Source: a virus. Taken from it: 64,000 bases of DNA. Where the stretch lies: positions 1-64,000 of IMG/VR virus record IMGVR_UViG_3300036792_000363, one strand, 5' to 3'. Below are positions 1 to 64,000 of this stretch, piece after piece. How positions within the stretch are numbered: the first letter of the stretch is position 1; each line of letters opens with the position of its first letter. Position numbers and translations under genes: made by a program. The notes beneath the pieces were generated by a model. It worked only from the letters and a program-made list of their open reading frames with translations, was not told where the DNA came from and made no database searches.

Positions 1-642
1 TCACTTGTACTTGGTAGCCATGGCGATGGCCAGGACGATGGGCGCGCCCGGCTCGCTCACCTCGGGGGTGCCGGTGCCGTGTCCGGTGCCGTGCGTCTGC
101 CGCTCGATGACGTGCGTCGTGTCGGCGATGAACGCGGCCATCAGCCCGTCCTCCTTGGCGTGGCGGAACATGACCCGCACCCCGTCCACCCGGTGGTCCG
201 CGGGCACCTCGTCTCCCGTCCACGCCGCCAGCCAGTCGGCCTCACCCGAGATCAGGCCGGCCATGGTGCCGTCGGCCAGCTGGTAGACCGCCATCAGGGT
301 GCCGGAGTAGTCGGTCACGTAAGCGGGCCGGTCGGCCAGCAGCACGCGGGTGGACGGCAGGTCGAAGCCGTCGTGCAGGAAAGCGCCCATGTTCGGCACC
401 TGCTTGCCCGACGGACTGACCTTCCCGTTCACCGCGTACGCGCCGGGGACGTCCGCGCTCAGGTTGTACTCCGCCAGCAGCGGGGCGATGCGGGCGGCGC
501 GGGTGATCCAGTACTTGTTGGTCGCCCACTGCTCGCCGTCGGCCTCGCCCACGTACAGGTCAACGGGGCCGTACTTGGCGGTGCTGTGCCCGCGGATGAT
601 GAACTTCTTGAGCTGGTTCGCGTTGGGAATGGTGCTGGTCAT
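1..642 (-). CDS. Hypothetical early protein, 213 aa
   Basis: Complete ORF from ATG at 642 to TGA at 1-3. No family recognised. The middle is mixed alpha/beta and the C-terminal third carries a short His/Gly/Thr-rich stretch (THGTGHGTGT) before a hydrophobic tail. The start is supported by the shared leader GAGAGGGCAGGCAC just upstream and by the palindromic promoter at 679-708. It is the first gene of the leftmost unit, which may continue beyond the window edge. Confidence 0.7.
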   Translation of the reverse strand: MTSTIPNANQLKKFIIRGHSTAKYGPVDLYVGEADGEQWATNKYWITRAARIAPLLAEYNLSADVPGAYAVNGKVSPSGKQVPNMGAFLHDGFDLPSTRVLLADRPAYVTDYSGTLMAVYQLADGTMAGLISGEADWLAAWTGDEVPADHRVDGVRVMFRHAKEDGLMAAFIADTTHVIERQTHGTGHGTGTPEVSEPGAPIVLAIAMATKYK

Positions 643-678
643 GTGCCTGCCCTCTCTCTGGCTCGGATGCCTGGCGCC

Positions 679-708
679 AGTCTAGGTGTCAGCTTGACTT
701 GAGTCAAG
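679..708 (-). promoter_or_regulatory. Palindromic operator-promoter, unit N
   Basis: Minus-strand -35 TTGACT (702-707), 17-nt spacer, -10 TAGACT (679-684). The -35 lies in the palindrome CTTGACTTGAGTCAAG (693-708). It drives the gene at 1-642. The TAG of the -10 box (682-684) is also the stop codon of the preceding gene. Confidence 0.75.
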
Positions 709-1401
709 CTCAGCTAGAGCATCGAGCGCGTCCAGCCGGTCCAGCCTCGCCGTGCTGCACTCGGGCGCGTGCCTGCCCTCGCGTCCCTTGCAGCTGAAGC
801 AGCGCCTCGGCCCGGCGTGGTAGGCCCGCTCCTCGGCCAGTTCCTGCGCGGCGAGGGGAGCGCCCGGCGCCACCTCGACCGCCACCTTCCACGTGGTCAT
901 GTCCCACATGTCGACCGCGAACTCGGCCAGCCCGTCGGCGTTCACCCCCAGCTCGTGCACGTCGATCGCGAACGAGGAGTCGCCGTCGGCCGGCACCGCG
1001 CGCCCGGCCACCTCCGCCGCGTACTGCGCCGCGGTGATGCCGTCGGCGCGGCACTGCTGCGCCAGCACGCGGTCCTCGCGCGCCTCCGCCGTCAGCACGG
1101 CCACCTCGGCGTCGTAGGCCAGGTGGTGGACGTAGCCGAGGTCGTCCCGGTGGCAGTCGTGGCACCAGCCGTGCGAGCCGATCTGGTGCATCTGCGCGTC
1201 GTCACCCGCGCGCGGCCACCAGTACCAGCCGGAGGTGACCAGGTACGCCCCGTCAGCGTAGATGTCGATGTGGCCGTCCATCCTGTCGGCCATGACGCAC
1301 ACGTCGGCCAGGCTCGCGCCCTCGCGCGGCTGGAACAGCGCCAGCTTGCCGTCGTCTGCCTCGTCCCAGTCGCGGGTGCGCAGCTCGTAGGCGGTCATCA
1401 T
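682..1401 (-). CDS. Hypothetical protein with C-terminal Cys pairs, 239 aa
   Basis: ATG at 1401 overlaps the stop of the preceding gene (ATGA type), so the genes are translationally coupled. Cysteines occur as CHDCH near residue 78 and CFSCKG plus a further Cys near the C-terminus, suggesting metal binding; no family recognised. The last residues (LDSSQADT) are encoded by the palindromic operator of the next unit, and the stop codon is the TAG of that promoter's -10 box. Confidence 0.65.
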   Translation of the reverse strand: MMTAYELRTRDWDEADDGKLALFQPREGASLADVCVMADRMDGHIDIYADGAYLVTSGWYWWPRAGDDAQMHQIGSHGWCHDCHRDDLGYVHHLAYDAEVAVLTAEAREDRVLAQQCRADGITAAQYAAEVAGRAVPADGDSSFAIDVHELGVNADGLAEFAVDMWDMTTWKVAVEVAPGAPLAAQELAEERAYHAGPRRCFSCKGREGRHAPECSTARLDRLDALDALAELDSSQADT

Positions 1402-1661
1402 GCCCCCTTCGGGTCGATGCAGGTGTCGCCCGCGCTCCGCAGGTAGTTGGCGGCCAGAGCGGGCTCGGCCAGCAGCTCGCGCATCGACCAGTGCGACCCG
1501 ATGAGCAGATCCTGCCCGGCCGGGCCCCAAGCGTGCCAGGACCAGGCGCCGATGCCCGTGCGGCGGTTGCGGTAGGTGCGGACCAGCCGGGTGCCCTCGG
1601 GCAGGTCCAGGCCCGGCAGCTCCTCGCGCAGCCGCTTCAGCAGCCGCTCCTGAACGGTCAT
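1398..1661 (-). CDS. Hypothetical protein, 87 aa
   Basis: Starts at ATG 1661, one base after the stop of the gene at 1663-2064, and ends overlapping the start of the next gene. Basic N-terminus followed by a Trp-rich middle (WSWHAWGP). No family recognised. Middle gene of a three-gene unit. Confidence 0.6.
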   Translation of the reverse strand: MTVQERLLKRLREELPGLDLPEGTRLVRTYRNRRTGIGAWSWHAWGPAGQDLLIGSHWSMRELLAEPALAANYLRSAGDTCIDPKGA

Positions 1662-1662
1662 C

Positions 1663-2064
1663 TCACGCCTCCGGGACCGGCGCGCAGACCTGGCAGTACA
1701 GGTCGTAGTCCTTGCGCCGCCCGTGCTCGTCGCACGCCGGCTTGTCGCAGATCGCGCAGTAGCCGTCGGCCGGCTTCCCGCAGATGAAGCACGGCAGGTT
1801 GCCGTCCTCGTCATCGTCGCCCTCGTCAGCGGGGGCCAGCTGCGCGAAGCACCTGGCGTGCGTGCCGGAGATCAGCGCCTCGCGCTCGGCGGCGCTCATG
1901 CCCGGGAACGCGTCCTGCGCGAACGCCCCGGCCCTCCAGCGGGCCACCGCCTCGGGGTCGAGCCGGTCGACCGCGACCGGCACCCCGCACATCATGCACG
2001 AGCGCCGGGCGGTCCACCTGATGGTGCCGTCCTCGTTCTGGGTGATGTCCCCTGCCACGGCCAT
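1663..2064 (-). CDS. Zinc-ribbon protein, 133 aa
   Basis: Contains three Cys-rich knuckles: CMMC near residue 23, then CFIC, CAIC and CQVC with CDEH in the C-terminal half, typical of treble-clef or RING-like zinc ribbons. The segment ALISGTHARCF recalls short zinc proteins of other actinophages. First gene of its unit, preceded by GAGAGGCAGGCAGCC and the promoter at 2098-2127. Probably a regulatory or adaptor protein; function unknown. Confidence 0.65.
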   Translation of the reverse strand: MAVAGDITQNEDGTIRWTARRSCMMCGVPVAVDRLDPEAVARWRAGAFAQDAFPGMSAAEREALISGTHARCFAQLAPADEGDDDEDGNLPCFICGKPADGYCAICDKPACDEHGRRKDYDLYCQVCAPVPEA

Positions 2065-2097
2065 GGCTGCCTGCCTCTCGCTCGGATGCCTGACGCC

Positions 2098-2127
2098 AGT
2101 CTACGCACCCGCTTGACTCCAGTCAAG
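2098..2127 (-). promoter_or_regulatory. Palindromic operator-promoter, unit M
   Basis: -35 TTGACT (2121-2126), 17-nt spacer, -10 TAGACT (2098-2103), palindrome CTTGACTCCAGTCAAG (2112-2127). Drives the three genes 2064 to 682. The terminator of the preceding unit ends 7 nt away. Confidence 0.75.
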
Positions 2128-2133
2128 ACAAAA

Positions 2134-2168
2134 GGCAGCGGGACGGCTGGTGTGGCCGTCCCGCTGCC
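2134..2168 (-). terminator. Intrinsic terminator after 2179-2667
   Basis: Perfect 14-bp stem GGCAGCGGGACGGC / GCCGTCCCGCTGCC with a 7-nt loop, followed on the minus strand by TTTT and then directly by the next unit's -35 box. Confidence 0.8.
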
Positions 2169-2178
2169 CTGCCCTCGT

Positions 2179-2667
2179 CTACTCGGTGACGGCGCCCGTG
2201 CGCGGGTCCACCTTGACCACGGTGAGGTGGTCGTGGCTGAGCCGGCCGTAGCGGTCGCCGTTGCCGCCCAGCCGGGCGACGTTGACCAGACGGCCCTTGT
2301 CCGCCATGACCACGGCCAGGTCCCCGTTCGAGATCACTTCGCTGATCTTGCCGGCCTTCAGGCCGTGCACGCGCACCAGGGTGCCGCACACCAGGTGCTC
2401 GCCGGGCTTGAGCATCTTCGCCGCGTCCGGGTGCTCGACGAACAGCACCTTGGCCAGTTCGATGAGCGTGGACCCGAACTCGGGGACGCTCACGGTCGCG
2501 TAGGTCTTGCCCTCGTAGCGCTCGAACTCCGTGATGGGCCCGGAGAACCCGTGCCCGCGGTTGATGAACACCACCACGTCGCCCAGCTTGTAGGTGTGGG
2601 GCCCGTACGGCGCGGGGAACCTGATGACCGCGGTGGTGATGGCCTCGGTGTCGGTGGTGCTGGTCAT
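2179..2667 (-). CDS. Hypothetical beta-rich protein, 162 aa
   Basis: The start ATG 2667 was chosen over a longer frame because it follows the leader GAGAGAGGCAGGCAC and lies downstream of the promoter at 2716-2746. The predicted protein is rich in short beta strands (YKLGDVVVFINRG, TLVRVHGLKAG), like a small SH3-like fold; no family recognised. Sole gene of its unit. Confidence 0.65.
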   Translation of the reverse strand: MTSTTDTEAITTAVIRFPAPYGPHTYKLGDVVVFINRGHGFSGPITEFERYEGKTYATVSVPEFGSTLIELAKVLFVEHPDAAKMLKPGEHLVCGTLVRVHGLKAGKISEVISNGDLAVVMADKGRLVNVARLGGNGDRYGRLSHDHLTVVKVDPRTGAVTE

Positions 2668-2715
2668 GTGCCTGCCTCTCTCGGTGATGCTCGGTCTGGT
2701 CTTGCTCTCGGCACG

Positions 2716-2746
2716 ACAGTACCGCTGTTGCTTGACTTGAGTCAAG
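2716..2746 (-). promoter_or_regulatory. Palindromic operator-promoter, unit L
   Basis: Palindrome CTTGACTTGAGTCAAG (2731-2746) with -35 TTGACT (2740-2745), 18-nt spacer and -10 TACTGT (2716-2721). The TGA stop of the gene at 2742-3230 lies inside the palindrome. Confidence 0.7.
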
Positions 2747-3230
2747 CGCCAAGCTCCCACTTCCCGGCCTCGGCCAGCCTGAGCAGCTTCTCCCACTGGC
2801 TCAGCTGGGCGTCATCGCGCATGACCAGCGGGCCCAGCGCCACGTCCAGCTCCGCCAGGCGGGCGCGGACGTCGTTGGCCCGCGCGTCCATGAGCGTCTT
2901 CTCGGCCTCCCTGGCGGAGCGCGCGGAAAGATCCAGTTCCCATTCCGCGGGCGTGTACCAGCGGGCGGCGCGGACGTCGCCCGCCTTCACCAGCGCGCCC
3001 TCGGCCGTCATCTTGCCGAGCGCCCGCACGATCTTGGCGCGGAACGCGGCGTACGCTCGGTCTTTCGGGTACCCGCGCGGCACGTCCTCGTCGCTCCATC
3101 CGACAGCCTCCGCCACGGCCATGACGAAGCCGTAGCCCAGCACGAACCCGCCGCTCGGCGAGCGCTCCTGCGCCGCCGCCTGCTTGCGGGTTGCGGCCTC
3201 GATGTCGGCGAACCTGACGTCGGTTCCCAT
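2742..3230 (-). CDS. Hypothetical alpha-helical protein, 162 aa
   Basis: ATG 3230 overlaps the stop of the upstream gene (3230-3466). Strongly helical and charged; residues about 20-90 (YGFVMAVAEAVGW, then a basic helix and a WYTPAEW turn) could form a winged-helix-like DNA-binding unit, followed by a coiled-coil-like C-terminus. This is inference from pattern only. Last gene of unit K. Confidence 0.6.
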   Translation of the reverse strand: MGTDVRFADIEAATRKQAAAQERSPSGGFVLGYGFVMAVAEAVGWSDEDVPRGYPKDRAYAAFRAKIVRALGKMTAEGALVKAGDVRAARWYTPAEWELDLSARSAREAEKTLMDARANDVRARLAELDVALGPLVMRDDAQLSQWEKLLRLAEAGKWELGA

Positions 3231-3466
3231 CACAGCCCCATCTCCCGGCGCCGCCGCGCCATCTCCTCGAACCCGGGGTCGCCCTTCAGCAGCGCGCCCG
3301 GGGCGTCGTAGCGCGCCTGCGCCTCCGCCGCCAGCTCCGGCCACGCGGTGCGGATCATGGCTGCGTTAGCGGTGTCCGCCTGGCGGAGGGCGGCGAAGAT
3401 GAGCGCGTAGAACGGGTGGTCCTCGGCCGCGAGGCGCCGGCCCTCCAGGTACTCGTGCAGGCTCAT
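3230..3466 (-). CDS. Hypothetical small helical protein, 78 aa
   Basis: ATG 3466 overlaps the stop of the preceding gene, and its own stop overlaps the next start, so it is embedded in a tightly coupled operon. Begins MSLHEYLEGRRLAAEDHPFY; short, helical, no family recognised. Confidence 0.6.
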   Translation of the reverse strand: MSLHEYLEGRRLAAEDHPFYALIFAALRQADTANAAMIRTAWPELAAEAQARYDAPGALLKGDPGFEEMARRRREMGL

Positions 3467-3702
3467 GACCCCTCCCCTCGGCGCGCTAGCTGCGCCAGCT
3501 GCATGATGCGCAGCCCGAGGTCCATCGCGTCCTCGGGGTCGAGATACACGTGCTTGCCGGGGAAGACGTCCGCGCCCAGCGTCACCCGCACCTCCCCGTT
3601 GTACCGGATCACCTTGACCGCGGTCCCGTCGGTTCCGATGAAGTCGGCCAGGTCGGCCAGCGGCGCGCCGCCCTCGGTGGTCATGTCCTCGGTCACTCGC
3701 AT
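3463..3702 (-). CDS. Hypothetical protein, 79 aa
   Basis: First gene of unit K, with leader GAGAGGCAGGCACATC before ATG 3702. Acidic N-terminus and a probable beta sheet (VKVIRYNGEVRVTLG). Function unknown. Confidence 0.65.
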   Translation of the reverse strand: MRVTEDMTTEGGAPLADLADFIGTDGTAVKVIRYNGEVRVTLGADVFPGKHVYLDPEDAMDLGLRIMQLAQLARRGEGS

Positions 3703-3736
3703 GATGTGCCTGCCTCTCGCTCGGCTGCCTGGTGCC

Positions 3737-3767
3737 AGTCTAGGGCAGGTGCTTGACTCCAGTCAAG
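3737..3767 (-). promoter_or_regulatory. Palindromic operator-promoter, unit K
   Basis: Palindrome CTTGACTCCAGTCAAG (3752-3767), -35 TTGACT (3761-3766), 18-nt spacer, -10 TAGACT (3737-3742). Drives genes 3702 to 2742. Confidence 0.75.
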
Positions 3768-3774
3768 ACAAAGC

Positions 3775-3808
3775 AGCACCCCCGGAGGTGCATGACTCCG
3801 GGGGTGCT
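3775..3808 (-). terminator. Intrinsic terminator of unit J
   Basis: 13-bp stem AGCACCCCCGGAG / CTCCGGGGGTGCT with an 8-nt loop, followed on the minus strand by a short T-rich stretch and the next promoter. Confidence 0.75.
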
Positions 3809-3822
3809 GGCTCAGGGGCCGG

Positions 3823-4266
3823 TCAGGGGACGGTGACGGTGTACCGGCTGCTCGGGTGCTCCCGGTCGACCTCCAGCTTGACGGACGGCTGCCCGTCGCG
3901 CGGCAGGTGGAACGGCGCCCCGGAGTGAACATCCCGGAAGGCGGTACTGGTGGCCGGCTCCGACGTCACGCCGGCCGCCGCCAGCACGTTCGCGGCCTGC
4001 GCGCGGGTCTGGTCCCTGAAGACCAGTGGCTCGCGCGGAGGCTCGTGATGCCAGCCGCCGACGCGCTCCAGCGCCTCCGTCAGGTGCTTGCACACCGTGA
4101 CGGCCCGCCCGGCGTCGGTAAGGACGCTCTTGCCCTTGCGGTTGGTGAAGTCCGCGCAGTCGCAGTAGGGGAGGGTGACCAGGTGAACGGCCACGCCGTC
4201 CGACTGGCTGCGCACTGCCACCTGAACTGGGTAGACGGTCATGTCATAGTTCTTGCCTGCTGCCAT
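3823..4266 (-). CDS. SWIM-type zinc-finger protein, 147 aa
   Basis: Residues about 34-62 contain CDCADF followed by CKHL, matching the CxC...CxH pattern of SWIM zinc fingers, which bind DNA or proteins. The rest is a short helical and beta-rich tail. ATG 4266 follows the leader GAGAGGCAGGCACCC. Sole gene of unit J between its own promoter and terminator. Precise role unknown. Confidence 0.65.
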   Translation of the reverse strand: MAAGKNYDMTVYPVQVAVRSQSDGVAVHLVTLPYCDCADFTNRKGKSVLTDAGRAVTVCKHLTEALERVGGWHHEPPREPLVFRDQTRAQAANVLAAAGVTSEPATSTAFRDVHSGAPFHLPRDGQPSVKLEVDREHPSSRYTVTVP

Positions 4267-4298
4267 GGGTGCCTGCCTCTCGGGTTGCCTACCCTCCC

Positions 4299-4328
4299 AT
4301 TATCCTATATTGCTTGACTGGAGTCAAG
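4299..4328 (-). promoter_or_regulatory. Palindromic operator-promoter, unit J
   Basis: Palindrome CTTGACTGGAGTCAAG (4313-4328), -35 TTGACT (4322-4327), 17-nt spacer, -10 GATAAT (4299-4304), the best -10 of the series. Confidence 0.75.
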
Positions 4329-4350
4329 TTGGAAGGTGCCCGGACGCAGA

Positions 4351-4392
4351 AGGACCCCCGGGCGCTACGGGGGATCACGCGCCGGGGGTCCT
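4351..4392 (-). terminator. Hairpin terminator of unit I
   Basis: Stem AGGACCCCCGGGCGC / GCGCCGGGGGTCCT with one bulged G; it lies between the stop of the gene at 4482 and the next promoter. No clear T-run. Confidence 0.6.
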
Positions 4393-4481
4393 CATGACGC
4401 GGCAGCGCGCGGGGCGGCGAGCTGCCGTTACTCGGGGCGGGGCGCTTGGGGTACGCCCGGCCGCTTTTCCGCTTCCCAGTA

Positions 4482-5255
4482 TCACACAGGATGGGCTTTA
4501 AGCCAGGCCTTGAACGGCATCTCGCGCCACTCGCCGGACAGCACGTACGCGTCGTAGGCCGGCTCCAGCTCGGCGGGCAGCGTGTCCGGGGCCGGTATCC
4601 CGCGCTGGCGGCACCCGGCCTCCGCCCACCCGGGCGGGTGCCCCTCGCCGTACCGGACGCAGCAGGTGGGCTGCATCGGCGCGTGCGCCGCCATGACCGC
4701 CAGCATCCGCAGCGCCACGTCCGCCCGCACGCCGGACAGATCGAGCGATATCGACTCCGGGTCGGTCAGCATGTAGGCCTCCGCCGTCCCCGACCCGTCC
4801 AGCCACTGCCCCAGATAGACCTTCCCGCCGTCCGGCTCGACGCCGAACAGCTCCGCCGCCCGGGCCATCAGCAGCTCCCTGGCCGCCTCCCTGCGGTCCT
4901 GCGCGGCCTTGCGGGCCAGCACCGCGGGCAGGTCGTCCAGGTACCCGGCCAGCAGCACCCGCCGGTTGGCCTCGCGCGCCACCGTCATCGCACCGCGGCC
5001 GGGGTCCACGTTGGCGCGGCGGACCGCGTGTGCTATCCCTTCCGGATACCGCCCCTCGACCGTCACCCGCTCCTCGGCGTGCAGCCCCCAGATGAGGCGC
5101 AGCACCGCGCCGTTGCCCGGGTTCGCGATATCGACCCACGGGAAGTCCGTGTCCGCGCCCGCGTTGCTGTCTCCGACCTTCCACGACTCGCCGCGCATCT
5201 GGCCCAGCCATGCCGCCGTGCCCGCGCCGAGCGCGGCCATCTCCTTGTGGTCCAT
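4482..5255 (-). CDS. Hypothetical protein, 257 aa
   Basis: ATG 5255 is preceded by GAGAGAGGCAGGC, the shared early leader, although it is the last gene of a five-gene unit. Helical central part (residues 90-150), a Cys pair (PTCCVRYGEGHPPGW) near residue 200 and an aromatic C-terminus. No family recognised. Confidence 0.65.
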   Translation of the reverse strand: MDHKEMAALGAGTAAWLGQMRGESWKVGDSNAGADTDFPWVDIANPGNGAVLRLIWGLHAEERVTVEGRYPEGIAHAVRRANVDPGRGAMTVAREANRRVLLAGYLDDLPAVLARKAAQDRREAARELLMARAAELFGVEPDGGKVYLGQWLDGSGTAEAYMLTDPESISLDLSGVRADVALRMLAVMAAHAPMQPTCCVRYGEGHPPGWAEAGCRQRGIPAPDTLPAELEPAYDAYVLSGEWREMPFKAWLKAHPV

Positions 5256-5266
5256 GCCTGCCTCTC

Positions 5267-5476
5267 TCACGTCGTCGCCCAGGGCGATGGGGTCGCCCAG
5301 CCGGGGCCGCTCGCGCCCTCGGGCGTCAGCACGGCCTCCGGGTCCTCCAGGTCCGGCAGCCCGGCGCACCTGCCCAGGTCGGTGTGCACCCACTGGAACG
5401 CCATCGTCGGCGGCCACAGCTGGACGAACACCCGCCGTCGGTGCGCCAGGCAGCTGGCGGTGGTCATGTAGCTCAC
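5267..5476 (-). CDS. Hypothetical protein, 69 aa
   Basis: GTG 5476 overlaps the stop of the preceding membrane-protein gene; ATG 5467 is an alternative. Short, with a WPPTMAFQWVHTDLG core that recalls small phage proteins of unknown function. Confidence 0.5.
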   Translation of the reverse strand: MSYMTTASCLAHRRRVFVQLWPPTMAFQWVHTDLGRCAGLPDLEDPEAVLTPEGASGPGWATPSPWATT

Positions 5477-5628
5477 CTATCCGGCCAGGTGATGAGACAG
5501 GCGATGACCGCGCCCAGGACCGAGCCCGCCGGGAGCGTGACGTACCACGGCTTCCGGGCGGCCAGGAACATGATGGCCACCGCTGCCAGCAGCAGGGCCA
5601 CCCCGGACCAGCGGGCGAACCTGCTCAC
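5473..5628 (-). CDS. Small membrane protein, 51 aa
   Basis: GTG 5628 overlaps the stop of the upstream gene. The sequence is almost entirely two hydrophobic segments (about residues 8-23 and 30-46) separated by RKPWY, so a two-helix inner-membrane protein is predicted. Function unknown. Confidence 0.6.
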   Translation of the reverse strand: MSRFARWSGVALLLAAVAIMFLAARKPWYVTLPAGSVLGAVIACLITWPDR

Positions 5629-6014
5629 GTCCCCGCCGTCTCCCGCGCGGCCAGCCACTCGCGCCACGAGAGGCGGCCGGACACCCGCGCGTACTCCGGG
5701 TACAGCTCCGCGCCCTCGCCGTAGTGCGGGGACGGGTAGTCGTCCTCCGCCAGATGCGGCTCGCCGCGCTTGTCGTCGCCGGCCAGGGTCACCTCGTAGC
5801 CGGCCGCGTACCCGTGATCGAAGCTCAGGGTCATGCCCCACGCGGCCTTGTACATCCCGTCGGGGCCGTCGGAGTAGGCGATGCGCCAGTCCTCGCCCAG
5901 CGTGACCGCCGGGTGCCGGTACGGCTCGATCCGCGTGATGCGGTGCGGGGTGCTCAGGAACCACAGGTCGTCGCCGACGCGGACCTCCTGGCCCTTGACC
6001 TTGATGGTGGTCAC
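5625..6014 (-). CDS. Hypothetical protein, 129 aa
   Basis: GTG 6014 overlaps the stop of the gene at 6011-6250. The N-terminal half reads as a small beta barrel (VKVKGQEVRVGDDLWFL then RITRIEPY), followed by an acidic linker and a helical C-terminus. No family recognised. Confidence 0.6.
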   Translation of the reverse strand: MTTIKVKGQEVRVGDDLWFLSTPHRITRIEPYRHPAVTLGEDWRIAYSDGPDGMYKAAWGMTLSFDHGYAAGYEVTLAGDDKRGEPHLAEDDYPSPHYGEGAELYPEYARVSGRLSWREWLAARETAGT

Positions 6015-6250
6015 GGCTGCGACCTGTGGACCTGGTGGTGGCGGCCGGTCAGGACCGCGCTAAGTCCGGCCTCGTACTGCTCCAGCACCTCGACCGGCAC
6101 CACGGCGGCGACGGGCTTGCCGTGCTCGTCCGTCAGCCAGGTGCTGCGGTCCTGGTCGCTGGCCCGGTCGATGGCGTCATAGATCTTGTCCTGGCACTCC
6201 TGGGCGCTCAGCCCGAACACGCCCGCCGTCTCGGTTGCGGTGAGAATCAT
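6011..6250 (-). CDS. Phd/YefM-like antitoxin-type protein, 79 aa
   Basis: Starts MILTATETAGVFGLSAQE and contains WLTDEHGKPVAAVVPVEVLE at about residues 37-57. The pattern '(H)GKPVAAVVPVEVLE' is typical of Phd/YefM antitoxins, which bind DNA through the N-terminus and a partner toxin through the C-terminus. No toxin gene is adjacent, so it may act as a stand-alone regulator or anti-defence antitoxin. First gene of unit I, with leader GAGAGAAGGCAGGCAACC. Confidence 0.5.
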   Translation of the reverse strand: MILTATETAGVFGLSAQECQDKIYDAIDRASDQDRSTWLTDEHGKPVAAVVPVEVLEQYEAGLSAVLTGRHHQVHRSQP

Positions 6251-6289
6251 GGTTGCCTGCCTTCTCTCGGTAGCTGCTCTGCTGCGCCG

Positions 6290-6320
6290 ATCCTATTGAA
6301 GTTGCTTTACTCGTGTCAAG
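6290..6320 (-). promoter_or_regulatory. Palindromic operator-promoter variant, unit I
   Basis: Variant palindrome CTTTACTCGTGTCAAG (6305-6320). On the minus strand it gives -35 TTGACA (6314-6319), 18-nt spacer and -10 TAGGAT (6290-6295). Drives genes 6250 to 4482. Confidence 0.65.
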
Positions 6321-6334
6321 CTGAACCAGGAAAA

Positions 6335-6389
6335 CGCGAAGCCCCGTCGGGAGTTTGGCAGGCATACCGAGCACCGACGGGGCTTCGCG
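6335..6389 (-). terminator. Intrinsic terminator of unit H
   Basis: 16-bp stem CGCGAAGCCCCGTCGG / CCGACGGGGCTTCGCG with a 23-nt loop, followed on the minus strand by TTTTCC. It ends the transcript started at 6679-6707. Confidence 0.75.
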
Positions 6390-6678
6390 CGAGGGGGAGA
6401 TCGCGTTCGAACACCCCTCGTCTTTCACCCGCCCGCGCGGCAGCTCTGGACCCCCACGCTGACGGGCAGCTATTCAATTATGGGTCCCAGGCCGGCGTTA
6501 CCGCGCCCCCTGGTCCGTAGCAGTGTTGAGCGGTGGCCGCTCTCATGCGTTCGCCAGGTTCGGCGGTCCCGGCCTCCCGGCCTGGGAGGCTCTTGTCCGC
6601 AGGACCGGGCGGGTTCTGCCCCATCCCTCCCGGCGCTTGCGTGCCGGCCGCTTCCGCGGTCCTGCGGGGTGATCTCAG
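6390..6678 (-). ncRNA. Possible non-coding early transcript, unit H
   Basis: A palindromic promoter (6679-6707) and a strong terminator (6335-6389) bracket about 290 nt in which no convincing ORF with a ribosome site is seen. The minus-strand sequence contains GC-rich self-complementary parts, for example GAGGGG/CCCCTC around 6394-6422. This suggests a small RNA, but it is inferred from the bracketing signals only. Confidence 0.3.
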
Positions 6679-6707
6679 AGTATCCGACCAGCTTGACTCG
6701 TGTCAAG
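6679..6707 (-). promoter_or_regulatory. Palindromic operator-promoter, unit H
   Basis: Palindrome CTTGACTCGTGTCAAG (6692-6707); minus strand -35 TTGACA (6701-6706), 16-nt spacer, -10 GATACT (6679-6684). No coding gene follows before the terminator at 6335-6389. Confidence 0.65.
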
Positions 6708-6748
6708 CAAGATCCCGGGATGGATCACCAGTGGGAGAATGGGCTGGC

Positions 6749-6803
6749 GGCGCGGCGGCCGGAGCCCTCTCGGGGCCGCTTCGGGGGACCTGGCCGCCGC
6801 GCC
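6749..6803 (-). terminator. Hairpin after the sigma-factor gene
   Basis: 12-bp stem GGCGCGGCGGCC / GGCCGCCGCGCC with a 31-nt GC-rich loop between the sigma-factor stop and the next promoter. No T-run, so factor-independent function is uncertain. Confidence 0.5.
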
Positions 6804-6830
6804 GACCATCCCCGTCACGGTACCACGTTG

Positions 6831-7412
6831 TCACGTCGCGCGCCTGCGCGAATGCGCCGCGTGACGACGGCCCGCCAGCCTGCGCAGCGCGGGCAGCGGG
6901 GCGGTATCCCGCATCTGCCCGCCGCGCTCGCGCTCCCACGCCAGCGCCAGGCCGTCGCGGGCCCGGCTGGCCAGCTGCGCCACCGCGTTGGGGGTCATGC
7001 CCGCCAGCGCCGCCAGCTCGGCCGGCTCGCGCCCCTCCACCTCGGTCTGCCACAGCACCGCGCGCCAGCGGGGCGGCAGCGAGTCGTAGGCGCGGCCGAT
7101 GACCGCCAGCTCCTCGCGCCGGCCCGCCACCTCGCCGGCGCCGGGCGCCGACCCGCGGCGCTCCGGGTCGGCCACGGGCGTCTCGCGCCAGCGGCCCGCC
7201 TGCCAGTCGCGCGCCAGGTTTCGCACCGCGGCCATCAGGTAGGGCCGGAACTCGCGGGGCCGCCCCAGCCGGGCGGAGGCGGCCAGCACGCGGGCGAACG
7301 CCTCCGCCACGATGTCCTCGGCCGCGCTCGGCGGCACCAGGGCCATGGCGGTGCGCAGCGCGGCGGGCTGGTGCCGCGCCCACAGCGCGGCGTCGGTGTC
7401 CGGCGTTGTCAC
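6831..7412 (-). CDS. ECF-type RNA polymerase sigma factor, 193 aa
   Basis: Has the two-domain plan of ECF (group 4) sigma factors. Region 2 covers about residues 10-75 (AEDIVAEAFARVL, then FRPYLMAAVRNLARD), and region 4 covers about 108-160 with SLPPRWRAVLWQTEVEG and the HTH PAELAALAGMTPNAVAQL. The length is normal for the family. It would bind host core polymerase and redirect it to specific promoters. The start is GTG 7412 with little ribosome site; a -10-like TAGCAT lies 6 nt upstream, so the message may be leaderless. No anti-sigma gene is adjacent. Residues after 165 form a basic tail (RRHAAHSRRRAT). Confidence 0.8.
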   Translation of the reverse strand: MTTPDTDAALWARHQPAALRTAMALVPPSAAEDIVAEAFARVLAASARLGRPREFRPYLMAAVRNLARDWQAGRWRETPVADPERRGSAPGAGEVAGRREELAVIGRAYDSLPPRWRAVLWQTEVEGREPAELAALAGMTPNAVAQLASRARDGLALAWERERGGQMRDTAPLPALRRLAGRRHAAHSRRRAT

Positions 7413-7423
7413 CCGGGAATGCT

Positions 7424-7453
7424 AACGGCCGCGGAGCGGGCCCCGCGGCCGTT
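7424..7453 (-). terminator. Hairpin between the 48-aa gene and the sigma-factor gene
   Basis: 11-bp perfect stem AACGGCCGCGG / CCGCGGCCGTT with an 8-nt loop, immediately upstream of the sigma-factor start. It could separate the two genes or act as an attenuator. Confidence 0.55.
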
Positions 7454-7479
7454 GTCGGAAGATGCGCGCGCTGCTCGGG

Positions 7480-7626
7480 TCACCGGCACCCTCCGCAGGT
7501 GCAGGGGCGGCGACCCGGCTCCAGAATCTGCAGCTCAGCGCACGTGTGCACGCCGTCGGGGTACGCGGCGTCGATGCGCCGCATGTTATCCAGGGTGGCC
7601 TCGAAGGCGGCGTCGGCGTTGCTCAT
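7480..7626 (-). CDS. Small leaderless CDS with C-terminal Cys motif, 48 aa
   Basis: ATG 7626 lies about 7 nt downstream of the -10 box (7634-7639), so transcription should start at or next to the ATG and the mRNA is predicted leaderless. The product ends PCTCGGCR and has a further Cys near residue 29, so it may bind metal. No family recognised. Confidence 0.6.
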   Translation of the reverse strand: MSNADAAFEATLDNMRRIDAAYPDGVHTCAELQILEPGRRPCTCGGCR

Positions 7627-7633
7627 ACAGGCC

Positions 7634-7664
7634 AGTCTAACGTCGATGCTTGACTCAAGTCAAG
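7634..7664 (-). promoter_or_regulatory. Palindromic operator-promoter, unit G
   Basis: Palindrome CTTGACTCAAGTCAAG (7649-7664), -35 TTGACT (7658-7663), 18-nt spacer, -10 TAGACT (7634-7639). Drives the leaderless 48-aa gene and possibly the sigma-factor gene. Confidence 0.75.
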
Positions 7665-7669
7665 ACAGC

Positions 7670-8659
7670 TCAGCGCGGGCAGGCTGCGCACAGGCGGCCC
7701 ACCTTCGCCCGCGCCATGAGCGCGTCCCTGTCCTTGGCGTACGCGCCCCACCCCCATTTGCGGCGCTCGGGCGGGATGTCCTCGCGCCCCTCCAGCAGAT
7801 CCTCCAGTTCGGCGATGAGCTGCACGCCCTCGTCGTCCCCGAACCACCGGACCAGCCACTCCAGCTCGCCCGGCTTGGCGAACGACCCGCACAGGCACTC
7901 GCCGGACATGTGCAGGATCTCCGACACCGGGTTGACGGGGATGTCGAACCGGGACCGATACAGGTTCATGTCGAGCTTGGTCCACAGCGCCAGCGGGCTC
8001 ACCCACATGATGGAGCGCTCCCGCTCCATCTCCGGCACCTCCGCCCGCCTGGCGCTCTCGTCGCGCCTGCGGCCGGCCACGAACACCACGCGCTCGCGGT
8101 GGGGGTCGGAGATCAGCTCATCGCGCATCGCGTTGAACGACCGCTCCTTGAGCCGCTGGTACATCTTGTAGTGCTGCGCTGGCCCGGGGAACCCGCGCTC
8201 CAGGACCAGGTGCCGGTAGCCGTCGATCACCTTGGGGGCGGATTTCTCCAGCAGCGGCAGCCCGAAGTACCCCGCGGCGGTCTCCCGGACGAACACGCGC
8301 GTGCGGGAGACGCCTATCCCGGTGTTCGCGTGCCCCAGATGCGTCAGGCGGCCCTGCATCAGGTGGGCGAGGGTAGACGAGTCGTTGCCGCCCGAGTACA
8401 TCCCCACCACCCCGGTGATGCGGCGGTAAAGCCGGGCGCGCCCGGTCATGTGCGTCTCGGCTATCCCGATGGCCTGGTCGAGCACCTTGCCCGCCAGGAT
8501 GGCCAGCTCATCAACGCGGGCGTTGCGCTGCGACAGGGTGAGCCTGGCCACCTGGTCCCCGGTCAGCTCCAGGTGCGGCGGCGCGTCCATCCGGAACTGG
8601 AACTTGTGCGTGCTGCCCTTTTGCCCGGTCGTCACAGAGGGTCTATCGACCCGGATCAT
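7670..8659 (-). CDS. PAPS-reductase-like PP-loop protein, 329 aa
   Basis: The PP-loop GMYSGGNDSSTLAHL at residues about 86-100 is the ATP-pyrophosphatase signature of the PAPS reductase/DndC/QueC group. A later AGRRRDESARR and the Cys pair ECLCGSF also match phage PAPS-reductase-like proteins. Such proteins adenylate or reduce a substrate, for example in sulfur transfer; the substrate here is unknown. ATG 8659 overlaps the stop of the preceding gene. Last gene of unit F. It could support nucleic-acid or cofactor modification rather than sulfate assimilation, because no partner sulfur genes are seen. Confidence 0.75.
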   Translation of the reverse strand: MIRVDRPSVTTGQKGSTHKFQFRMDAPPHLELTGDQVARLTLSQRNARVDELAILAGKVLDQAIGIAETHMTGRARLYRRITGVVGMYSGGNDSSTLAHLMQGRLTHLGHANTGIGVSRTRVFVRETAAGYFGLPLLEKSAPKVIDGYRHLVLERGFPGPAQHYKMYQRLKERSFNAMRDELISDPHRERVVFVAGRRRDESARRAEVPEMERERSIMWVSPLALWTKLDMNLYRSRFDIPVNPVSEILHMSGECLCGSFAKPGELEWLVRWFGDDEGVQLIAELEDLLEGREDIPPERRKWGWGAYAKDRDALMARAKVGRLCAACPR

Positions 8660-9090
8660 CAAGCGGGTATCCCGCGCATCGCGGTCTCGGCGGTCACCCG
8701 CAGCGCCAGGTCCCCGCGCATGACGGCCACCAGGCGCACCACCTCGGGGATGACCGGCGACAGCCGCCAGCTGCCGGGGGAGCTGAAGCGGGGCGCGGCG
8801 GTCCACCACACGTGGCAGTAGGCCTCGTACACGTCCTGCCCGATCATGCCGCGGTGATACCAGTCCTCGGCCCGCTCCATCGAGACATTCGCCAGCCGGC
8901 GGGCGTCGCAGTCATGACAGCCGAGGAAGTGCATGCCGTCGCCCGTCCGGACGTGCCCGGGGAAGAACTCCTCCGCCCGGTAGCAGCGGTCGCACACGGC
9001 CGCCGGCTCGCAGTCCTTGGCGTAGCCCCGGTAAAGCCACAAAGCGGGGTTGAGGCACCCGGAGCGGGTGCACTCGCCTAGCCCGCTCAT
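8659..9090 (-). CDS. Zinc-ribbon protein, 143 aa
   Basis: Cys motifs CTRSGC (residues 7-12), CDRC (about 30) and CHDC (about 55) suggest two zinc sites. The C-terminal half is helical with Trp-rich segments. ATG 9090 overlaps the upstream stop; the gene directly precedes and overlaps the PP-loop gene, so it may be a partner of that protein. Confidence 0.6.
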   Translation of the reverse strand: MSGLGECTRSGCLNPALWLYRGYAKDCEPAAVCDRCYRAEEFFPGHVRTGDGMHFLGCHDCDARRLANVSMERAEDWYHRGMIGQDVYEAYCHVWWTAAPRFSSPGSWRLSPVIPEVVRLVAVMRGDLALRVTAETAMRGIPA

Positions 9091-9470
9091 CACGCCTGCT
9101 CCGCGTAATACTGGCCGTCCCGCACGTCGTACCACCGGTCGCCTACCAGGCAGCGCGGGGAGACCGGGGACGGGTCCCGCCACCCGCTGCGGCAGATCTC
9201 GCACAGCTTGTGGTAGTTGGGGTTGTCCCGCAGCCGCTCCGGCGGGAGCCCGGTCACGCGGTCGATCATGTCCCGGGTGAGCGCCAGGGTGTCGTCGTGG
9301 TGCCACAGGTCCCCGGACACCCAGGTCCACTCGCGGCCGAACCTGTCGCGGAACGCGGGGTGCTCCGCCTCCTCGATGGCGCGCAGCCCCGCGCGGGCCT
9401 CCTGCCACTCCGCCAGCAGCCCGCGGACAGCGAGCACGCCCCGGGCGGCCGCCTGGTCATCCGCCGCCAT
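9090..9470 (-). CDS. Hypothetical protein, 126 aa
   Basis: ATG 9470 was chosen because GGAGG lies just upstream, overlapping the preceding stop. Helical N-terminus (EWQEARAGLRAIEEAEHPAF) and a C-terminal CEIC ... C pattern. No family recognised. Confidence 0.6.
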   Translation of the reverse strand: MAADDQAAARGVLAVRGLLAEWQEARAGLRAIEEAEHPAFRDRFGREWTWVSGDLWHHDDTLALTRDMIDRVTGLPPERLRDNPNYHKLCEICRSGWRDPSPVSPRCLVGDRWYDVRDGQYYAEQA

Positions 9471-9472
9471 CG

Positions 9473-9907
9473 TCACCCCTCCTGCCCGTGCAGGACCCCG
9501 CACCAGAAGTAGGCGCGGCTCTTGGCCTCGTCGCTCATCGCGGAGTCGAAGATGTGCTTCTGCGCCTTGGCCGTCTCGCTCCCGTCCCCCGGGTCGAACA
9601 CGACCACGGGCACGACGCTGCCCTCCGCGCGGACCCAGGCCAGGCCGCGCGGGCCGTAGGTGACCGGGCAGCCCGTCACGGGCAACTGCGCCCCGCCGTG
9701 GAAGGCGAAGTAGCCGGCCCAGAAGCTGGCATAGCAGCGGTCCTCGTCGCTCAGCTCGGAGCCGCGGATGACGTCGAGCGCCGCCATGGCCCCGTCCAGG
9801 TCGCCGGCGTCGAACTTGGCGATCTCGCGCTCGGTGAAGTCCTCGAAGCAGATCACCCAGCGGCCGATCTGCTGCACCAGGTACGTCATGCTCGGAAGCC
9901 GCGCCAT
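9473..9907 (-). CDS. Hypothetical protein, 144 aa
   Basis: ATG 9907, stop at 9473. Mixed alpha/beta with several aromatic residues (DRCYASFWAGYFAFHGG). No family recognised. Fourth from the end of unit F. Confidence 0.6.
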   Translation of the reverse strand: MARLPSMTYLVQQIGRWVICFEDFTEREIAKFDAGDLDGAMAALDVIRGSELSDEDRCYASFWAGYFAFHGGAQLPVTGCPVTYGPRGLAWVRAEGSVVPVVVFDPGDGSETAKAQKHIFDSAMSDEAKSRAYFWCGVLHGQEG

Positions 9908-9908
9908 G

Positions 9909-10289
9909 TCAGTTCCCCTTCGCGCTTGCCAGGGCGGCGCGGCGCCTGGCCACGTCGGCGGTCACCTCGGCCACCACCATGGCGGCGGCCAGGTGCGGGT
10001 TGCGGGCGCTCTTGTCCGTCATCACGACGTCGAGCGGGCGGCCCGACTGCGGCTCGTCGTTCTCGCTGCAGTAGCTGGCCCACAGGAACGTCGGCCACAG
10101 GGCGTCCAGGGAACCGTAGTGCTGCAGCCCGTACCCGATCCAGTAGCCCGCCCCGCCCGGCAGCACGTCCAGGGGCACGAGCACGGCGGGCATGTTGCAG
10201 TCGAACCGCGCGCCCAGCCCGGTGCCCTCCAGCGCCGCCGCCAGCTCCCGGCGGAAATCCTGCTCCAGCTGCTCCTCGAACGGCTCCAT
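9909..10289 (-). CDS. Hypothetical protein, 126 aa
   Basis: ATG 10289 overlaps the upstream stop. The start was selected on that coupling rather than the longer frame. Acidic helix at the N-terminus (EPFEEQLEQDFRRELAAALEG), then a Gly/aromatic-rich middle. Function unknown. Confidence 0.6.
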   Translation of the reverse strand: MEPFEEQLEQDFRRELAAALEGTGLGARFDCNMPAVLVPLDVLPGGAGYWIGYGLQHYGSLDALWPTFLWASYCSENDEPQSGRPLDVVMTDKSARNPHLAAAMVVAEVTADVARRRAALASAKGN

Positions 10290-10498
10290 CACGCCTCCTC
10301 GGCCAGGTGGTCGATGTCGTTCTCGTCCGCGCCGAAGCGCGGGATGCTGAAGCCCTCGCGCGAGCCGTTGACGGGCCTGCGGATGGGGGCCCACGCGCCG
10401 CGCGGGTACTCGCCCTGCAGGGTCTCGCCCTCGCGCAGCTCCAGCGGCCTGCGGCGGTGACGCCCGAGCTGCGGTCGGAGTCGGAGTCTCATGGTCAT
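10289..10498 (-). CDS. Hypothetical basic protein, 69 aa
   Basis: First gene of unit F. ATG 10498 is preceded by GAAGGGGT at normal spacing; a GTG at 10504 is possible. The N-terminus is very basic (RLRLRPQLGRHRRRPLEL), and the C-terminus is acidic. No family recognised. Confidence 0.6.
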   Translation of the reverse strand: MTMRLRLRPQLGRHRRRPLELREGETLQGEYPRGAWAPIRRPVNGSREGFSIPRFGADENDIDHLAEEA

Positions 10499-10530
10499 GC
10501 CCACCCCTTCGGTTGCCTGCCTGTGCGGCC

Positions 10531-10560
10531 AGTCTAGTGATCGTCTTGACTGGAGTCAAG
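10531..10560 (-). promoter_or_regulatory. Palindromic operator-promoter, unit F
   Basis: Palindrome CTTGACTGGAGTCAAG (10545-10560), -35 TTGACT (10554-10559), 17-nt spacer, -10 TAGACT (10531-10536). Drives genes 10498 to 7670. Confidence 0.75.
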
Positions 10561-10567
10561 CAAACGG

Positions 10568-10909
10568 TCAGAGCATCACCGCATCGTCGCCCAAGCCGGC
10601 CAGCCGCTTGGCTATCTCGTCGTGCAAGGCAGGCAGGCTCTCCTCCAGGGCGCGGGCTTCCGCCTGCAGCATCGGGCGCATGGACAGCAGGTCGTGGGCG
10701 GCGCTCGGGCTGCCGCTCATCTTCCGGGCCGCGGTCGCCTCCAGGTCCTCGACCCGGGCGTGGATCGCCTCCAGCCGCGACTCCACACGCTGCGCGGACC
10801 GCTGCAGCGCCAGCACGCGCTGCAGCTCGGCCTCGATCCGGCCGTCAGGATGCGGGATCCGCTCGGGCGGCGGCGGGGGTGGTGTCTTGTCCCTGCGGAA
10901 CAGGCCCAT
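10568..10909 (-). CDS. Coiled-coil protein, 113 aa
   Basis: Begins MGLFRRDKTPPPPPPERIP, a basic/proline stretch, then a long heptad-like helix from about residue 28 to 105 (AELQRVLALQRSAQRVESRL). ATG 10909 overlaps the upstream stop. Probably a dimeric or membrane-peripheral coiled coil; function unknown. Last gene of unit E. Confidence 0.6.
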   Translation of the reverse strand: MGLFRRDKTPPPPPPERIPHPDGRIEAELQRVLALQRSAQRVESRLEAIHARVEDLEATAARKMSGSPSAAHDLLSMRPMLQAEARALEESLPALHDEIAKRLAGLGDDAVML

Positions 10910-11289
10910 CAGAAATGCCACCAGCCCGAGTACCCGTCGGGGATGGCCGGGTAGGTGGCCAGCATCGCGGTCAGCAGCTCCTTGGCCCTCGCCCGCTCGT
11001 CCTCCGGCAGCAGCGACCACAGCGTCCGGCCGTCCCAGCGGGCCGCGCAGTCGCCGCCGTAGCGGCCGTCCGTCCACTTGGCCAGGAAGTCGGCGGCGTC
11101 GACCGGCCCGGGCGCGTGGCCCCACAGCCGCCCCGTGCACGCCGCGGTGACCCCGCTCTTGCGCCGGAACCAGACGGCGGTCACCTCGCACCAGCTGTCG
11201 CCCGACGGGCTGACGCTGGTCACCTTGAAGGTAGCCGGGTCGGCGGCGTAGTACCGCCTCGACGGCTTGAACTCAGCGGTCCTGAACAT
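10909..11289 (-). CDS. Hypothetical protein, 126 aa
   Basis: ATG 11289 lies inside the 3' end of the preceding gene. Trp-rich alpha/beta protein with two isolated Cys. No family recognised. Confidence 0.55.
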   Translation of the reverse strand: MFRTAEFKPSRRYYAADPATFKVTSVSPSGDSWCEVTAVWFRRKSGVTAACTGRLWGHAPGPVDAADFLAKWTDGRYGGDCAARWDGRTLWSLLPEDERARAKELLTAMLATYPAIPDGYSGWWHF

Positions 11290-11731
11290 GAGGGCCCTCC
11301 GCCGTCTTGAAGTAGTCGTCCCAGAACATCGCCTGCGCGTGGAACTCCTCCGCCCAGTCGATCTCGGCGACGGCGCGCGCGGTGCGCTCCCGGCGCTCGG
11401 CCAGGTCGTCCAGCTCGGGGTACCAGTTCGCGGCGGTGTCGCCGAGCACCCAGTCATCCGGGCGCTCCGGCCACGTCACCGCGTCCGACCGGCGCACGGT
11501 CACCAGGCAGCCGTAGGCGCTCAGCAGCAGCGCCCGGCCGTACGCGCCCGACGAGGACAGGAAATGCCGCTCGCGGGGCCACCTGAACTCCCGCTTGCGC
11601 AGCGCGCGCCGCTCCTCGCGGGGCAGCCCGGCCAGGTACTTCGGGTCGTCCCACAGCGCCGGGCGCCACCCGGGGGCGTCGGAGCCCTCCGGGTAGTCGA
11701 TCTCCAGGCTGTAGACGCGGACCTCACTCAT
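11273..11731 (-). CDS. Hypothetical protein, 152 aa
   Basis: ATG 11731 overlaps the 3' end of the upstream gene; a TTG at 11737 is possible. The sequence has an acidic N-terminus, a basic helix (REERRALRKREFRW) and an aromatic C-terminal helix. No family recognised. Confidence 0.55.
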   Translation of the reverse strand: MSEVRVYSLEIDYPEGSDAPGWRPALWDDPKYLAGLPREERRALRKREFRWPRERHFLSSSGAYGRALLLSAYGCLVTVRRSDAVTWPERPDDWVLGDTAANWYPELDDLAERRERTARAVAEIDWAEEFHAQAMFWDDYFKTAEGPHVQDR

Positions 11732-12206
11732 GGCCAAGCTCGCTGATGCTGATGGTGCCCGCGTCGTCGATGCGCCGGGCCTCGTCGTCGTCCACCACGT
11801 GGTCGGACACGATCCACGCGTACTGGTCGGTCTGGGTGTCGTACGGGCGCAGGCGCACCCGGCCGCCGGACATCTCGGTCACGGCCCCGCCCATCTCGTC
11901 GAGCGGAGGCTGCGCCTTCCAGTCCCAGGTGAACATGCGGGCGGCGGAGCCGCCGCCGGTCACGCGCGCCAGCCAGGCGGCCAGCACCTTCTCGGCCAGC
12001 TCCCGCAGCCCGTTCTCGCTGCCAGCGCGCCAGCGCTTCCCCTCATAGCCGGGCAGCGCGCACGTCATCGCCCAGGGCTCGCCCGGGTGGCTCTTGCTGC
12101 CGTCCCAGGTGTAGGCGAACAGGCGGATGCCGCCGACCTCGCCGTCATGGGACTGCCCGCCCCGGCCGGTCTGGATCCACGAGATGCGGGGCTCAGACGA
12201 CGACAT
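11724..12206 (-). CDS. Hypothetical protein, 160 aa
   Basis: ATG 12206 overlaps the end of the preceding gene by 14 nt. N-terminus MSSSEPRISWIQTGRGG, then a Trp-rich beta region. No family recognised. Confidence 0.55.
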   Translation of the reverse strand: MSSSEPRISWIQTGRGGQSHDGEVGGIRLFAYTWDGSKSHPGEPWAMTCALPGYEGKRWRAGSENGLRELAEKVLAAWLARVTGGGSAARMFTWDWKAQPPLDEMGGAVTEMSGGRVRLRPYDTQTDQYAWIVSDHVVDDDEARRIDDAGTISISELGHE

Positions 12207-12723
12207 TTCCGGCCTCCTCGGCAACCAGGTCGAGCACGGTGCGGTCGCCCAGCGCGCCCAGGGTGAGCTGCGCCGCGTGGCTCGCCGCGTGGCGCGCGCG
12301 AACGACATCCCTGGCCTCCCGCAACGCGGCGTCCGCCGCGTCGTAGGCGTCCTGCGCCCGGCCGAAGTCCTCCTCCGCCTGCAGCGCGGCCAGCTGCGCG
12401 CGCACCGCCTCGGTCACGCCCGCCCGGGCCTCCAGGTCTCGCAGCACGTCGCGCCCGGAATCCAGGATGGCGAGGTAGACGACGGTGTGCATGGTGCGCT
12501 GCGCCACCAGGCGCTGCCGGTACAGCCCGCGCGCGGCGGCCGACAGGTCAGCCCTGCGCGCCAGGTCGCCCGGCGGGATGGCGAGGAACTCGCCCTCGGC
12601 CAGCCAGGTGAGGGTGTGCCAGTCCTCGCGCCCGTCGGGCTTGAGGACGCTGGGCGCGCGCTTGACGTGGGTCGCGGCGCGCAGCGCCTGCAAGATGGCG
12701 ATCTGGTCCTTCGAAAGCTTCAT
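12193..12723 (-). CDS. Possible winged-helix protein with coiled coil, 176 aa
   Basis: Residues 1-90 run LSKDQIAILQALR, then LARRADLSAAARGLYRQRL and MHTVVYLAILDSGRDVLRDLE, which resembles a MarR-like or phage winged helix-turn-helix. Residues 95-150 are a likely coiled coil. As first gene of unit E with its own operator it is one candidate to regulate early promoters, but this is inference. Leader GGAGGGCAGGCACCCC precedes ATG 12723. Confidence 0.5.
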   Translation of the reverse strand: MKLSKDQIAILQALRAATHVKRAPSVLKPDGREDWHTLTWLAEGEFLAIPPGDLARRADLSAAARGLYRQRLVAQRTMHTVVYLAILDSGRDVLRDLEARAGVTEAVRAQLAALQAEEDFGRAQDAYDAADAALREARDVVRARHAASHAAQLTLGALGDRTVLDLVAEEAGNVVV

Positions 12724-12756
12724 GGGGTGCCTGCCCTCCGAACTCGGTATGGCACC

Positions 12757-12785
12757 AGTGTACCAGTCTCTTGACTCAAGTCAAG
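12757..12785 (-). promoter_or_regulatory. Palindromic operator-promoter, unit E
   Basis: Palindrome CTTGACTCAAGTCAAG (12770-12785), -35 TTGACT (12779-12784), 16-nt spacer, -10 TACACT (12757-12762). The preceding terminator shares its last base with the palindrome. Confidence 0.7.
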
Positions 12786-12815
12786 AAACCAGGAGGCTCC
12801 CCAGCTCCTGGTTTC
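12785..12815 (-). terminator. Intrinsic terminator of unit D
   Basis: Perfect 11-bp stem GAAACCAGGAG / CTCCTGGTTTC with a 9-nt loop, directly abutting the next promoter. Confidence 0.7.
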
Positions 12816-12837
12816 CTGTGCCGTACCTGCGGTCAGG

Positions 12838-13452
12838 TCAGGGGTCGGTGTGCCACCCGTTCCCGATGATTACCTCGTTGCCCCAGCCACGTTGGCGCCC
12901 GGACCCCCAGAACACCGGGTTGACCCGGTGCGGCGTGTAGGGGTACATCAGGAAGAGGCCGTGGAAGCCCGGGAGCCGGATCACCGACACCTGCTGACGG
13001 CCGCCCGACAGCGGGAGGAACTGAAGAATCCAGTTCTTCCCGGCGTGGTCGGGCCGCACCATCTGCGCGAGGGGCGACCTGCCCGCCTGCCCGATGTCGA
13101 GCCTCGGGTTGGCCGCGCTGGTGCACGCGCCGAAACTGTAGTACTTGACGCAGTGCCACCACTCGTCGATGTCGCGTGGTTCGCAGGGGGCCATATACAA
13201 AAAGCTGCCGGCCTCCGGGTGCGCCACGGTCGAGATGCAGTAGTTGTGGCCCCTGATCAGGCCGCGTATCGCGATGTGGCCATCGGTGAACTCGCCTCGG
13301 GGGCCGGGTCCCTTCGCTGGCGTCGCGGCGGCGGGATGGGCGGCGCGCGGGGCCGTGGTCGCCGCGTTCGCGGTGGTGCCCGCGACCACGAGTCCCGCCA
13401 CCATGACCACGCCGGCGATGGCCGCCAGCAGGCCCGATCTTTTCTTTCTCAT
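12838..13452 (-). CDS. Secreted protein with Sec signal peptide, 204 aa
   Basis: Residues 1-33 form a classical signal peptide: MRKKRSG, a hydrophobic core (LLAAIAGVVMVAGLVVAG) and a likely cleavage after ANA. The mature protein has an Ala/Pro-rich linker and then a domain with several Cys (NYCISTVAH, MAPCEPRDID, WHCVKYY) spaced as in small disulfide-bonded, lectin-like folds, but no family is recognised. ATG 13452 overlaps the upstream stop. Last gene of unit D. A secreted product among early genes suggests modification of the host surface or environment. Confidence 0.65.
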   Translation of the reverse strand: MRKKRSGLLAAIAGVVMVAGLVVAGTTANAATTAPRAAHPAAATPAKGPGPRGEFTDGHIAIRGLIRGHNYCISTVAHPEAGSFLYMAPCEPRDIDEWWHCVKYYSFGACTSAANPRLDIGQAGRSPLAQMVRPDHAGKNWILQFLPLSGGRQQVSVIRLPGFHGLFLMYPYTPHRVNPVFWGSGRQRGWGNEVIIGNGWHTDP

Positions 13453-13871
13453 TCCCGATTCTCCTGTTCTCCCGCTCCCCTTCCCTCCAGGTCCTGGAGG
13501 CGTATGGTGATCACTTCCGGCGGCCCGCTCTCCCGCAGCAGCGCCACCAGGGCGTCGCGCAGGCTGTCCACGGCAGAGCGCATAGTCGGGCCGGACCCCG
13601 ACACGAAATGGCCGGCCCCGACCCAGGCGCGGGCGCGCCAGGTGCCGCCCACCCGGGAGACGGCGTAGGGGACGTGCACGAGGGCCCGCTCCGCCTCGCA
13701 CCCGCGCCGGTACATGGCCTGCAGCAGGTGCGCGGCCATCTCGTCCCCGGTGAGGCCAGGATTGTCGTCGCCCCGGACCGCGGACCACGGCACCAGGGGC
13801 TCGCCCGCCGCCACGGACGCGCGGGCGGCCTCCGCAGCGGCGGCGTCCTCCTCGTCCTCGCGGCCGCTCAC
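13449..13871 (-). CDS. Hypothetical protein, 140 aa
   Basis: GTG 13871 overlaps the upstream stop (GTGA). Acidic N-terminus, a central globular segment and a C-terminal helix pair. No family recognised. Confidence 0.55.
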   Translation of the reverse strand: MSGREDEEDAAAAEAARASVAAGEPLVPWSAVRGDDNPGLTGDEMAAHLLQAMYRRGCEAERALVHVPYAVSRVGGTWRARAWVGAGHFVSGSGPTMRSAVDSLRDALVALLRESGPPEVITIRLQDLEGRGAGEQENRE

Positions 13872-14098
13872 CGCAGGCTCCGTCGCTTCGGGGCGAGGAT
13901 CGGCACGTAGGGGTCGCCCCACGCGGTGAACCGGACGCAGCCGCCGGCCTCGAAGTAGCGGCGCAGCCCGCGCGCCGGGCCGTGCACCAGCACCAGCGCC
14001 TGGGCGACGGCCAGCTCCCGCAGCGCGGTGACCGCGGCGTCGATCATCTGGTCGGCGCTCAGCCCGTGCTGCGCGATCGAGTCCACCCGGACGTACAT
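13868..14098 (-). CDS. Hypothetical protein, 76 aa
   Basis: ATG 14098 has GAGACAGG at good spacing; a TTG at 14113 would be weaker. Begins MYVRVDSIAQHGLSADQMID, followed by an alpha/beta segment with HGPARGLRRYF. Function unknown. Confidence 0.55.
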   Translation of the reverse strand: MYVRVDSIAQHGLSADQMIDAAVTALRELAVAQALVLVHGPARGLRRYFEAGGCVRFTAWGDPYVPILAPKRRSLR

Positions 14099-14109
14099 GA
14101 CGACCTGTC

Positions 14110-14391
14110 TCAATTGAGGCCTGCCCGGGGGCCGATGGCGATGGTGATGGCCACCTCGTAGGCCTGCGCCAGGGCGCAGACGTGATCCACGGCGTCGGCC
14201 AGGATCCGGGCGGGCACGTCTGCCTTGCCGTACCCCGTCATCACGACCGCGCCGTCCTGGCCCTCGTCCAGGAACACGATCGCGCGCACCCCGGGGAACT
14301 GGTCCGCGAGCCGCAGCATGTGCTCGCCCAGCTTGGTCAGGTGGTTGTGGTCCGGGCCCGTGACCTTCCCCCTCGGGTCGTCGTCGGTCAT
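14110..14391 (-). CDS. Hypothetical protein, 93 aa
   Basis: ATG 14391 follows GTGAGGGC. Helical N-terminus (HLTKLGEHMLRLADQF), then strand-helix repeats (AIVFLDEGQDGAVVM). No family recognised. Confidence 0.55.
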   Translation of the reverse strand: MTDDDPRGKVTGPDHNHLTKLGEHMLRLADQFPGVRAIVFLDEGQDGAVVMTGYGKADVPARILADAVDHVCALAQAYEVAITIAIGPRAGLN

Positions 14392-14945
14392 GCCCTCACC
14401 CACAATCCGGGGGTCTCGTCAGTCAGCGTCGCCCGGCACTCCCGGCACTCCCAGCCCGACGGCCGGCACCAGGCGATGCGGTCGTGGTGGTAGGGCACGC
14501 CCGCCCGGCGCACGTGCATCATCCCCGGGGCCCACGCGGCGGCGAACGCCGCGCCGTCCCAGTCGCTGGCGATCCGGTGCTGGTGGAACGTCATGCCCAC
14601 GTCCAGCCGGACCTTGAGCGAGGCGTACTCGCGGATGGTGCGCTCGTACAGCCAGGTGGTCTCGGTGCGCTTGGACAGCGGGTCGGCCCCGTCCAGCGCC
14701 CTGCTCAGCCTGGCCAGGTAGTCGTAGGGATTCGACGCGCCCAGCCAGTTGGCGGCCGGGTCGAACAGGTGCGCCAGGTCGGGGTCGGCGCCGGAGAAGC
14801 TGCCAGACGCGTCCGCCGCCCGCCACTCGTCGCCGGGCGCCGCCGCGACGTGCACGGACACCCCGCACAGCGCGCACGGCCTCTCCGGCCCGGCCAGCAC
14901 GCGGGCCGCCTCGGCCGCGTGCAGCTCAGCAAGAAGCGCAGCCAT
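14388..14945 (-). CDS. Zinc-binding hypothetical protein, 185 aa
   Basis: CALC near residue 24 and CRECR near the C-terminus, with WCRPSGWEC, suggest a split zinc site. ATG 14945 lies within the 3' end of the preceding gene. No family recognised. Confidence 0.55.
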   Translation of the reverse strand: MAALLAELHAAEAARVLAGPERPCALCGVSVHVAAAPGDEWRAADASGSFSGADPDLAHLFDPAANWLGASNPYDYLARLSRALDGADPLSKRTETTWLYERTIREYASLKVRLDVGMTFHQHRIASDWDGAAFAAAWAPGMMHVRRAGVPYHHDRIAWCRPSGWECRECRATLTDETPGLWVRA

Positions 14946-15327
14946 CGGAGCCTCCCTCGAACACCGAGCCGCCCACCGCGTCGCGCAGGACGCGCCGCCG
15001 GTGCTGCCAGGCCGGGTAGCCCTCCAGGCTCTCCCCCGCCTCGAACCGCTCGGCGTAGGCCTTGGCCATCTCCATCAGAGAGGCGATCTCCAGCGCCAGC
15101 AGGCCGCCAGGCCTGCCGCCGCCGCGCCCCATCGGGAAGATGATCGCGTTGGCGGCGGCGTCCAGCGCGGCCTCGGACACCCGGGGGATGACCTGCGTGG
15201 AGTACCGGGACAGCCGGACCGCGGTCACCTCCTCGCCGTCCGCGCTCATGTCCGCGGTCACCAGGTAGGTCCAGCGCTCGCCGTAGCCCATCCCGGCCGT
15301 GTCGTCTCTCACCGATGCCCAGTCCAT
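14926..15327 (-). CDS. Hypothetical protein, 133 aa
   Basis: ATG 15327 overlaps the upstream gene; a TTA leucine codon of the upstream frame spans this start (TTATG). Helical C-terminal half. No family recognised. Confidence 0.55.
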   Translation of the reverse strand: MDWASVRDDTAGMGYGERWTYLVTADMSADGEEVTAVRLSRYSTQVIPRVSEAALDAAANAIIFPMGRGGGRPGGLLALEIASLMEMAKAYAERFEAGESLEGYPAWQHRRRVLRDAVGGSVFEGGSDGCASC

Positions 15328-15839
15328 AACCGCGTCATCTCCATCAGGGCGCGGATCCGCGCCTCGGCCTCGGCGACCCGGGCCCCGTCGACCCCGGCGC
15401 TCTTCAGCGCGCCCAGGGCCTCCGCGGCGGGGGTCGGGAATGGCCCGCCCGTCCGCTGCAGCCAGCACACCAGGACGGCCAGGTGGTACGCCGGGTCGTA
15501 GGGCCGCTCCCCGGTCCTGGCACGGCGTACCAGGTCGGAGACGCCCTCGATGGTCAGCCGCTGCCCCAGCGCCAGCAGCGCCAGCATGGCGAACCGCGGG
15601 AACCAGTCGCCCGCCAGCTGCTCGCCGTAGGCGGCGGTGAAGGCCCTGATCTGCAGGAGGTAGACCTCCTTCTCGTCCAGCCAGCCGAGCATGTCGCTCA
15701 GCGCGGCGCCCGTCCACCCGGGCGGGAATCCCAGGTCCTCGGCGGCCATCAGGACGCTCCCCGCCTGCGCTGGCGTCAGCGCCAGCGCCGTCTGCGCGCA
15801 CGCGCTGCGCCTGTCTCCCTGCACCCCTGTTTCCGTCAT
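15309..15839 (-). CDS. Hypothetical helical protein, 176 aa
   Basis: First gene of unit D; leader GAGAGGCAGGCGCG before ATG 15839. Largely helical with a hydrophobic central helix (FAMLALLALGQRL) that is probably buried. No family recognised. Confidence 0.6.
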   Translation of the reverse strand: MTETGVQGDRRSACAQTALALTPAQAGSVLMAAEDLGFPPGWTGAALSDMLGWLDEKEVYLLQIRAFTAAYGEQLAGDWFPRFAMLALLALGQRLTIEGVSDLVRRARTGERPYDPAYHLAVLVCWLQRTGGPFPTPAAEALGALKSAGVDGARVAEAEARIRALMEMTRLWTGHR

Positions 15840-15869
15840 CGCGCCTGCCTCTCGCTCGGTTACAGGGGG

Positions 15870-15899
15870 AGCGTATCAGGTGACTTGACTGGAGTAAAG
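15870..15899 (-). promoter_or_regulatory. Palindromic operator-promoter variant, unit D
   Basis: Palindrome variant CTTGACTGGAGTAAAG (15884-15899); minus strand -35 TTTACT (15893-15898), 17-nt spacer, -10 TACGCT (15870-15875). Drives seven genes, 15839 to 12838. Confidence 0.6.
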
Positions 15900-15946
15900 A
15901 GAGAGACCCGATCCCCCGGGGTGGCAGGGGACCGGGCCTCTCGATC
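15900..15946 (-). terminator. Probable terminator of unit C
   Basis: Imperfect stem of AGAGACCCGATCCCC with GGGGACCGGGCCTCT, placed directly before the next promoter as in the other units. Mismatches lower confidence. Confidence 0.45.
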
Positions 15947-15952
15947 GGGGGG

Positions 15953-16492
15953 TCAGAACAGCGGGTTCATGTCGTCGCGGTCGCGGATGAGCGCCAGCCG
16001 GACCATGGCGGCCCGGGCGAGCTGGCGGGCCCGGTTCAGGTCAAGCGTCGGGGCGGTCGCCTCGCTGCACTCGGCCAGGTTCCACATGTCCTGCAGGTAC
16101 CCGGCCACCTCGTCCACCACCTGGTCCACGGTGCGGGGCAGGCCGAGGACGTCCGCCGGGTCCACGCCCCGCGCCAGGGCGTTGGCCAGGTCGGCGATCC
16201 GCTGCGCGCGGGCCAGCACCCGGCGCATCGCCTCGATCTCGCGCTCCCCGGCCGACGTCAGCTCGGACGACGACCAGCGGACCACTGCCCGCCCCTCGTC
16301 CGCGTACACCGCCGCGGCGATGCCGTGCACGCAGTAGCCCGGGCGGTTGCCGTCCTCCTCGCTGGTGTAGACGGCGGTCACGTCGACCGGCGCGAGCGCG
16401 GCCACGATCCCCGCGGCGTCCAGGTCGTCCAGGTCCGAGCTGCTCCAGCGGGTGCGCCGGACCCTGATGTCGTAAAGCGGATCGTCCGCCAT
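15953..16492 (-). CDS. Hypothetical protein, 179 aa
   Basis: ATG 16492 carries the leader GAGAGGCAGGCACC although it is the second gene of its unit. N-terminal beta-rich part with WSSSDLDDLD and later WSSSELTSAG, a short internal repeat; C-terminal helices. No family recognised. Confidence 0.6.
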   Translation of the reverse strand: MADDPLYDIRVRRTRWSSSDLDDLDAAGIVAALAPVDVTAVYTSEEDGNRPGYCVHGIAAAVYADEGRAVVRWSSSELTSAGEREIEAMRRVLARAQRIADLANALARGVDPADVLGLPRTVDQVVDEVAGYLQDMWNLAECSEATAPTLDLNRARQLARAAMVRLALIRDRDDMNPLF

Positions 16493-16531
16493 GGTGCCTG
16501 CCTCTCGGGAGTTGGAGCGTACTTGGATCGC

Positions 16532-16777
16532 TCAGCCGACCGCGAAGTCGCGCATGACCACGGCCGCGTTCTGGCCCCGCGCCGCGGTGCCGATGACGTC
16601 GCACCGCGCGAAGGACGGCCGCAGCCAGAAGTCCGCGCTCTCGTCCCCGTGCTGCTCGGACGCCAGACGGCGCGCCTGCTGCTCGCTGTCGGCGATGACC
16701 ACGAACCCCCGGGCCTTGTCCAGGTCGAATGAGCGGTCGCTGTTCTGCTGCAGCGCCGCCAACTGGTAGATCTTCAT
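16532..16777 (-). CDS. Hypothetical protein, 81 aa
   Basis: First gene of unit C; leader GAGAGGCAGGCACCTC before ATG 16777. Short alpha/beta protein with ARGFVVIADSEQQARRLASE, like small phage proteins of unknown function. Confidence 0.6.
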   Translation of the reverse strand: MKIYQLAALQQNSDRSFDLDKARGFVVIADSEQQARRLASEQHGDESADFWLRPSFARCDVIGTAARGQNAAVVMRDFAVG

Positions 16778-16813
16778 GAGGTGCCTGCCTCTCGCTCGGT
16801 GCCTGTCACGCCA

Positions 16814-16842
16814 AGTCTACCGCGTGCTTGACTGGAGTCAAG
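16814..16842 (-). promoter_or_regulatory. Palindromic operator-promoter, unit C
   Basis: Palindrome CTTGACTGGAGTCAAG (16827-16842), -35 TTGACT (16836-16841), 16-nt spacer, -10 TAGACT (16814-16819). Confidence 0.75.
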
Positions 16843-16848
16843 AGATCA

Positions 16849-17076
16849 TTATTTCTCGGCGACCGCGCGCCGGGTGACCGTGGTGGGGGCGTCCGCGTGC
16901 CACAGCGAGCTGCAGCCCCGCGGGTCGGTCGGGTGGCCGTCGAGCAGGTCCAGGGGCAGGTGCCCCTTGTCGTGGATCCACCAGCCAGGGGCGGGCATCC
17001 AGACGCAGCGCCGCCGGTGCCGCAGGCACCACACCACCGTGTCCCGGCCGGTCTCCTCGAACCCGTCGTCGGTCAT
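16849..17076 (-). CDS. Hypothetical protein, 75 aa
   Basis: ATG 17076 overlaps the upstream stop; stop TAA only 6 nt from the next operator. Contains VVWCLRHRRRCVWMPAPGWW and a later Cys, possibly metal-binding. No family recognised. Confidence 0.55.
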   Translation of the reverse strand: MTDDGFEETGRDTVVWCLRHRRRCVWMPAPGWWIHDKGHLPLDLLDGHPTDPRGCSSLWHADAPTTVTRRAVAEK

Positions 17077-17366
17077 GGCAGGTAGATCGCGTCGTAGCAG
17101 CCCCGCTCGCGGCAGTTCTCCGCGAACACCGCGCCCTCGGGGTGCGCCTGCTCGTGCAGCGACTGGAACACCGTCTCCACGGCGTCCGCGCGGTCGGCCG
17201 GGCAGTCGGCGTCCAGGTGCAGCTCGTGCTGCTCGGGCTCGATCGAGATGGTGACCGGGTGCGCCTTGCCCTTGCACTCGCACGTCGAGCCCGGCGCGTG
17301 GGCCAGCCCGAGCGCGGCCAGGTCCAGCGTGACGTCGATCTCGTGGCCGGTCTTCTTCTTGGGCAT
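17073..17366 (-). CDS. Hypothetical protein, 97 aa
   Basis: Begins MPKKKTGHEIDVTLDLAALG. Four Cys (STCECKG, DADC, ENCRERGC) suggest metal binding or disulfides. Second gene of unit B. Confidence 0.55.
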   Translation of the reverse strand: MPKKKTGHEIDVTLDLAALGLAHAPGSTCECKGKAHPVTISIEPEQHELHLDADCPADRADAVETVFQSLHEQAHPEGAVFAENCRERGCYDAIYLP

Positions 17367-17375
17367 GAGTGCCTC

Positions 17376-18359
17376 CTAGAACGGCGGGGTCTCGTCGTCG
17401 TCAACCGGGACGGCAGGGGCGGGGGCGGGCTTCGCGCCCGGCCGGCTCGGGTGCTGGCCGCTGGTGCACTGGCACCCCCGGTCGGTGCACTCGCGGTGCG
17501 CCTTGGTGAGGCACTCGCCGCAGCGCGCGCCGGTGACCCACGTCATCCTGCCGTCGGGCATGGCCGGCAGCGGCAGGCCGCCGGGGGCCCTCTTCGGGCG
17601 GCGGGCGCCGACGGGGCGCGGGCTCTTCGGCCTGGCCGTCCCGGGCTGCGCGGCCTGGCGGCGCTTGTACTCGCCCTGCCGACTCGCGGCGGGCTGGCCG
17701 CCGTCCCCGCCGATCCGCCTCCGCGACAGCGGCCACAGCAGGGCGCAGCCGTGGCCGGTGAACTCGTCCTCGGCGATGTGCAGGGCCATGCCCAGCGCGC
17801 ACAGCCACCACAGGTCGGCGCGCACCGTCCAGACCGCGAACCCCGAGATGGCGCACCCGAACGCCACGGCCTCCAGGCCGCCGCGCGCGAACCGGGTGGC
17901 CTTCAGCCCGGCCGCCGCGCAGACGGCCAGCAGCACCGCCACCGCGGTGAGGGCGTGGTCGTTGGGGGCCCACAGCGTCGCCCAGGCGGTCAGCACGCTC
18001 ACCAGGGCGACGCCGAAAATCGAGTGCATGCCCTGCCGGTGGCCGCCGAACAGCGCGGAGATGACGTGCGCCAGCGTCCAGCTGACCGGCCCGGCCGCGT
18101 GCGCGAACGACGCGTCGTGGTGGTCGGCGTCGGGCAGCAGGGCCAGCGAGCCGGTCAGCATCCCGTAGGCCAGGGTCTGGCTGACGGCGTGGGCCACGTA
18201 GGGCCCGCCGTGCCCGGCCGGGAGGGTCAGCAGGCTGACCCCCACGCCGAGCGCGAGCCCGGTCGCGGCGTGAACGCTCCCGTCCATGTAGCGGGCCTCC
18301 TCCGTCTGCCGGGCGACCCGGGCGGCGCGCGGCCTGGCCGGCGCGTACGTGGCTGTCAT
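17376..18359 (-). CDS. YdjM-type membrane-bound metal-dependent hydrolase, 327 aa
   Basis: Residues about 25-220 match the YdjM/DUF457 family: GSVHAATGLALGVG, the acidic LLPDADHHDASF and the basic HRQGMHSIFGVAL motif, with five or six hydrophobic segments between. Residues 225-327 are a proline-rich linker and a Cys-rich end (CGECLTKAHRECTDRGCQC) that looks like a zinc ribbon. ATG 18359 is only 7 nt from the -10 box, so the mRNA is predicted leaderless. Role in phages is not established; it acts at the membrane. Confidence 0.75.
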   Translation of the reverse strand: MTATYAPARPRAARVARQTEEARYMDGSVHAATGLALGVGVSLLTLPAGHGGPYVAHAVSQTLAYGMLTGSLALLPDADHHDASFAHAAGPVSWTLAHVISALFGGHRQGMHSIFGVALVSVLTAWATLWAPNDHALTAVAVLLAVCAAAGLKATRFARGGLEAVAFGCAISGFAVWTVRADLWWLCALGMALHIAEDEFTGHGCALLWPLSRRRIGGDGGQPAASRQGEYKRRQAAQPGTARPKSPRPVGARRPKRAPGGLPLPAMPDGRMTWVTGARCGECLTKAHRECTDRGCQCTSGQHPSRPGAKPAPAPAVPVDDDETPPF

Positions 18360-18365
18360 GGTCTC

Positions 18366-18395
18366 AGTCTACCCGTCTGCTTGACTTGAGTAAAG
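18366..18395 (-). promoter_or_regulatory. Palindromic operator-promoter variant, unit B
   Basis: Variant palindrome CTTGACTTGAGTAAAG (18380-18395); minus strand -35 TTTACT (18389-18394), 17-nt spacer, -10 TAGACT (18366-18371). ATG of the YdjM-like gene starts 7 nt downstream. Confidence 0.7.
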
Positions 18396-18495
18396 AGAAA
18401 TGAGAATGTCGCACGCCTGCGGTAGACTCCCCGTCGCGCGGGAGCCTCCGCTACGCGCACATGGCCCGCCTGCCGTGGACCTGTGGCGGGTCAGC

Positions 18496-18529
18496 GAAGC
18501 CACCGGTGCCCGCAGGTGCCGGTGGCTTC
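18496..18529 (-). terminator. Hairpin terminator of unit A
   Basis: 11-bp stem GAAGCCACCGG / CCGGTGGCTTC with a 12-nt loop, downstream of the stop at 18550. No strong T-run. Confidence 0.6.
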
Positions 18530-18549
18530 GTCATGCCCTGTACTACGCC

Positions 18550-18813
18550 TCACCGCCGCCGCGTTCTCAGCGGGGCGTCGGCCAGCCTCGACCGCGCGTG
18601 CCTGCCCCGGTAGGTGCGCGCGGGCGCGCCGTTCTCCCACCGGGTGCGCTCCCAGCGACCGTCCGGCCAGTCGCCGCCGGTCTCGGCGGTGGCGGCGCGG
18701 GCGCGGCGCACGTCCGCCTCGCGCCTGGCGCGGGTGCGGGCCTCCTGCCTGGCGCGCTGCTCCGCTTGCCTCCTGTGCCGCTCGCGCAGGAGGCCGACCC
18801 CGGGCAGCCGCAT
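18550..18813 (-). CDS. Basic helical protein, 87 aa
   Basis: ATG 18813 overlaps the upstream stop (ATGA). Very Arg-rich with a long helix (residues 10-45) and a C-terminal WERTRWENGAPARTYRG motif. May bind nucleic acid; no family recognised. Confidence 0.55.
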   Translation of the reverse strand: MRLPGVGLLRERHRRQAEQRARQEARTRARREADVRRARAATAETGGDWPDGRWERTRWENGAPARTYRGRHARSRLADAPLRTRRR

Positions 18814-18995
18814 CAGAGCCGGTGCCCGACTCGGAAGCCGAAGAGCCGGACGCTGCCGTACCAGCCCCGGCCGTAGGTGTAGTACAGGTTCGGGTGCATC
18901 CCGTGCTCCCGGTAGTGCCTGCGGTGGGCGCGGCCCCCGCCGGCCAGGTGCGCCAGCACCAGGATGACGACGACCGCGATGATGGCTTCCGCCAT
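18813..18995 (-). CDS. Small single-pass membrane protein, 60 aa
   Basis: Residues 3-19 (EAIIAVVVILVLAHLAG) form one membrane segment followed by a His/Arg/Tyr-rich tail. ATG 18995. Function unknown. Confidence 0.6.
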   Translation of the reverse strand: MAEAIIAVVVILVLAHLAGGGRAHRRHYREHGMHPNLYYTYGRGWYGSVRLFGFRVGHRL

Positions 18996-19004
18996 GGCGT
19001 GCTC

Positions 19005-19238
19005 CTAACGTCCCCGCGCCCGGACGGCGCGGCGGCTTGTGCGGTCCAGCTCCCGGTTCCCGGCCGCCACCCCGCCGGCGATGATCCGGGTGATGAGCGA
19101 CGAGCCGCGGCGCAGCCGCCGCAGGTCGGCCTCGTCGGGCCCCCACGGCCGCAGCTTCCGGACGTTCGCCTCGTGCGTCTCGCACACGACCTTGAGGAAC
19201 CGCGCGCGGCTCGCCCGGTCCTCCTCGTACGACCTCAT
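19005..19238 (-). CDS. Hypothetical basic protein, 77 aa
   Basis: ATG 19238 overlaps the upstream stop. Helical, Arg-rich, one Cys. No family recognised. Confidence 0.5.
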   Translation of the reverse strand: MRSYEEDRASRARFLKVVCETHEANVRKLRPWGPDEADLRRLRRGSSLITRIIAGGVAAGNRELDRTSRRAVRARGR

Positions 19239-19510
19239 GACCTGCTCCTGTTCCGCCGCGCCCGCTCGGCGCGGTCTGCGTTGTCCTGGCGCTCGCGCTG
19301 AGCCGCGCGGCTCAGCGCGCCGGGCAGCTCGCGGGCGAACTGGGGGTTGCGGGCGGCCTCCGCCTCGGCGTAGCCCGCCAGCCTGCTGACGTACCGCTCG
19401 GCGTGCTGCTGGCCGTCCCGGGTGCGGAAGACCCGGCGCGCGATGCGGGCGCGGTTGGCCACGCTCTCGGCGTCCAGCGACCCCGGCTCGATGGGGCCCG
19501 TCGCGCTCAC
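19235..19510 (-). CDS. Hypothetical helical protein, 91 aa
   Basis: GTG 19510 overlaps the upstream stop (GTGA). Charged helices throughout and a basic C-terminus (RAERARRNRSRS). No family recognised. Confidence 0.5.
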   Translation of the reverse strand: MSATGPIEPGSLDAESVANRARIARRVFRTRDGQQHAERYVSRLAGYAEAEAARNPQFARELPGALSRAAQRERQDNADRAERARRNRSRS

Positions 19511-19782
19511 CGGTGCCTCGCGGCGCGGCGCCGCCGGGTGCGCTCCCGGTCGGCCCGCAGCTCGCGCGCCACCCGGTCGCGGCCCATGCCGTAGTGCGTC
19601 AGCACCATGGCCTCCTCGCCCCGGGCGGCCAGCAGCGACACCACCATCCGGGCGGGCTCGCTGCCCCCGGCGGCCCGGCGCGCCAGGCGGTCGGCGCCGC
19701 CGCCCAGCCCGGTCAGGCGGGCCGCGCGGTCGGTCAGCCTCCGCAGCCTGCCGAACACCTCGCAGTCGTAGCGGTCTTTCAC
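19507..19782 (-). CDS. Hypothetical basic protein, 91 aa
   Basis: GTG 19782 overlaps the upstream stop. Basic helical protein with LTHYGMGRDRVARELRADRE, resembling a helix-turn-helix turn, but the evidence is weak. Confidence 0.5.
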   Translation of the reverse strand: MKDRYDCEVFGRLRRLTDRAARLTGLGGGADRLARRAAGGSEPARMVVSLLAARGEEAMVLTHYGMGRDRVARELRADRERTRRRRAARHR

Positions 19783-20006
19783 GGCCCGCTCACCTCCGCC
19801 TCGTACTCGGCGGCGAACGCGTCGAACGCCGGGTCGGGGGAGGGGGCGGTGTTGTCGGGGGCAGGGGGGAACACGTAGCCGAGGTCGATCACGGGCGCGA
19901 GCCCGGCCGCCAGCCGCTCCGCGCACGGCCGGCACGCCCGCAGGCCGCCGTCGAAGACGACGGCGGCCCGGCCGCAGCCGAAGGCGCAGTACCGGCGGGC
20001 GGTCAC
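19779..20006 (-). CDS. Small Cys-rich protein, 75 aa
   Basis: GTG 20006 overlaps the upstream stop. CAFGCG and CRPC (residues 7-28) form a likely zinc knuckle; the C-terminus is proline-rich and acidic. No family recognised. Confidence 0.55.
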   Translation of the reverse strand: MTARRYCAFGCGRAAVVFDGGLRACRPCAERLAAGLAPVIDLGYVFPPAPDNTAPSPDPAFDAFAAEYEAEVSGP

Positions 20007-20236
20007 GGCCGGCTCCGCAGCCGGCGGACGGCCGCCATGGCGGCGGCCGCGCCCGTCAGCCAGCTGCCGACCGCCCGGCGCGTCAGCCGGCGCAGCGGCA
20101 GCCGCCCGGCGGCGGAGACGAGGCCGGCGGCGGCAGCCGCGAGCATGACCCACGCGGCCGACGGCCACGGCAGCAGCCAGTAGGCGGCGAACGCCAGCAG
20201 CCAGCAGACGGCCGCCGCGATCTCCAGCCGGGGCAT
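20003..20236 (-). CDS. Small membrane protein, 77 aa
   Basis: ATG 20236. Two hydrophobic segments (about residues 5-23 and 28-46), then a basic C-terminus. It starts inside the 3' part of the upstream frame, whose TTA codon spans this ATG. Confidence 0.55.
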   Translation of the reverse strand: MPRLEIAAAVCWLLAFAAYWLLPWPSAAWVMLAAAAAGLVSAAGRLPLRRLTRRAVGSWLTGAAAAMAAVRRLRSRP

Positions 20237-20457
20237 AACCGCGCCGCCCGGCTCTGCCGGCGGGCCCGCTGGCGGGCGCGCAGCCGCGCGAGGTCGGCGG
20301 CCGCGGTCGCCAGCGGCTGGCCGGGGGCCTCGACGATCGAGTCCAGCGCGGCCCCCCACGTCGGGTACCTCTCGGCGACCCGCCTGCGCACGTCGGCGCG
20401 GTTGCGCTCCGCCAGCGCGGGGTCGGGGGCCTCGGTCGGCCCGTGAAGCTTCGGCAT
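20083..20457 (-). CDS. Hypothetical helical protein, apparent 124-aa frame
   Basis: First gene of unit A; AGGAGGCGGGC precedes ATG 20457. The first about 74 residues are a charged helical protein. The remaining about 50 residues overlap the next gene out of frame and look like shadow translation, so the natural end is probably near 20236 and the stop codon appears to be missing. Confidence 0.5.
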   Translation of the reverse strand: MPKLHGPTEAPDPALAERNRADVRRRVAERYPTWGAALDSIVEAPGQPLATAAADLARLRARQRARRQSRAARLCPGWRSRRPSAGCWRSPPTGCCRGRRPRGSCSRLPPPASSPPPGGCRCAG

Positions 20458-20475
20458 GCCCGCCTCCTGAAGTTG

Positions 20476-20514
20476 CTTGACTCAAGTCTAGACAGTCTCT
20501 TGACGCGAGTCAAG
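20476..20514 (-). promoter_or_regulatory. Double operator-promoter, unit A
   Basis: Palindrome CTTGACGCGAGTCAAG (20499-20514) carries -35 TTGACT (20508-20513); 17-nt spacer; -10 TAGACT (20485-20490). A second, degenerate copy CTTGACTCAAGTCTAG (20476-20491) overlaps the -10, so both core elements lie in operator-like sequence. The -10 TAG is also the stop codon of the GIY-YIG gene. Confidence 0.75.
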
Positions 20515-20916
20515 ATAACCGGGCTTGGGGCTGTGCTTGTGGCCCTTCTTGAACGGCCGGTTCTCCGCGCGCAGCCGCCCCTCCAGCTCGCCCCGCCGCC
20601 CGACGGTGTTGCGCTCCGGGTCGTAGCGCCGGATCAGCAGCAGCTCGTACAGGTCGGCCTCCGCCTGGTCCTCGACCTTGCGGACCCAGACCCGCGCCGG
20701 GTCGAACTGGCCCTTGAACTGGTAGGAGTGATCCCGGATCCGCGACAGGAAGTGGTCGGACTGCCCGGCGTAGAAGACGTGCCCGTCGCCGATGTCGCAC
20801 AGCGCGTACACCCACCAGCCGGACATGTCGGGGAACAGCTCCGCCTCGATGAACGCCAGCGCGGTGACCCCCGCGGGCGCCCCGGCCTCGGCGGCGCTCT
20901 TCCTGCGGAACAGCAC
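20488..20916 (-). CDS. GIY-YIG nuclease-like protein, 142 aa
   Basis: Residues about 33-85 match the GIY-YIG fold: WWVYALCDIGDGHVFYAGQS gives the paired Tyr/Gly strands, followed by HFLSRIRDH with the conserved Arg. GTG 20916 was chosen because AGGAGG lies 4 nt upstream. C-terminus is basic (RPFKKGHKHSPKPGY) and runs into the next unit's operator. Could be a free-standing homing or repair-type nuclease; catalytic completeness is not proved. Confidence 0.65.
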   Translation of the reverse strand: MLFRRKSAAEAGAPAGVTALAFIEAELFPDMSGWWVYALCDIGDGHVFYAGQSDHFLSRIRDHSYQFKGQFDPARVWVRKVEDQAEADLYELLLIRRYDPERNTVGRRGELEGRLRAENRPFKKGHKHSPKPGYLDSRQETV

Positions 20917-21175
20917 GGGTCCTCCTGAATAATGTTCGGGGGGTAGAGCTCTAGGGGTCGGTTCCGGCGGCACCCGGTTCGGCATCACGGCGGCATCACC
21001 GAACGAATCACCGGTAATCACTGTCAGCGCCGAACATCGCGTCAGCCCGTGGGCTGACAGCGCGGGGCTCAGGGCCGGCATGGCGGGCCGCAGGAAGATC
21101 TGCGGCGCGGGCCCGTCGGGGGCCTCGCATTTCGGGGGTCCCGACGGGAAGATTTCCCGTCAGGCGGGGAGGATC
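20917..21175. other. Intergenic region with repeated GTTCGG/CCGAAC elements and hairpins
   Basis: About 260 nt without a gene. It contains ATGTTCGG (near 20933), GGTTCGGCATCAC, CGGCATCACCGAAC and CCGAACAT (near 21032), plus hairpins GTCAGCCC/GGGCTGAC (21043-21060) and GACGGGAA/TTTCCCGTC (21143-21161). The second hairpin would terminate transcription of the 56-aa gene. Repeats could be regulator or replication-protein sites. Confidence 0.4.
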
Positions 21176-21346
21176 CTAGCGGCGGGGGCGTTTCCGCAGG
21201 CCACAGGACCAGGCCATCCCGACCGAGAACCCGAGGCACGCGACCCCGGCCAGCGCCAGCGCGGGGACGGAGCCGTCGATGATGGCGCCCACCGCCGCCA
21301 GGACGGTCAGGGTCACGCCCCAGGCGAGGATGGTGCGCGTCGTCAT
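21176..21346 (-). CDS. Small membrane protein, 56 aa
   Basis: ATG 21346 to TAG 21176. Two hydrophobic segments (about residues 5-23 and 28-46), then a basic end RKRPRR. Upstream lies the promoter at 21402-21430. Weak ribosome site. Function unknown. Confidence 0.5.
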   Translation of the reverse strand: MTTRTILAWGVTLTVLAAVGAIIDGSVPALALAGVACLGFSVGMAWSCGLRKRPRR

Positions 21347-21401
21347 GGCTGTTTCGTCCCCCGGGCCTGCGTTCGGGCGTCACCGTGGCGCTCAGGGCCA
21401 G

Positions 21402-21430
21402 GATATCCTCCGTTGCATGACCCGGGTCAA
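21402..21430 (-). promoter_or_regulatory. Promoter with palindromic -35 region
   Basis: Minus strand -35 TTGACC (21425-21430), 17-nt spacer, -10 GATATC (21402-21407). The -35 overlaps a perfect 12-bp palindrome TGACCCGGGTCA (21418-21429), which is related to but different from the early operator. Confidence 0.5.
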
Positions 21431-21789
21431 CAGGAGGATCTCCGGCGCCAGGACGGCCGCTGCGGGCCGGGGGGGCCTCCTCGCCCGCGCGCGGGGCTCC
21501 GCGGCCCTCCTCGTGGCTCTGCGGGGCTCCCAGGGGCCCTCGCGGGGGCGCCTGCTGGCGGGGGGGCTCCGGGGCGGTTACTGTCAGTGCCGGCGGTGGT
21601 GACTCTCCGTTTGGCCTTCGGCTGATCCGGAGCTTCCTCCGCTTATCCGCCCCCCGAACCCCCGCGAATCCCCCCTCCGCGGCGCCGGCACCCGCCGTCC
21701 CGGCGCCGCCCGCCCCTGCTACCATCGACCCCTGCAGCGCCGCAGGCCCCGGGGCCGGGCTGGGGATGTCGTGATCCCGGCCCCGGGCG
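21431..21789. other. GC-rich stretch without recognised gene
   Basis: No convincing coding frame; the longest minus-strand frame here (21069-21803) lacks a start signal and has shadow-like composition. A GC-rich stem (CCCGGGGCCGGG / CCCGGCCCCGGG) at about 21748-21788 lies just after the stop of the translocase gene and is the likely terminator of that operon. Confidence 0.4.
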
Positions 21790-23751
21790 CTACCCCTCCT
21801 CACCGGGGGCCTCCTGCGACTGCGGCGGGACGATCCGCCACCTCCTGCGCGGCTTGTCGGTCATGAACTCCACCTCGCCGGTCTGGCGCAGCGTCTCCAC
21901 CACGTCGTACAGCCACGACCGGGAGCGCCCCGCCCTCTCGTGAACCTTCGTCTTCTGCAGCTCCAGCGACGTGAACGTGGTCTTGCCCGCCTTCAGCCAC
22001 GCCGCCAGCTGCTCGCGCACCGCCTGCTCCGCCTTCACCGCCGCGTCGTGCTGGTCGGGCTTGGCGGCGAACAGCTGGCGGACGTTCCCGGCGGGCGCCC
22101 TGCCCTCCGTCCCGGGCAGGGCGCCGCCGACCGGGGAGGCGGAGGTGGGGCTGACGGGCGGGGTCCAGGCGAGGGCCTCGCCGGTCACGTCGTCGAGCGG
22201 GCGGTCGACGCTCGGGTACAGGCCCGCGTAGTCGAACACCTGGCGCGCGCCGCCGGTGAAGTGGAAGAACCGCATCGGCATCACGCCGTAGCGCTCGTCG
22301 GGCAGGGTGGGCGCGTCCCAGTAGGCCATGCCGGGCACCCGCTTGCCCCACAGCTCCGGGCGGCACGCGGCCCCCCGCTGGCGGGCGGACAGGCCGTACC
22401 GGGAGTCCTCCGGGGTGTTGACGCCCAGGCACAGGTTGCTCATCTGGCCGTCGGCGACGCTGGGGATCTCGGTGGCCAGCGACAGCTGCAGGTCGATGTT
22501 GTCGGCGATGCCGGCGCTGCGGTTGTTCTTGACGTCGGACTGCCAGTCCTCCAGGGTGAACAGGCCCTGCTGCTGCGCGCGCTTGCCGGACGGCAGCAGC
22601 CGCAGGAAGTCGGGGGCCTCCGCCCAGTACAGGTCCAGGAAGCTCAGCCCGCAGCCGTCCTCCCACTCGATGTAGTGGTTCTTCCCCAGGTAGTCGGCCC
22701 GCATGACCCGGGCCCGGTGCAGCGCGGCGGCGAGGCGGACCGCGCCGTCGGGCTCCTTCTCGAACGCGTGCAGCGCCGTCTCCCAGCAGCCGTAGAACTG
22801 GCTGCCCTTGGACACGTCGACCACCATCGCGGCGTAGCCCTCGCGGGTCACCCCCTCCGCCAGCTGGTTCCAGGACCAGCCGGTGGTCTTCGCCGACCCG
22901 CTGGTGCCCATGGCGCGGGTGTGGAACAGCGGCAGGCGGGCGATCCGGCACTCGGCGCCGTCCTGCCACCGGCCGTAGCGGAACGGGACGGCCATCCCGG
23001 TGCCGGGCGCGCTCGGGCCGGGGAACGGCTCGGGCGTCACCAGCGCCCGCGGGTCGGTGGCGGTGAAGTCCGCGAACGCCGAGTTGCCCGCCTGCGGGGT
23101 GATGGTGACCGACCCGCGCGGGAACTGCAGCCCCTGCTCCAGCCGCTCGGCGGCCCGGGCGGCCTCGTCCATCCCCACCTCCGGCGGCAGCTGCACCCGG
23201 CCGGTCAGCGTCCGGGGGGCCCGGCTGCGGGACGCCCGGCGGCCGGGCGGGGCGGCCTCCGGCTTCGGCTGCCGCGGCTGCCGGGCGGCGGTCAGCGTGG
23301 CGGCCGCGCCCCACGCGGTCTCGCTGGCGCCGCCGAACATCAGCGACAGCTCGTGGCTGCCGGCCGCGTGCAGCCACGCGTCCCAGCCGATGCAGACGAC
23401 CGCGCCGCCCAGCGCCCACGTCAGCGCCAGCGGCACGGAGAAGCCGGCCAGCAGCCAGGCGGCGGTGACGGCGGCCCCGGCCGCGATGGTGACGGGGGCC
23501 ATCATCCGCCCCACCGGCGAGACGCGGCGGCCGTGCAGGTGGGCCAGGAAGGCGGCCAGGGCGAGGCCGAGCGCCAGCACCATGAGCGCGACCAGCCAGT
23601 CCCACCGCGCCAGCAGGAACGGCATCGGGCCGAACACGGCGGTCAGCGCCAGCCAGCACGCCCACGGGATGAGCCCGTGCAGCACCTTGCTCGCAACCTG
23701 GTCGCGGGCGTGGCGGATCTGGGCCTTCGGCCGGTCTCCGTGGTCAGGCAA
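21790..23751 (-). CDS. TraB/FtsK-like DNA translocase, 653 aa
   Basis: Four hydrophobic segments in residues 20-135, then an FtsK/SpoIIIE-type ATPase. The Walker A variant is GTSGSAKTTGW near residue 280, with Ala where Gly is usual, and Walker B is AAMVVDVSKG near residue 306. A C-terminal winged-helix-like region (residues 590-640, SLELQKTKVHERAGRSRSWL) resembles the DNA-recognition domain of TraB. In actinomycete conjugative elements such proteins move double-stranded DNA through the mating septum. TTG 23751 overlaps the upstream stop. It lies next to DUF2637 and GntR genes, as in those elements. Confidence 0.8.
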   Translation of the reverse strand: MPDHGDRPKAQIRHARDQVASKVLHGLIPWACWLALTAVFGPMPFLLARWDWLVALMVLALGLALAAFLAHLHGRRVSPVGRMMAPVTIAAGAAVTAAWLLAGFSVPLALTWALGGAVVCIGWDAWLHAAGSHELSLMFGGASETAWGAAATLTAARQPRQPKPEAAPPGRRASRSRAPRTLTGRVQLPPEVGMDEAARAAERLEQGLQFPRGSVTITPQAGNSAFADFTATDPRALVTPEPFPGPSAPGTGMAVPFRYGRWQDGAECRIARLPLFHTRAMGTSGSAKTTGWSWNQLAEGVTREGYAAMVVDVSKGSQFYGCWETALHAFEKEPDGAVRLAAALHRARVMRADYLGKNHYIEWEDGCGLSFLDLYWAEAPDFLRLLPSGKRAQQQGLFTLEDWQSDVKNNRSAGIADNIDLQLSLATEIPSVADGQMSNLCLGVNTPEDSRYGLSARQRGAACRPELWGKRVPGMAYWDAPTLPDERYGVMPMRFFHFTGGARQVFDYAGLYPSVDRPLDDVTGEALAWTPPVSPTSASPVGGALPGTEGRAPAGNVRQLFAAKPDQHDAAVKAEQAVREQLAAWLKAGKTTFTSLELQKTKVHERAGRSRSWLYDVVETLRQTGEVEFMTDKPRRRWRIVPPQSQEAPGEEG

Positions 23752-24688
23752 CGTCCTGCACCCCCTCCGGGGTCTTGTGGCGGCGGCGCAGCTCGGCCGC
23801 CCAGTAGCGGGAGATCTTGTGGATGCGGGCCACCTCGTTGGCGGAGGTGGAGTCGAACAGGGCCCGCAGCGCGGCCTCGCCCTGCGGCAGCGCGGCCATC
23901 ACCTCGGCGGGCGGGTCCCCGGCGCGGCGCTCGCGGCGCGGGGCGGCGGCGACGGCGGGCACCGACTTGAGCGGCCCCGGGTGCGCGGGGGCGGGCGCCG
24001 GGGCGGGGCGGGGCGCCTGCGCCCTGGCGGGGGCGGCGGGCGGCTGCGGGGCGGCGGCGCGGGGGGCCTGCGGCAGGGCCGGGACGGGCAGCGGCAGGAC
24101 GGGGCCGCGCTGCGGCCAGGCCGGGGCCTGCTCCGGGACGGCGGCGGGGCGGCGCGGGATGGCGGCCAGCGCCGCGTCGGCGAGGGCCCCCGCGGCGGCC
24201 ACCGCCTCGTGCAGCCCGGCGATCTCGGCCAGCGCGTCGGCGAGCAGGCCCTCGGCCGACTTCGCGGTCTTGCGGTCCGCCTTGCGGGCGTCCAGCCAGC
24301 GCTCGAACAGGAAGGTGGAGAACGCGAACGCCTGCGCGGGCACCGTCGCCCACCCGGCCGCCCACAGCCCGTGGTGGATGCCGGACTCCCAGTTGGCGAT
24401 CAGCGACTCGGTGATCCCCGGCAGCACGCCGAGCAGCAGGCCGCCCGCCTTCTGCCGCCAGTTCTTCCCGCCCATGAAGTAGGCGCTGCCGATGACGATC
24501 TGGCCGTCGATGCACAGCGGCATCAGGTGCGCCGTCTTCCAGCTCTGCCCCTCCGCCAGGGTCAGCGCGCAGATGTGGGTGAAGGAGATGAACCCGGACG
24601 CGAACGCGACCGCCGCCATCGCCGACCCGACGGTCAGCGACGACGACCGCCCGCGGACCGCCGCCATTATCACACCGAGCTTCCGCAT
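23744..24688 (-). CDS. DUF2637 membrane protein with C-terminal HTH-like region, 314 aa
   Basis: Residues about 12-130 carry four hydrophobic segments with FISFTHICALTLAEGQSW and LMPLCIDGQIVIGSAYFM, typical of DUF2637 proteins found beside TraB in Streptomyces plasmids and integrative elements. A long Ala/Pro-rich linker follows (about 175-255), then a helical C-terminus (STSANEVARIHKISRYWAAE) like a helix-turn-helix. ATG 24688 overlaps the upstream stop (TGATG). Confidence 0.75.
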   Translation of the reverse strand: MRKLGVIMAAVRGRSSSLTVGSAMAAVAFASGFISFTHICALTLAEGQSWKTAHLMPLCIDGQIVIGSAYFMGGKNWRQKAGGLLLGVLPGITESLIANWESGIHHGLWAAGWATVPAQAFAFSTFLFERWLDARKADRKTAKSAEGLLADALAEIAGLHEAVAAAGALADAALAAIPRRPAAVPEQAPAWPQRGPVLPLPVPALPQAPRAAAPQPPAAPARAQAPRPAPAPAPAHPGPLKSVPAVAAAPRRERRAGDPPAEVMAALPQGEAALRALFDSTSANEVARIHKISRYWAAELRRRHKTPEGVQDVA

Positions 24689-24975
24689 CACGCCGCCGCC
24701 TTCCGGGCCCCGGGGAACCGCTCGTCCCACCACCGGCGCGACGCCGCGGCCATGTCGCCCGCCACCCCGGGCCGGGCTGAGGCGAGCACCGCGTCCAGCC
24801 AGGAGGCGTAGGTCGCCTTGCCGCCGGGCTGCTGCACGGCGGGCATGGCGATGGCCGGGTCGGCGAACCAGTTGTCGAGGGTGTCGGTCGAGCGGCCGAG
24901 CACCTTCGCGGCGCGCGGCCACGGCACCAGGGCGTCCCTGCGGCTCACCCGGGCCGCTGCTGCGGTCTCGCACAT
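24688..24975 (-). CDS. Small helix-turn-helix protein, 95 aa
   Basis: ATG 24975 was chosen over an upstream frame because GGAGGGCCGAAGA precedes it and the longer frame crosses the putative operator. Residues 15-50 (PRAAKVLGRSTDTLDNWF) resemble an excisionase or MerR-type HTH. It heads the operon with the DUF2637 protein and translocase and is divergent from the GntR gene. Confidence 0.55.
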   Translation of the reverse strand: MCETAAAARVSRRDALVPWPRAAKVLGRSTDTLDNWFADPAIAMPAVQQPGGKATYASWLDAVLASARPGVAGDMAAASRRWWDERFPGARKAAA

Positions 24976-25022
24976 TCTTCGGCCCTCCGGCCCTCTCCCG
25001 AACTTTCCGCGATTCTCGTCCA

Positions 25023-25042
25023 CTGTACGGTGAACCATACAG
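25023..25042. promoter_or_regulatory. Putative GntR operator in the divergent intergenic region
   Basis: Imperfect 20-bp palindrome CTGTACGGTGAACCATACAG located between the divergent HTH and GntR genes. Position and symmetry fit autoregulation by the adjacent GntR protein; binding is inferred. Confidence 0.45.
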
Positions 25043-25124
25043 GTACGCAAGGCATTCCCGGGCGCGCTGCCTGGGGGCGGGTAAAATCAGGCGCATCTGC
25101 ACCATCCACAGCACAGGAGACAGA

Positions 25125-25859
25125 GTGCCGCCCGTACGACGCACTGACCCGGCCCACCGCCAGCTGGCGGACTACTACAAGCAGCGGATCCTGTCAGGCG
25201 AGCTGCGCCCCGGCGACCCGATCCCGTCAGTCCGGCAGATGGCCCGCGCCTCGCAGGTCTCCCCCGCCACCGCCCAGCGCGCGATCGAGTGGCTGAGGGC
25301 GGGCCGGCTGGTGGACACCGGCCCGGCCGGCACGGTGGTCGCCCCGCTGCGGGCCGCCATCTCCCCGCAGCAGCGGCTGCGGCTGACCGGGGACCCGGAG
25401 TCGGAGTCGCAGGAGGTCACCTCCGCCGGCCTGGTCGAGGCGCCCGAGTACGTCCGGGCGATCTTCGGCCTGGCGGAGGGCGACGCGGTGCTCCGCCGCG
25501 AATGGGTGACGCTGGAGGACGGCGGGCCGTCGCGGCTGACCGTGACCTGGCACCGGGCGGACGCCTCCGGCCTGGTGCCGGAGCTGCTGGCCGAGGCCCC
25601 GCTACCCGACCCGCGGGGCGGGGCGGCGATGATCGCGGCGCGCTCGGGCTGGGACCTGGCGGTCCTTCGCGGCGGCAGCGCGTTCGAGTGCCGGGCAGCG
25701 AAGGACGACGGCCGGGAGCGGCCGCTGCTGCGCCTGGCGCGCGGGGCGTGCGTGCTGGCCGGGGTGTGGACCTGGGCCGGGCCGGACGGCGAGGTGGCCG
25801 AGTACGGCGAGTACATCGTGCCGCCCGGCCGGGTGATCGAGGCGGACATCGAGCCGTAG
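25125..25859 (+). CDS. GntR-family transcriptional regulator with UTRA domain, 244 aa
   Basis: GTG 25125 follows AGGAGA. Residues 10-75 are a GntR winged helix: LADYYKQRILSGELRPGDPI, then SVRQMARASQVSPATAQRA and a wing ending DTGPAGTVV. Residues 95-240 match the UTRA effector domain (EYVRAIFGLAEGDAVLRREWV and the following strands). GntR/UTRA proteins near tra genes in Streptomyces elements (KorSA type) repress transfer functions; here it is divergent from the tra-like operon. Ends before a strong terminator. Confidence 0.85.
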   Translation: MPPVRRTDPAHRQLADYYKQRILSGELRPGDPIPSVRQMARASQVSPATAQRAIEWLRAGRLVDTGPAGTVVAPLRAAISPQQRLRLTGDPESESQEVTSAGLVEAPEYVRAIFGLAEGDAVLRREWVTLEDGGPSRLTVTWHRADASGLVPELLAEAPLPDPRGGAAMIAARSGWDLAVLRGGSAFECRAAKDDGRERPLLRLARGACVLAGVWTWAGPDGEVAEYGEYIVPPGRVIEADIEP

Positions 25860-25875
25860 ACCCCCGGGAACCAAG

Positions 25876-25912
25876 AAAAAGACCTGCCGTGGCTGGTGCG
25901 GCAGGTCTTTTT
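25876..25912. terminator. Bidirectional intrinsic terminator
   Basis: Perfect 14-bp stem AAAAAGACCTGCCG / CGGCAGGTCTTTTT with a 9-nt loop. It ends the GntR gene on the plus strand and the three small minus-strand genes that stop at 25913. Confidence 0.9.
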
Positions 25913-26089
25913 CTATTCCGGAAGCATCTTCAGGGCGTTGATGGCGCGCACCGCGCGCAGCCGGCAGTCGCAGATGAGCGACACCTCCGACCGGGGGCAC
26001 CGCGGCCACGCCTGCGAGCAGTCCTCCTCGATCGCGGCCAGCGTCCGGGCCACCGCCGCCAGCGCCTGCGGCGAGCCCAGGTCAGGCAA
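25913..26089 (-). CDS. Small Cys-containing protein, 58 aa
   Basis: TTG 26089 overlaps the upstream stop. The product has DCSQAWPRCP and ICDCRLRAVRAINALKMLPE, so a small metal site is possible. The frame ends one base from the terminator. No family recognised. Confidence 0.5.
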   Translation of the reverse strand: MPDLGSPQALAAVARTLAAIEEDCSQAWPRCPRSEVSLICDCRLRAVRAINALKMLPE

Positions 26090-26411
26090 GGCTCTCCCAC
26101 TGCCACGTCGGCAGGCCGGCCGTGGTCAGGCGCACCCGGTACTGGCCCGGCGGCGGCATGACCCCGGGGATGAAGGCCTCCTCCACGGCGCACGTCAGCA
26201 GCTCGCCGCCGACCCGCTCGCGCAGCGGGTGCTTGGCGCGCCACCCGTCGTCGGTGACCTCCACCAGGTGCGCGGTCTCCTCCTCGGCGAGGATCTCCGC
26301 CACGGTCGTCGGCCGGGGGCAGCCGGGGCGCGAGCACACCACCGCGCCGCCCTCGCCCAGCGTCAGGAACTCCCCGCAGCCCTGCGGGCAGTGGCCCGCC
26401 ACCCAGATCAT
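26082..26411 (-). CDS. Zinc-ribbon phage protein (DUF6085-like), 109 aa
   Basis: N-terminal zinc ribbon CPQGCG ... CSRPGC at residues 8-31, followed by EILAEEETAHLVEVTDDG and HPLRER. From memory this arrangement matches the DUF6085 proteins of Streptomyces and their phages. ATG 26411 overlaps the upstream stop. Function unknown. Confidence 0.55.
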   Translation of the reverse strand: MIWVAGHCPQGCGEFLTLGEGGAVVCSRPGCPRPTTVAEILAEEETAHLVEVTDDGWRAKHPLRERVGGELLTCAVEEAFIPGVMPPPGQYRVRLTTAGLPTWQWESLA

Positions 26412-26929
26412 CAGATCGTCCCGAAGCGGCCGAAGTCGGGGATCGGCGTCGCGGTCAGGCACGTCCACACGTGCAGCACCTCGCCGATGTTGACGTGCTT
26501 GTCCTCCGGCGCGATGACCTGCACGCCGGTGAGGTCGGGGTAGAGCAGGCGGTTGGCGTCGCGCACCTCCGCCCAGCCGGCGAGGGCGTCGCTCTGGTAG
26601 TACGACAGCGACAGGTGCCCCCACAGCTGCCCGTCGTCCTCGCGCATCACCGAGTGCAGCAGCTTCAGCCGGGTGCGCGGGTGCGTCCAGCCGCCGGCCC
26701 CGTCGCTGCCCTCGAACGCCTGCCGGTAGCCGGCCTGCCTCAGCCGCTGCCGCTGGCCGGGCAGGTCCGCCCGCCACCGCGCCTGCATCCCCTCGTCGGC
26801 GAGCGCCGCGGCGTGCGCGGCGATGATCTCCGGCCGGGAGGAGATCTCCTCGTACAGCGTCCTCATGCGGCCGGCCGCGTCGCCGGCGGCCGCCTGGTTC
26901 ACGCGCTTCAGCGCTGACTGTCGTCCCAT
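26411..26929 (-). CDS. Phage protein (DUF7694-like), 172 aa
   Basis: Basic helical N-terminus, then GHLSLSYYQSDALAGWAEVR and the motif APEDKHVNIGEVLHVWTCL near the C-terminus, seen in many actinophage proteins. First gene of its unit; the start lies in a CGTAGTA-containing leader shared with three other genes, and a degenerate palindrome is 50 nt upstream. Function unknown. Confidence 0.6.
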   Translation of the reverse strand: MGRQSALKRVNQAAAGDAAGRMRTLYEEISSRPEIIAAHAAALADEGMQARWRADLPGQRQRLRQAGYRQAFEGSDGAGGWTHPRTRLKLLHSVMREDDGQLWGHLSLSYYQSDALAGWAEVRDANRLLYPDLTGVQVIAPEDKHVNIGEVLHVWTCLTATPIPDFGRFGTI

Positions 26930-26977
26930 GTTCCCTACTACGCCCGAGCGCCCCTCGTCCGCCTGGCGCGGGGACTA

Positions 26978-26993
26978 CTTTACTTGAGTTGAG
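26978..26993 (-). promoter_or_regulatory. Degenerate copy of the early palindrome
   Basis: CTTTACTTGAGTTGAG, three changes from the consensus, upstream of the gene at 26411-26929. No matching -10 box is seen at the usual spacing. Confidence 0.35.
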
Positions 26994-27573
26994 CCCGGGC
27001 GTCCCGCAAACTGGGAGTACGCGGCCGTGTGCCCCCCCGAGACCCCCCCTTAACTCCCTGGTTCCCCATGGCGGGTCACTGCGGGTAGTCGGTGGTGGAT
27101 GGTCCGAAGTCCGGAAGAAACCATGGCAGAAATCTAAGAAGATGCAAGCCAGATGGCTTTTATCCCCCCGGCTAAAACCCGCATGCGGCACTCGCTACCC
27201 GGGTCCGTCAGTCGTGTTCTATTCCCGCCATTCAACTGCCGGTGGCTCCCGGCTTGAAGCTCTGAGCAGGCGGCTAGTGAGACCGCGGCACGCCCGGCGC
27301 GTCCGTGGGGACCTTCTACGGGAATGCGGCAAGTACCAGATCTGACCTGGGTTTGACCGGGTGACTAGTCCGGCGCTGCTCGATGTGTATCTCATCGGTC
27401 ACTTCAGCCAGGTGCCAGGCTACCGCTTGGCTCGGGTAAAGAAAAGACCCCCGCTGTCTCGCCCTGGCTGAAGTGACAAAACCAGGGCGGGCGAATCCTC
27501 ATTGGCGGTCAGGCCGAGGACGCGGGGGCCTTCTCCTAGCACACAAACCTCGCCGTGCAGGGCAATCACCAGT
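26994..27573. other. Long non-coding region with alternative hairpins
   Basis: About 580 nt without a convincing gene and visibly lower in GC than its surroundings in places. The right part holds a perfect 15-bp inverted repeat (27398-27412 with 27463-27477) and competing or nested stems. It could contain an attachment site, an origin or a regulatory RNA; none is proven. Confidence 0.4.
27398..27477. repeat. Perfect 15-bp inverted repeat
   Basis: GTCACTTCAGCCAGG (27398-27412) and its reverse complement at 27463-27477, 50 nt apart. The right arm can instead pair through GCCCTGG (27461-27467) with CCAGGGC (27482-27488). AAGACCCCCGC (27444-27454) is complementary, with one wobble, to GCGGGGGCCTT (27522-27532). 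Confidence 0.7.
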
Positions 27574-28089
27574 CTACCCCGGCAGGACCTCGGACAACAG
27601 TTCCTCCGCCGCCAGGGCCACCGGCACCAGGTCGCCGTCCTCGCCGGGCAGCAGCAGGACGCCGGAGCACCGCAGCGACACCGGGGTGCCGTGCACCACC
27701 CGGGCCCCGAGGCTGCGCCGGACCACCCCGAGCGGCCGCAGCGCCACGCCCAGCGGGATGTCCGTCGTGTGCAGCTCGCGCGCGACCGAGGCCGAGCCGA
27801 GCCGCTGCGGCAGGTACACCGACGTGACGCGCCCCATGTCGCGGGCCCCGGAGGCCCGCAGCACCGCCTTGCGCCGCACCCCGGCGGTCGCCCCGTCGCG
27901 CCACGACTCCAGCAGGTGGTGTTCGCGCTCGTCCAGCGCGAGCGGGACGGTGCGGTGCAGGTTCGCGCAGACGACGGCCCCGCCGGCCGCGGACTCGGCG
28001 ACCTCGCTGAACAGCGCGCCGGCGTCCAGCCGCATCAGGTAGTGGTCCAGGGCGGGAGAGTGTGTCCCGGCGGTAGTGGTCATGGCCAT
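27574..28089 (-). CDS. Unknown protein, possibly chorismate-lyase/UTRA-like fold, 171 aa
   Basis: ATG 28089 with GAGAGAGG at good spacing. The middle (LPQRLGSASVARELHTTDIP, LGVALRPLGVVRRSLG) recalls the chorismate lyase/UTRA fold, in which a TD-P-LG turn precedes a conserved Arg. No DNA-binding domain is present. Assignment is tentative. Confidence 0.4.
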   Translation of the reverse strand: MAMTTTAGTHSPALDHYLMRLDAGALFSEVAESAAGGAVVCANLHRTVPLALDEREHHLLESWRDGATAGVRRKAVLRASGARDMGRVTSVYLPQRLGSASVARELHTTDIPLGVALRPLGVVRRSLGARVVHGTPVSLRCSGVLLLPGEDGDLVPVALAAEELLSEVLPG

Positions 28090-28148
28090 CCATACCTCTC
28101 TCCCGCCCCGGCCTGCCTGCTCACACTCCTATACGTAGTCGCACGTTG

Positions 28149-28796
28149 TCAACCGGTGACCGTGATCTCCGTGCGGAAGCACCAGGCGATGCCGGGGTCC
28201 TTCATCCCGAAGCCGCCCGGCGGCGCCTTGCGGTTCATCATCACCGAGGTGCCCTCGTCGTAGCACCGGCGCAGGACGTGGCCCGGCCGCGGCCGCCCGC
28301 CGCCGGTCGCCCAGCACCACTCGTTCCAGGGGAAGCACGCCTGGTCCTCGCTGAACGTGGCCTGCCCCTCGATGACGGTGAGCGCGCCGGTCACCCGCGG
28401 GTAGCCGGGGTCCATCGGCAGGTAGAAGCTGCGGGCCTCGTCCTCCCCCTCCGCCGCCGACAGGTGCGCCTGGTCGCGGCTGAACTCGGTCACGCCGTCG
28501 GCGCCCACCCCGAAGCAGGTCCGGCCCCGCTCCAGCGGGTACCCCTCGCCGACGATGAGCGCCGCCAGGTTGGCCAGCCCGGAGAACACCACCCCGTTGC
28601 CCTCGTCGTGCACCGTCCCGCACTCCGGCTCGCGGAACATCACCCGCATCCAGCTCCCGTTCAGCGCCCGGCCGGGGGTGCCCGCCCGCGCCAGCCACGC
28701 GCGCGCGTGCCTCGTCTGGTCGGCGCTGTACTTCTCCACCGTGCACCGGGGGTACCACCCGATGCCCTCCCTGTGACCTGCGTCCATCCCGCTCAC
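28149..28796 (-). CDS. Hypothetical protein, 215 aa
   Basis: GTG 28796 with GGAAGGGAG upstream. Contains PRCTVEKYSADQTRHARAWL and several Cys and Trp residues (FPWNEWCWATGGG). No family recognised. Its stop codon lies in a TTGACA at 28147-28152. Divergent from the flavohaemoglobin gene. Confidence 0.55.
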   Translation of the reverse strand: MSGMDAGHREGIGWYPRCTVEKYSADQTRHARAWLARAGTPGRALNGSWMRVMFREPECGTVHDEGNGVVFSGLANLAALIVGEGYPLERGRTCFGVGADGVTEFSRDQAHLSAAEGEDEARSFYLPMDPGYPRVTGALTVIEGQATFSEDQACFPWNEWCWATGGGRPRPGHVLRRCYDEGTSVMMNRKAPPGGFGMKDPGIAWCFRTEITVTG

Positions 28797-28930
28797 GCGC
28801 TGCTCCCTTCCTGCGGCGGCAATCGGACGCGGGGATGGAAAAACCGGGAAACCATGGCCGGATGCGCAAACGAGACCTAAGCTGCCGCAGGGTGCGCTTC
28901 CGCCGGGGTGGCGGCGCGAGGGAGGGGTCG

Positions 28931-30286
28931 ATGAGCACGCAGGAGAGCAGCCCGAGAGACGGCGGCCGGAGATTCGGGCTGCCGGAGAGGGCGGCCCGCA
29001 AGAAGGGCAGGCCGGCGGCGGGGCTGCCGAGGACCAGGGCGGCGAGCGCCCTGCTGGCCGACCCGCCGGTGGCCGGGCCGACCGGGCGGATCCCGCTCGG
29101 GGACCCGGAACCGGAGTCGGCCGGGCCCGGGCGGGCGGAGCCCGCCGAGATCAACCCGGCGGCCATCCGGCTGTCGCTGGAGGGGATGGAGGCCGACGCG
29201 CAGAAGTGCGCGGGCGACTTCTACGGCTACCTGTTCAACGGGTGCCCGCGCCTGCGGGAGCTGTTCCCGCCGATGATGGACGTGCAGAACGAGCGGCTGT
29301 TCGCGGCGCTGCTGAAGATCGCGTCGCTGCTGGAGACCCCGGACCAGCTGGCCCGCTACCTCGCCCAGCTGGGCGCCGACCACCGCAAGTACGGGGTGCG
29401 CCCGGAGCACTACGCGCCGGTCGGGGACGCGCTGCTGCGCACCCTGCGCCGGCACTGCCCCAACTGGAGCGCCGAGGCGGAGGCGTCGTGGGCGGCCGCC
29501 TACGCGATGGCCGCCGAGCACATGATCTTCGCCGCCGCCACGGCGCGGGGCCCCGCCACCTGGCGGGCGCAGGTGATCCGGCACGAGCAGCGCGCCCGCG
29601 GGCTGGCGGTGCTCACCCTGCAGACCGACCAGCCGCTGCCGTACCGGCCGGGGCAGTACATCACCGTGCAGCACCCGAAGTGGCCGCGGGTGTGGCGGCA
29701 GTTCTCGATCGCCAACCCGCCGCAGATGTACGGCGAGCGCAGCCTCATCGAGCTGCACGTGCGCCAGGTGCGCGGCGGCTGGGTGAGCGGCGCGCTGGTG
29801 CGCGACACGGAGCTGTTCAGCGAGGTGACCATCGGGCCGCCGGCCGGGCTGATGACCGCCGACGCGCTCGGCGAGCGCGACCTGGTGGCGGTGGCCGGCG
29901 GCACCGGCCTCGCCCCGGTGAAGGCGGTCGTGGCGGCGGTGCTGATGGCCGACGAGGCCTCCGTGGCGGCCGGCGGCGGGTACCGGCGCAACATCCACCT
30001 GTTCCACGGCGCGCAGACCCCGACCGGCCTGTACGACATGCCCGCGCTGCGCGAGCTGTCGGATGTCTACCCCTGGCTGCAGGTGGTGCCGGTGGTGGCG
30101 GACGAGAACTTCCCCGGGCTGACCGGCTGCGTCTCCGACGCGGCGCTCGACTACGCGGAGTGGGCCGGCCGGGAGGCGCTCATCGCAGGCCCGCCGGACA
30201 TGACCGCGCTGGCCGTCAAGCAGTTCCGGGACGCAGGGTTCCTGGACATGCAGGTGCACTACGACCAGCTGGAGACGCAAGGGTAG
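28931..30286 (+). CDS. Flavohaemoglobin-like NO dioxygenase/reductase, 451 aa
   Basis: ATG 28931 follows GAGGGAGGGG. Residues 1-75 are a low-complexity extension. Residues about 76-205 are a globin with the expected haem-pocket residues: Tyr98 (B10), Phe112 (CD1), Gln119 (E7), proximal His151 (F8) and Tyr161. Residues 210-310 form the FAD domain (YRPGQYITVQ, RQFS), and residues 318-445 the NAD domain (VAGGTGLAP, IAGPPDM, VHYDQLE). Flavohaemoglobins use NAD(P)H and O2 to turn NO into nitrate; the reductase part could also supply electrons to the NOS encoded 6 nt downstream. The C-terminus lacks the usual Phe-Gly-Pro end of Hmp. Plus-strand gene flanked by minus-strand phage genes. Confidence 0.85.
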   Translation: MSTQESSPRDGGRRFGLPERAARKKGRPAAGLPRTRAASALLADPPVAGPTGRIPLGDPEPESAGPGRAEPAEINPAAIRLSLEGMEADAQKCAGDFYGYLFNGCPRLRELFPPMMDVQNERLFAALLKIASLLETPDQLARYLAQLGADHRKYGVRPEHYAPVGDALLRTLRRHCPNWSAEAEASWAAAYAMAAEHMIFAAATARGPATWRAQVIRHEQRARGLAVLTLQTDQPLPYRPGQYITVQHPKWPRVWRQFSIANPPQMYGERSLIELHVRQVRGGWVSGALVRDTELFSEVTIGPPAGLMTADALGERDLVAVAGGTGLAPVKAVVAAVLMADEASVAAGGGYRRNIHLFHGAQTPTGLYDMPALRELSDVYPWLQVVPVVADENFPGLTGCVSDAALDYAEWAGREALIAGPPDMTALAVKQFRDAGFLDMQVHYDQLETQG

Positions 30287-30292
30287 GTGCTG

Positions 30293-31462
30293 ATGTTCAC
30301 CTCCAGGCGCAGGACGACGGCGGAGTCCGTCCCCCTGGAAGAAGCCGAAAGGTTCGTGCGCGAGTACCACGCCGAGAACGGGGGCGAGGAGGGCAGGCGG
30401 CTGCGCGAGGTGCGCGCGTCGATCGCGCGCACCGGCACGTACCGGCACACGACGGCGGAGCTGGCGTGGGCGGCGCGGGCCGCCTGGCGGCACAGCGCCC
30501 GGTGCACCGGGCGCTACAACTGGCGCACGCTGCGGGTGCGGGACCTGCGCGGGGTCTCCGACCCCGACCGGGTGGCGGCGGAGACGATCGAGCACCTGCG
30601 CGTCGCCACCAACGGCGGCAGGGTCCGCTCCTACATCACGGTGTTCGCGCCGGACGAGCCGGGGCTGCCGGGGCCGCGCATCCTCAACGCCCAGACGGTG
30701 CGCTACGCCGGCTACCGGCAGCCGGGCGGCGAGGTGACCGGCGACCCGGGCAACGTCGGCCTCACCGACCTGGCGCGGGGGCTGGGCTGGCGCGGGGGCG
30801 GCGGGTCGTTCGACGTCCTGCCGCTGGTGATCTCCTCGGGCGGCCGGCTGCGGCTGTTCGAGGTGCCGCGGGACGCGGTGCTGGAGGTGCCGATCACCCA
30901 CCCCGACTTCCCCTGGTTCGCGGGGCTGGGGCTGCGCTGGTACGCGGTCCCGGTGGTGACCGACATGTACCTGGAGGCGGGCGGGGTGCGCTACCCGTGC
31001 GCCCCGTTCAACGGCTGGTACCAGGCGTCCACCGAGGTGGGCGTGCGCAACTTCGGGGACGAGGCGCGCTACGGGATGCTGCCCGCGGTGGCGGCGGGGA
31101 TGCGGCTGGACACGAGCAGCGAGTCGACGCTGTGGCGCGACCGCGCGGCGGTGGAGCTGGCGGTGGCGGTCACCCACAGCTTCAAGGCGGCCGGGGTGAT
31201 GGCGACCGACCACCAGACCGAGACGCGCCGGTTCATGAAGTTCGCGGAGACCGAGCGGGCGGCGGGGCGGCCGTGGAGCGCGGACTGGGGGTGGATCGTC
31301 CCGCCAATCGGGGGCTCGACCACCCCGCCGTTCCACGCGACCTACCCGAACGAGACGCTCACCCCGGGGTTCTTCCGGCACGACCCGCCGGACACCGCGC
31401 TCGCGGCGTGCCCGTTCGAGCACGGCGGCGCCTGGCGGGGCACCGCCAGCATCGCCGGCTGA
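30293..31462 (+). CDS. nos: Bacterial-type nitric oxide synthase oxygenase, 389 aa
   Basis: Haem-ligand motif WRHSARCTGR with Cys71 and the stacking Trp65 (canonical WRNSxRCIGR, here Asn to His). The arginine site is NGWYQASTEVG with the substrate-binding Glu248. Also present are RYGMLP, the STLWRDRA and HSFKAAGV segments, and the pterin-side WSADWGWIVPP. Length matches oxygenase-only bacterial NOS (about 360-390 aa); there is no fused reductase. It should oxidise L-arginine to NO and citrulline with outside electrons. ATG 30293 is preceded by AAGGGTAGG; GTG 30287 directly after the upstream stop is an alternative. Probably one operon with the flavohaemoglobin gene. Confidence 0.92.
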   Translation: MFTSRRRTTAESVPLEEAERFVREYHAENGGEEGRRLREVRASIARTGTYRHTTAELAWAARAAWRHSARCTGRYNWRTLRVRDLRGVSDPDRVAAETIEHLRVATNGGRVRSYITVFAPDEPGLPGPRILNAQTVRYAGYRQPGGEVTGDPGNVGLTDLARGLGWRGGGGSFDVLPLVISSGGRLRLFEVPRDAVLEVPITHPDFPWFAGLGLRWYAVPVVTDMYLEAGGVRYPCAPFNGWYQASTEVGVRNFGDEARYGMLPAVAAGMRLDTSSESTLWRDRAAVELAVAVTHSFKAAGVMATDHQTETRRFMKFAETERAAGRPWSADWGWIVPPIGGSTTPPFHATYPNETLTPGFFRHDPPDTALAACPFEHGGAWRGTASIAG

Positions 31463-31470
31463 GGGCTAGG

Positions 31471-31800
31471 TCAGGCGATCTTCCCGGCGCACAGCGGCGC
31501 GAACGCGCTGGCGAAGTTGAAGTTGGAGGGCTGGTTGGCGGTGCCGAAGAACACCCCCGACACGGTGCCCAGGTAGTCGACGACCTGCAGCGCGTACTCC
31601 GCGTCGGACTGGCTCCCCGGGTTCTCGGTGTTCGCCTCGCTGGCGAACCCCAGCTGCTGCAGGTAGGCCAGCCCGTTGCCCTGCCCGTTGATCCACCCGT
31701 TGAGGGTGACCGCCTGCTGGTTGAGGTCCCGCAGCCCCACCGTCAGGTCGGTGAGGATCTGGCTGACGGTAGCGGCGCTCGCCTGGTTCCCTACGCTCAT
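31471..31800 (-). CDS. Hypothetical protein after the tail fibre, 109 aa
   Basis: ATG 31800 to TGA 31471. Helical with QILTDLTVGLRDLNQQAVTL and a C-terminal SNFNFASAFAPLCAGKIA. Last gene of the tail module, convergent with the NOS gene (8 nt apart). Could be a fibre chaperone or small virion protein; not recognised. Confidence 0.6.
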   Translation of the reverse strand: MSVGNQASAATVSQILTDLTVGLRDLNQQAVTLNGWINGQGNGLAYLQQLGFASEANTENPGSQSDAEYALQVVDYLGTVSGVFFGTANQPSNFNFASAFAPLCAGKIA

Positions 31801-31817
31801 GCCCGGATGATCGGCGG

Positions 31818-34800
31818 CTAGGGCCCGAGCCGGGTGAACTTGCTGCCGTACCCGGTGATGGTCTCGCCGCTCGCGGTCGCGCCCCACTCCGCCGCGACGG
31901 CCACCGTGTTGGCGGCGGTGGTGTTGAACGCGATGGTCGAGTACGTGCTGCTGAGGTAGCCGTTGTTGTTGTTCGTCCCGGACGAGCGCGTGCCGGCATT
32001 GCCGACCCCGCCGTCCAGGAACACGGAGGCCGCGCCCGACCCCCCGGTGGAGACGACCTGCAGCTTGGCGCGGATGGTGCCGGCGAAGTTGGACGCGCTC
32101 GGGAAGAACGCCGGCCCGATGGTGATGGCCGCGCCCTGCTGGGAGCTGTTGAGCCAGAGCGTCCAGGTGAGCGTCTGGTTCTCGAACAGGCCGAAGAACG
32201 GGACCTCCACCTCGTACATGGTGGTGAACTGCGCGGTGTTCGCGGGGATCGACCAGGCCTTGGTGATGGCCGTGTACCCGGTGGAGGTGGCGGTGTAGGT
32301 GGCGGCGTCCACCTGGACCAGCGGGACGTAGCCGAAGGCCCCCGAGCCCGTCATCACCTCGACGCTGGTCCCCGTCGCGGACCCGGCCGGGGCCGGGAAG
32401 ATCTTGGCCCCCGCCGTCGGGGCGGCCGGGGCGGTGGCCGGGACGGCGAGGGTGAGCACGCCCTTCGCGTCGGTGCCCAGGTTCGGCCCGGCGGGGATCG
32501 AGTTGCCGTACTGGTCGATGAACGCCGGGCCGGTGTTGACGAAGAACCCGACGCTGGGCGTGCCCGTGATGTAGCTGAGCCGGACCTGCCCGTTCGCGCC
32601 CGCCGCGCCCGGGCTGATGTTGACCCCCGGGCGGGACCCGCCGCCTCCGCCGCCTCCGCCGGGGGTGAACCCGGCCTGCCCGGGCGACGCCCCGGAGGCG
32701 TGGGACGCGCCGCCCGCGCCGCCCGCGCCGCCGCCCGCCACGGCGGGCCCGCCCGCGCCGCCGTTGGTGCCGCTGGTGCCCGCGGGCGTGTCCCCGCCGT
32801 TCCCGAAGCCTCCGCTGCCCCCCGAGCCGCCGCCTCCGCCGCCGCCCGCGCCGCCGCCGTTCCCGGCGCCGAAGCCGCCCGTGTTCGCGATCGAGTTGCC
32901 GCTGGCCGCGCCGCCGTTGCCCCCGACGCCCGAGCCCGCGTTCCCGGGGGACCCGGGGTTGCCCGTCACGGTGGCGCTGGAGCCGGTGAGCGTGGACGCG
33001 CCGCTCGCCGCGCCGCCGTTCGACCCGACCGCGCCGCCGCTGCCGCCCGACCCGACCGAGTAGGAGACGGTGCCGCCGCTCGGCACCGCCAGGACCGGCT
33101 CGCAGCCGTAGCCGCCGCCGCCGCCCGCGCTGCCGCCGAACCCGGACGAGTTGCCGCCTCCGCCGCCTCCGCCCGGGCCCCAGGACTCGCCCTTGGCGAC
33201 GGTGATCCCGGCCGGGATGGGGATGGTGCCGCTGCCGCTGGTCTTGGTGACGATGACCTGGCTGCCCGCGCCCGAGTACAGGATCATCGCGTACGGGGAC
33301 AGCGCCATCAGCGGGGTGAACACCAGCGTCTCGCCGTCGGGGGTGCTGGTGGTGCCGAACGTCACCACCGCGGTGTCGGACCCGGTGTCGTTCTCGCTCT
33401 CCAGCAGCATCGCCGCGCCGGTGGTGGAGGCCAGCGGGCTGGAGACGACCAGCGACTGCTTGGTGGTGCCCCCGCTGCCCACGTCCATCGCGCCGATGAG
33501 GCCGGGGATGACCTCGTTGGAGTCGCCGCTGTTGTACTGGGTCATCGCGGTCAGGACGCCCGCGATGGCCGTGGTCAGGTTGAACGCCTGGTCGGCGTTC
33601 GGCTGCAGCACCAGGTTGCTGGAGCCCGGCGCCCCGATCATCAGCCCGGCCGGGTAGCTGTTGCCCGCGCCGCCGGAGACGGCCGAGTCGTTGCCCGCGG
33701 TCGCCGACCACGACCCGATCAGGTTGCCGACGGCGGGCGGGCCGGCGTAGACGAACACCTCGCCGGACGTGCCGTAGGCGACGAACTGCGCGCCCTCCAC
33801 CAGGGTGCCGTTCACCACCCCGGCCAGGATGATCCCGACCGCGATCTGGTTGGCGGTGATCGACAGGGCCTCGATGAGCTGGCCCTGCACCTGCCCGGCG
33901 GCCACCGCCCCGGTCACGTAGACGGTGACGCCCGAGGACGGCAGCTCGATGACCTGGTACCCGCTGGTGGTCCCGGAGGGGGCGTCCGACACCATCGCCA
34001 GCGGCGTCCAGATCGCCGGCGGGACGCTGAACGTCTGCAGCCCGCCCGCCCAGTTGAACCCGATCTGCACGTTGACCGCGGACCCCGACGGGTTGTAGAC
34101 CCAGGCGGTCATCGAGTAGGGCTGGCCCGCCGTCACCGGGAACGGGGCGGGCGACCCGTTCATGTACCCGTTGGCCGCGGTGGACGCCAGCTGCGCGCAC
34201 CACGGCGGGGCCCCCGGCGCCCCCGCGGGGACGGACTGGGTGGCGGTGAGGGTGGCGTTGGCGGCGGCCCACCCGGTGAGCGACCCGCCGTTGAAGAACG
34301 GGTTGGGGTTGAGGGCCCAGGACCCGGCGCTGTTGCCGAGCACGCTGGCCGGCAGCTGCCCGGTGACGATGCCGCCGGGCACCCCGGTGGCGGTGGCGGC
34401 CGCGCCGGGGGTGGGGGCGGAGGCGTTGCCCGAGGTGTTGACCGCGGTCAGCTTGGCCCAGTAGGTGACGCCCGCCGTCAGGCCGTTGACCGCCACGGTG
34501 CCCGCCGTCTGCAGCGTGCCCATCAGGGTGGACGGGCCCGGGGTGAACGACGAGGAGGTGCCCAGGTAGACCTGGACGTACTGGAAGTCGGACAGCGGGG
34601 TCGCGCCGCCCCCCACCTTCCCGTCCCAGGTGATGGTGACGCCCGCGATGACGCCGACGGCGGCCGGGGTGTCGGGAACGCCGGGGGCGGGGCCGTTGGA
34701 GTCCACGACGGTGACGGTGCCGTCGCCCTGCAGCCCGACCGTGGTCCTGGTGGCCCCGTTGACGACGATGACGGTGGTGTCGGGGGCCTGGGTGTTGGAG

Positions 34801-37800
34801 GCGGTGGGGCTGGACACCGACGACGGCAGCGTGCTCCCGGTCACCGGGTCGGTGGTGCCGGCCAGCTGGTAGTTCCCGGTGGTCGGGTTGTAGACCAGCG
34901 GCGAGTTGGCGAGGGTGCTCCCGGCCGACCCGGTGGCGACGTCGGCGAGCCGGGCGAGGGTGGCGGCCGGGTCGAAGTAGGTGGGGACCTGCCCGGTGCC
35001 GTACTTGCTCGGGGCCACCGGGCTGGTGCCGAGCACGTTGACGAACTGGCCGCCCAGCCGGCTGGAGATGTAGGTCAGCTGCTCCTGCAGCCACTGGATG
35101 TAGCTGATGAGCGTCAGCTCGTGCGCCTCGTTGCCGCCGGAGTCCACCGACACGGCGATGCCCATCACCCGCACGTCGTCGACCGCCGAGAAGTCGGGCC
35201 GCTCCAGGCCCAGCCAGTCGCCGACGCTGAAGTTCTCGAAGACCGTCCGGCCCGGCAGGTTGGGCGCCAGCTGCAGGGTCCAGCTCAGGATCTCGGTCTC
35301 GTTCTGCGCCAGCGCCGACGCGGTGGCGTAGGCCATCGAGGTCGGGTCCACCTGGACCGCGGTCTGGTACCAGGCCTCCCGCTGCCCCCACTGCGCGATG
35401 TAGCCCGGGCTGGAGGCGGAGATCTCGTGCCCGTCGGCGTTCTCCCCGCCGATGAGGGTGGTGATCTGGTTGCGGGCGCGGACCCGGGTCTTGGCGGCGC
35501 AGTCGTAGCCCTCGCGCAGGATCAGGTACGAGGACCGGTCGGTGCCGAGCGCCACCTGCCCCGGCGCCGGCTGGCCGACCCGCAGCTGGAACCCGGGCAG
35601 CATGATGTAGTCGGCGTTCACCACCGACGCGGCGGACTGCAGGAACGAGTACAGGTCGGTGCCGTTGGTGGCCTGCACGTTCTGGGCGTCGCTCCAGGCC
35701 CGGCCGAAGCTGTCGGCGGTCGCGCTGGTGTCGGTGTGCATGAACGGGATGGTGCCGCGCGCCTTGGCGGCCTCGAACTGGTCGAGCCACACGCCCATCA
35801 GCGGGACGTTCAGGTAGATCCGGCCCTGGTAGCTGGGGGTGGTGACGTTGGAGTTCAGGTTGGTGAGCTGGGCCGACTGCCCGGTGCCGGAGTAGGAGGC
35901 GGTGAAGTAGAGCGAGACGTCGGTCGCGTCCCAGTTGTGGACGATCGTCCACTGCTGGGTCCAGGTCTGGCCGTCGGGGCTGGTCCAGAAGTAGAACGTG
36001 CCCGACCCGCCGGGGGTGCCGCCCTGCTCGGTGATCTGCCAGTACGCGTGGCTGGTCGGGTTATAGGCGGGCAGCACCTTGGTGTAGGTGCCGCTCGGCC
36101 CCCGGAACTGGCAGTAGAAGGCCGACGCCGACAGCCCGAACAGCGCGTAGTAGGCGGTGTTGAGGTTGGACTCGATGTAGAACTGGGTCAGCTGCGAGCC
36201 GTTCAGCCCGGCCCCGTACGGGGCCGGGGTGGAGGAGTCGGCCGCGTTGGCGCTCACCCCGACCGGGGTCACCTGGGCGGAGATCAGGGTGTTGGTCGCG
36301 TCGTAGGGCGACGCCCCCAGGAACGTGGTCCCCGGGGTGGCCACCAGGGTGACCGACCCCGACGGGTACAGGGTGGACAGCGCGTAGCCGGTCCCGCCCG
36401 GGTAGTTGTAGATGACCCCGGTCGGGGTGATGTAGACGTCGGCGGCCGGGGTGGCGGTGGTCCAGATGTTGGTGTCGAGGACCCCGTTGCCGTTGACGTC
36501 GGTCTCGTCGAAGCTGTCGAGGATGCCGTCGAGCTTCAGGATGATGTCGGGGAAGCCCTGCGGGGCGATCATCGCCCACTTGAGGGCGGCGATGGTGCCG
36601 GGCCCGGTGATGGTGGCGGTGCGCTGCTCGGACGGGTCCACCAGCTGCTCGGTGACGGTCTCGCCGAAGAACTCGAACCGGCGCACCCCGTCCTGCCAGA
36701 ACTGCCACAGGCACTCCTCGTCCAGCAGGGTGGACGAGGGCAGCCCGCCGGGGAGGGTGACGTGCTGCCACCACGGGTCGTCCTGCGACAGCACCACCGT
36801 GCCGGAGCCGATGTCGTCCAGCTGCATCGCGAACTGGAAGCTGACCAGCATCGACGACGGGATGACGGCCAGCAGCGTCACGTAGTCGGCGGCGGAGACG
36901 ACCTGGATCTCCCACCCGTTGCCCACCGCCGACGGGGTGATCGCGCCGACCCCGGCCGGGCCGCCCGGGTAGCCCGCCGGGTTGACGGCGGCGGGCATGC
37001 CCGTCTGCACGGTGGGGCCGGACCCCAGGCGCGGCCCGCCCAGCCGCCCGCCGACGGGCGGGTTCGCCCCGACCACGCCGGGCAGCGTGCCGATGAAGGT
37101 GGACGGCTCGGGCGGCAGGATGACCGCGCCGCCGGCGGACGTCCCCAGCGCGGCCATGGCCAGGTGGCCGGTGCCGGTCACGTTGCTGCCGTGCTCGGAG
37201 CCGGCGCCGGACATCCCGAGCGGGGCCATGGCCAGGGACCCGGCGGAGGTGACCCCGCCGCCCGTCTGGGACCCGGCGCCCGACACGCCCAGCGGGGCCA
37301 TGGCCAGGTGGCCGGCGGAGGCGATGTTCTCGCCCGCGGCGCCCGACACGCCCAGCGGGGCCATGGCCAGGGACCCGGCGGAGGTGACGGCGGGCGGGGC
37401 GCCGATGACGAGGATCGCCGAGCTTGGCACGTCCCAGGTGGCGCCGGTGGTGAGCGTGCACGACACCGCCGAGCCCGCCGTGGCCGCCACGTTGTAGGCG
37501 GCGAGCGTGTCGGTGAAGGACAGCAGGGTGTAGCCGCTGGACGCGCCCGTCCACTCGCCGTTCAGGAGGCTCGTGTTGACGCAGACCAGGACCGGGCTGC
37601 CGGACGGCGCGTTGACCGACGGCGTGGTGATGCTGCTGACCCCGCTGGCGAGGGTGCCGTTGGAGGCCGCGCCGAGCACCCGGGCCCCGGCCGGCAGGCC
37701 GCTGAACTCCTGGACCTGGACCTCGGCGAAGTCGCCGCTGCCCGACAGCACGACAGTGACGGAGGTGACCGCGTTCGCCACGAGGCAGCAGGCGATGGCG

Positions 37801-38051
37801 GTCATCCCGTACTGGGTGACCGAGGCGTCGTAGGAGCCGTTAACCGGCGGGTTCTGGTTGGCGGTGGCGGTCGAGTAATTCCACGTGTTGCCGGCGGTGT
37901 CGCTGATGGAGACGATGTGGAGCGCGGTGTTGCTGGTCACCCACTGCGTCGCGTACAGGACCAGGCAGTGCCCGGCAGTGGTGGTGATCGGGACGGTGAA
38001 CGTCGTGCCGCCGCCGGTCTGCGCCGTCCCGTCCTGGACGTGCGTGGTCAC
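31818..38051 (-). CDS. Very large tail fibre/minor tail protein, 2077 aa
   Basis: GTG 38051 with GGGAGGTGAG upstream. Residues 1-215 are a beta-rich N-terminus. Residues about 215-305 contain four degenerate repeats with the core LAMAPLGVSGAG. Residues 350-1100 are a tail-protein-like part. A fibronectin-III-like domain lies at about 1120-1220 (VTITWDGKVGGG, GLTAGVTYWAKL). A glycine-rich, collagen-like stretch covers about 1625-1815, and a beta-rich C-terminus ends the protein. It sits after the distal tail genes and most likely forms the host-contacting fibre or baseplate spike. Confidence 0.75.
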   Translation of the reverse strand: MTTHVQDGTAQTGGGTTFTVPITTTAGHCLVLYATQWVTSNTALHIVSISDTAGNTWNYSTATANQNPPVNGSYDASVTQYGMTAIACCLVANAVTSVTVVLSGSGDFAEVQVQEFSGLPAGARVLGAASNGTLASGVSSITTPSVNAPSGSPVLVCVNTSLLNGEWTGASSGYTLLSFTDTLAAYNVAATAGSAVSCTLTTGATWDVPSSAILVIGAPPAVTSAGSLAMAPLGVSGAAGENIASAGHLAMAPLGVSGAGSQTGGGVTSAGSLAMAPLGMSGAGSEHGSNVTGTGHLAMAALGTSAGGAVILPPEPSTFIGTLPGVVGANPPVGGRLGGPRLGSGPTVQTGMPAAVNPAGYPGGPAGVGAITPSAVGNGWEIQVVSAADYVTLLAVIPSSMLVSFQFAMQLDDIGSGTVVLSQDDPWWQHVTLPGGLPSSTLLDEECLWQFWQDGVRRFEFFGETVTEQLVDPSEQRTATITGPGTIAALKWAMIAPQGFPDIILKLDGILDSFDETDVNGNGVLDTNIWTTATPAADVYITPTGVIYNYPGGTGYALSTLYPSGSVTLVATPGTTFLGASPYDATNTLISAQVTPVGVSANAADSSTPAPYGAGLNGSQLTQFYIESNLNTAYYALFGLSASAFYCQFRGPSGTYTKVLPAYNPTSHAYWQITEQGGTPGGSGTFYFWTSPDGQTWTQQWTIVHNWDATDVSLYFTASYSGTGQSAQLTNLNSNVTTPSYQGRIYLNVPLMGVWLDQFEAAKARGTIPFMHTDTSATADSFGRAWSDAQNVQATNGTDLYSFLQSAASVVNADYIMLPGFQLRVGQPAPGQVALGTDRSSYLILREGYDCAAKTRVRARNQITTLIGGENADGHEISASSPGYIAQWGQREAWYQTAVQVDPTSMAYATASALAQNETEILSWTLQLAPNLPGRTVFENFSVGDWLGLERPDFSAVDDVRVMGIAVSVDSGGNEAHELTLISYIQWLQEQLTYISSRLGGQFVNVLGTSPVAPSKYGTGQVPTYFDPAATLARLADVATGSAGSTLANSPLVYNPTTGNYQLAGTTDPVTGSTLPSSVSSPTASNTQAPDTTVIVVNGATRTTVGLQGDGTVTVVDSNGPAPGVPDTPAAVGVIAGVTITWDGKVGGGATPLSDFQYVQVYLGTSSSFTPGPSTLMGTLQTAGTVAVNGLTAGVTYWAKLTAVNTSGNASAPTPGAAATATGVPGGIVTGQLPASVLGNSAGSWALNPNPFFNGGSLTGWAAANATLTATQSVPAGAPGAPPWCAQLASTAANGYMNGSPAPFPVTAGQPYSMTAWVYNPSGSAVNVQIGFNWAGGLQTFSVPPAIWTPLAMVSDAPSGTTSGYQVIELPSSGVTVYVTGAVAAGQVQGQLIEALSITANQIAVGIILAGVVNGTLVEGAQFVAYGTSGEVFVYAGPPAVGNLIGSWSATAGNDSAVSGGAGNSYPAGLMIGAPGSSNLVLQPNADQAFNLTTAIAGVLTAMTQYNSGDSNEVIPGLIGAMDVGSGGTTKQSLVVSSPLASTTGAAMLLESENDTGSDTAVVTFGTTSTPDGETLVFTPLMALSPYAMILYSGAGSQVIVTKTSGSGTIPIPAGITVAKGESWGPGGGGGGGNSSGFGGSAGGGGGYGCEPVLAVPSGGTVSYSVGSGGSGGAVGSNGGAASGASTLTGSSATVTGNPGSPGNAGSGVGGNGGAASGNSIANTGGFGAGNGGGAGGGGGGGSGGSGGFGNGGDTPAGTSGTNGGAGGPAVAGGGAGGAGGASHASGASPGQAGFTPGGGGGGGGSRPGVNISPGAAGANGQVRLSYITGTPSVGFFVNTGPAFIDQYGNSIPAGPNLGTDAKGVLTLAVPATAPAAPTAGAKIFPAPAGSATGTSVEVMTGSGAFGYVPLVQVDAATYTATSTGYTAITKAWSIPANTAQFTTMYEVEVPFFGLFENQTLTWTLWLNSSQQGAAITIGPAFFPSASNFAGTIRAKLQVVSTGGSGAASVFLDGGVGNAGTRSSGTNNNNGYLSSTYSTIAFNTTAANTVAVAAEWGATASGETITGYGSKFTRLGP
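37141..37386 (-). repeat. Four tandem repeats in the tail fibre gene
   Basis: Four units of about 69-75 nt, each encoding a variant of (S/H)LAMAPLG(V/M)SGAG and each containing GGCCATGGCC on both strands. The fourth unit is diverged (LAMAALGTSAGG). Confidence 0.75.
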
Positions 38052-38089
38052 GCGCTCACCTCCCTACCAGCCGGGGACACTGGCCGGGG

Positions 38090-38500
38090 TCAGGTGCCGG
38101 TCTGCGACTGCGTGATGGTGAACGCCGAGCAGGAGACGGTGGCCCCGCTGACGATCGACAGCGTGGACAGGTTCAGGTCGCCGCCGCTGGGGCTCGCGAC
38201 GGTGCCGGTGGCCACGACGGTGCCGCCGGACTCCTCCACCACGAAGTAGCCCGCGGTCCCGGTGTTGCCGGCCGTGCCGCTGGCGATGGCGTTGGCGGTC
38301 GCGGTGACCGTGCCGGAGGCGGCGGTGGAGGACCCGAACGCGGTGCCGCCGAAGGTGAGGGTGGCCAGCAGCGTGCCGGTCACCGCGCCGTCGAGCGCGG
38401 GCTGGGTGCCGGTGTAGAGCTTGAGGGTGCCGCCGTTCAGCAGCGCGGCCACGGCGTTGACCGACGCCTCCACCGTGACGTCGTACCAGTAGCTGCTCAC
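38090..38500 (-). CDS. Small virion-type protein, 136 aa
   Basis: ATG 38500. Ala/Gly/Thr/Ser-rich beta protein with LNGGTLKLYTGTQPALDG, a pattern common in small phage proteins next to fibre genes. Likely a minor structural protein; exact role unknown. Confidence 0.6.
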   Translation of the reverse strand: MSSYWYDVTVEASVNAVAALLNGGTLKLYTGTQPALDGAVTGTLLATLTFGGTAFGSSTAASGTVTATANAIASGTAGNTGTAGYFVVEESGGTVVATGTVASPSGGDLNLSTLSIVSGATVSCSAFTITQSQTGT

Positions 38501-38772
38501 CGCGCGGGCTCGTCATCCTGCGCCGGGGCCGGCGCGGGCCTGGCGGCCAGCGGCGGCAGCCGCAGCCCGCCGCTCATCGTCACCGGCGGCGGCTGCTCGT
38601 CCTGCTCGCGCTCCTGCTCCACGTGGCGTCCCCTCGTGTCGTTGCCTGCGGGGCGCGGGCGCGGCCCCGGGGTCTCGGGGTAGGGGGTGAAGCCCCTCCC
38701 GCGGCGGGTGACCTCCAGGCCCTCGCCGATGCGGACGGCATCGCCGTCTGTGATGGTCACGGGCTCGCTCAC
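38497..38772 (-). CDS. Hypothetical protein, 91 aa
   Basis: GTG 38772 overlaps the upstream stop. A short beta-like N-terminus (VTITDGDAVRIGEGLEV) and a proline/charge-rich disordered tail. Function unknown. Confidence 0.5.
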   Translation of the reverse strand: MSEPVTITDGDAVRIGEGLEVTRRGRGFTPYPETPGPRPRPAGNDTRGRHVEQEREQDEQPPPVTMSGGLRLPPLAARPAPAPAQDDEPAR

Positions 38773-39002
38773 CAGTCGCCCTCGCCCATCACCAGCAGCA
38801 GGTCCACCAGGTCGGCCCGGTCCAGGTACGGCCGCGGGACGGAGATCTGCTCGCGCACCCGGCGGCGCAGCCGGGCCGTCGCCTCGCGCCTGCGCCGGGC
38901 CGCGCCCGTCTCCCCGGAGGCGTCGGGCTCGGGCAGCGGGCCCTGCCACTCCCGGTCGGCGTACCGGCAGCCGGCCAGGTCGATGATCCGCTCGGTGGCC
39001 AC
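38769..39002 (-). CDS. Hypothetical protein, 77 aa
   Basis: ATG 39002 next to the fibre gene stop. Basic helix in the middle (RRRREATARLRRRVREQI). No family recognised. Confidence 0.5.
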   Translation of the reverse strand: MATERIIDLAGCRYADREWQGPLPEPDASGETGAARRRREATARLRRRVREQISVPRPYLDRADLVDLLLVMGEGDW

Positions 39003-39005
39003 GGC

Positions 39006-39932
39006 TCACCCGATCCCGTAGAGGCTGAACTGGCTGCCCACCAGGAAGTCGGACCCGGCCGGGGCGGTCAGCGAGATGGAGGAGACCGCCGCCTGCGACC
39101 CCGGGTTCCAGAAGCCCCAGCGGGTGCGCCCGTCCACCATCGAGGACGTGCCGTTGCCGGCGCCGGACAGGGAGTAGGCGGCCTTGTTGTAGGAGGCGTT
39201 CGAGTAGTTGGGGATGACCGCGAACCCGCCGCCGGCGTTGGCCGGGGCCCCGCCCTGCGCGGCCGCCACCCGGAACAGCGGGATGCCCGCCACGGCGTAG
39301 CCGGTGGTCTGGGCGGCCACCAGCGACCCGGAGGTGTTGGCCACCGAGCTGTTGAGGTAGCTGTAGTCCGCCCCGGTGTCGCCGTTGAAGTTCAGCGTGA
39401 TGTCGTCGGTGAGGGCGGTGGTCTCCGTCAGCCGCGCCTGCACGACCACCAGCAGGTGCAGGCTGGTCTGGGGGATCGACGACCAGGTGACCACGTTGGT
39501 GGTGGAGTTCGCCAGCGTCGTCTCGTTGAAGGTGGCGCAGGCGTTGGCGAGCCAGGCCGAGTTCGGCAGCCCGTGCACCCCGCTGCCCGACCCGGCGGCG
39601 TAGTGCGCGGCCGCCGCCGTCAGGTCGCCCGCGCTCCAGGTGTGGGCGATGGCCGTGCCCGCCACGTGGGTCCGGGGTGTGGTGCCGTCGTACCCGCGGG
39701 TGACGATCCACGGCGCCGCCGACGTGCCCGCGCCGGAGGTGACGCTCACCAGCTCGAAGTTGGCGCTGCCCGGCTCCAGATCGAGGGTGAACGGGAACGA
39801 GGTCGGGTAGCCGACGGGCGCGCCCGAGCCGGCGTAGATCGACGTGGCCGACGTCGACAGGTTCCCGCCGCCGGTCACCGCGAGGGTGTCCTGCACAGCG
39901 ACGTTACTGTAAAAGCGCCATTGCGTAGTCAC
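39006..39932 (-). CDS. Minor tail/fibre protein, 308 aa
   Basis: GTG 39932 with GGGAGGG upstream. The N-terminal 110 residues (TSATSIYAGSGAPVGYPTSF, then APWIVTRGYDGTTPRTH) follow a pattern typical of phage proteins attached to baseplates or fibres; the remainder is beta-rich. Probable structural protein. Confidence 0.65.
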   Translation of the reverse strand: MTTQWRFYSNVAVQDTLAVTGGGNLSTSATSIYAGSGAPVGYPTSFPFTLDLEPGSANFELVSVTSGAGTSAAPWIVTRGYDGTTPRTHVAGTAIAHTWSAGDLTAAAAHYAAGSGSGVHGLPNSAWLANACATFNETTLANSTTNVVTWSSIPQTSLHLLVVVQARLTETTALTDDITLNFNGDTGADYSYLNSSVANTSGSLVAAQTTGYAVAGIPLFRVAAAQGGAPANAGGGFAVIPNYSNASYNKAAYSLSGAGNGTSSMVDGRTRWGFWNPGSQAAVSSISLTAPAGSDFLVGSQFSLYGIG

Positions 39933-39986
39933 GCCGACTGCCCTCCCTCGGTCCTCGCGGGGACTCTCGGGAGGGTTAATCGGTGA

Positions 39987-40676
39987 CTAGGCGGCAGCCT
40001 CCAGGCCGATGGGCCGGGCGTCCAGGTAGTCAGGGAGCCGGGCCGCGATACCCCGGCACTCCAGCTTGCCGAGAGTCACGTTGCACGAGAAGCAGAGAAG
40101 CCCGCGGATGCAACGACCGCAGGACTTGGCTCCGGGACAGCAGCGCCGGTCATGATCGACCGCAAGAAGCTTCAGCTTCCCGCTCTGATGGTGAGCCCGC
40201 TCGGGCTTACGGCACAAGGCGCACACGCCCCCTTGCGCCTCAAGCAAGGCTGTGTACTGCTCCGGGGTGATGTTGAACCGCCGTACCAGCTGGTAAACCC
40301 GCCGGTACTCCTGCAGGTAGGCCTTGGTCTCTGGACGGCTATGGCACTCTATGCACCTGCAGTCCTTGGTCCTCGCCTGTCCGGGCAGTGCGGACCCCCG
40401 GGCTCTAGCGTCGACGCAAGACCAGAACTCGGACCAAGGCTTGTACTGGCCGCAGATAGTGCACTCACGTCCGTTTTCGTCGATGCGGTGTTTAGAAAGC
40501 GTGCGAGGACGCCGGGGGATGTCGAACTTCTTCAACCGGTACCAGACGGAGGACGGCTCGCACCCCGCCTCGTCGGCGATGGAGGCGGTAGAGCGCCCTT
40601 TGGTGACGTACTGCTCGTACAGCCAGCCGCGGTCTGCCAGCAGCCCGCCTGCCTTGATGCCCTGTCTACGATCCAT
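39987..40676 (-). CDS. Endonuclease VII-type HNH endonuclease, 229 aa
   Basis: Residues about 125-215 match phage recombination endonuclease VII: FNITPEQYTALLEAQGGVCALC, then LAVDHDRRC and RGLLCFSCNVTLG, giving the zinc Cys pairs and the His-Asp-His core. The N-terminus has a helix-turn-helix-like segment (STASIADEAGCEPSSVWYRL) and a CxxC pair. The position inside the tail gene cluster is typical of a mobile homing-type nuclease. ATG 40676 follows AGAAGG; a longer start at 40697 is possible. Confidence 0.8.
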   Translation of the reverse strand: MDRRQGIKAGGLLADRGWLYEQYVTKGRSTASIADEAGCEPSSVWYRLKKFDIPRRPRTLSKHRIDENGRECTICGQYKPWSEFWSCVDARARGSALPGQARTKDCRCIECHSRPETKAYLQEYRRVYQLVRRFNITPEQYTALLEAQGGVCALCRKPERAHHQSGKLKLLAVDHDRRCCPGAKSCGRCIRGLLCFSCNVTLGKLECRGIAARLPDYLDARPIGLEAAA

Positions 40677-40704
40677 GCCTTCTACTACGCGCAACACCGC
40701 CGTA

Positions 40705-41568
40705 CTAGACGTACGCGTCGTTCCAGGCGAAGGTCGCGGTCCCGGCCGTGTTGGTGATGACGTTGGCGCCGCTGAGCAGGCACTGCCACATCCGGCTGCC
40801 GACGTGGCTGAGCCCGCCGACGCAGTTGTTGCCCGCGGCGTCGACGGCGGTGTAGCGCAGGATGTCGATCGTCACCGGGTAGGCCGCCACGCCCGCGCCG
40901 CTGTGGGTGAGGCTCACCCCGGCGGTGGTGTTGGTGACGGTGGTCGCGGCGGTGATGGTGACGGTGAACGAGTTGACGGCCGACGCGAACCCCTCGCCCA
41001 CCACCCCCTCGCCGTAGGCGTTGATCGTCGCGCCCGCGGTGGTGACCGCCTGGGTGCGCGCCCCTCCGTAGAAGTACGGGTCGGACAGCAGCAGGTCGAC
41101 GCTGAAGGCGGCCGAGGTGCGGCCGTTCATCGTCGGGTCCATGCTGCCCGCCAGCTCCGCCATCGCGGTCGACTGGACCATGGTCGGGGTGCCGTTGAGC
41201 GTCCAGTACCAGTTGCGCTGCAGCTGGCTCTGCACCTGCCCCTGCGCGCCGCGCTTGAAGAACAGCGCCCGCAGCGCCTGCCAGTTGTCGTTGAACGCCC
41301 GCCGCGGGTCGCCCGCCGGGTACGACTGGTTGGCCGACATCTGGCTGTCGGTCCACATGGTCAGGGTGATGGTGCGCTCGTCCGGGTACTTGGACCGCCA
41401 CAGCTGGCCCGCCCGGTAGGGCACCTGGTAGTCCTGGCCGCGCAGCGTCGGCACCCCGGCGCGCGACCCCCCGAAGGTGGCCACGTTGTAGTAGCTGGTC
41501 GACAGCGGGACCCCGTTGAAGTACCAGATCTCATTCGGGGAGTAGGCCCCCACCGGCGCGCTGGGCAT
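40705..41568 (-). CDS. Distal tail (Dit)-like minor tail protein, 287 aa
   Basis: ATG 41568 with GGGAGGGGG upstream. Follows the tape measure gene, the usual position of the distal tail protein. Beginning YSPNEIWYFNGVPL and the TLRGQDYQVPYRAGQLWRSK segment fit a Dit N-terminal ring domain; the C-terminal 120 residues are a beta-sandwich-like region. Confidence 0.7.
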   Translation of the reverse strand: MPSAPVGAYSPNEIWYFNGVPLSTSYYNVATFGGSRAGVPTLRGQDYQVPYRAGQLWRSKYPDERTITLTMWTDSQMSANQSYPAGDPRRAFNDNWQALRALFFKRGAQGQVQSQLQRNWYWTLNGTPTMVQSTAMAELAGSMDPTMNGRTSAAFSVDLLLSDPYFYGGARTQAVTTAGATINAYGEGVVGEGFASAVNSFTVTITAATTVTNTTAGVSLTHSGAGVAAYPVTIDILRYTAVDAAGNNCVGGLSHVGSRMWQCLLSGANVITNTAGTATFAWNDAYV

Positions 41569-44500
41569 AAGGCGATCCCCCTCCCGGCGAGGAACGCGAG
41601 GCGGTTGGAGCTTCTCGTGATCGAGTCGCTCGGCTTCTCGGGCCGCGGGTTGTTAATCGTTAGCTGGCCGACCTCCAGGCCGACGGTGCGCCCGGCCGCC
41701 TCCGACAGCGAGCGCGGCATGGTGCCGGTCGCCTGCGAGGAGAGCTGGCTCTGCATGGTGGCCGACAGGCCCGGCAGGAACAGGTTGGGCACCACCCCGC
41801 CGGCCGCCATGCCGGCCCCGAACATCGACGACACGGCCGCCGGGACCCCGCCCCCGCCGGCGAGCCCGAACCCGTAGTCCCCGCCGGGGGACCCGCCGCC
41901 CGGCCCGCCGACGATGAGGCTGTTCAGGTCCACCGTGACGGGGGCGTTGCCCGGGTTGCGCACCGTGATGCCGGGGATCAGGTACTCGCCCCAGATCCCC
42001 TGCCAGGCCTTGGCGGCCCCGGCGACGTCGCCCTCCAGCATCTGCAGGTGGTCGTAGGTGTCGCCCCACGCCTCCGGCCGGTACTCCTTGCCCACGGAGG
42101 CGTTGCGCAGCGCCGCCGCCCACCCCGTCAGGCTCCGCTCGGCGGCGGTCCAGTCCCCGGAGGTGAGCGCGGCCGGGTCGTTCACGTCGGCGAAGATCGG
42201 GCTGAGCGCGGCGTTGGCGTTCTTCTCCGCGAGGGCGGCGCCGGCCCGCTGGGCCATCCACGTGTTCCACTGGGCCTGGGTGGGGGCCTTCCCCCCGGCC
42301 GGCCGGGGCATCTGGTAGAGGGCCTGCCAGTTGCCGAACGCCTGCTGCCAAGTGGCCTTCATTCCCCTGGTGCTCTTGCCCGCCACGTCCTTCTCCAGCT
42401 GCCCGACGTCCGCCCGGGCGTTGGCCCAGAACTCCGGGTGGTACTGCCGCCCCAGGTTCATCGCGCCGAGCGCGCTGTCCCAGGAGGCCAGGTCGCGGCC
42501 GGCCAGCTGCCACTCGGCCGTCGTCGGGGCGCGGGCGCCCAGCAGCGCGTCGACCGCCTTGTTGGCGTTCTTCTCGGCCAGGGCCGCGGCCGTGCGCTCG
42601 GCGTCGAACTGCAGCCACTGCGCGTTCGTCGGGCCGTACCCGGCCGCCGGGCGCTTGTTGAGCTGGTAGAGGTCCTGCCAGGCGATGAACGCCTGCTGCC
42701 ACTGCGGGTGGATCTGCCCCGCGTACCTCGCCCAGGCGGTCACGTCCGCCTTGGGGATGACGGAGCTGGTGGGCACCGGCGGGACGGCCAGCGCGCTGCC
42801 GACCTGCTTCCACCCCTCGGTCAGCAGCGCCTTGTCGGGGGTGTGCCACGACGTGCCCGCCGCGGTCTGCGCGATGGCGGCGGCGTACAGCGCGGCCTGC
42901 TCCGGCTGGGACTTCCACCGGGCGGCGCTGGAGGAGTTGACCGACGTGCGGTAGTACGGCTCCATCAGCCGGGCGGCCTTGGTCGGGTTGTAGGCGTCGG
43001 CGGCGGTGAACCCCTTGTGCTTGCGCAGGTTGGTCAGCCACGCGCCGTACTCGTCGGCCGACGGGTCCTTCGCGGTCGCGTCCCAGCGGGACAGCAGCCA
43101 CGACGCCAGCGCCATCGACTCCCGCTGCTCCAGGTTGCCGGTGACCGACTTCAGCGCCGACACCACCGGGCCGCCGCCCGCGTACCACCCGTCCGCCAGT
43201 TCGTGCGCCCAGGCCCCGACCGGCGTCCCGTAGCGGTCCTTGATGTAGTTGATCATGGCGGTGATCTGGCCGACGGCCGACGCGCTGCTGCCGCCGTACT
43301 GCGCGTACTCCGACGGCCCGTTGATGAACTGCGCCAGCCCGTACGCGCCCGACGTCGGGTTCCTGGCGGACAGGTTGTAGCCGGCCTCGCGCATCTCGAC
43401 GTTGTTCAGCGCCGACCAGTTCGCGCCGGTCCACCCGACGGAGGCGGCCATCGACTGCATCAGCTTCTGGATGGTCGCGCCGGCGCCGGTCGGGTGCAGG
43501 GAGGAGCCCGCCGCCTCGGCCTTGGAGGTCTGGCCGTTGATGTAGTTCTCGACCCCGTTGTGGATCTGCTGCACCCACGACGCGGCCATGTCCCCGGGGG
43601 TGCCCAGGTGCTCCAGCCCGGCCTCCGCGGGGGCCCCGCTGACCGACCACATGGCGTCGAAGACGGCCTTCTCGCCGTACCGGGCGACGTCGCGGGCGGC
43701 CCCCGCCACCCCGCTCCAGGCCCCCTTCGCGAGGGACCCCACGTCGCCCGCGACGTCGCCCAGCCAGTTCCCGATGTTGTTGATGATCCCGCCGCCCGCG
43801 TACCTCCCGGTGGCCGGGCGGCGCTGGCTGGCCGCGTTCCCGCGCGACCCCGAGCCCAGCCAGGCGTCGGCGTTGTTGAGGTGGTCCATGAAGTCCGGCC
43901 CGTAGGCGGCCTGCAGCGCCATCCGGGCGGGCTTGCGGAGCATGTACTCCCCGCCCATGGCGATGATGTGGGTGCCGTCCTCGTCGCCGGTGCCGGGCAC
44001 CGAGCCCGACGCCATCGGCACCCCGCCGCCGCGCGCCAGCTTGGGGATCGGGCTGATGTGGACGCCCACCACCCCGGTGACGGAGTTGATGAACCCGATG
44101 ACGGTGTTCATCCCGCCGATCGCCCTGTCGATGCCGCCCTTCAGCCCGCCCCAGATGGCGTTGGGCATGGTGGTGGTGAACCAGCGCTCCATCGGCTGCA
44201 CCAGCCCCCGGCTGAAGTCGGTCCAGCCCTGGCTCCAGAACTTGTTCCAGTCCCGCCCGAGGCCGTCGAACCAGTTCGGCATCTGGCTGTTGAAGAACTT
44301 GCCGACGTCCGAGACCAGGTAGTGGCCGAATCCCTGGCTGACGTTCACCCAGACCCCGGTCAGGGCCGTGCCGGCGCTGATGAACCAGCCGGTGACGGTG
44401 TTGTTCCAGAACTGGTCCCACGGCGCGCGGATGTTGCCGTCCCACCACCGGTTGAACGCCTGCCATCCGGCGATGAGGGCGTTGTTGGAGGCGTTGTAGG

Positions 44501-47500
44501 CCTCGGGGATCTGCTTGTTGAAGAAGTTGCTGAGCGGGTGGTTGACGTCGTTGAAGAACCCGGTGTAGACGGCGTTCCAGCCTACGTTCGCGGCGTGCGG
44601 GAGGGTGTCGGTGAACCAGCGGGCGAGCTTGGCGGTGTTGGCGTCGCTCTGCGCCATGTAGCCGGGCGGCGGGTTGTAGGCCTGGCCGTAGTCCCTCTGC
44701 ATCTCGGCCAGCCGGGACTGCAGCGGGGTCAGGTTGAGCGTCGGGGTGATGGGCTTGCCGAGCTGCCCCTCCACGTCCCTCAGCCGGTTCTGCAGGGGGG
44801 TCAGGTTGGGCAGCGTGTTGGTCGCCTTGGTCGTGTCGGCCGCCCACAGCTGCAGCGCCTGGGCCCGCTTGACCCCCATCTGGGTGAGGGTCGCGACGAA
44901 CTCGTTCTTCGCCTGGTCGAGCCCCTGCGGGGTGGTGCCGTAGACCGCGATGAGCGCGTTGGCCACCGAGGTCGACAGGCTCACCTCCTGCGCGGTGGGC
45001 CCGTTCGCGACCGCCTTCCGGTTGGTGAGGATGTACTGGTAGAGCCCGGCGACCGCCTTGGTGATCTGGGGCATGGCGACCAGCCCGTTGGCGATGGCCT
45101 GGGTGAGGTTGGTGCCGACGGCGGCGGCCAGGTTGAGCACGTCGGTGCTGAGGTTGGAGCTGCCGGTCTGCAGGGTCCCGACCTGCTTGTTCAGGTCCTT
45201 CAGGGTCCCGGTGACGTCGTGGTTGCCGCCCGACCACTTCTCCAGGGCGTCGTAGGTGGCCTTGCCGGTGTAGCCCATGGACTGGGCGAGCGCGTAGGTG
45301 CCCTGCACCGACTCCTCGCCGGCCCCGCCCTGGGCCAGCATGATCGACACCAGGTCGCGCCCGGAGGCGGCGAGCGCGGCGTTGGTCTTGGCGGTGTTGC
45401 CGGCAGCGGCGTTCTGCTCCAGCAGGTTGTTGTAGAGGGTCTGCCCGGACGACAGCTGCGACTCCCACGACTGGCGCAGGGTGAAGCTGGCGGCGTTGAC
45501 CCCGCCCATCGACGCGCCGGCGGCCTTCAGGTTGGTGGCCACCGTGTAGATGCCGGACCCGAAGGCGTCCAGGGCCGTCTGCCCCTGGGTGGTGAGGGTC
45601 AGGAACGCGGTGAAGTCGGCGGTCAGGGTGGCGATCGAACTGGACTGCAGCTCGCTGGAGAGGGTGACCGCGTTGATCGCCGCGCCCAGTTGGTTCATCC
45701 CGTTCTTCAGCTGGTAGCCGGCCACCCCCATGTTCAGCCAGCCGGTCACCAGGTCGTCGACCTTGGTCTGCTGCGTCGCCAGGTTGTCGGTGACCTTCAC
45801 CCCGGCCAGGTCCATCAGGGCGAACGACTCCTGGGCGGTGGTGCCGTACTTCTTGGTGGCGTCGGCGGCCTCCGCCAGGGTGGTGGTCCAGTCCTTCTGC
45901 TCGGCGGTCTGCTCGCGCAGCACCAGGGCGGTCGACCCCGGCTGCTGGTTGGTCCCGGTGATCGCCTCCCACAGGTCCTTGTAGACGCTCAGGTGCAGCC
46001 CGAACCCGGACGCGTCGCGGAACAGGTCCGACCAGCCCTGCGCCATGTTGCCGACGAAGTTGCGCTGGTTGGTCGACGCCGCGGTCAGCCACTGGCCGAT
46101 GGAGGCGAGGTTCGTCTGGATCCGGGCGAACCCCTGGCTGGCGTTGTCGGACGCGAGCGCCTGCTGCAGCCCGGCGACGTAGGACTTGGCCTGGCTGCTG
46201 GCCTGCGCGGCGGAGTAGATCGCGTAGCCCACCGCGGCGATGGCGGCGGCTATCGCCAGGATGCCCCCGGCCGGGACGGTCGCGAAGGCCGTCTTCATGC
46301 TCGCCCCGAGCGCGTCGAACGCCCCGCCGACCAGCGGCAGATTGCCCAGCAGGGTGACCAGCCACACGGACACGAACTCAAGCTGGGTGACCACCCACAC
46401 CAGCGCGCTCGCCAGCAGGCCGCCGTAGTGCACCACCGCGAAGAACGCGATGCCCACGGCGGTGGCGTACGGCCCGACGATCGCCAGCGCCTTGGCCACC
46501 ACCGACAGGGCGTAGGCGATGCCCTCGAACAGCAGCTCCGAGACGTGGGTCAGCTCCCCCGCGCGCAGCAGCTCGCCGAAGAGCTGCGCCAGCGACCCGC
46601 CGATGGACCCGAGGATCCGCAGGTCGTTGACGGCGGTGTTGATCAGCTGGCTGAGGCCGCTGCCGCGGTTGGCGAGGGCGGACTGGATCTTGACCGCCAG
46701 GTCCTCCACCCACGTCCCGGTGGTCTTGACGATCGACTGCAGCAGCCCGGTGTTGCGGGTGACGATGTTGATGGCGGCCCCGTAGAGGGTCACCGCCTCG
46801 GGGGCCATGGCGGTCTGCAGCGACCGGAGCGAGACCGGCAGCGGCTTCATGGTCGCGTTGAGGGTCCCCATCTGGTCGGACAGGAAGCCGATGTGCTGGG
46901 TGGCCTGGCTGATGGGGCCGTTGCCGGTGGACAGGGCGTCCAGCGCCGTGTGCAGGCCCAGGAACCGGTTGTAGACGTCCTTGGCGGCCGGCTCGATGGC
47001 GACCGCGAACGCGCCGAGGGCGACCCCGGCGGCGACGACGGCGGGCACCAGGACGATGAAGAAGTCGAGCAGCGTGTGCAGCGCCAGCGCCCACACGCTG
47101 ATGTGGCCTAGCAGCGGGACCCCGGAGAACACCCCGGCGAACAGGGTGAGCTGCCGGCCCCAGAACCCCCACAGGCCGCCTGCCGTGCGCGCGGCGTTCC
47201 CGGCGGTCCCGGCGGCCGCCCCGGCGGCCTTGGAGGTGGCGGCGGAGCGCACCGCCTCGTCGTCGGTGCCCTTCATGGCCGCTTCGAGCGAGCGCCAGAA
47301 CTCGGCGTCGTCCCCGCCGTCCGCCGCGCCGGGGGCGGTCGGCGTCGGCGGCTGCCCCGCGCCCCCGCCCGCGCCTGCTGTGCTGGCGGCCTCCTCGAAC
47401 CGGCGGGCGGCCGCGTTGGCGGCCCCGTAGGCGGCGGTCAGGCTGTCGGCCTCGGCGGCGAGCCTGATCATGTCCCGCAGCGCGTCGTCGCTGCTGGCGT

Positions 47501-49469
47501 TCAGGTCCTCCTGGCTGATCCCCAGCAGCCGGGTGATCGCGTTGAGGGCGAGCAGCTTCTGGTACGAGCTGCCGGAGGCGTCCGCCAGGGCCCGGATGTT
47601 CGCCACCGCGTCGGCGATGGTGGGGACGGTGTGCCCCTCCAGCACGTCCCCCAGGTCGGCGGCGGCGGCGTCGTCGTCCCGCATGGCCTGCGCGGCCTCC
47701 GCGGCGGACTCGCCGATCCCGCGCAGCTCCTCGTCGGTGGCGGAGAAGATGGGGGCGTCCGCCTCCAGCTCACGCCGGAGGGCGGCCGGCCCGATGGCCA
47801 GCTGATCGTTGAACCCGAGGTCGGCCAGCGCCGCCCGGGCGATGAGCGCGTCCCGCGCCAGGCGGGCGGTGTAGTCGTCGACCTGGTACCCCAGCAGCGA
47901 GAAGCTGCCCGCGGCCCCCTCGTTGGCGACGGCCAATTCCGCGGCGGACCTGGCGGCCTGGTCCTGCGCGCCCGCGTAGTACTCCAGGGCGAGCCGGGCC
48001 CCGGCCAGGGCCTGCGTGCCGCTGCCGGTGGCCGCGATGCTCGCCAGGATGCCCCGGATGCGGCCGTCGTCGCCCTGGTTCAGCACCTCCTGCGACATGG
48101 CGAGCAGGAGGTTGGCGGCCCGCGCCGCCCGGGTCTGCTGGGTCAGGCTGGACGAGGCGGCGGCCAGCGCGTTCGCGTTGCCGACGGCATCGCCCAGGTG
48201 GACGCCATACTCGATGGCCGCCTTCCCGGCGGCGCTCATCCCCAGCGCGGTCTCGGCGGCGGACTCGCCCACCGCGCCGAGCGCCCTGTCCATCTCCTCG
48301 AACAGGGGGGCGTCCTCGGCCGCGTCCTGGCGCGCCCGCTCCCAGTCGTCTAGCAGGCTGCTCCAGGCGGACTCGGAGGTCCCCGGGGAGCCGCCCCCGC
48401 CCCCGCCGGACGTCCCGCCCATGCCGAGCGTCGTCGGGGCCTTGATCTCCCGCGCCCGCTCCATCATGGTGTCCAGCGCCTCGTTCACCGCGGTGTCGTC
48501 CAGCTCCGGGCGGAAGACGTACTTCTCCCGCACGGCGTCGGTCAGATCCCCGACGAACGCCTGCAGCCCGCTCTCGGCCTTCTGGTCGTCGAACTCGGAC
48601 CGGAACACCACCGGGGGGACCGCGCTCGGCGGGAGCGCGGCGGGCTCCGGCTCGGCCCTCGGCGCCTCCTGCCCGACCAGCGGGATGCCCGTGCGCATCG
48701 AGGACGAGAGGATGTCGAGCGACTCCGCGCGCGGGATGGCGGCCAGCGACGCCCGGTAGGCGGCGATCTGGGCGATGGCGGGGGCGTCGTCGAAGAGCGC
48801 CTGGGTGGTCACCACCGACGGCAGCCCGGTGAGCGCGGCGGCATAGGCGCTGGCCCCGCCGCCCAGCTGCCCGAGCGACTGGTGGGTGCCGAGGACCGCG
48901 TTATCGTACGCCAGCATGGCGGCGGTCTCGATGCCGATCGCGGCGGCCCGGGCGCGGATGGCGGCGGCCTGCGAGGTGGACCCGGCGATCTCGCGCTGCA
49001 TGAAGCCCAGGTACTGGTCGGCGGTCAGGTAGCCGGCGAAGTGGGCCTTGTTCTCCAGCAGCGCCAGCTGGTACATCTGCTGCCGGTAGCTCATGGCCTG
49101 CTGCACGGAGGAGAACCCGAGCCAGTGCTGGCGGTTGAGCAGGGTGGTGTAGTTCAGCTCCTGCGCGATGTCGGACAGGTGCTGGGCCATGTTGGTGCGG
49201 CCGCCGTAGAGCAGCTGCTGGTTGGCCTGCTCCGCCGCGGTGGCGGCCTGCGCGAGCGCCTGGGTCTGGTCGCGGATCGCAACCGTGTCCTTCTGGCGCG
49301 CTGCGGCGGCCTGGGTCGAGCCGGCCACCTCGGCCGCGGTCTCGGCCTTAACCGCGTCGGCCATCCCCTGCAGCGCGGCCTTGGCCTGGGCCGCGTCGCG
49401 CATCAGGCCGGAGAAGTCGCCGACCGCCTTGTAGATGACGTACCAGTACTCAGGGCCCTCGTAAGCCAC
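41361..49469 (-). CDS. Tail tape measure protein with lytic transglycosylase domain, about 2650-2702 aa
   Basis: ATG 49469. The first 750 residues are helical and Ala-rich, followed by hydrophobic segments at about 780-850 and 1010-1080. A long helical body follows. An SLT lytic transglycosylase domain lies at about residues 2000-2085 (MREAGYNLSARNPTSGAYGL, then AQFINGPSEYAQYGG). The length measures tail length, suggesting a long siphovirus tail. The recognisable C-terminus (LTINNPRPEKPSDS to about residue 2635) reaches 41568, and the last about 68 residues overlap the next gene out of frame, so the natural stop seems lost. Confidence 0.85.
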   Translation of the reverse strand: MAYEGPEYWYVIYKAVGDFSGLMRDAAQAKAALQGMADAVKAETAAEVAGSTQAAAARQKDTVAIRDQTQALAQAATAAEQANQQLLYGGRTNMAQHLSDIAQELNYTTLLNRQHWLGFSSVQQAMSYRQQMYQLALLENKAHFAGYLTADQYLGFMQREIAGSTSQAAAIRARAAAIGIETAAMLAYDNAVLGTHQSLGQLGGGASAYAAALTGLPSVVTTQALFDDAPAIAQIAAYRASLAAIPRAESLDILSSSMRTGIPLVGQEAPRAEPEPAALPPSAVPPVVFRSEFDDQKAESGLQAFVGDLTDAVREKYVFRPELDDTAVNEALDTMMERAREIKAPTTLGMGGTSGGGGGGSPGTSESAWSSLLDDWERARQDAAEDAPLFEEMDRALGAVGESAAETALGMSAAGKAAIEYGVHLGDAVGNANALAAASSSLTQQTRAARAANLLLAMSQEVLNQGDDGRIRGILASIAATGSGTQALAGARLALEYYAGAQDQAARSAAELAVANEGAAGSFSLLGYQVDDYTARLARDALIARAALADLGFNDQLAIGPAALRRELEADAPIFSATDEELRGIGESAAEAAQAMRDDDAAAADLGDVLEGHTVPTIADAVANIRALADASGSSYQKLLALNAITRLLGISQEDLNASSDDALRDMIRLAAEADSLTAAYGAANAAARRFEEAASTAGAGGGAGQPPTPTAPGAADGGDDAEFWRSLEAAMKGTDDEAVRSAATSKAAGAAAGTAGNAARTAGGLWGFWGRQLTLFAGVFSGVPLLGHISVWALALHTLLDFFIVLVPAVVAAGVALGAFAVAIEPAAKDVYNRFLGLHTALDALSTGNGPISQATQHIGFLSDQMGTLNATMKPLPVSLRSLQTAMAPEAVTLYGAAINIVTRNTGLLQSIVKTTGTWVEDLAVKIQSALANRGSGLSQLINTAVNDLRILGSIGGSLAQLFGELLRAGELTHVSELLFEGIAYALSVVAKALAIVGPYATAVGIAFFAVVHYGGLLASALVWVVTQLEFVSVWLVTLLGNLPLVGGAFDALGASMKTAFATVPAGGILAIAAAIAAVGYAIYSAAQASSQAKSYVAGLQQALASDNASQGFARIQTNLASIGQWLTAASTNQRNFVGNMAQGWSDLFRDASGFGLHLSVYKDLWEAITGTNQQPGSTALVLREQTAEQKDWTTTLAEAADATKKYGTTAQESFALMDLAGVKVTDNLATQQTKVDDLVTGWLNMGVAGYQLKNGMNQLGAAINAVTLSSELQSSSIATLTADFTAFLTLTTQGQTALDAFGSGIYTVATNLKAAGASMGGVNAASFTLRQSWESQLSSGQTLYNNLLEQNAAAGNTAKTNAALAASGRDLVSIMLAQGGAGEESVQGTYALAQSMGYTGKATYDALEKWSGGNHDVTGTLKDLNKQVGTLQTGSSNLSTDVLNLAAAVGTNLTQAIANGLVAMPQITKAVAGLYQYILTNRKAVANGPTAQEVSLSTSVANALIAVYGTTPQGLDQAKNEFVATLTQMGVKRAQALQLWAADTTKATNTLPNLTPLQNRLRDVEGQLGKPITPTLNLTPLQSRLAEMQRDYGQAYNPPPGYMAQSDANTAKLARWFTDTLPHAANVGWNAVYTGFFNDVNHPLSNFFNKQIPEAYNASNNALIAGWQAFNRWWDGNIRAPWDQFWNNTVTGWFISAGTALTGVWVNVSQGFGHYLVSDVGKFFNSQMPNWFDGLGRDWNKFWSQGWTDFSRGLVQPMERWFTTTMPNAIWGGLKGGIDRAIGGMNTVIGFINSVTGVVGVHISPIPKLARGGGVPMASGSVPGTGDEDGTHIIAMGGEYMLRKPARMALQAAYGPDFMDHLNNADAWLGSGSRGNAASQRRPATGRYAGGGIINNIGNWLGDVAGDVGSLAKGAWSGVAGAARDVARYGEKAVFDAMWSVSGAPAEAGLEHLGTPGDMAASWVQQIHNGVENYINGQTSKAEAAGSSLHPTGAGATIQKLMQSMAASVGWTGANWSALNNVEMREAGYNLSARNPTSGAYGLAQFINGPSEYAQYGGSSASAVGQITAMINYIKDRYGTPVGAWAHELADGWYAGGGPVVSALKSVTGNLEQRESMALASWLLSRWDATAKDPSADEYGAWLTNLRKHKGFTAADAYNPTKAARLMEPYYRTSVNSSSAARWKSQPEQAALYAAAIAQTAAGTSWHTPDKALLTEGWKQVGSALAVPPVPTSSVIPKADVTAWARYAGQIHPQWQQAFIAWQDLYQLNKRPAAGYGPTNAQWLQFDAERTAAALAEKNANKAVDALLGARAPTTAEWQLAGRDLASWDSALGAMNLGRQYHPEFWANARADVGQLEKDVAGKSTRGMKATWQQAFGNWQALYQMPRPAGGKAPTQAQWNTWMAQRAGAALAEKNANAALSPIFADVNDPAALTSGDWTAAERSLTGWAAALRNASVGKEYRPEAWGDTYDHLQMLEGDVAGAAKAWQGIWGEYLIPGITVRNPGNAPVTVDLNSLIVGGPGGGSPGGDYGFGLAGGGGVPAAVSSMFGAGMAAGGVVPNLFLPGLSATMQSQLSSQATGTMPRSLSEAAGRTVGLEVGQLTINNPRPEKPSDSITRSSNRLAFLAGRGIALCPARRWGPTPRMRSGTSTGSRCRPATTTWPPSGGRAPGCRRCAARTTRCPTGRASCGGPSTRTSAPSP

Positions 49470-49617
49470 GGCTCACCCTGCCGTCGATCAGATCGGCGGA
49501 CCGCTCCAGCACCCGGATGACGACCCGCAAGGCGAAGGTTCGGCGCTTAGCCCGGGTGGCCAGCACCTCCGCTGCAGCCCGCAGCGTCTCGGCGTCGGCC
49601 GGGCGATTGCGCTCCAT
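49450..49617 (-). CDS. Small helical protein between chaperone and tape measure, 55 aa
   Basis: ATG 49617 overlaps the chaperone stop (ATGA), and TGA 49450 lies inside the start of the tape measure gene. Highly basic helix (ATRAKRRTFALRVVIRVLE). Could be a chaperone extension or a true small protein. Confidence 0.5.
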   Translation of the reverse strand: MERNRPADAETLRAAAEVLATRAKRRTFALRVVIRVLERSADLIDGRVSRGLRGP

Positions 49618-50177
49618 CACTCCCTCCCCGGAACCGGCGGCGGGCCGCCCATCATGGACAGGAAGGCCTCGTACGAGCCGCTCGCGTTCTCGGCGTCCAC
49701 GCCCTTGTCCGGGTCGGCCGCCACCTTGGCGAACCGCGAGTCCTCCGACACGTCGCGCGCCACCATCGGCCCGCGCATGCGGTCAAGCTCCTCCTCCTCG
49801 GGCGAGCGGGTGCCGAGGATGTCCAGCGACAGGGCCATATCCACCAGCGGGTTGCGCCCGCCCGTCTTCTTGGTGTCGATCTGGGCCTGCGCGCCGATGA
49901 AGCTGCACACCGTCTTGACCTGCCATTCGATGAGCTTCAGGCGGGTGTGGTGCTCCCGGTCGCGGCGGGCTCGAATGGCCTCGATGACCTGTCGTAGTCG
50001 GCAGACGGGGAGGTCGAGAAGGTACTCGTCGGACCATCCGTACTCGTGGCTGAGGGTGTCGAAGGCTGCTGCGAAGGCGCCGACGAGAGATCCTGCGGGC
50101 TCAGCTCCGGCTCCGCCGGCTCCTTGTCCTGCCCCGTCTTGCGGAACAGGGAGATCATCCGCTCCAGTTTTTTTCCC
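49617..50177 (-). CDS. Frameshifted C-terminal part of tail assembly chaperone (GT product)
   Basis: Reached by -1 frameshift at GGGAAAAAAAC (50167-50177). The added part starts GADDLPVPQDGAG and continues to SMMGGPPPVPGRE, making a GT-type fusion of about 335 aa with the upstream gene. A short and a frameshifted chaperone are universal in siphovirus tail modules and bind the tape measure during assembly. Confidence 0.75.
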   Translation of the reverse strand, partial: GKKTGADDLPVPQDGAGQGAGGAGAEPAGSLVGAFAAAFDTLSHEYGWSDEYLLDLPVCRLRQVIEAIRARRDREHHTRLKLIEWQVKTVCSFIGAQAQIDTKKTGGRNPLVDMALSLDILGTRSPEEEELDRMRGPMVARDVSEDSRFAKVAADPDKGVDAENASGSYEAFLSMMGGPPPVPGRE

Positions 50178-50623
50178 AGGGCCTGCAGCTCGGGGGCCTC
50201 CTGGCGCACGATGGCCTCCACCAGGTCCATCGTGTCCTCGATCTCCGGGTTGTGCATGTCCTCGTTGAACCGGGCCCACAGCGCGGCGTTCGCCTCGGTC
50301 TCGGCCTTGGTGAGCTGGGAGGCCTGCTTCTCCACCAGCCCGGCCGGGCGGGTCATGGAGGCGAGGAACGCCACCGCCTCCTGCTCGGCGTCGGGGATCG
50401 AGACGACCACCAGCATCAGCAGCTTGCCGGCGAACTCCGACGCCTCGCCCTTGAAGTCGAGGCTGTTCTGCATCAGCGCCGGCCCCGCGCCGTGGGTGAG
50501 CACCCGCAGCAGGCGGAAGAACTGGCGGGTGCGCATCCGCTGGATGTCCAGCGTCAGCCCGGTGTGCAGCTTGCACTGCAGCGGCTGCGGGTCGATCCGG
50601 TCCAGCTCCGACTGCTCGGCCAT
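49937..50623 (-). CDS. Tail assembly chaperone (G product), 228 aa
   Basis: ATG 50623 with GGGAGGG upstream. Helical protein directly upstream of the tape measure gene and downstream of the major tail protein, the standard chaperone position. The slippery sequence lies at codons 150-153, after which the unshifted product continues about 77 residues into a Ser/Pro/Thr-rich tail. Confidence 0.75.
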   Translation of the reverse strand: MAEQSELDRIDPQPLQCKLHTGLTLDIQRMRTRQFFRLLRVLTHGAGPALMQNSLDFKGEASEFAGKLLMLVVVSIPDAEQEAVAFLASMTRPAGLVEKQASQLTKAETEANAALWARFNEDMHNPEIEDTMDLVEAIVRQEAPELQALGKKLERMISLFRKTGQDKEPAEPELSPQDLSSAPSQQPSTPSATSTDGPTSTFSTSPSADYDRSSRPFEPAATGSTTPA

Positions 50624-50690
50624 GCGGCCCTCCCGGGGGCTCTCGGCGGTGTTGTCCGGGGCAATCGGCGGGCGGCGCCGGGCAGCGAAA

Positions 50691-50743
50691 AGCGGTGCGC
50701 CCCGGATTTGTTTTGCCGACAAGCTCCGGTGAGGCGCACCGCT
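50691..50743 (-). terminator. Intrinsic terminator after major tail protein unit
   Basis: 11-bp stem AGCGGTGCGCC / GGCGCACCGCT, followed on the minus strand by TTTT. It lies between the 63-aa gene and the chaperone, so transcripts of the abundant tail tube gene may be partly ended here. Confidence 0.75.
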
Positions 50744-50752
50744 CCCTCGATA

Positions 50753-50944
50753 CTACGGGTGAGCCCCGGTGTTGTCGGGCAAGTCGGGGTTCTGCTGGTT
50801 CTCGGCGATGACCTCGCCCCCGGTGACCGGGCCCTCCAGGTCCTCGTGCTCGTCCGGCTCGACCCCGGCCGCGGGCTGGCCCTGGGCCATGCCCGCGACG
50901 CCCGGCTGCGGCTCCTGCGGCTCGTCCTTCTTGCGCCCGGCCAC
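50753..50944 (-). CDS. Hypothetical acidic protein, 63 aa
   Basis: ATG 50944 directly follows the major tail protein stop. Low-complexity, Glu/Gln/Pro-rich. Possibly disordered; role unknown. Confidence 0.5.
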   Translation of the reverse strand: MAGRKKDEPQEPQPGVAGMAQGQPAAGVEPDEHEDLEGPVTGGEVIAENQQNPDLPDNTGAHP

Positions 50945-51604
50945 CTAGACCACCACGCCGCCGCCGGCGCCGAACGGCTCCGCCACGAACGCGCCGGTCT
51001 CGGTGCCCGGCAGCGACACCAGGCGGCCGATGCTCATGCCCGCCGAGCCCGACGTGCCGCCGTAGGCGGCTGGCAGGGACTGCCCGATCTCGTTCACCGT
51101 CGAGAACAGCGCGCGCCCGGCGATGCTGCAGCTCAGGCCGGTCTTGTAGCTCGGGCCGGTGAAGTTGAAGGGCTGGAACTGGACCCGGTAGAGGATGAAG
51201 TCCAGCGTCCTGATCTGGCCCCCGGCGTCCTTGGCCGGGACGCGCACCGCGAGCGGCTGGGTCACCTGGTTCATGGACGCGAGGGTCCACAGCGGGATGG
51301 CGTAGTAGTCCGCCCCCGCCGCGCCCGAGCTGGTCACCGTGGTGCCGGTGATGTAGGCGATCGTCGAGAAGGGGATGTACCCCTCCTCAATCGTGATGTT
51401 GGCGAAGTTGATCCAGAAGTGCTCGCTGAGCACAACGTCGTCGCCGGTGTTCTCGAAGTTCCCCTGGTCGGTCGAGATCGTGCCGTTGCGCACGCCGTAG
51501 ACCGTGGCGCCCTCCGCGCCGGTGGACCCGTTCAGGATCGCCGCGTGGCTCAGGGAGAAGCCTTCGAACGGCGTGCCCGCGTAGGCATTGCTGGCAGTAG
51601 GCAT
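50945..51604 (-). CDS. Major tail (tube) protein, 219 aa
   Basis: Ser/Thr/Ala-rich beta protein of typical tube-subunit size, located just upstream of the chaperone pair. N-terminus MPTASNAYAGTPFEGFSL; core with VYGVRNGTISTDQGNF. The mRNA leader contains a hairpin (TAGACCA/TGGTCTA, 51623-51645) and GGAGGG. Confidence 0.75.
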   Translation of the reverse strand: MPTASNAYAGTPFEGFSLSHAAILNGSTGAEGATVYGVRNGTISTDQGNFENTGDDVVLSEHFWINFANITIEEGYIPFSTIAYITGTTVTSSGAAGADYYAIPLWTLASMNQVTQPLAVRVPAKDAGGQIRTLDFILYRVQFQPFNFTGPSYKTGLSCSIAGRALFSTVNEIGQSLPAAYGGTSGSAGMSIGRLVSLPGTETGAFVAEPFGAGGGVVV

Positions 51605-51622
51605 TGTCGAGCGCCCTCCGGC

Positions 51623-51645
51623 TAGACCAAGGTTCAGCTGGTCTA
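51623..51645 (-). promoter_or_regulatory. Leader hairpin of the major tail protein gene
   Basis: Perfect 7-bp stem TAGACCA / TGGTCTA with a 9-nt loop just upstream of the GGAGGG ribosome site. Might stabilise mRNA or mark a processing site. Confidence 0.4.
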
Positions 51646-51655
51646 ATCGGCTCCG

Positions 51656-52087
51656 CTACTTGTAGAGCGCAGAGCAGTCCTCGGCCGCGAACGTCTTGTC
51701 GACGAAGCCCAGGAACTTGGTCTCCTCCGCGGTCCGGGGCGACTTGGTGAGCGTGAACAGGTAGCTCCACAGCACGCGCTCGGACGCCCGCGTCTGGTTG
51801 GTCAGCGCGCACGCCGACAGCTGCGACGCGTGCAGGGTGGCGTTCTGGGACAGCGCGAGGGACGTCAGCACCGACACCACCACCGTCAGCACCACGTCGA
51901 ACCCGAACGAGATGGCGAGCCCGAGCGCCAGCCGCCGCGTGCGCTTCTCGCGCCTGGAGGTCCTCTCCTCGCGGTCCGACAGGGCGCGCAGCTCCGTCAC
52001 CACGTCCCCGAGCTGCCCGGCCAGGAGGTCCAGCTTCCCCAGAACGGGGTCCGGGAGCGACTCCGCGACCCCGGGCGTCTCACTCAT
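51656..52087 (-). CDS. Membrane protein, holin-like, 143 aa
   Basis: Helical cytoplasmic part (LLAGQLGDVVTELRALSDRE), one or two adjoining hydrophobic segments at about residues 52-77 (ALGLAISFGFDVVLTVVVSV) and a periplasmic tail. One of two adjacent small membrane proteins; holin function is inferred from neighbours (lysin nearby). Confidence 0.5.
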   Translation of the reverse strand: MSETPGVAESLPDPVLGKLDLLAGQLGDVVTELRALSDREERTSRREKRTRRLALGLAISFGFDVVLTVVVSVLTSLALSQNATLHASQLSACALTNQTRASERVLWSYLFTLTKSPRTAEETKFLGFVDKTFAAEDCSALYK

Positions 52088-52286
52088 CAGGGTCCCGCCC
52101 AGCGCGGCGCAGCGTGTCCGACGCGTCTCTCACAGTCACCCGAAGCTCCCCCGCGAGCATGTCAGCCGCCTTCAGGAGGCGGTCGATCTCTCGGTCCTTG
52201 ACGTTCAAATCGGTCATCGCCTGCTCATGATCAACTTCTGTCGGGCTCGGGGGCCTGCGCCTGCGCCACCACCTCACCGCGGTCAC
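52080..52286 (-). CDS. Hypothetical protein, 68 aa
   Basis: ATG 52286 overlaps the end of the preceding gene; ends at the start of the next. Basic N-terminus, coiled-coil-like DLNVKDREIDRLLKAADML. Function unknown. Confidence 0.5.
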   Translation of the reverse strand: MTAVRWWRRRRPPSPTEVDHEQAMTDLNVKDREIDRLLKAADMLAGELRVTVRDASDTLRRAGRDPDE

Positions 52287-52596
52287 CCCCGTCCAGCAGC
52301 TGGGCGACCGCGGCAGTGAGGTCCTGGAGTGATCCGTTGATGACGGTGAGCATGGGAAGCACCTGCTCGGTGTAGGCGCCGATGAGCCGGTCGCGCTGCT
52401 CCTCGGCCTTCGACAGCTGGGTCAGCAGCGTGTCCCGCATGTCCTGGCTCTGCTGCCACAGGACCGCGGCCTCCGACGTGTCCACCCTCCCGTGGGCCGC
52501 GCGCCTGCCGCCCAGGTACGTGCCGATCCCGGCCACGGCCGCGACCAGCGCGACGGCGACCGTGGCCAGGATGGTCATGAAGTCGGAGGTGTTCAC
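52231..52596 (-). CDS. Membrane-anchored coiled-coil protein, 121 aa
   Basis: Residues 6-29 are one hydrophobic segment (FMTILATVAVALVAAVAGIG), followed by a long helix (about 45-100). Adjacent to lysis-type genes; may be a holin or spanin-like component, but direct evidence is lacking. Confidence 0.5.
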   Translation of the reverse strand: MNTSDFMTILATVAVALVAAVAGIGTYLGGRRAAHGRVDTSEAAVLWQQSQDMRDTLLTQLSKAEEQRDRLIGAYTEQVLPMLTVINGSLQDLTAAVAQLLDGGDRGEVVAQAQAPEPDRS

Positions 52597-52620
52597 GCGG
52601 CTCCCGCCGGCGGGGACCCG

Positions 52621-53415
52621 TCAGACGTACTGCATGTCCGCCAGAAGCTGCTGCAGGTCCATCCCCTCAATCGTCGCGCCGTTCGCCTCCACCCAGTCGG
52701 CGGTGACGACGGCCCACGCCTCCTCCGCCGCGTAGGCCTGGAACTCGGCGGTGGCGGGCTGCAGCGCGCCCCAGGTGACGTACTCCAGCGGGGCGTCCGC
52801 CCCGCCCCGGCGGCGCTGCAGGCAGATCGCGTGGCCCCCGACCGGCTGCGCGCCCTGCTGCCACGTCCACGGCTGGCCGTCGGCGAACTCGGTCTCCATC
52901 TGCTGCTGCACGTTGATGCCGACGTACACCGAGCCGAACACGTCGAGCACCTGGGCGAGCAGGTCCTCGTCGGCCGGGTTCCCGAGGCCGGCGTAGGCCA
53001 GGATCTTGTGCGTCTTCCCGGCGGCGTCGGTCATCCCGGTCGTCACCTGGTCGGCGAGCACGTCCTGCATCACGCAGCCGTTGTCGGTGCTGGCGTCGCC
53101 CGGCACGTAGCCGCCGACGCGCGAGTACACCGCCTGGATCTGCGAGTCGGCGAACAGCCCCTCGGTGCCGCTGGCGTACCAGGTCCACGCGCCGTACATG
53201 TGGCCGATGCCGGCGATGGTGCAGTCGCCCAGCTGGTCGTTCAGGTACACGGGCCAGCTGGGCACGGCGCTCGCCCGGTCGACGTCGGCGCTCGCGGCGA
53301 CCGGCGGCAGCCCGCCCTGGGCCAGCTTCCTGCGCGGGTCCAGGTACTTCTCCAGCGTGAGGCGCTTGCGGGCGGGGTCAGGCGACTTGCGACCGTACTT
53401 CCCGGGCTGCGGCAT
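52621..53415 (-). CDS. Papain-like cysteine peptidase-type protein, 264 aa
   Basis: ATG 53415 lies after the hairpin at 53435-53464. Motif LNDQLGDCTIAGIGH holds a candidate catalytic Cys (about residue 65), GGHAICLQ a candidate His, and VTWGALQPA a following Trp, the order seen in papain-like folds. Found as an unannotated protein in related phages. May act in the virion or lysis; activity is unproven. Confidence 0.55.
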   Translation of the reverse strand: MPQPGKYGRKSPDPARKRLTLEKYLDPRRKLAQGGLPPVAASADVDRASAVPSWPVYLNDQLGDCTIAGIGHMYGAWTWYASGTEGLFADSQIQAVYSRVGGYVPGDASTDNGCVMQDVLADQVTTGMTDAAGKTHKILAYAGLGNPADEDLLAQVLDVFGSVYVGINVQQQMETEFADGQPWTWQQGAQPVGGHAICLQRRRGGADAPLEYVTWGALQPATAEFQAYAAEEAWAVVTADWVEANGATIEGMDLQQLLADMQYV

Positions 53416-53434
53416 GGTGCCTCCAGGCACGACG

Positions 53435-53464
53435 AAGGGCGGGACCCGGACAGGTCCCGCCCTT
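53435..53464 (-). terminator. Intrinsic terminator after the lysin gene
   Basis: 12-bp perfect stem AAGGGCGGGACC / GGTCCCGCCCTT with a 6-nt loop between the lysin stop and the peptidase-like gene. Confidence 0.7.
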
Positions 53465-53477
53465 GCGAATCGGCCCG

Positions 53478-54287
53478 TCAGCAGCGGCCCTGGTACAGCC
53501 CCTCGGTGTAGGTGGTCCACGCGCCCCAGTTGGCGCCGTCGTCGGACAGGATGATGGCCGACTTGGCGTTCCCGAGCGCGCTGTAGGTGGCCAGCGCCCC
53601 GTTGGAGGCGTTGATCTGCCAGTAGCCCAGGTCGTCGGTCGGGCTCAGCGCGTACTGCCTGCCGCCGGACTCCGCCATGGCGATCTCGGCCGCCATGAAG
53701 GCGTCGGCCGGGTTCCCGCCTGCCGCGTCCCACAGCGCCTGCAGCCCGGCGCAGGAGAGCGTCCCCCCCGCCGAGTCCACGGTGGCGACCGCCCCCGTGG
53801 TCACAGGCGCGCTCACAGGATGGGCCACAGGATGGGCCACAGGGCGCGCCACAGGAACGCTCTGCCGGGGGGCGGCGGGCGGCGCGGAGGCGGCCATGAC
53901 CTTGGCCACGGCGCTGGCGGCGGCGCGGCACGCGAGCCGGACCGCCTCGCCCGGGTAGATGAGGTTGGCGTCCGCGATGGCGCTGTTGGCGGCCAGGTCG
54001 GGGTAGGCGCTGGCGGTCCCGCAGAACCGGCGGGCGATCGACGACAGCGTGTCCCCCGGGCGGACCGTGTAGCGGCCCGGGACGGCCTTCCTGGCCGCCT
54101 TGTGGACCTGCGCGGCCGGAACCCGCAGCGCGGTCGCGGAGAGCGTCCTGGGGGGCGCTGGGGGCGCTGCGGGGGTCGCGGCCGACGCCACGGCGAACGG
54201 GAGCGCCGCCCCGGCGGCGCCGGTGGCCACCGCCGCGGTGACTGCGATGTAGCCGCGCGACCGCCGCGCGTGCCTCGGTCTGCTCAC
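53478..54287 (-). CDS. Secreted LysM lysin with transglycosylase-like domain, 269 aa
   Basis: Signal peptide in residues 1-36 (basic start, then a hydrophobic stretch ending VASA). LysM domain at about 73-119 (YTVRPGDTLSSIARRF). A Pro/His linker with HPVAHPVAHPV follows. The C-terminal domain, residues 175-269, has AEIAMAESGGRQYALSP with a likely catalytic Glu and LGYWQINA, typical of resuscitation-factor or SLT-type muralytic enzymes. It should cleave peptidoglycan. Export by Sec would make lysis holin-independent. Confidence 0.75.
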   Translation of the reverse strand: MSRPRHARRSRGYIAVTAAVATGAAGAALPFAVASAATPAAPPAPPRTLSATALRVPAAQVHKAARKAVPGRYTVRPGDTLSSIARRFCGTASAYPDLAANSAIADANLIYPGEAVRLACRAAASAVAKVMAASAPPAAPRQSVPVARPVAHPVAHPVSAPVTTGAVATVDSAGGTLSCAGLQALWDAAGGNPADAFMAAEIAMAESGGRQYALSPTDDLGYWQINASNGALATYSALGNAKSAIILSDDGANWGAWTTYTEGLYQGRC

Positions 54288-54371
54288 AGAAGTAGCTCCT
54301 CAACATCAGGTCGGGGTGCGGGTTCCGTGACGCTAGCACCGGCAATCACGCCCGCGCAGCCGAACGCGCCA

Positions 54372-54947
54372 TCAGGCCGGCGTCAGCGACTGCAGCAGGT
54401 CGGCCAGGTCCCCCGGCGTGACGTAGCCGGGCCACCGCTTGTCGGTGAACAGCTGCACGCCGTTGGCGGCGTAGTCGGCGTCCGTCTCCTGGCTGCAGAT
54501 CATGTGGCCGGTTGACGCGATGAAGCCCCGCAGGCCCGGCACGGGGATCCGCAGGCGGTGCGCCACCAGCGCCGCGTAGTCCAGCCACGAGTAGCCGGTG
54601 CCCTCGTGCTCGACCGCCCAGGCGACCACGCCCGCCCGCTGCGCCGGGGTCAGGCTGATGATGCCCGACGACCACAGCGCGCCCGGCAGCGCCGACGCCG
54701 GGCAGGGCAGGGCGACCTTGCCGTGCCCTCGCGGGTAGGTGCTGACGGTGTAGCCGTACGGCGCGCTCTCGTCGGGCTGGCCGATGTAGATCTCGGTGTG
54801 GTCGTAGGGCTGGAACCGCGAGCCGTCCAGCCACTGCAGGAACTCGATGGCCCAGCCGACGCCCCCGTGGACGGGCACGCAGCAGAAGTCGCCCGGCTCG
54901 GGGGCCTGCAGCACTATCCGCGGCGGAAGCGGGGATCTGGTCGTCAC
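54372..54947 (-). CDS. Permuted NlpC/P60-like cysteine peptidase, 191 aa
   Basis: HTEIYIG (about residue 51) and the later HMICSQETDADYAANG with Cys near 152 follow the His-then-Cys order of permuted NlpC/P60 (YiiX-like) proteins. YSWLDYAALV between them fits. In phages such enzymes hydrolyse peptidoglycan or act in head/tail maturation; role here is open. Confidence 0.65.
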   Translation of the reverse strand: MTTRSPLPPRIVLQAPEPGDFCCVPVHGGVGWAIEFLQWLDGSRFQPYDHTEIYIGQPDESAPYGYTVSTYPRGHGKVALPCPASALPGALWSSGIISLTPAQRAGVVAWAVEHEGTGYSWLDYAALVAHRLRIPVPGLRGFIASTGHMICSQETDADYAANGVQLFTDKRWPGYVTPGDLADLLQSLTPA

Positions 54948-54953
54948 CGCCGG

Positions 54954-55220
54954 CTAATCGGCTTCCGCCTCCTTCTTGCGGTGCACCTCCAGCAGCCACT
55001 CCATCCCGGCCACGTGGCCCACGATGTCGCGCGGCCACTCCCCTGACTCCGGGAAGAACCGGTGCTCCCGGTGACGGCGCAGCCGCTTGCTGCGCCCGAT
55101 GACGACGCTGCCCTCGGCGAGCGGCAGCCCCAGCCAGATGACGTACCATTCCGGCGGCTTGTCAGGGCCCGCCAGGGGCTGGCGGTGGAGCCCGTCCGGG
55201 ACGAACCGCATGCCGGGCAA
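54954..55220 (-). CDS. Hypothetical protein, 88 aa
   Basis: ATG 55220 overlaps the upstream stop. Basic middle (IGRSKRLRRHREHRFF) and helical C-terminus. No family recognised. Confidence 0.5.
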   Translation of the reverse strand: MPGMRFVPDGLHRQPLAGPDKPPEWYVIWLGLPLAEGSVVIGRSKRLRRHREHRFFPESGEWPRDIVGHVAGMEWLLEVHRKKEAEAD

Positions 55221-55625
55221 CTAGGCCGCCGTGGCCCGGGCCGCCAGGTAGGCCTCGTAGTCGTCGAGCAGGGTGTCGTAGCGGTAGTTGACCTTGGCCG
55301 ACTTGGATCCCGGCCGGTGCCTGATCAGGTACTCCTCCGTCCGGCCCTGCGAGTCGGCCCAGGCGCGCAGCCCCTCGTAGAACCGGCGGGACTCCCTCGA
55401 CCCCGGCCTGAAGTCGGCCACGGCCGTCGGCCTGGCGTCCTCCCTCTGCGCCGACCGCAGCCACTGCCCGGTCACGGCGTCCAGCTCCGCCGCGCACGGG
55501 GCGCACAGGTCCCAGTGCCCGGGCTTTCCCTGGTACGCCATGTCGCGGACCTCGGTCGCCTCCACCTTCTCGCCAGTGGCGCTGTGATGCTGATCGCACC
55601 ACAGCTTGATGACGATCTGCTGCAT
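55221..55625 (-). CDS. Zinc-knuckle protein, faintly Lsr2-like, 134 aa
   Basis: N-terminal CDQHH ... CAPC (residues 10-44) likely binds zinc; the C-terminal segment FYEGLRAWADSQGRTEEYLI resembles the C-terminal helical repeat of Lsr2 nucleoid proteins. Weak evidence for a DNA-binding role. Confidence 0.45.
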   Translation of the reverse strand: MQQIVIKLWCDQHHSATGEKVEATEVRDMAYQGKPGHWDLCAPCAAELDAVTGQWLRSAQREDARPTAVADFRPGSRESRRFYEGLRAWADSQGRTEEYLIRHRPGSKSAKVNYRYDTLLDDYEAYLAARATAA

Positions 55626-56116
55626 CAGGCTCTCCTGAACACGGCGGGCGGCGCGCCCTCGTCATCGTCGTCTTCCACCAGGGTGGTGACCCGCCCGAGC
55701 AGCTCCCGGATCTGGTCGTTGGCGGCGGTGTAGCGGGCGTCGCGCATCACCCGGCGCGACCGCGGCACGTCCCGGTCCAGCCTCACCCACTCCGGCCCGT
55801 ACTGGATATGCCGCGGCAGGTAGCCGTCGAATATCCCGCCGGGGTGCGTGTAGGTCACCCCGGTCACCGCCAGGCAGTCGGTGCACGGCTCCACCAGCTT
55901 CAGCCTGCCCTCGCTGGCGGGCATGACGGTGACCCCGCGGGGGATCGCCTCCTCCCCGGGCAGCCACCGGTCGAGCGCGAACGTGTGATGCCCGGCGCGG
56001 CACCGCAGCTGGCGGGCGGGGATCGACCCCACCTCCGCTGGCGTCTCCGCCACTGCCTTCAGGTGCGCGGGCCTCGGGTTGCTTTTCCTCCTGTGTGCTG
56101 GCATCTGCAGCCTCAC
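55625..56116 (-). CDS. Hypothetical protein with zinc-like Cys/His motif, 163 aa
   Basis: Start at 56116 or ATG 56104 (MPAHRRKSN). CRAGHH and EPCTDC (residues 39-79) may form one zinc site. Rest is helical and acidic. Function unknown. Confidence 0.5.
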   Translation of the reverse strand: MRLQMPAHRRKSNPRPAHLKAVAETPAEVGSIPARQLRCRAGHHTFALDRWLPGEEAIPRGVTVMPASEGRLKLVEPCTDCLAVTGVTYTHPGGIFDGYLPRHIQYGPEWVRLDRDVPRSRRVMRDARYTAANDQIRELLGRVTTLVEDDDDEGAPPAVFRRA

Positions 56117-56145
56117 CTCCGCTGCTGAGGCTAGCCTGCAATCAC

Positions 56146-56412
56146 CTAGCCGTCAGTAAGTGTCGTCACCAGGTTCCCGGCAAGGTCGAACCGGTGCAGC
56201 ACCCTGTTCACGCGGATGCCCCGCTTCCTCAGCTGGTACCTGCAGTCATCGCACGGCAGCTCGATCAGGTTGTCGGGCTGGACGAACGACGGCGGCTCCC
56301 CCGCCATCTGCAGCTTGAACAGCAGCCTGCCGGGGCGGCAGTGCCCGTCCGGCAGCTGGTACCCCACCGGGCACCGCACCTCGATCTCGCGCGCCTCCAC
56401 CGCCGTGGTCAC
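56146..56412 (-). CDS. Small zinc-finger-like protein, 88 aa
   Basis: GTG 56412 overlaps the glycosyltransferase stop (GTGA). CPVGYQLPDGHC and LPCDDC give four likely zinc ligands. No family recognised. Confidence 0.55.
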   Translation of the reverse strand: MTTAVEAREIEVRCPVGYQLPDGHCRPGRLLFKLQMAGEPPSFVQPDNLIELPCDDCRYQLRKRGIRVNRVLHRFDLAGNLVTTLTDG

Positions 56413-57653
56413 ATCCGGCCCCACTGCCCGCCCGGCCCCGGCGGCCCGGCGGGGGCGGGCTCGCGGCGGCAGGCCCGGGCCATGGCGGCGATCTCCGGCC
56501 CCGGCCCGGTCACCTGGTCCCCGATCCGGCGGAACAGCGCCTCCAGCACCACCTGCCAGTCGCACATGGCGGGGATCACCCGGCTCGCCAGCTCCGCCTT
56601 CTCCCGGGCCTCGCCGCGGTGGGTGTAGATGTGCCACATGACGTCCTTCATGTGGGCGACCTCCACCCGGGCGTCGTGCGCCGCCCAGGGCTTGTCCTCG
56701 AATGTCGGCGCCAGGTGGTAGTCAAGGGGGTACGCGTAGTCGGCGTTCAGCCACTGCGTGTGGCCCCCGAAGTTGGTGGCGGCCACCACCCCGCCGGTCG
56801 CCTGGAACTCCAGCGCCGGCAGGTTCTTGCCCTCGCCGCGGGACGGGGCCACCAGGCAGTGCGCGGCCGCGTAGAACTGGTCGAGCGTCTCCTTGTCGAA
56901 CGCGTCGACGAAGATCCGGATCTTGGTGTCGGCCAGCGGCCCGTTCAGCTCGGGGAACAGCGTGCCCGGGGCGCTGGTGTGCAGCGCGAACGTCGCCCCC
57001 TCGAACTCGGGGCGCTCGAACTTCAGCTCGTTGAAGGCCTGGATGGCGGTCCACGGGGCCTTCCGGCTGTTGAGCGCGCCGTGCATGATGAACGCGAACC
57101 GGTCCCCGAACCAGTCGCGCTCGGTCTTCTTCCACAGGTCCGACTCGAATCCGCCCTGCAGGATCCCGCTGTGCGTCTTGGGCGGGATGTAGGGCGCGAG
57201 CGCGTCGAGCGACACCTGGTCGTAGCCGAGCACCAGGTCGAACCACTGCAGCCTGCTGCGCAGCGACCCGCGGCGCCCGCAGTGCGGCACCAGCCCGGAC
57301 ACGCCCTTCCCGTTCTTCCCCGGCCCGCCGGCGAACTCCCACATGGTCCAGGCGACCGCCACCCGGCAGAACTCGCGGGCCTCGCGGGTGATCTCCAGGT
57401 GCTCGGGGTCCCAGTGGTTGATGAGCAGGTCGAACGGGCCCTGCAGCTCCCTGGCGAACAGCGGCAGCAGGTCGCGCGGGATGGGGACGTCCATCCACAT
57501 CGGCTGCGGGTAGACGTCGCAGCCCCACTCGTGCAGGGCCCGCAGCAGGCCGAACCCGTCGTTGCCGTACCCGCTGAAGCGCGAGAACGGGCTTTTCAGC
57601 AGGACCTTGAGCGGCCTGTCGGAGATCATGGGCACCCCTCCCGCGTACGTCAC
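56409..57653 (-). CDS. GT4-type glycosyltransferase, 414 aa
   Basis: N-terminal domain begins VLLKSPFSRFSGYGNDGFGL, typical of GT-B folds; the C-terminal domain has FIMHGALNSRKAPWTAIQAF and VAPSRGEGKNLPALE with the two Glu of the GT4 donor-site motif (about residues 275-283). It should transfer a sugar from a nucleotide sugar. Likely acceptors are virion proteins or modified DNA. The start may be ATG 57629 instead. It lies between tail terminator and small zinc proteins. Confidence 0.8.
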   Translation of the reverse strand: MTYAGGVPMISDRPLKVLLKSPFSRFSGYGNDGFGLLRALHEWGCDVYPQPMWMDVPIPRDLLPLFARELQGPFDLLINHWDPEHLEITREAREFCRVAVAWTMWEFAGGPGKNGKGVSGLVPHCGRRGSLRSRLQWFDLVLGYDQVSLDALAPYIPPKTHSGILQGGFESDLWKKTERDWFGDRFAFIMHGALNSRKAPWTAIQAFNELKFERPEFEGATFALHTSAPGTLFPELNGPLADTKIRIFVDAFDKETLDQFYAAAHCLVAPSRGEGKNLPALEFQATGGVVAATNFGGHTQWLNADYAYPLDYHLAPTFEDKPWAAHDARVEVAHMKDVMWHIYTHRGEAREKAELASRVIPAMCDWQVVLEALFRRIGDQVTGPGPEIAAMARACRREPAPAGPPGPGGQWGRM

Positions 57654-57689
57654 GGCGCGGGCGGCCGGGTATGACGCGCCCCGGGTGAG

Positions 57690-58214
57690 TTATTCGGACG
57701 CGTCGCTCCAGCCGGCGCACGCGACGCCGTAGAAGGCGGTGCCGCGCTGCAGGTAGTCGCCGTCGGCCACCGGGGTGAAGATGATGTCGGTCAGCAGCTG
57801 GCACCCGACGGTCACCAGGTCGCCCCACAGCACCGCGTCGTTGTCGGTGCGCTGCAGCCGGAACTGCGCGGCGGCGAACACGGCCAGCCCGCGGTTGGTG
57901 GTGATCGAGGACGACTCGGTGACGTTCCTGCCGCCGTCGCGCGCCGGGTCCACCCACACGTCCACCCGCAGCCGGCGGAACCGCAGCGTGCCCAGGATGG
58001 GGGGCACCTCCCAGCCGCCGTAGTCGCCGCACACGATCGCCGCGGCCGAGCTGCCCTCCAGGGTGGCGAGCACGCCCTGGTTGGTGTCGGAGAACAGCCA
58101 CGGCTTCCCGGCATCGCCGCCCACCGGGTCACCGGGCGGGAAGGACCCGAGCACCGAGGTGACGTCGCTGAAGCCGGACAGGAACTTCACGGCCCCGCTG
58201 GCGACGTCATCCAT
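57690..58214 (-). CDS. Tail terminator-like protein, 174 aa
   Basis: ATG 58214. Size, position after the 60-aa and 141-aa genes and fold-like pattern (VWVDPARDGGRNVTESSSIT, then RLQRTDNDAVLWGD) match minor tail/terminator proteins of actinophages. Function by position. Confidence 0.6.
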   Translation of the reverse strand: MDDVASGAVKFLSGFSDVTSVLGSFPPGDPVGGDAGKPWLFSDTNQGVLATLEGSSAAAIVCGDYGGWEVPPILGTLRFRRLRVDVWVDPARDGGRNVTESSSITTNRGLAVFAAAQFRLQRTDNDAVLWGDLVTVGCQLLTDIIFTPVADGDYLQRGTAFYGVACAGWSDASE

Positions 58215-58220
58215 GCACCG

Positions 58221-58403
58221 CTAATCGGGCCGGCGCTCGCACACCAGCCGCAGCTCCAGCGTGTCGGCGTAGGGCATCTCCCGGCGCATCTGGTCCAGCT
58301 CGGCCATGACGGCGGCCTTCCAGCCGACCACGGCGCTGTCGGCCAGGTCGGCCAGCGCCACCCGGCGGGTCAGCGTCACCCGCGCCGTCTCGTCGTCGTC
58401 CAT
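58221..58403 (-). CDS. Small head-tail region protein, 60 aa
   Basis: ATG 58403 overlaps the upstream stop (ATGA). Short helical protein (ADLADSAVVGWKAAVMAELD). Probably structural or assembly-related by position. Confidence 0.5.
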   Translation of the reverse strand: MDDDETARVTLTRRVALADLADSAVVGWKAAVMAELDQMRREMPYADTLELRLVCERRPD

Positions 58404-58828
58404 CAGTCGCCGCCCGACGGCCAGCCGAGCCCGCCGTCCGGGGCGACCCCGCCCTTGCCGTCGGTCACCCAGTCCCAGAAGGCCTGCCGCACTTCCCTCT
58501 GGAAGAAGTGGCCGGCCGGGTCGAAGAAGTAGTGCCTGCCCGGGAACGGGTGGTGCCTGGTGGGGGCGTCGCCGCGCGCCAGCTCGAAGATGCCCGGGTT
58601 GCGGGCGTAGTTGACCTGGCCGGACCACACGTGCAGGTCGTAGCTGGACTGCGGGTGCCCGGACGCCCGCAGCGCGCCGGTGATGACGTGCACCCGCTGG
58701 TCGGTGGCGACGAAGCAGGTCAGCACCGCCGCCTCCATGCGCGCGATGGTCTCCGGCGGCGGCCCGGCGGCCAGCCGGTCCAGCTCCTCCCCCGCGCCGT
58801 TCAGGTAGAGGACGAAGTGGTCGGACAT
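58403..58828 (-). CDS. Head-tail joining/neck-like protein, 141 aa
   Basis: ATG 58828 overlaps the upstream stop. N-terminal helices (ELDRLAAGPPPETIARMEA) followed by TGALRASGHPQSS, the pattern of HK97 gp10-like neck proteins, and an aromatic C-terminus. Assigned by pattern and position. Confidence 0.55.
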   Translation of the reverse strand: MSDHFVLYLNGAGEELDRLAAGPPPETIARMEAAVLTCFVATDQRVHVITGALRASGHPQSSYDLHVWSGQVNYARNPGIFELARGDAPTRHHPFPGRHYFFDPAGHFFQREVRQAFWDWVTDGKGGVAPDGGLGWPSGGD

Positions 58829-59151
58829 CAGGCGGACTCCCTCCGGACCACGGTCCCGGTCGCCTCAAGAACGCGCAGCAGCGCCTCCCACTCGCCGCGC
58901 CGGCCCAGCCGCTGGCCGTTGACCACCGTCACCATGCCGAGGTGCACGCCATGCAGCTCGTCCGGCCCGGCGACGAACGACCACCGGTCCCCGCCGAGCC
59001 CTTCCCGCCGGGCCCAGTCCTGCGCCTCCCGGTACCGCGGGGCGGCCACCAGGATTTTCGGGGGGCGTCCGTACGCCTCCTCAGCGGCGCGCTTCAGCTC
59101 CCGGATGTCGCGCAGCGGGCTCGCCTCCGGGTGCCACCACGGCGCGCTCAC
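58828..59151 (-). CDS. Hypothetical protein, 107 aa
   Basis: ATG 59151 overlaps the stopper gene's stop. Alpha/beta protein with ILVAAPRYREAQDWARREG. No family recognised. Confidence 0.5.
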   Translation of the reverse strand: MSAPWWHPEASPLRDIRELKRAAEEAYGRPPKILVAAPRYREAQDWARREGLGGDRWSFVAGPDELHGVHLGMVTVVNGQRLGRRGEWEALLRVLEATGTVVRRESA

Positions 59152-59645
59152 CCCGCGCTCCCGGGGAACGGGGTCGGGCTGCCCGGCTTCAGCATCTGGC
59201 TGACCTCCACCACCTGGACCTCGACGTGGTGCGCGCCGATCATGTCCTGCGCCACGTCAGGGATCACCCGGATGTCGAAGGTGCCGAAGATCGGCCCGGC
59301 GACGCACTTGAGCCGGTCGGCCGCCAGCACCAGCGGGACGTTGCTGTCGTCGGTGGCCAGGTCGAAGTAGCAGACCCCGATCCGGTCGGGCGCGCGGCCG
59401 GCCACGATCGGCATCGGCTGGTCCTTCCCGGGCCGCACGAACAGCAGGTCGAGACGGCACTTCAGCAGCCCCGGCTGCCCCAGCGGCGGATCCACCACCG
59501 AGGTGACCGGCGCCCAGCTCATCGTCATCCCGCCGCCCGAGCCGACCACCGGGTTGAGCCGCAGCACCTGGCAGGTGGAGGTGTAGAACATCCGCATCCC
59601 GGCCTGGCCGGGCGCGAACTGGTTGTAGGGCAGCGGGGTGGTCAC
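59148..59645 (-). CDS. Head-to-tail stopper-like protein, 165 aa
   Basis: GTG 59645. Beta-rich protein of the size of head-closure proteins, with NPVVGSGGGMTMSWAPVTSV and a C-terminal HHVEVQVVEVSQMLKPG. Position two to three genes after the connector supports the role. Confidence 0.6.
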   Translation of the reverse strand: MTTPLPYNQFAPGQAGMRMFYTSTCQVLRLNPVVGSGGGMTMSWAPVTSVVDPPLGQPGLLKCRLDLLFVRPGKDQPMPIVAGRAPDRIGVCYFDLATDDSNVPLVLAADRLKCVAGPIFGTFDIRVIPDVAQDMIGAHHVEVQVVEVSQMLKPGSPTPFPGSAG

Positions 59646-59664
59646 AGCGTCACCTCGTCGTCGA

Positions 59665-59907
59665 TCATCGCGCAGCTGTCGCCGGGCACGTCGTCGCCGT
59701 CCTGTGCTCCACCGTGAAGTAGACGTTGCCGTCGACCCGAACCAGCGCCTCCGGCGGCCACATGGCCGGCATCGGGTCCTGGCCCTCCAGCACGGCGATC
59801 CGGTTGAGGTCGTAGTCGCACAGCACGGCCCCGCACCAGGCGCAGCGCTGGCGCAGGCGGGTGCCCACCTGCACCTTGAGCCCGGCGAAATGCGTGATCG
59901 CGGTCAC
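59665..59907 (-). CDS. Cys-pair phage protein, apparent 80 aa, possibly frameshifted
   Basis: CAWCGAVLCDYDLNRIAV (residues 22-39) is a small zinc-like motif. The frame ends TCPATAAR, but a +1 frame continues GDDVPGDSCAMIDDEVTL to a stop that overlaps the next gene's start at 59645. That looks like the natural end, so a 1-nt deletion near 59706 is suspected. Confidence 0.5.
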   Translation of the reverse strand: MTAITHFAGLKVQVGTRLRQRCAWCGAVLCDYDLNRIAVLEGQDPMPAMWPPEALVRVDGNVYFTVEHRTATTCPATAAR

Positions 59908-60041
59908 GGCGTCATCGTGCTCCAGACGACGGCGAAGTACACGCCGTAGACGAGCGCGATGCCGACGACCAGCCCGAGGACGATCAGGACGCGGTTCAGC
60001 GCCGCGCTGCGCCTCTGCAGGGTCCCGGGGGCCCGGTGCAT
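59904..60041 (-). CDS. Small single-pass membrane protein, 45 aa
   Basis: ATG 60041. Residues 17-40 (VLIVLGLVVGIALVYGVYFAVV) are one membrane helix. Function unknown. Confidence 0.55.
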   Translation of the reverse strand: MHRAPGTLQRRSAALNRVLIVLGLVVGIALVYGVYFAVVWSTMTP

Positions 60042-60043
60042 TG

Positions 60044-60166
60044 TCAGATCACCCGCCAGCCTCGTCCGTGGGCCAGATTCCACACCTTGCCGTGCACGCC
60101 CTCGGGCCAGTACCACTGGGTGGCCCAGTCCGCGGGCGCTGCGAACATCCACAAGGCGCGCAACAT
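60044..60166 (-). CDS. Small Trp-rich protein, 40 aa
   Basis: ATG 60166, just after the stop of the SLOG gene. Trp-rich (WMFAAPADWATQWYWPEGVH). Tight packing with both neighbours supports it as a gene; function unknown. Confidence 0.5.
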   Translation of the reverse strand: MLRALWMFAAPADWATQWYWPEGVHGKVWNLAHGRGWRVI

Positions 60167-60168
60167 GA

Positions 60169-60618
60169 CTAGGTAATCGGGACGCCGAACCTCTTCACCG
60201 GGACGCCGTGGTCCTCCGCGAAGTCGGCGCAGTGCACCGACCCGTGGGTGCCATGGTAGGGCAGGCCGCGGTCCGGGCGCTTGCGAACGCACGCCTCGCG
60301 CGGGCAGCGGTCGATGAACGCCAGGCACCCCCAGAACGGGCCGTGCTCGGTGACCATCTTCACGTTACGCCGGATCCCGGCGGACAGGTCGAGCTGGCCG
60401 TTCGGGTACCAGTCGGCCACCGGCACGCGCTCGGCCCCGCCGCCCAGGTACTCGTCCCAGTAGGTCTCGCAGAGCAGGTCCGCGCCTTTCGGGCACGCCC
60501 CGTGCACCAGCAGGATGTCAGAGTCGAAGGTCCACGCGGCCTTGAGCGCGCGCCAGATGACGGAGGCGTCGCCCCAGCTGCGCGACCCGGTGACAAGCAG
60601 GCGCCTGCGCTCGGTCAT
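60169..60618 (-). CDS. SLOG-family (DUF2493/YpsA-like) protein, 149 aa
   Basis: Rossmann-like start RRRLLVTGSRSWGD followed by LLVHGACPKGADLL, the two signatures of the DUF2493 branch of the SLOG superfamily, which binds nucleotides or their derivatives. ADWYPNG and RNVKMV also fit. Common in actinophages; function unknown. The start codon lies in a 23-bp repeat shared with the next upstream gene. Confidence 0.75.
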   Translation of the reverse strand: MTERRRLLVTGSRSWGDASVIWRALKAAWTFDSDILLVHGACPKGADLLCETYWDEYLGGGAERVPVADWYPNGQLDLSAGIRRNVKMVTEHGPFWGCLAFIDRCPREACVRKRPDRGLPYHGTHGSVHCADFAEDHGVPVKRFGVPIT

Positions 60619-60637
60619 GCCCGTTACTACGCGGCAG
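60615..60637 (-). repeat. 23-bp direct repeat, copy 1
   Basis: Identical to 60881-60903; includes the stop of one gene and the start codon of the next. Core on the minus strand: GCGTAGTAACGGGCATGA. Confidence 0.8.
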
Positions 60638-60884
60638 GTGCCGGGAAGAGTCCCTCACGCCAGGCGTCGATGACCGTCAGGTGCTTTTTCTCGTCGTCCT
60701 CCGGGCTGCGGACAACCTCGCCGTTGCGCACCTCGGTAACCAGCTTCATGGTCCACCAGCACCCGGACCCGTCCGCGTACCGGCCGAACTGGACGTCGTA
60801 CAGCCGGTCGTCTTTCGGGGCGTCCTTCAGCCAGAGCAGCGCACCCGCCAGGGCGTCGTTCTCGGCATTCGCGGCATTGCTCAT
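60627..60884 (-). CDS. Hypothetical protein flanked by direct repeats, 85 aa
   Basis: ATG 60884. Trp-containing alpha/beta protein (YDVQFGRYADGSGCWWTMKL). Both ends coincide with copies of a 23-bp repeat, so the gene looks like a swapped-in cassette. No family recognised. Confidence 0.55.
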   Translation of the reverse strand: MSNAANAENDALAGALLWLKDAPKDDRLYDVQFGRYADGSGCWWTMKLVTEVRNGEVVRSPEDDEKKHLTVIDAWREGLFPAPAA

Positions 60885-60903
60885 GCCCGTTACTACGCGG
60901 CAG
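60881..60903 (-). repeat. 23-bp direct repeat, copy 2
   Basis: Second copy, 266 bp from copy 1; overlaps the stop of the TGT-like gene and the start of the 85-aa gene. Confidence 0.8.
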
Positions 60904-61582
60904 CCTGATACGCCGCCAGCCGCTCGCGGTAGGCGGGATGGCTCGACGCGAACGCCACCCAGGTCTCCATCCCCCCAGCCCTGTCCTCGACGAACTCCAG
61001 GTAGCGCAGCATGCGGCCCAGGTTCTCGTCGGGCCCGAAGCGGAAGAACTGGCCGTCCCCGGAATGACAGCCCAGGTGCGCCGAGTACAGGAGGCGCTTA
61101 CGGGTGTTGACCCGGCCCATGTGGACCCACAGCCCGCGAAGCCGGGCCTCGGCCACCATCTCGACCACCTCGGCGCTGGCCTTGAACTCGTCGGTGCCGC
61201 CGATGAACAGCACGTCGAACTCGCCCCACGGCAGGTCGGCGCTGGTCCCCCCGTCCTGCACCGCGAGCGCCACCGGGTACCCGATCGAGCGGATGAGCGG
61301 CAGCCACGGGCGGGACAGCGCCAGCGACGCCTCGTGCTCGAACGGGACGTCGGGCGCGACCGCGAACTTGCACCGATCCGCCTGCGGCGCGAAGAGCCGG
61401 AGGAACTGGGTGAACTTCTCGTCGCCCACCCAGCCCTTCCCGAACTTCCCGTTGTCAGCGCACCACGTCACCCCGTCGGGGATCGGGTTGAACTGCTTCG
61501 GGGTGACGATCTGCCCCAGGCGGCCGGCCTTCATCGCGGCGATGATCCGGTCGTTAGTGCAGGTGGTCCCGAAATAAAGCAC
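60893..61582 (-). CDS. TGT/DpdA-like 7-deazaguanine transferase-type protein, 229 aa
   Basis: Starts LYFGTTCTNDRIIAAMKAG; later WCADNGKFGKGW, KFAVAPDVPFEHEASLAL, VALAVQDG, LFIGGTDEF, HMGRVNTRKRLLY and GCHSGDGQFFRFGP. These are the beta-strand ends of the TIM barrel of queuine tRNA-ribosyltransferase-like phage proteins; the D in DG and CHSGDG positions match the catalytic side. DpdA relatives exchange guanine in DNA for a 7-deazaguanine. Two genes upstream lies a VUT (YhhQ-type) transporter, which fits. GTG 61582. Confidence 0.65.
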   Translation of the reverse strand: MLYFGTTCTNDRIIAAMKAGRLGQIVTPKQFNPIPDGVTWCADNGKFGKGWVGDEKFTQFLRLFAPQADRCKFAVAPDVPFEHEASLALSRPWLPLIRSIGYPVALAVQDGGTSADLPWGEFDVLFIGGTDEFKASAEVVEMVAEARLRGLWVHMGRVNTRKRLLYSAHLGCHSGDGQFFRFGPDENLGRMLRYLEFVEDRAGGMETWVAFASSHPAYRERLAAYQAAA

Positions 61583-61838
61583 GCGCCCTGACCTCGACCG
61601 CCCACGGCCCGGTGCTCCAGGTGGTGACCACCTCCGAGCCCTCGGGCACCAGGGCCGCCACCTCGCGGGTGAAGTCCTCGTGGGTGATGGGCTCGGTCGT
61701 CAGGGCGTCGATGCGCGCGCCCAGCTCGTGCAGCTCCGGGGCCTCGTCGGCGTCGATCGTGATGACAAGCTCGCCGACGTCGGTCTCGTTCTTGAAAGGG
61801 CAGGTCTTGACGACCTGCCGGCGCAGGGTGACGTTCAC
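61554..61838 (-). CDS. Hypothetical protein, 94 aa
   Basis: GTG 61838 overlaps the transporter stop (GTGA) and ends inside the start of the TGT-like gene. Beta-rich start (VNVTLRRQVVKTCPFKNETD), helical C-terminus. The coupling suggests a partner of one of its neighbours; no family recognised. Confidence 0.5.
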   Translation of the reverse strand: MNVTLRRQVVKTCPFKNETDVGELVITIDADEAPELHELGARIDALTTEPITHEDFTREVAALVPEGSEVVTTWSTGPWAVEVRARALFRDHLH

Positions 61839-62395
61839 GCGGGCATCGCCACAGGGCCGGTCCTGCGCAGGCCCCACACCACCGGCACGGCCGCCAGCTG
61901 CACCCAGACCTTGCCGAGGACGAGCCCGGCGACGGCCGCCTCCCCCGAAGGCAGGTTAGCCAGGTGCAGGAAGACCACCGAGTCGACCACGGCGGCCACG
62001 CAGCCGGAGGCCAGCACGGCGGGGACGAGCCAGCGGCGCTGCAGCGGGGTGTAGATCAGGAAGTCGGCGCTCTCCGAGCACAGGTAGGTCAGCCCCGACG
62101 CCAAGGCGATGTGCGGGCTGCTGACGCCGTAGGAGACGGCCGCGCCCACCACGATGGCGGCCACCCCGAGCCAGCGGCCGCCGATCCGCTGGGTGACGTC
62201 GCGGGCGGGGAAGCTGACCGCGGCGGCCCAGACGCCCGACGGGGCCAGCAGGCCGAAGCCGACGTAGGTCAGGTGGGTGCCCGGCCCGGCGGGGATCCCG
62301 ACGTACGTGATCAGGTAGTTGGAGAGGACGATGGCGGCCACGTAGACGCCGAACGCAGCCGCGGCCCAGGGCCAGGTCTCTTTGATTTTGGGCAT
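61835..62395 (-). CDS. VUT-family transporter, YhhQ-like, 186 aa
   Basis: Six hydrophobic segments cover nearly the whole protein. The segments SGVWAAAVSFPARDVTQRIG and SGLTYLCSESADFLIYTPLQ match the VUT/YhhQ family, which imports queuosine precursors (preQ0/preQ1), particularly the acidic SESADFLIY motif. A phage copy would raise the precursor pool in the host. ATG 62395 with GGGAG upstream. Confidence 0.75.
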   Translation of the reverse strand: MPKIKETWPWAAAAFGVYVAAIVLSNYLITYVGIPAGPGTHLTYVGFGLLAPSGVWAAAVSFPARDVTQRIGGRWLGVAAIVVGAAVSYGVSSPHIALASGLTYLCSESADFLIYTPLQRRWLVPAVLASGCVAAVVDSVVFLHLANLPSGEAAVAGLVLGKVWVQLAAVPVVWGLRRTGPVAMPA

Positions 62396-62441
62396 GAGTG
62401 TCTCCCGGTAGAGGGCTGATGCTCTCTATTACGGGCGAAGG

Positions 62442-63023
62442 TCAGATGCCCGGGTCCGTGGGGAAGCTCTGGGCGTTGACGTCGAAGAACTGCATGTCGA
62501 GCTGGTCGCGGTCGGCCGGGCCCACCAGGACCATCCGGCCCTCCTCGGGGTCCCACTTGATCCGCGCCAGGTCGTCCTTGGCGAAGTGCTCGAAGCCGGT
62601 GATCTGCCCGTAGAACACGCCGGCCAGGGACTGGCGCCGCGCCAGCCGCCGGATCGCCAGGTCGAACATGTCGACCCCGGTCTTCTCCGACGTCACTTCG
62701 ATCGCCTGCGCGTTGCGGGCCATCTCCTGGATCGGCTTGCTGTAGGAGTAGGACCCGATCTCCTCGGCCTGCAGCGGGTTGGCCATCACCTGCTGGTAGG
62801 GCCAGCGCAGGTACAGCCAGTCGGCCATCGCCATCACGCCCATGTTGGCGAGCAGCTGGTAGTCGGCGCTCAGCCCGCCGTAGTCGTCCGCCCCCAGCTC
62901 CGACAGGATCGTGAACATGATCGCGGCCTGCAGCAGCGCCGAGTTGGCGTACCCGGTGTAGCTGGTCACCGGCCGGCCAGAGTAGTTGGCAAGCTCGGCG
63001 ACGGTGGGGACCGGCCAGGGCAT
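62442..63023 (-). CDS. Head-to-tail connector-type protein, 193 aa
   Basis: Helical protein beginning PWPVPTVAELANYSGRPV, with LADWLYLRWPY-like and DMFDLAIRRLARRQSLAG segments. The size and location on the capsid side of the stopper fit the adaptor (gp6/gp15-like). Assigned by position and pattern. Confidence 0.6.
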   Translation of the reverse strand: MPWPVPTVAELANYSGRPVTSYTGYANSALLQAAIMFTILSELGADDYGGLSADYQLLANMGVMAMADWLYLRWPYQQVMANPLQAEEIGSYSYSKPIQEMARNAQAIEVTSEKTGVDMFDLAIRRLARRQSLAGVFYGQITGFEHFAKDDLARIKWDPEEGRMVLVGPADRDQLDMQFFDVNAQSFPTDPGI

Positions 63024-63757
63024 CAGCCCTCCTGCCGCGCGAAGGCCAGCCGCGCCAGCTCGTGCCCCTCGTCGAGCACCAGCGCGCCGCCGTCAGCCCT
63101 GGCCGCCATGTGCTGCGCGTGCACCTGGCTGCCGACGTTGGCCCACAGCACCTGCACCCGGCCGTCGCCGCTGCCCCGCGCGCCCATCGGCACCACCGCT
63201 GCCTGGTGCCCTTCGGAGTCGGTGACGAACAGGTTGAAGTCGGCGCGCTTGAACGTCTCGATGTCGGTGATGGGCGTCGGGTAGTGGTGCACCCCGCCGC
63301 CGTGCGGCAGCACCCCCGAGTGCAGGCCCGCGGGCATCGGCACGCTGGCGTTGCAGATGCTGTCGGTCCACCTCGCGACCCCGGCCGCGTCCGTGATCGG
63401 GGCGGCCAGCAGGTCAGCGATCCCCAGTTCGCTCACCGCGCCGGGGAAGGCGGCGTACAGCCTGGACGCGTTGAGGCGAAGCTGGTCAACTCTGGACGGA
63501 TCTGCGCAGAACTGGGCGCTCCACTCGATGCCGGCCAGGTTGCGGACGAAGAACCAGCCGCCGGAGTCCTTCAGCCACAGGCCGCCGCCGTGGTGGTCCT
63601 GGATGGGCGGCGGGCCGTAGTAGGTGCCGTCGCCGACCAGGTGGTGCAGCTCCGCCCGCGAGGCCTGGTACTCCGGGGAGTCGGTCCGGGGCGGGTGGTC
63701 GGGGATCTCGATGTCCCAGCCGTGGTCCTCGTGCTCGGTGTGGGTGCCCTCGCTCAT
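63023..63757 (-). CDS. DUF6424-like phage protein, 244 aa
   Basis: Acidic His-rich start then GWDIEIPDHPPRTDSPEY, QDHHGGGLWLKDSGGWFFVR and NLAGIEWSAQFCADPSRVD. From memory this matches a family of actinophage proteins (DUF6424) found by the capsid genes. Role unknown. Confidence 0.6.
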   Translation of the reverse strand: MSEGTHTEHEDHGWDIEIPDHPPRTDSPEYQASRAELHHLVGDGTYYGPPPIQDHHGGGLWLKDSGGWFFVRNLAGIEWSAQFCADPSRVDQLRLNASRLYAAFPGAVSELGIADLLAAPITDAAGVARWTDSICNASVPMPAGLHSGVLPHGGGVHHYPTPITDIETFKRADFNLFVTDSEGHQAAVVPMGARGSGDGRVQVLWANVGSQVHAQHMAARADGGALVLDEGHELARLAFARQEG

Positions 63758-63781
63758 GACCGTTGAATCGGAGAGGCTTCG

Positions 63782-64000
63782 CTAGTCTGCGCCCATGAAC
63801 GCCAGGAACGCCGACGGGTTGCCGGGAGCGGGGCCGACGGTCAGCTCCGCCTGGTCCATGGTGACGGAGATGACCGTCGTGGAGCCGATCTCCGGGACCT
63901 GGAGGTAGGCCGCGACGCGGACGGTGTTAGGCGGGCACAGGTAGCTCACGCTGTACCGGGTGGGCGTGCCGGTCAGCGTGGTGAAGTTGGTGTCGGACTC
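63782..64000 (-). CDS. Partial C-terminus of a beta-rich virion protein
   Basis: Open to the window edge; stop TAG at 63782-63784. The last 72 residues are beta-rich (TRYSVSYLCPPNTVRVAAYL, then MDQAELTVGPAPG). Probably a head or decoration protein. Confidence 0.5.
   Translation of the reverse strand, partial: ESDTNFTTLTGTPTRYSVSYLCPPNTVRVAAYLQVPEIGSTTVISVTMDQAELTVGPAPGNPSAFLAFMGAD

Follow-up and report, generated by a model that had tools for sequence, protein, structure and literature searches.

In four phages, the genes for an intact nitric oxide synthase (NOS) oxygenase and for a flavohaemoglobin-like protein (FHb) lie in the same order with almost no spacing between them; all four NOS belong to one clade and all four FHb to another, and the pair occupies different genomic positions in phages of different types. 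An initial annotation of one of these sequences had claimed an operon of NOS and flavohaemoglobin genes within a phage genome, a claim that held, the head, portal and terminase genes being on the same record. The interpretation towards which we lean, by a modest margin, is that of a mobile two-gene NO cassette in which NOS would produce NO and FHb would oxidise it to nitrate; this mechanism is inferred, there being no activity or expression data.

The phage and the cassette locus

The window, i.e., the whole stretch of 64,000 nucleotides that was analysed, corresponds to positions 1 to 64,000 of IMG/VR record IMGVR_UViG_3300036792_000363, whose full length is 124,773 bp. The features of the locus, in window coordinates, are the following:

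28149..28796, minus strand: left-flank phage gene, 215 aa, function unassigned (layout; no Pfam match)
28797..28930, plus strand: intergenic region before the cassette (gene layout; manual motif scan)
28931..30286, plus strand: flavohaemoglobin-like gene (FHb), 451 aa (Pfam domains; PDB profile match; four-protein phage family)
30287, plus strand: alternative GTG start of NOS, directly after the FHb stop
30293..31462, plus strand: nitric oxide synthase oxygenase gene (NOS), 389 aa, from the ATG start (PF02898; PDB; conserved residues)
30503..30505, plus strand: codon of the haem-ligand Cys71 of NOS (invariant alignment column)
31022..31036, plus strand: NOS codons 244-248 (QASTE), with an extra residue before the catalytic Glu248 (alignment: in four phage NOS, not in 69 bacterial NOS)
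31471..31800, minus strand: small convergent phage gene to the right of the cassette, function unassigned (layout; no Pfam match)
31818..38051, minus strand: gene for a long putative tail protein, 2077 aa, flanking the cassette (layout; no Pfam match)

The contig is a genuine tailed phage. The record encodes a major head protein (8.9e-25), a head protease, a portal (3.6e-29), a terminase, a tail assembly chaperone and a putative tape-measure protein of 2702 aa, together with a clamp loader, a DNA polymerase (3.4e-78), a DnaB-like helicase and another DNA helicase; an array of 33 tRNAs is located on the minus strand between the portal and terminase genes (record positions 76689-82776). The closest isolate, Microbacterium phage Magritte, is distant (major capsid 48%, terminase 45%); neither NOS nor FHb is listed in its annotation over positions 1-100000 of 133,228, and its record was matched by neither protein in tblastn searches. 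None of the IMG/VR contigs considered here is closed, and the completeness of the window phage is not established by its ends. Other genes observed in the window include a glycosyltransferase gene inside the structural module (56409-57629), conserved in Magritte (46%) and in a 35.8-kb relative described below (58%), and, in the early region, those of a protein with a PAPS-reductase domain (7670-8635) and of a YdjM-like inner membrane protein (17376-18359).

As the initial annotation had stated, the pair lies on the plus strand amid minus-strand phage genes; the gene layout indicates that FHb and NOS stand alone in this orientation, the tail genes extending rightward from 31471 and other genes leftward from 28796 down. 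The claim of a full flavohaemoglobin-like gene 6 nt upstream of NOS also held, provided that the ATG start is used: 6 nt separate this ATG from the FHb stop codon (TAG, 30284-30286). Since the left neighbour is divergent, the region 28797..28930 must hold the promoter of the cassette. A scan of the upstream region for a sigma-70 consensus promoter was empty, and a manual motif scan of 28797..28930 yielded a weak -10-like TAAGCT at 28878; TA[AG]GCT is found upstream of three cassettes, a coincidence that could be due to chance. Along 189 aa, the 2077-aa putative tail protein is 39% identical to one of the proteins encoded by the 165-kb myovirus described below. The sole other well-scoring plus-strand gene near the cassette encodes a GntR-family regulator (25125-25859), a possible regulator. 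Two long plus-strand open frames opposite the tail genes (32700-38249 and 42048-47111; 1849 and 1687 aa) were rejected as genes, being an effect of the 72% G+C content.

The NOS protein matches PF02898 (NO_synthase) over 351 residues (7e-134; 446.8 bits against a cut-off of 22.7), and the match is full-length, covering positions 6-359 of the 362 of the profile. Its nearest solved relative is Geobacillus NOS (2flq, E 1.5e-108), mammalian NOS being also among the best matches. Residues C71, W65 and E248 and the pterin-side Trp pair W332 and W334 (numbered from the ATG at 30293) are present and invariant in the NOS alignments. The profile match and the alignments uphold the earlier claim of a complete oxygenase with Cys71, Trp65, Glu248 and a pterin-side Trp; inactivating substitutions at Cys71 or Glu248, which would have refuted it, are absent, both residues being intact. 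A distinctive trait is a one-residue insertion in the active site before the catalytic Glu, present in 4/4 NOS of the phage clade and in 0/69 of the bacterial NOS compared; the phage motif is GWY[QM]-A-STEVGVR (GWYQASTEV in the window), and the canonical substrate-helix spacing GWYxxTEI is not met by any of the four. This insertion marks a subfamily and the off-canonical spacing does not exclude membership of NO_synthase; the formation of NO and citrulline from L-arginine is inferred from sequence alone. At the position of the NO-release gate the window NOS has a Val, which we take to be the equivalent of Val346 of iNOS, a residue discussed in PMC6104048, and the other three phage NOS have an Ile in the alignment. 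The AlphaFold models were poor (pLDDT 65 for NOS, low near the insertion, and 67 for FHb) and were left out of the evidence.

The FHb protein consists of an N-terminal tail followed by a globin domain (Globin, 3.8e-13), an FAD-binding domain (FAD_binding_6, 4.5e-6) and an NAD-binding domain (NAD_binding_1, 3e-11), and these three domains are found by Pfam on one chain in 4/4 phage FHb. A PDB profile search matched the flavohaemoglobins 3ozu/1cqx at E ~1e-22, the top match being 5ogx, the reductase of a P450 system; the alignment to FHP (3ozu, 1cqx) extends across both the globin and the reductase parts. Tyr(B10), Gln(E7) and His(F8), helix positions assigned by this alignment, are invariant in the four phage proteins (FY-Y98, Q119 and H151), and this Tyr, Gln and His set is what NO dioxygenation would call for. 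Like E. coli Hmp (1gvh) and Ralstonia FHP (1cqx/3ozu), phage FHb combines globin, FAD and NAD domains and aligns Tyr(B10), Gln(E7), His(F8) and Tyr(G5); unlike them, it has an FAD motif RxFS, so that the RxYS criterion for a flavohaemoglobin is not met, carries, in the case of the window protein, an extended N-terminal tail and belongs to a divergent actinobacterial subfamily. No obvious C-terminal CFGP motif was found, nor was there any Pfam match in FHb to an FMN or iron-sulphur domain.

Recurrence among phages and bacterial relatives

Relatives were located by a scan with FHb and subsequently by NOS alignment scans of viral contigs; a single-sequence NOS scan of the same kind of contigs gave no match. 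The order FHb-then-NOS recurs on three further IMG/VR phage contigs. The first, IMGVR_UViG_3300041409_000348 (103.6 kb), found by the FHb scan, encodes an FHb 61% identical to that of the window, followed after about 40 nt by NOS; its terminase, portal, tape measure, endolysin and integrase genes identify it as a temperate siphovirus. The other two were found by the NOS alignment scan and have FHb directly upstream of NOS with an ATGA overlap: IMGVR_UViG_3300050821_018141 (35.8 kb; NOS 68% identical) is kin of the window phage, the identities being 67-69% for the major head protein and 61% for the terminase, and IMGVR_UViG_3300031718_000001 (165 kb; NOS 66% identical) is, by its tail sheath, baseplate wedge, portal and terminase genes, a myovirus.

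All-against-all protein comparisons set the cassette apart from the remainder of these genomes. When siphovirus and myovirus are compared, the NOS are 65% and the FHb 55% identical, the only other matches being two short pieces of 31-37% identity, and between window phage and myovirus NOS and FHb are by far the highest-scoring matches. The site differs even between the two kin phages, the cassette lying after the tail genes in the window and beside an array of 24 tRNAs in IMGVR_UViG_3300050821_018141; in the myovirus it is inside an array of 38 tRNAs. From position and phylogeny it is inferred that the cassette moves horizontally among phages of mostly actinobacterial hosts. The proposal that the pair has the position and orientation of a moron held in part: it fits the window, and elsewhere the cassette is in or beside tRNA arrays and co-directional with its neighbours. 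Two further observations that would have spoken against the initial annotation were not made. A chimeric contig is countered by the presence of the pair on three other phage contigs, and homologous pairs, far from never being found beside phage genes, adjoin them. The domain profile searches and the check for phage structural genes that it had proposed were carried out, and the NOS pairs lie on contigs with structural genes.

A 134-kb contig, IMGVR_UViG_3300027857_000012 (42% G+C over the part examined), represents a fifth phage and encodes a terminase, a head protease, a tape measure and a DNA polymerase along with a NOS that falls outside the phage NOS clade, lacks the insertion and has the ordinary motif. 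About 14 bp downstream of this NOS lies the gene of a stand-alone globin-domain protein (Globin, 2.5e-10) in which no reductase domain was detected. This NOS represents an independent acquisition, and a NOS paired with a globin is thus seen at least twice among phages, in one case with no reductase domain detected. With five hallmark-bearing contigs, the criterion for a phage auxiliary cassette, namely presence on phage genomes and recurrence in different phages, is met.

In phylogenetic analyses, the four phage NOS form a single clade (support 100/99) against 36 bacterial NOS, on a long stem branch, and the four phage FHb do likewise (100/98) against 32 bacterial FHb. The nearest relatives of both proteins are actinobacterial, phage FHb being ~50% identical to the nearest bacterial members of its subfamily. 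The bacterial NOS L101, from genome G987, is sister to the phage NOS clade in one tree (92/93) and unresolved in a larger one. In this genome (L101/L142) NOS and FHb are neighbours between ftsY-like and ffh-like core genes (L142:7972-10910); the strands show them to be convergent, and their reading as an operon was rejected. The sister placement, taken together with this proximity, indicates that the cassette probably stems from an actinobacterial lineage in which NOS and FHb were already adjacent. A later reordering of the two genes after capture is a mere guess.

In bacteria NOS was found in 8/397 genomes sampled across the phylum and in 130/299 and 77/295 genomes of two actinobacterial orders. 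In the first order the FHb subfamily tracks NOS, being present in 127 of 129 NOS-positive vs 96 of 170 NOS-negative genomes and, at E <= 1e-131, the strictest useful cut, in 114/129 vs 12/170; these counts are uncorrected for relatedness of the genomes, and G556, which has only a weak NOS fragment, was counted as NOS-negative. Actinobacterial NOS (e.g., L006 and L086, 57 and 62% identical) share with phage NOS the PF02898 domain and intact Cys, Glu and Trp residues but, unlike the latter, are chromosomal, lack the insertion before the Glu and rarely adjoin FHb. Indeed, few adjacent cases were found: coordinates indicate convergent pairs in G987, G998 and G830, the strands being verified for G987, and in G212 NOS is followed by a more distant FHb. 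The neighbour of NOS in an Actinomycetes MAG (L006) was considered as an FHb and rejected, not being one. Beside this NOS lies a gene for a DDAH-like (dimethylarginine hydrolase) protein (L006:3480-4517), a possible NOS regulator or arginine-analogue enzyme. At two further loci (L143:8750-10705 and L144:8208-10984) an actinobacterial NOS has close by a co-oriented gene that is enoyl-CoA-hydratase-like and similar at both loci, which may point to a conserved bacterial neighbourhood.

Proposed function and alternative explanations

NOS requires haem, reduced pterin or folate, O2 and electrons, all of which a host can supply; bacterial NOS lacks a reductase domain and normally receives electrons from FMN proteins. 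In the proposed mechanism, phage NOS, with host haem and host tetrahydrofolate or pterin, would convert host L-arginine to citrulline and NO; the globin haem of FHb would bind the NO and, with electrons from NAD(P)H passing through the FAD domain, turn it into nitrate. NO would be kept low and arginine nitrogen would end as nitrate/nitrite. As to the benefit for the infected cell, one may guess at support of respiration or against oxidative stress, or at the blunting of an NO- or redox-dependent host response; the advantages suggested in the initial annotation (protection from oxidative stress or antibiotics, signalling) likewise remain possibilities only.

Cellular precedents exist. In SyNOS of Synechococcus PCC 7335, a globin beside NOS has been proposed to convert NO to nitrate (PMC6104048), and the cassette, which likewise combines NOS oxygenase, globin and flavin/NAD reductase, would be a split version of this fusion. 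SyNOS is, however, a single cellular fusion protein whose diflavin reductase is of the mammalian type, whereas the cassette consists of two phage proteins with an FAD-only reductase of flavohaemoglobin type; the SyNOS-type criterion (globin, oxygenase and diflavin reductase on one chain) is not met and the likeness is functional at most. In S. aureus, Hmp has been proposed to turn NOS-made NO into nitrate, so that NOS and a flavohaemoglobin would cooperate in one cell as proposed for the cassette (PMC5539425); that pair is chromosomal and described as cellular physiology, whereas the cassette is phage-borne.

The most serious alternative is that FHb acts chiefly as electron donor to NOS, its globin serving as regulator or safety valve, in which case the cassette would be a self-sufficient source that raises NO. 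This remains possible: FHb has FAD and NAD domains and its closest solved relative is a P450-system reductase, the two genes are tightly coupled in four phages, and the FHb subfamily is co-distributed with NOS. The RxFS motif, the missing obvious CFGP and the best match to 5ogx also leave room for an FHb that is mainly a reductase. The preferred mechanism is further limited in that no dedicated NOS reductase is proven and that the co-occurrence is uncorrected for genome relatedness. Against the reductase reading, FHb has no FMN or iron-sulphur domain detectable by Pfam, while NOS normally uses FMN proteins, and in the fifth phage NOS is paired with a globin in which no reductase domain was detected, an observation that leaves the globin as the common element and favours NO removal as the functional link. 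The initial annotation had pointed out that bacterial NOS needs a separate reductase and that an FAD/NAD reductase with a globin is encoded with it; whether FHb fills this role is undecided, that of an NO dioxygenase acting alongside NOS being more likely than that of its reductase, which is unproven. The insertion could, conceivably, alter substrate or product, and an explanation built on this premise holds that the insertion before Glu248 (WY[QM]ASTEVGVR) and a DHQ motif have changed the pocket, giving another product or a nitration as in thaxtomin-type biosynthesis. The occurrence of the insertion in all four phage NOS and 0/69 bacterial ones and the long stem branch speak for it; it is nevertheless unlikely, the surrounding catalytic residues being all kept and the fifth-phage NOS, with its ordinary motif, being globin-paired nonetheless.

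Two explanations deny the cassette any role. An assembly chimera or host contamination, i.e., a phage contig to which a piece of bacterial DNA has been joined, might be suspected given that the contigs are metagenomic and none is closed, that NOS is common in some actinobacterial orders and that, of two database records labelled as phage that hold NOS, the one inspected proved to be bacterial chromosome (see below). It is all but excluded by the recurrence of the pair on four phage contigs that were assembled separately, where it forms a monophyletic set with no counterpart found in bacteria, by the continuous phage gene sets around it and by its location inside a phage tRNA array in the myovirus. 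That the cassette is a passenger, captured from a host and persisting by chance although the phage gains nothing from it, would accord with the likely actinobacterial origin and with the sister position (92/93) of the FHb-adjacent L101 NOS; it is very unlikely, however, since at 54-68% identity the frames are still open and the catalytic residues intact, and since different phages, with the cassette at different positions, have retained the two genes as a pair. Starting again from the NO-to-nitrate cassette, a bolder reading, for and against which the arguments seem to us evenly balanced, is that NO synthesis has been domesticated by phages: a NOS lineage specific to them, its active site remodelled, would travel among unrelated phages in company with an FHb of its own, NOS-globin pairing would have arisen in them at least twice, and controlled conversion of NO to nitrate would be a selected trait of infection or lysogeny.

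Viral NOS in the literature and in sequence records

Like phage auxiliary metabolic genes and morons, the cassette consists of host-like metabolic genes placed between phage modules, as a transcription unit of its own in the window; it differs from them in that no phage-encoded NOS gene was found described in the papers searched. To this extent the earlier remark that no described phage NO system was known holds, with the proviso that most subscription papers and preprints were outside the search and a prior description is possible. The nearest hint is a mention in PMC4164917, with reference to Cassman 2012, that reads of an oxycline virome were assigned to components of "nitric oxide synthase". 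NO synthesis by NOS has so far been regarded as part of the physiology of cells and was not known to be carried by viruses; with a mobile phage cassette, whose making and removal of NO are inferred, viral metabolic genes would gain a new class. The cassette would also offer a natural NOS/flavohaemoglobin pair for the long-standing question of how electrons are supplied to bacterial NOS while NO poisoning is avoided, and its NOS an active-site variant to study. It is possible that viruses affect NO-dependent processes of soil actinobacteria, namely stress, respiration and development, and the cassette could reshape the handling of stress, nitrogen or defence in infected soil bacteria.

Two INPHARED records labelled Staphylococcus phage, OR845001.1 and OR850403.1, hold NOS. 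The former was rejected as a phage NOS, being mislabelled S. aureus chromosome in which NOS lies beside prephenate-dehydratase-like and NAD-synthetase-like genes, among others; the latter, of 1.5 kb, is probably S. aureus chromosome as well.
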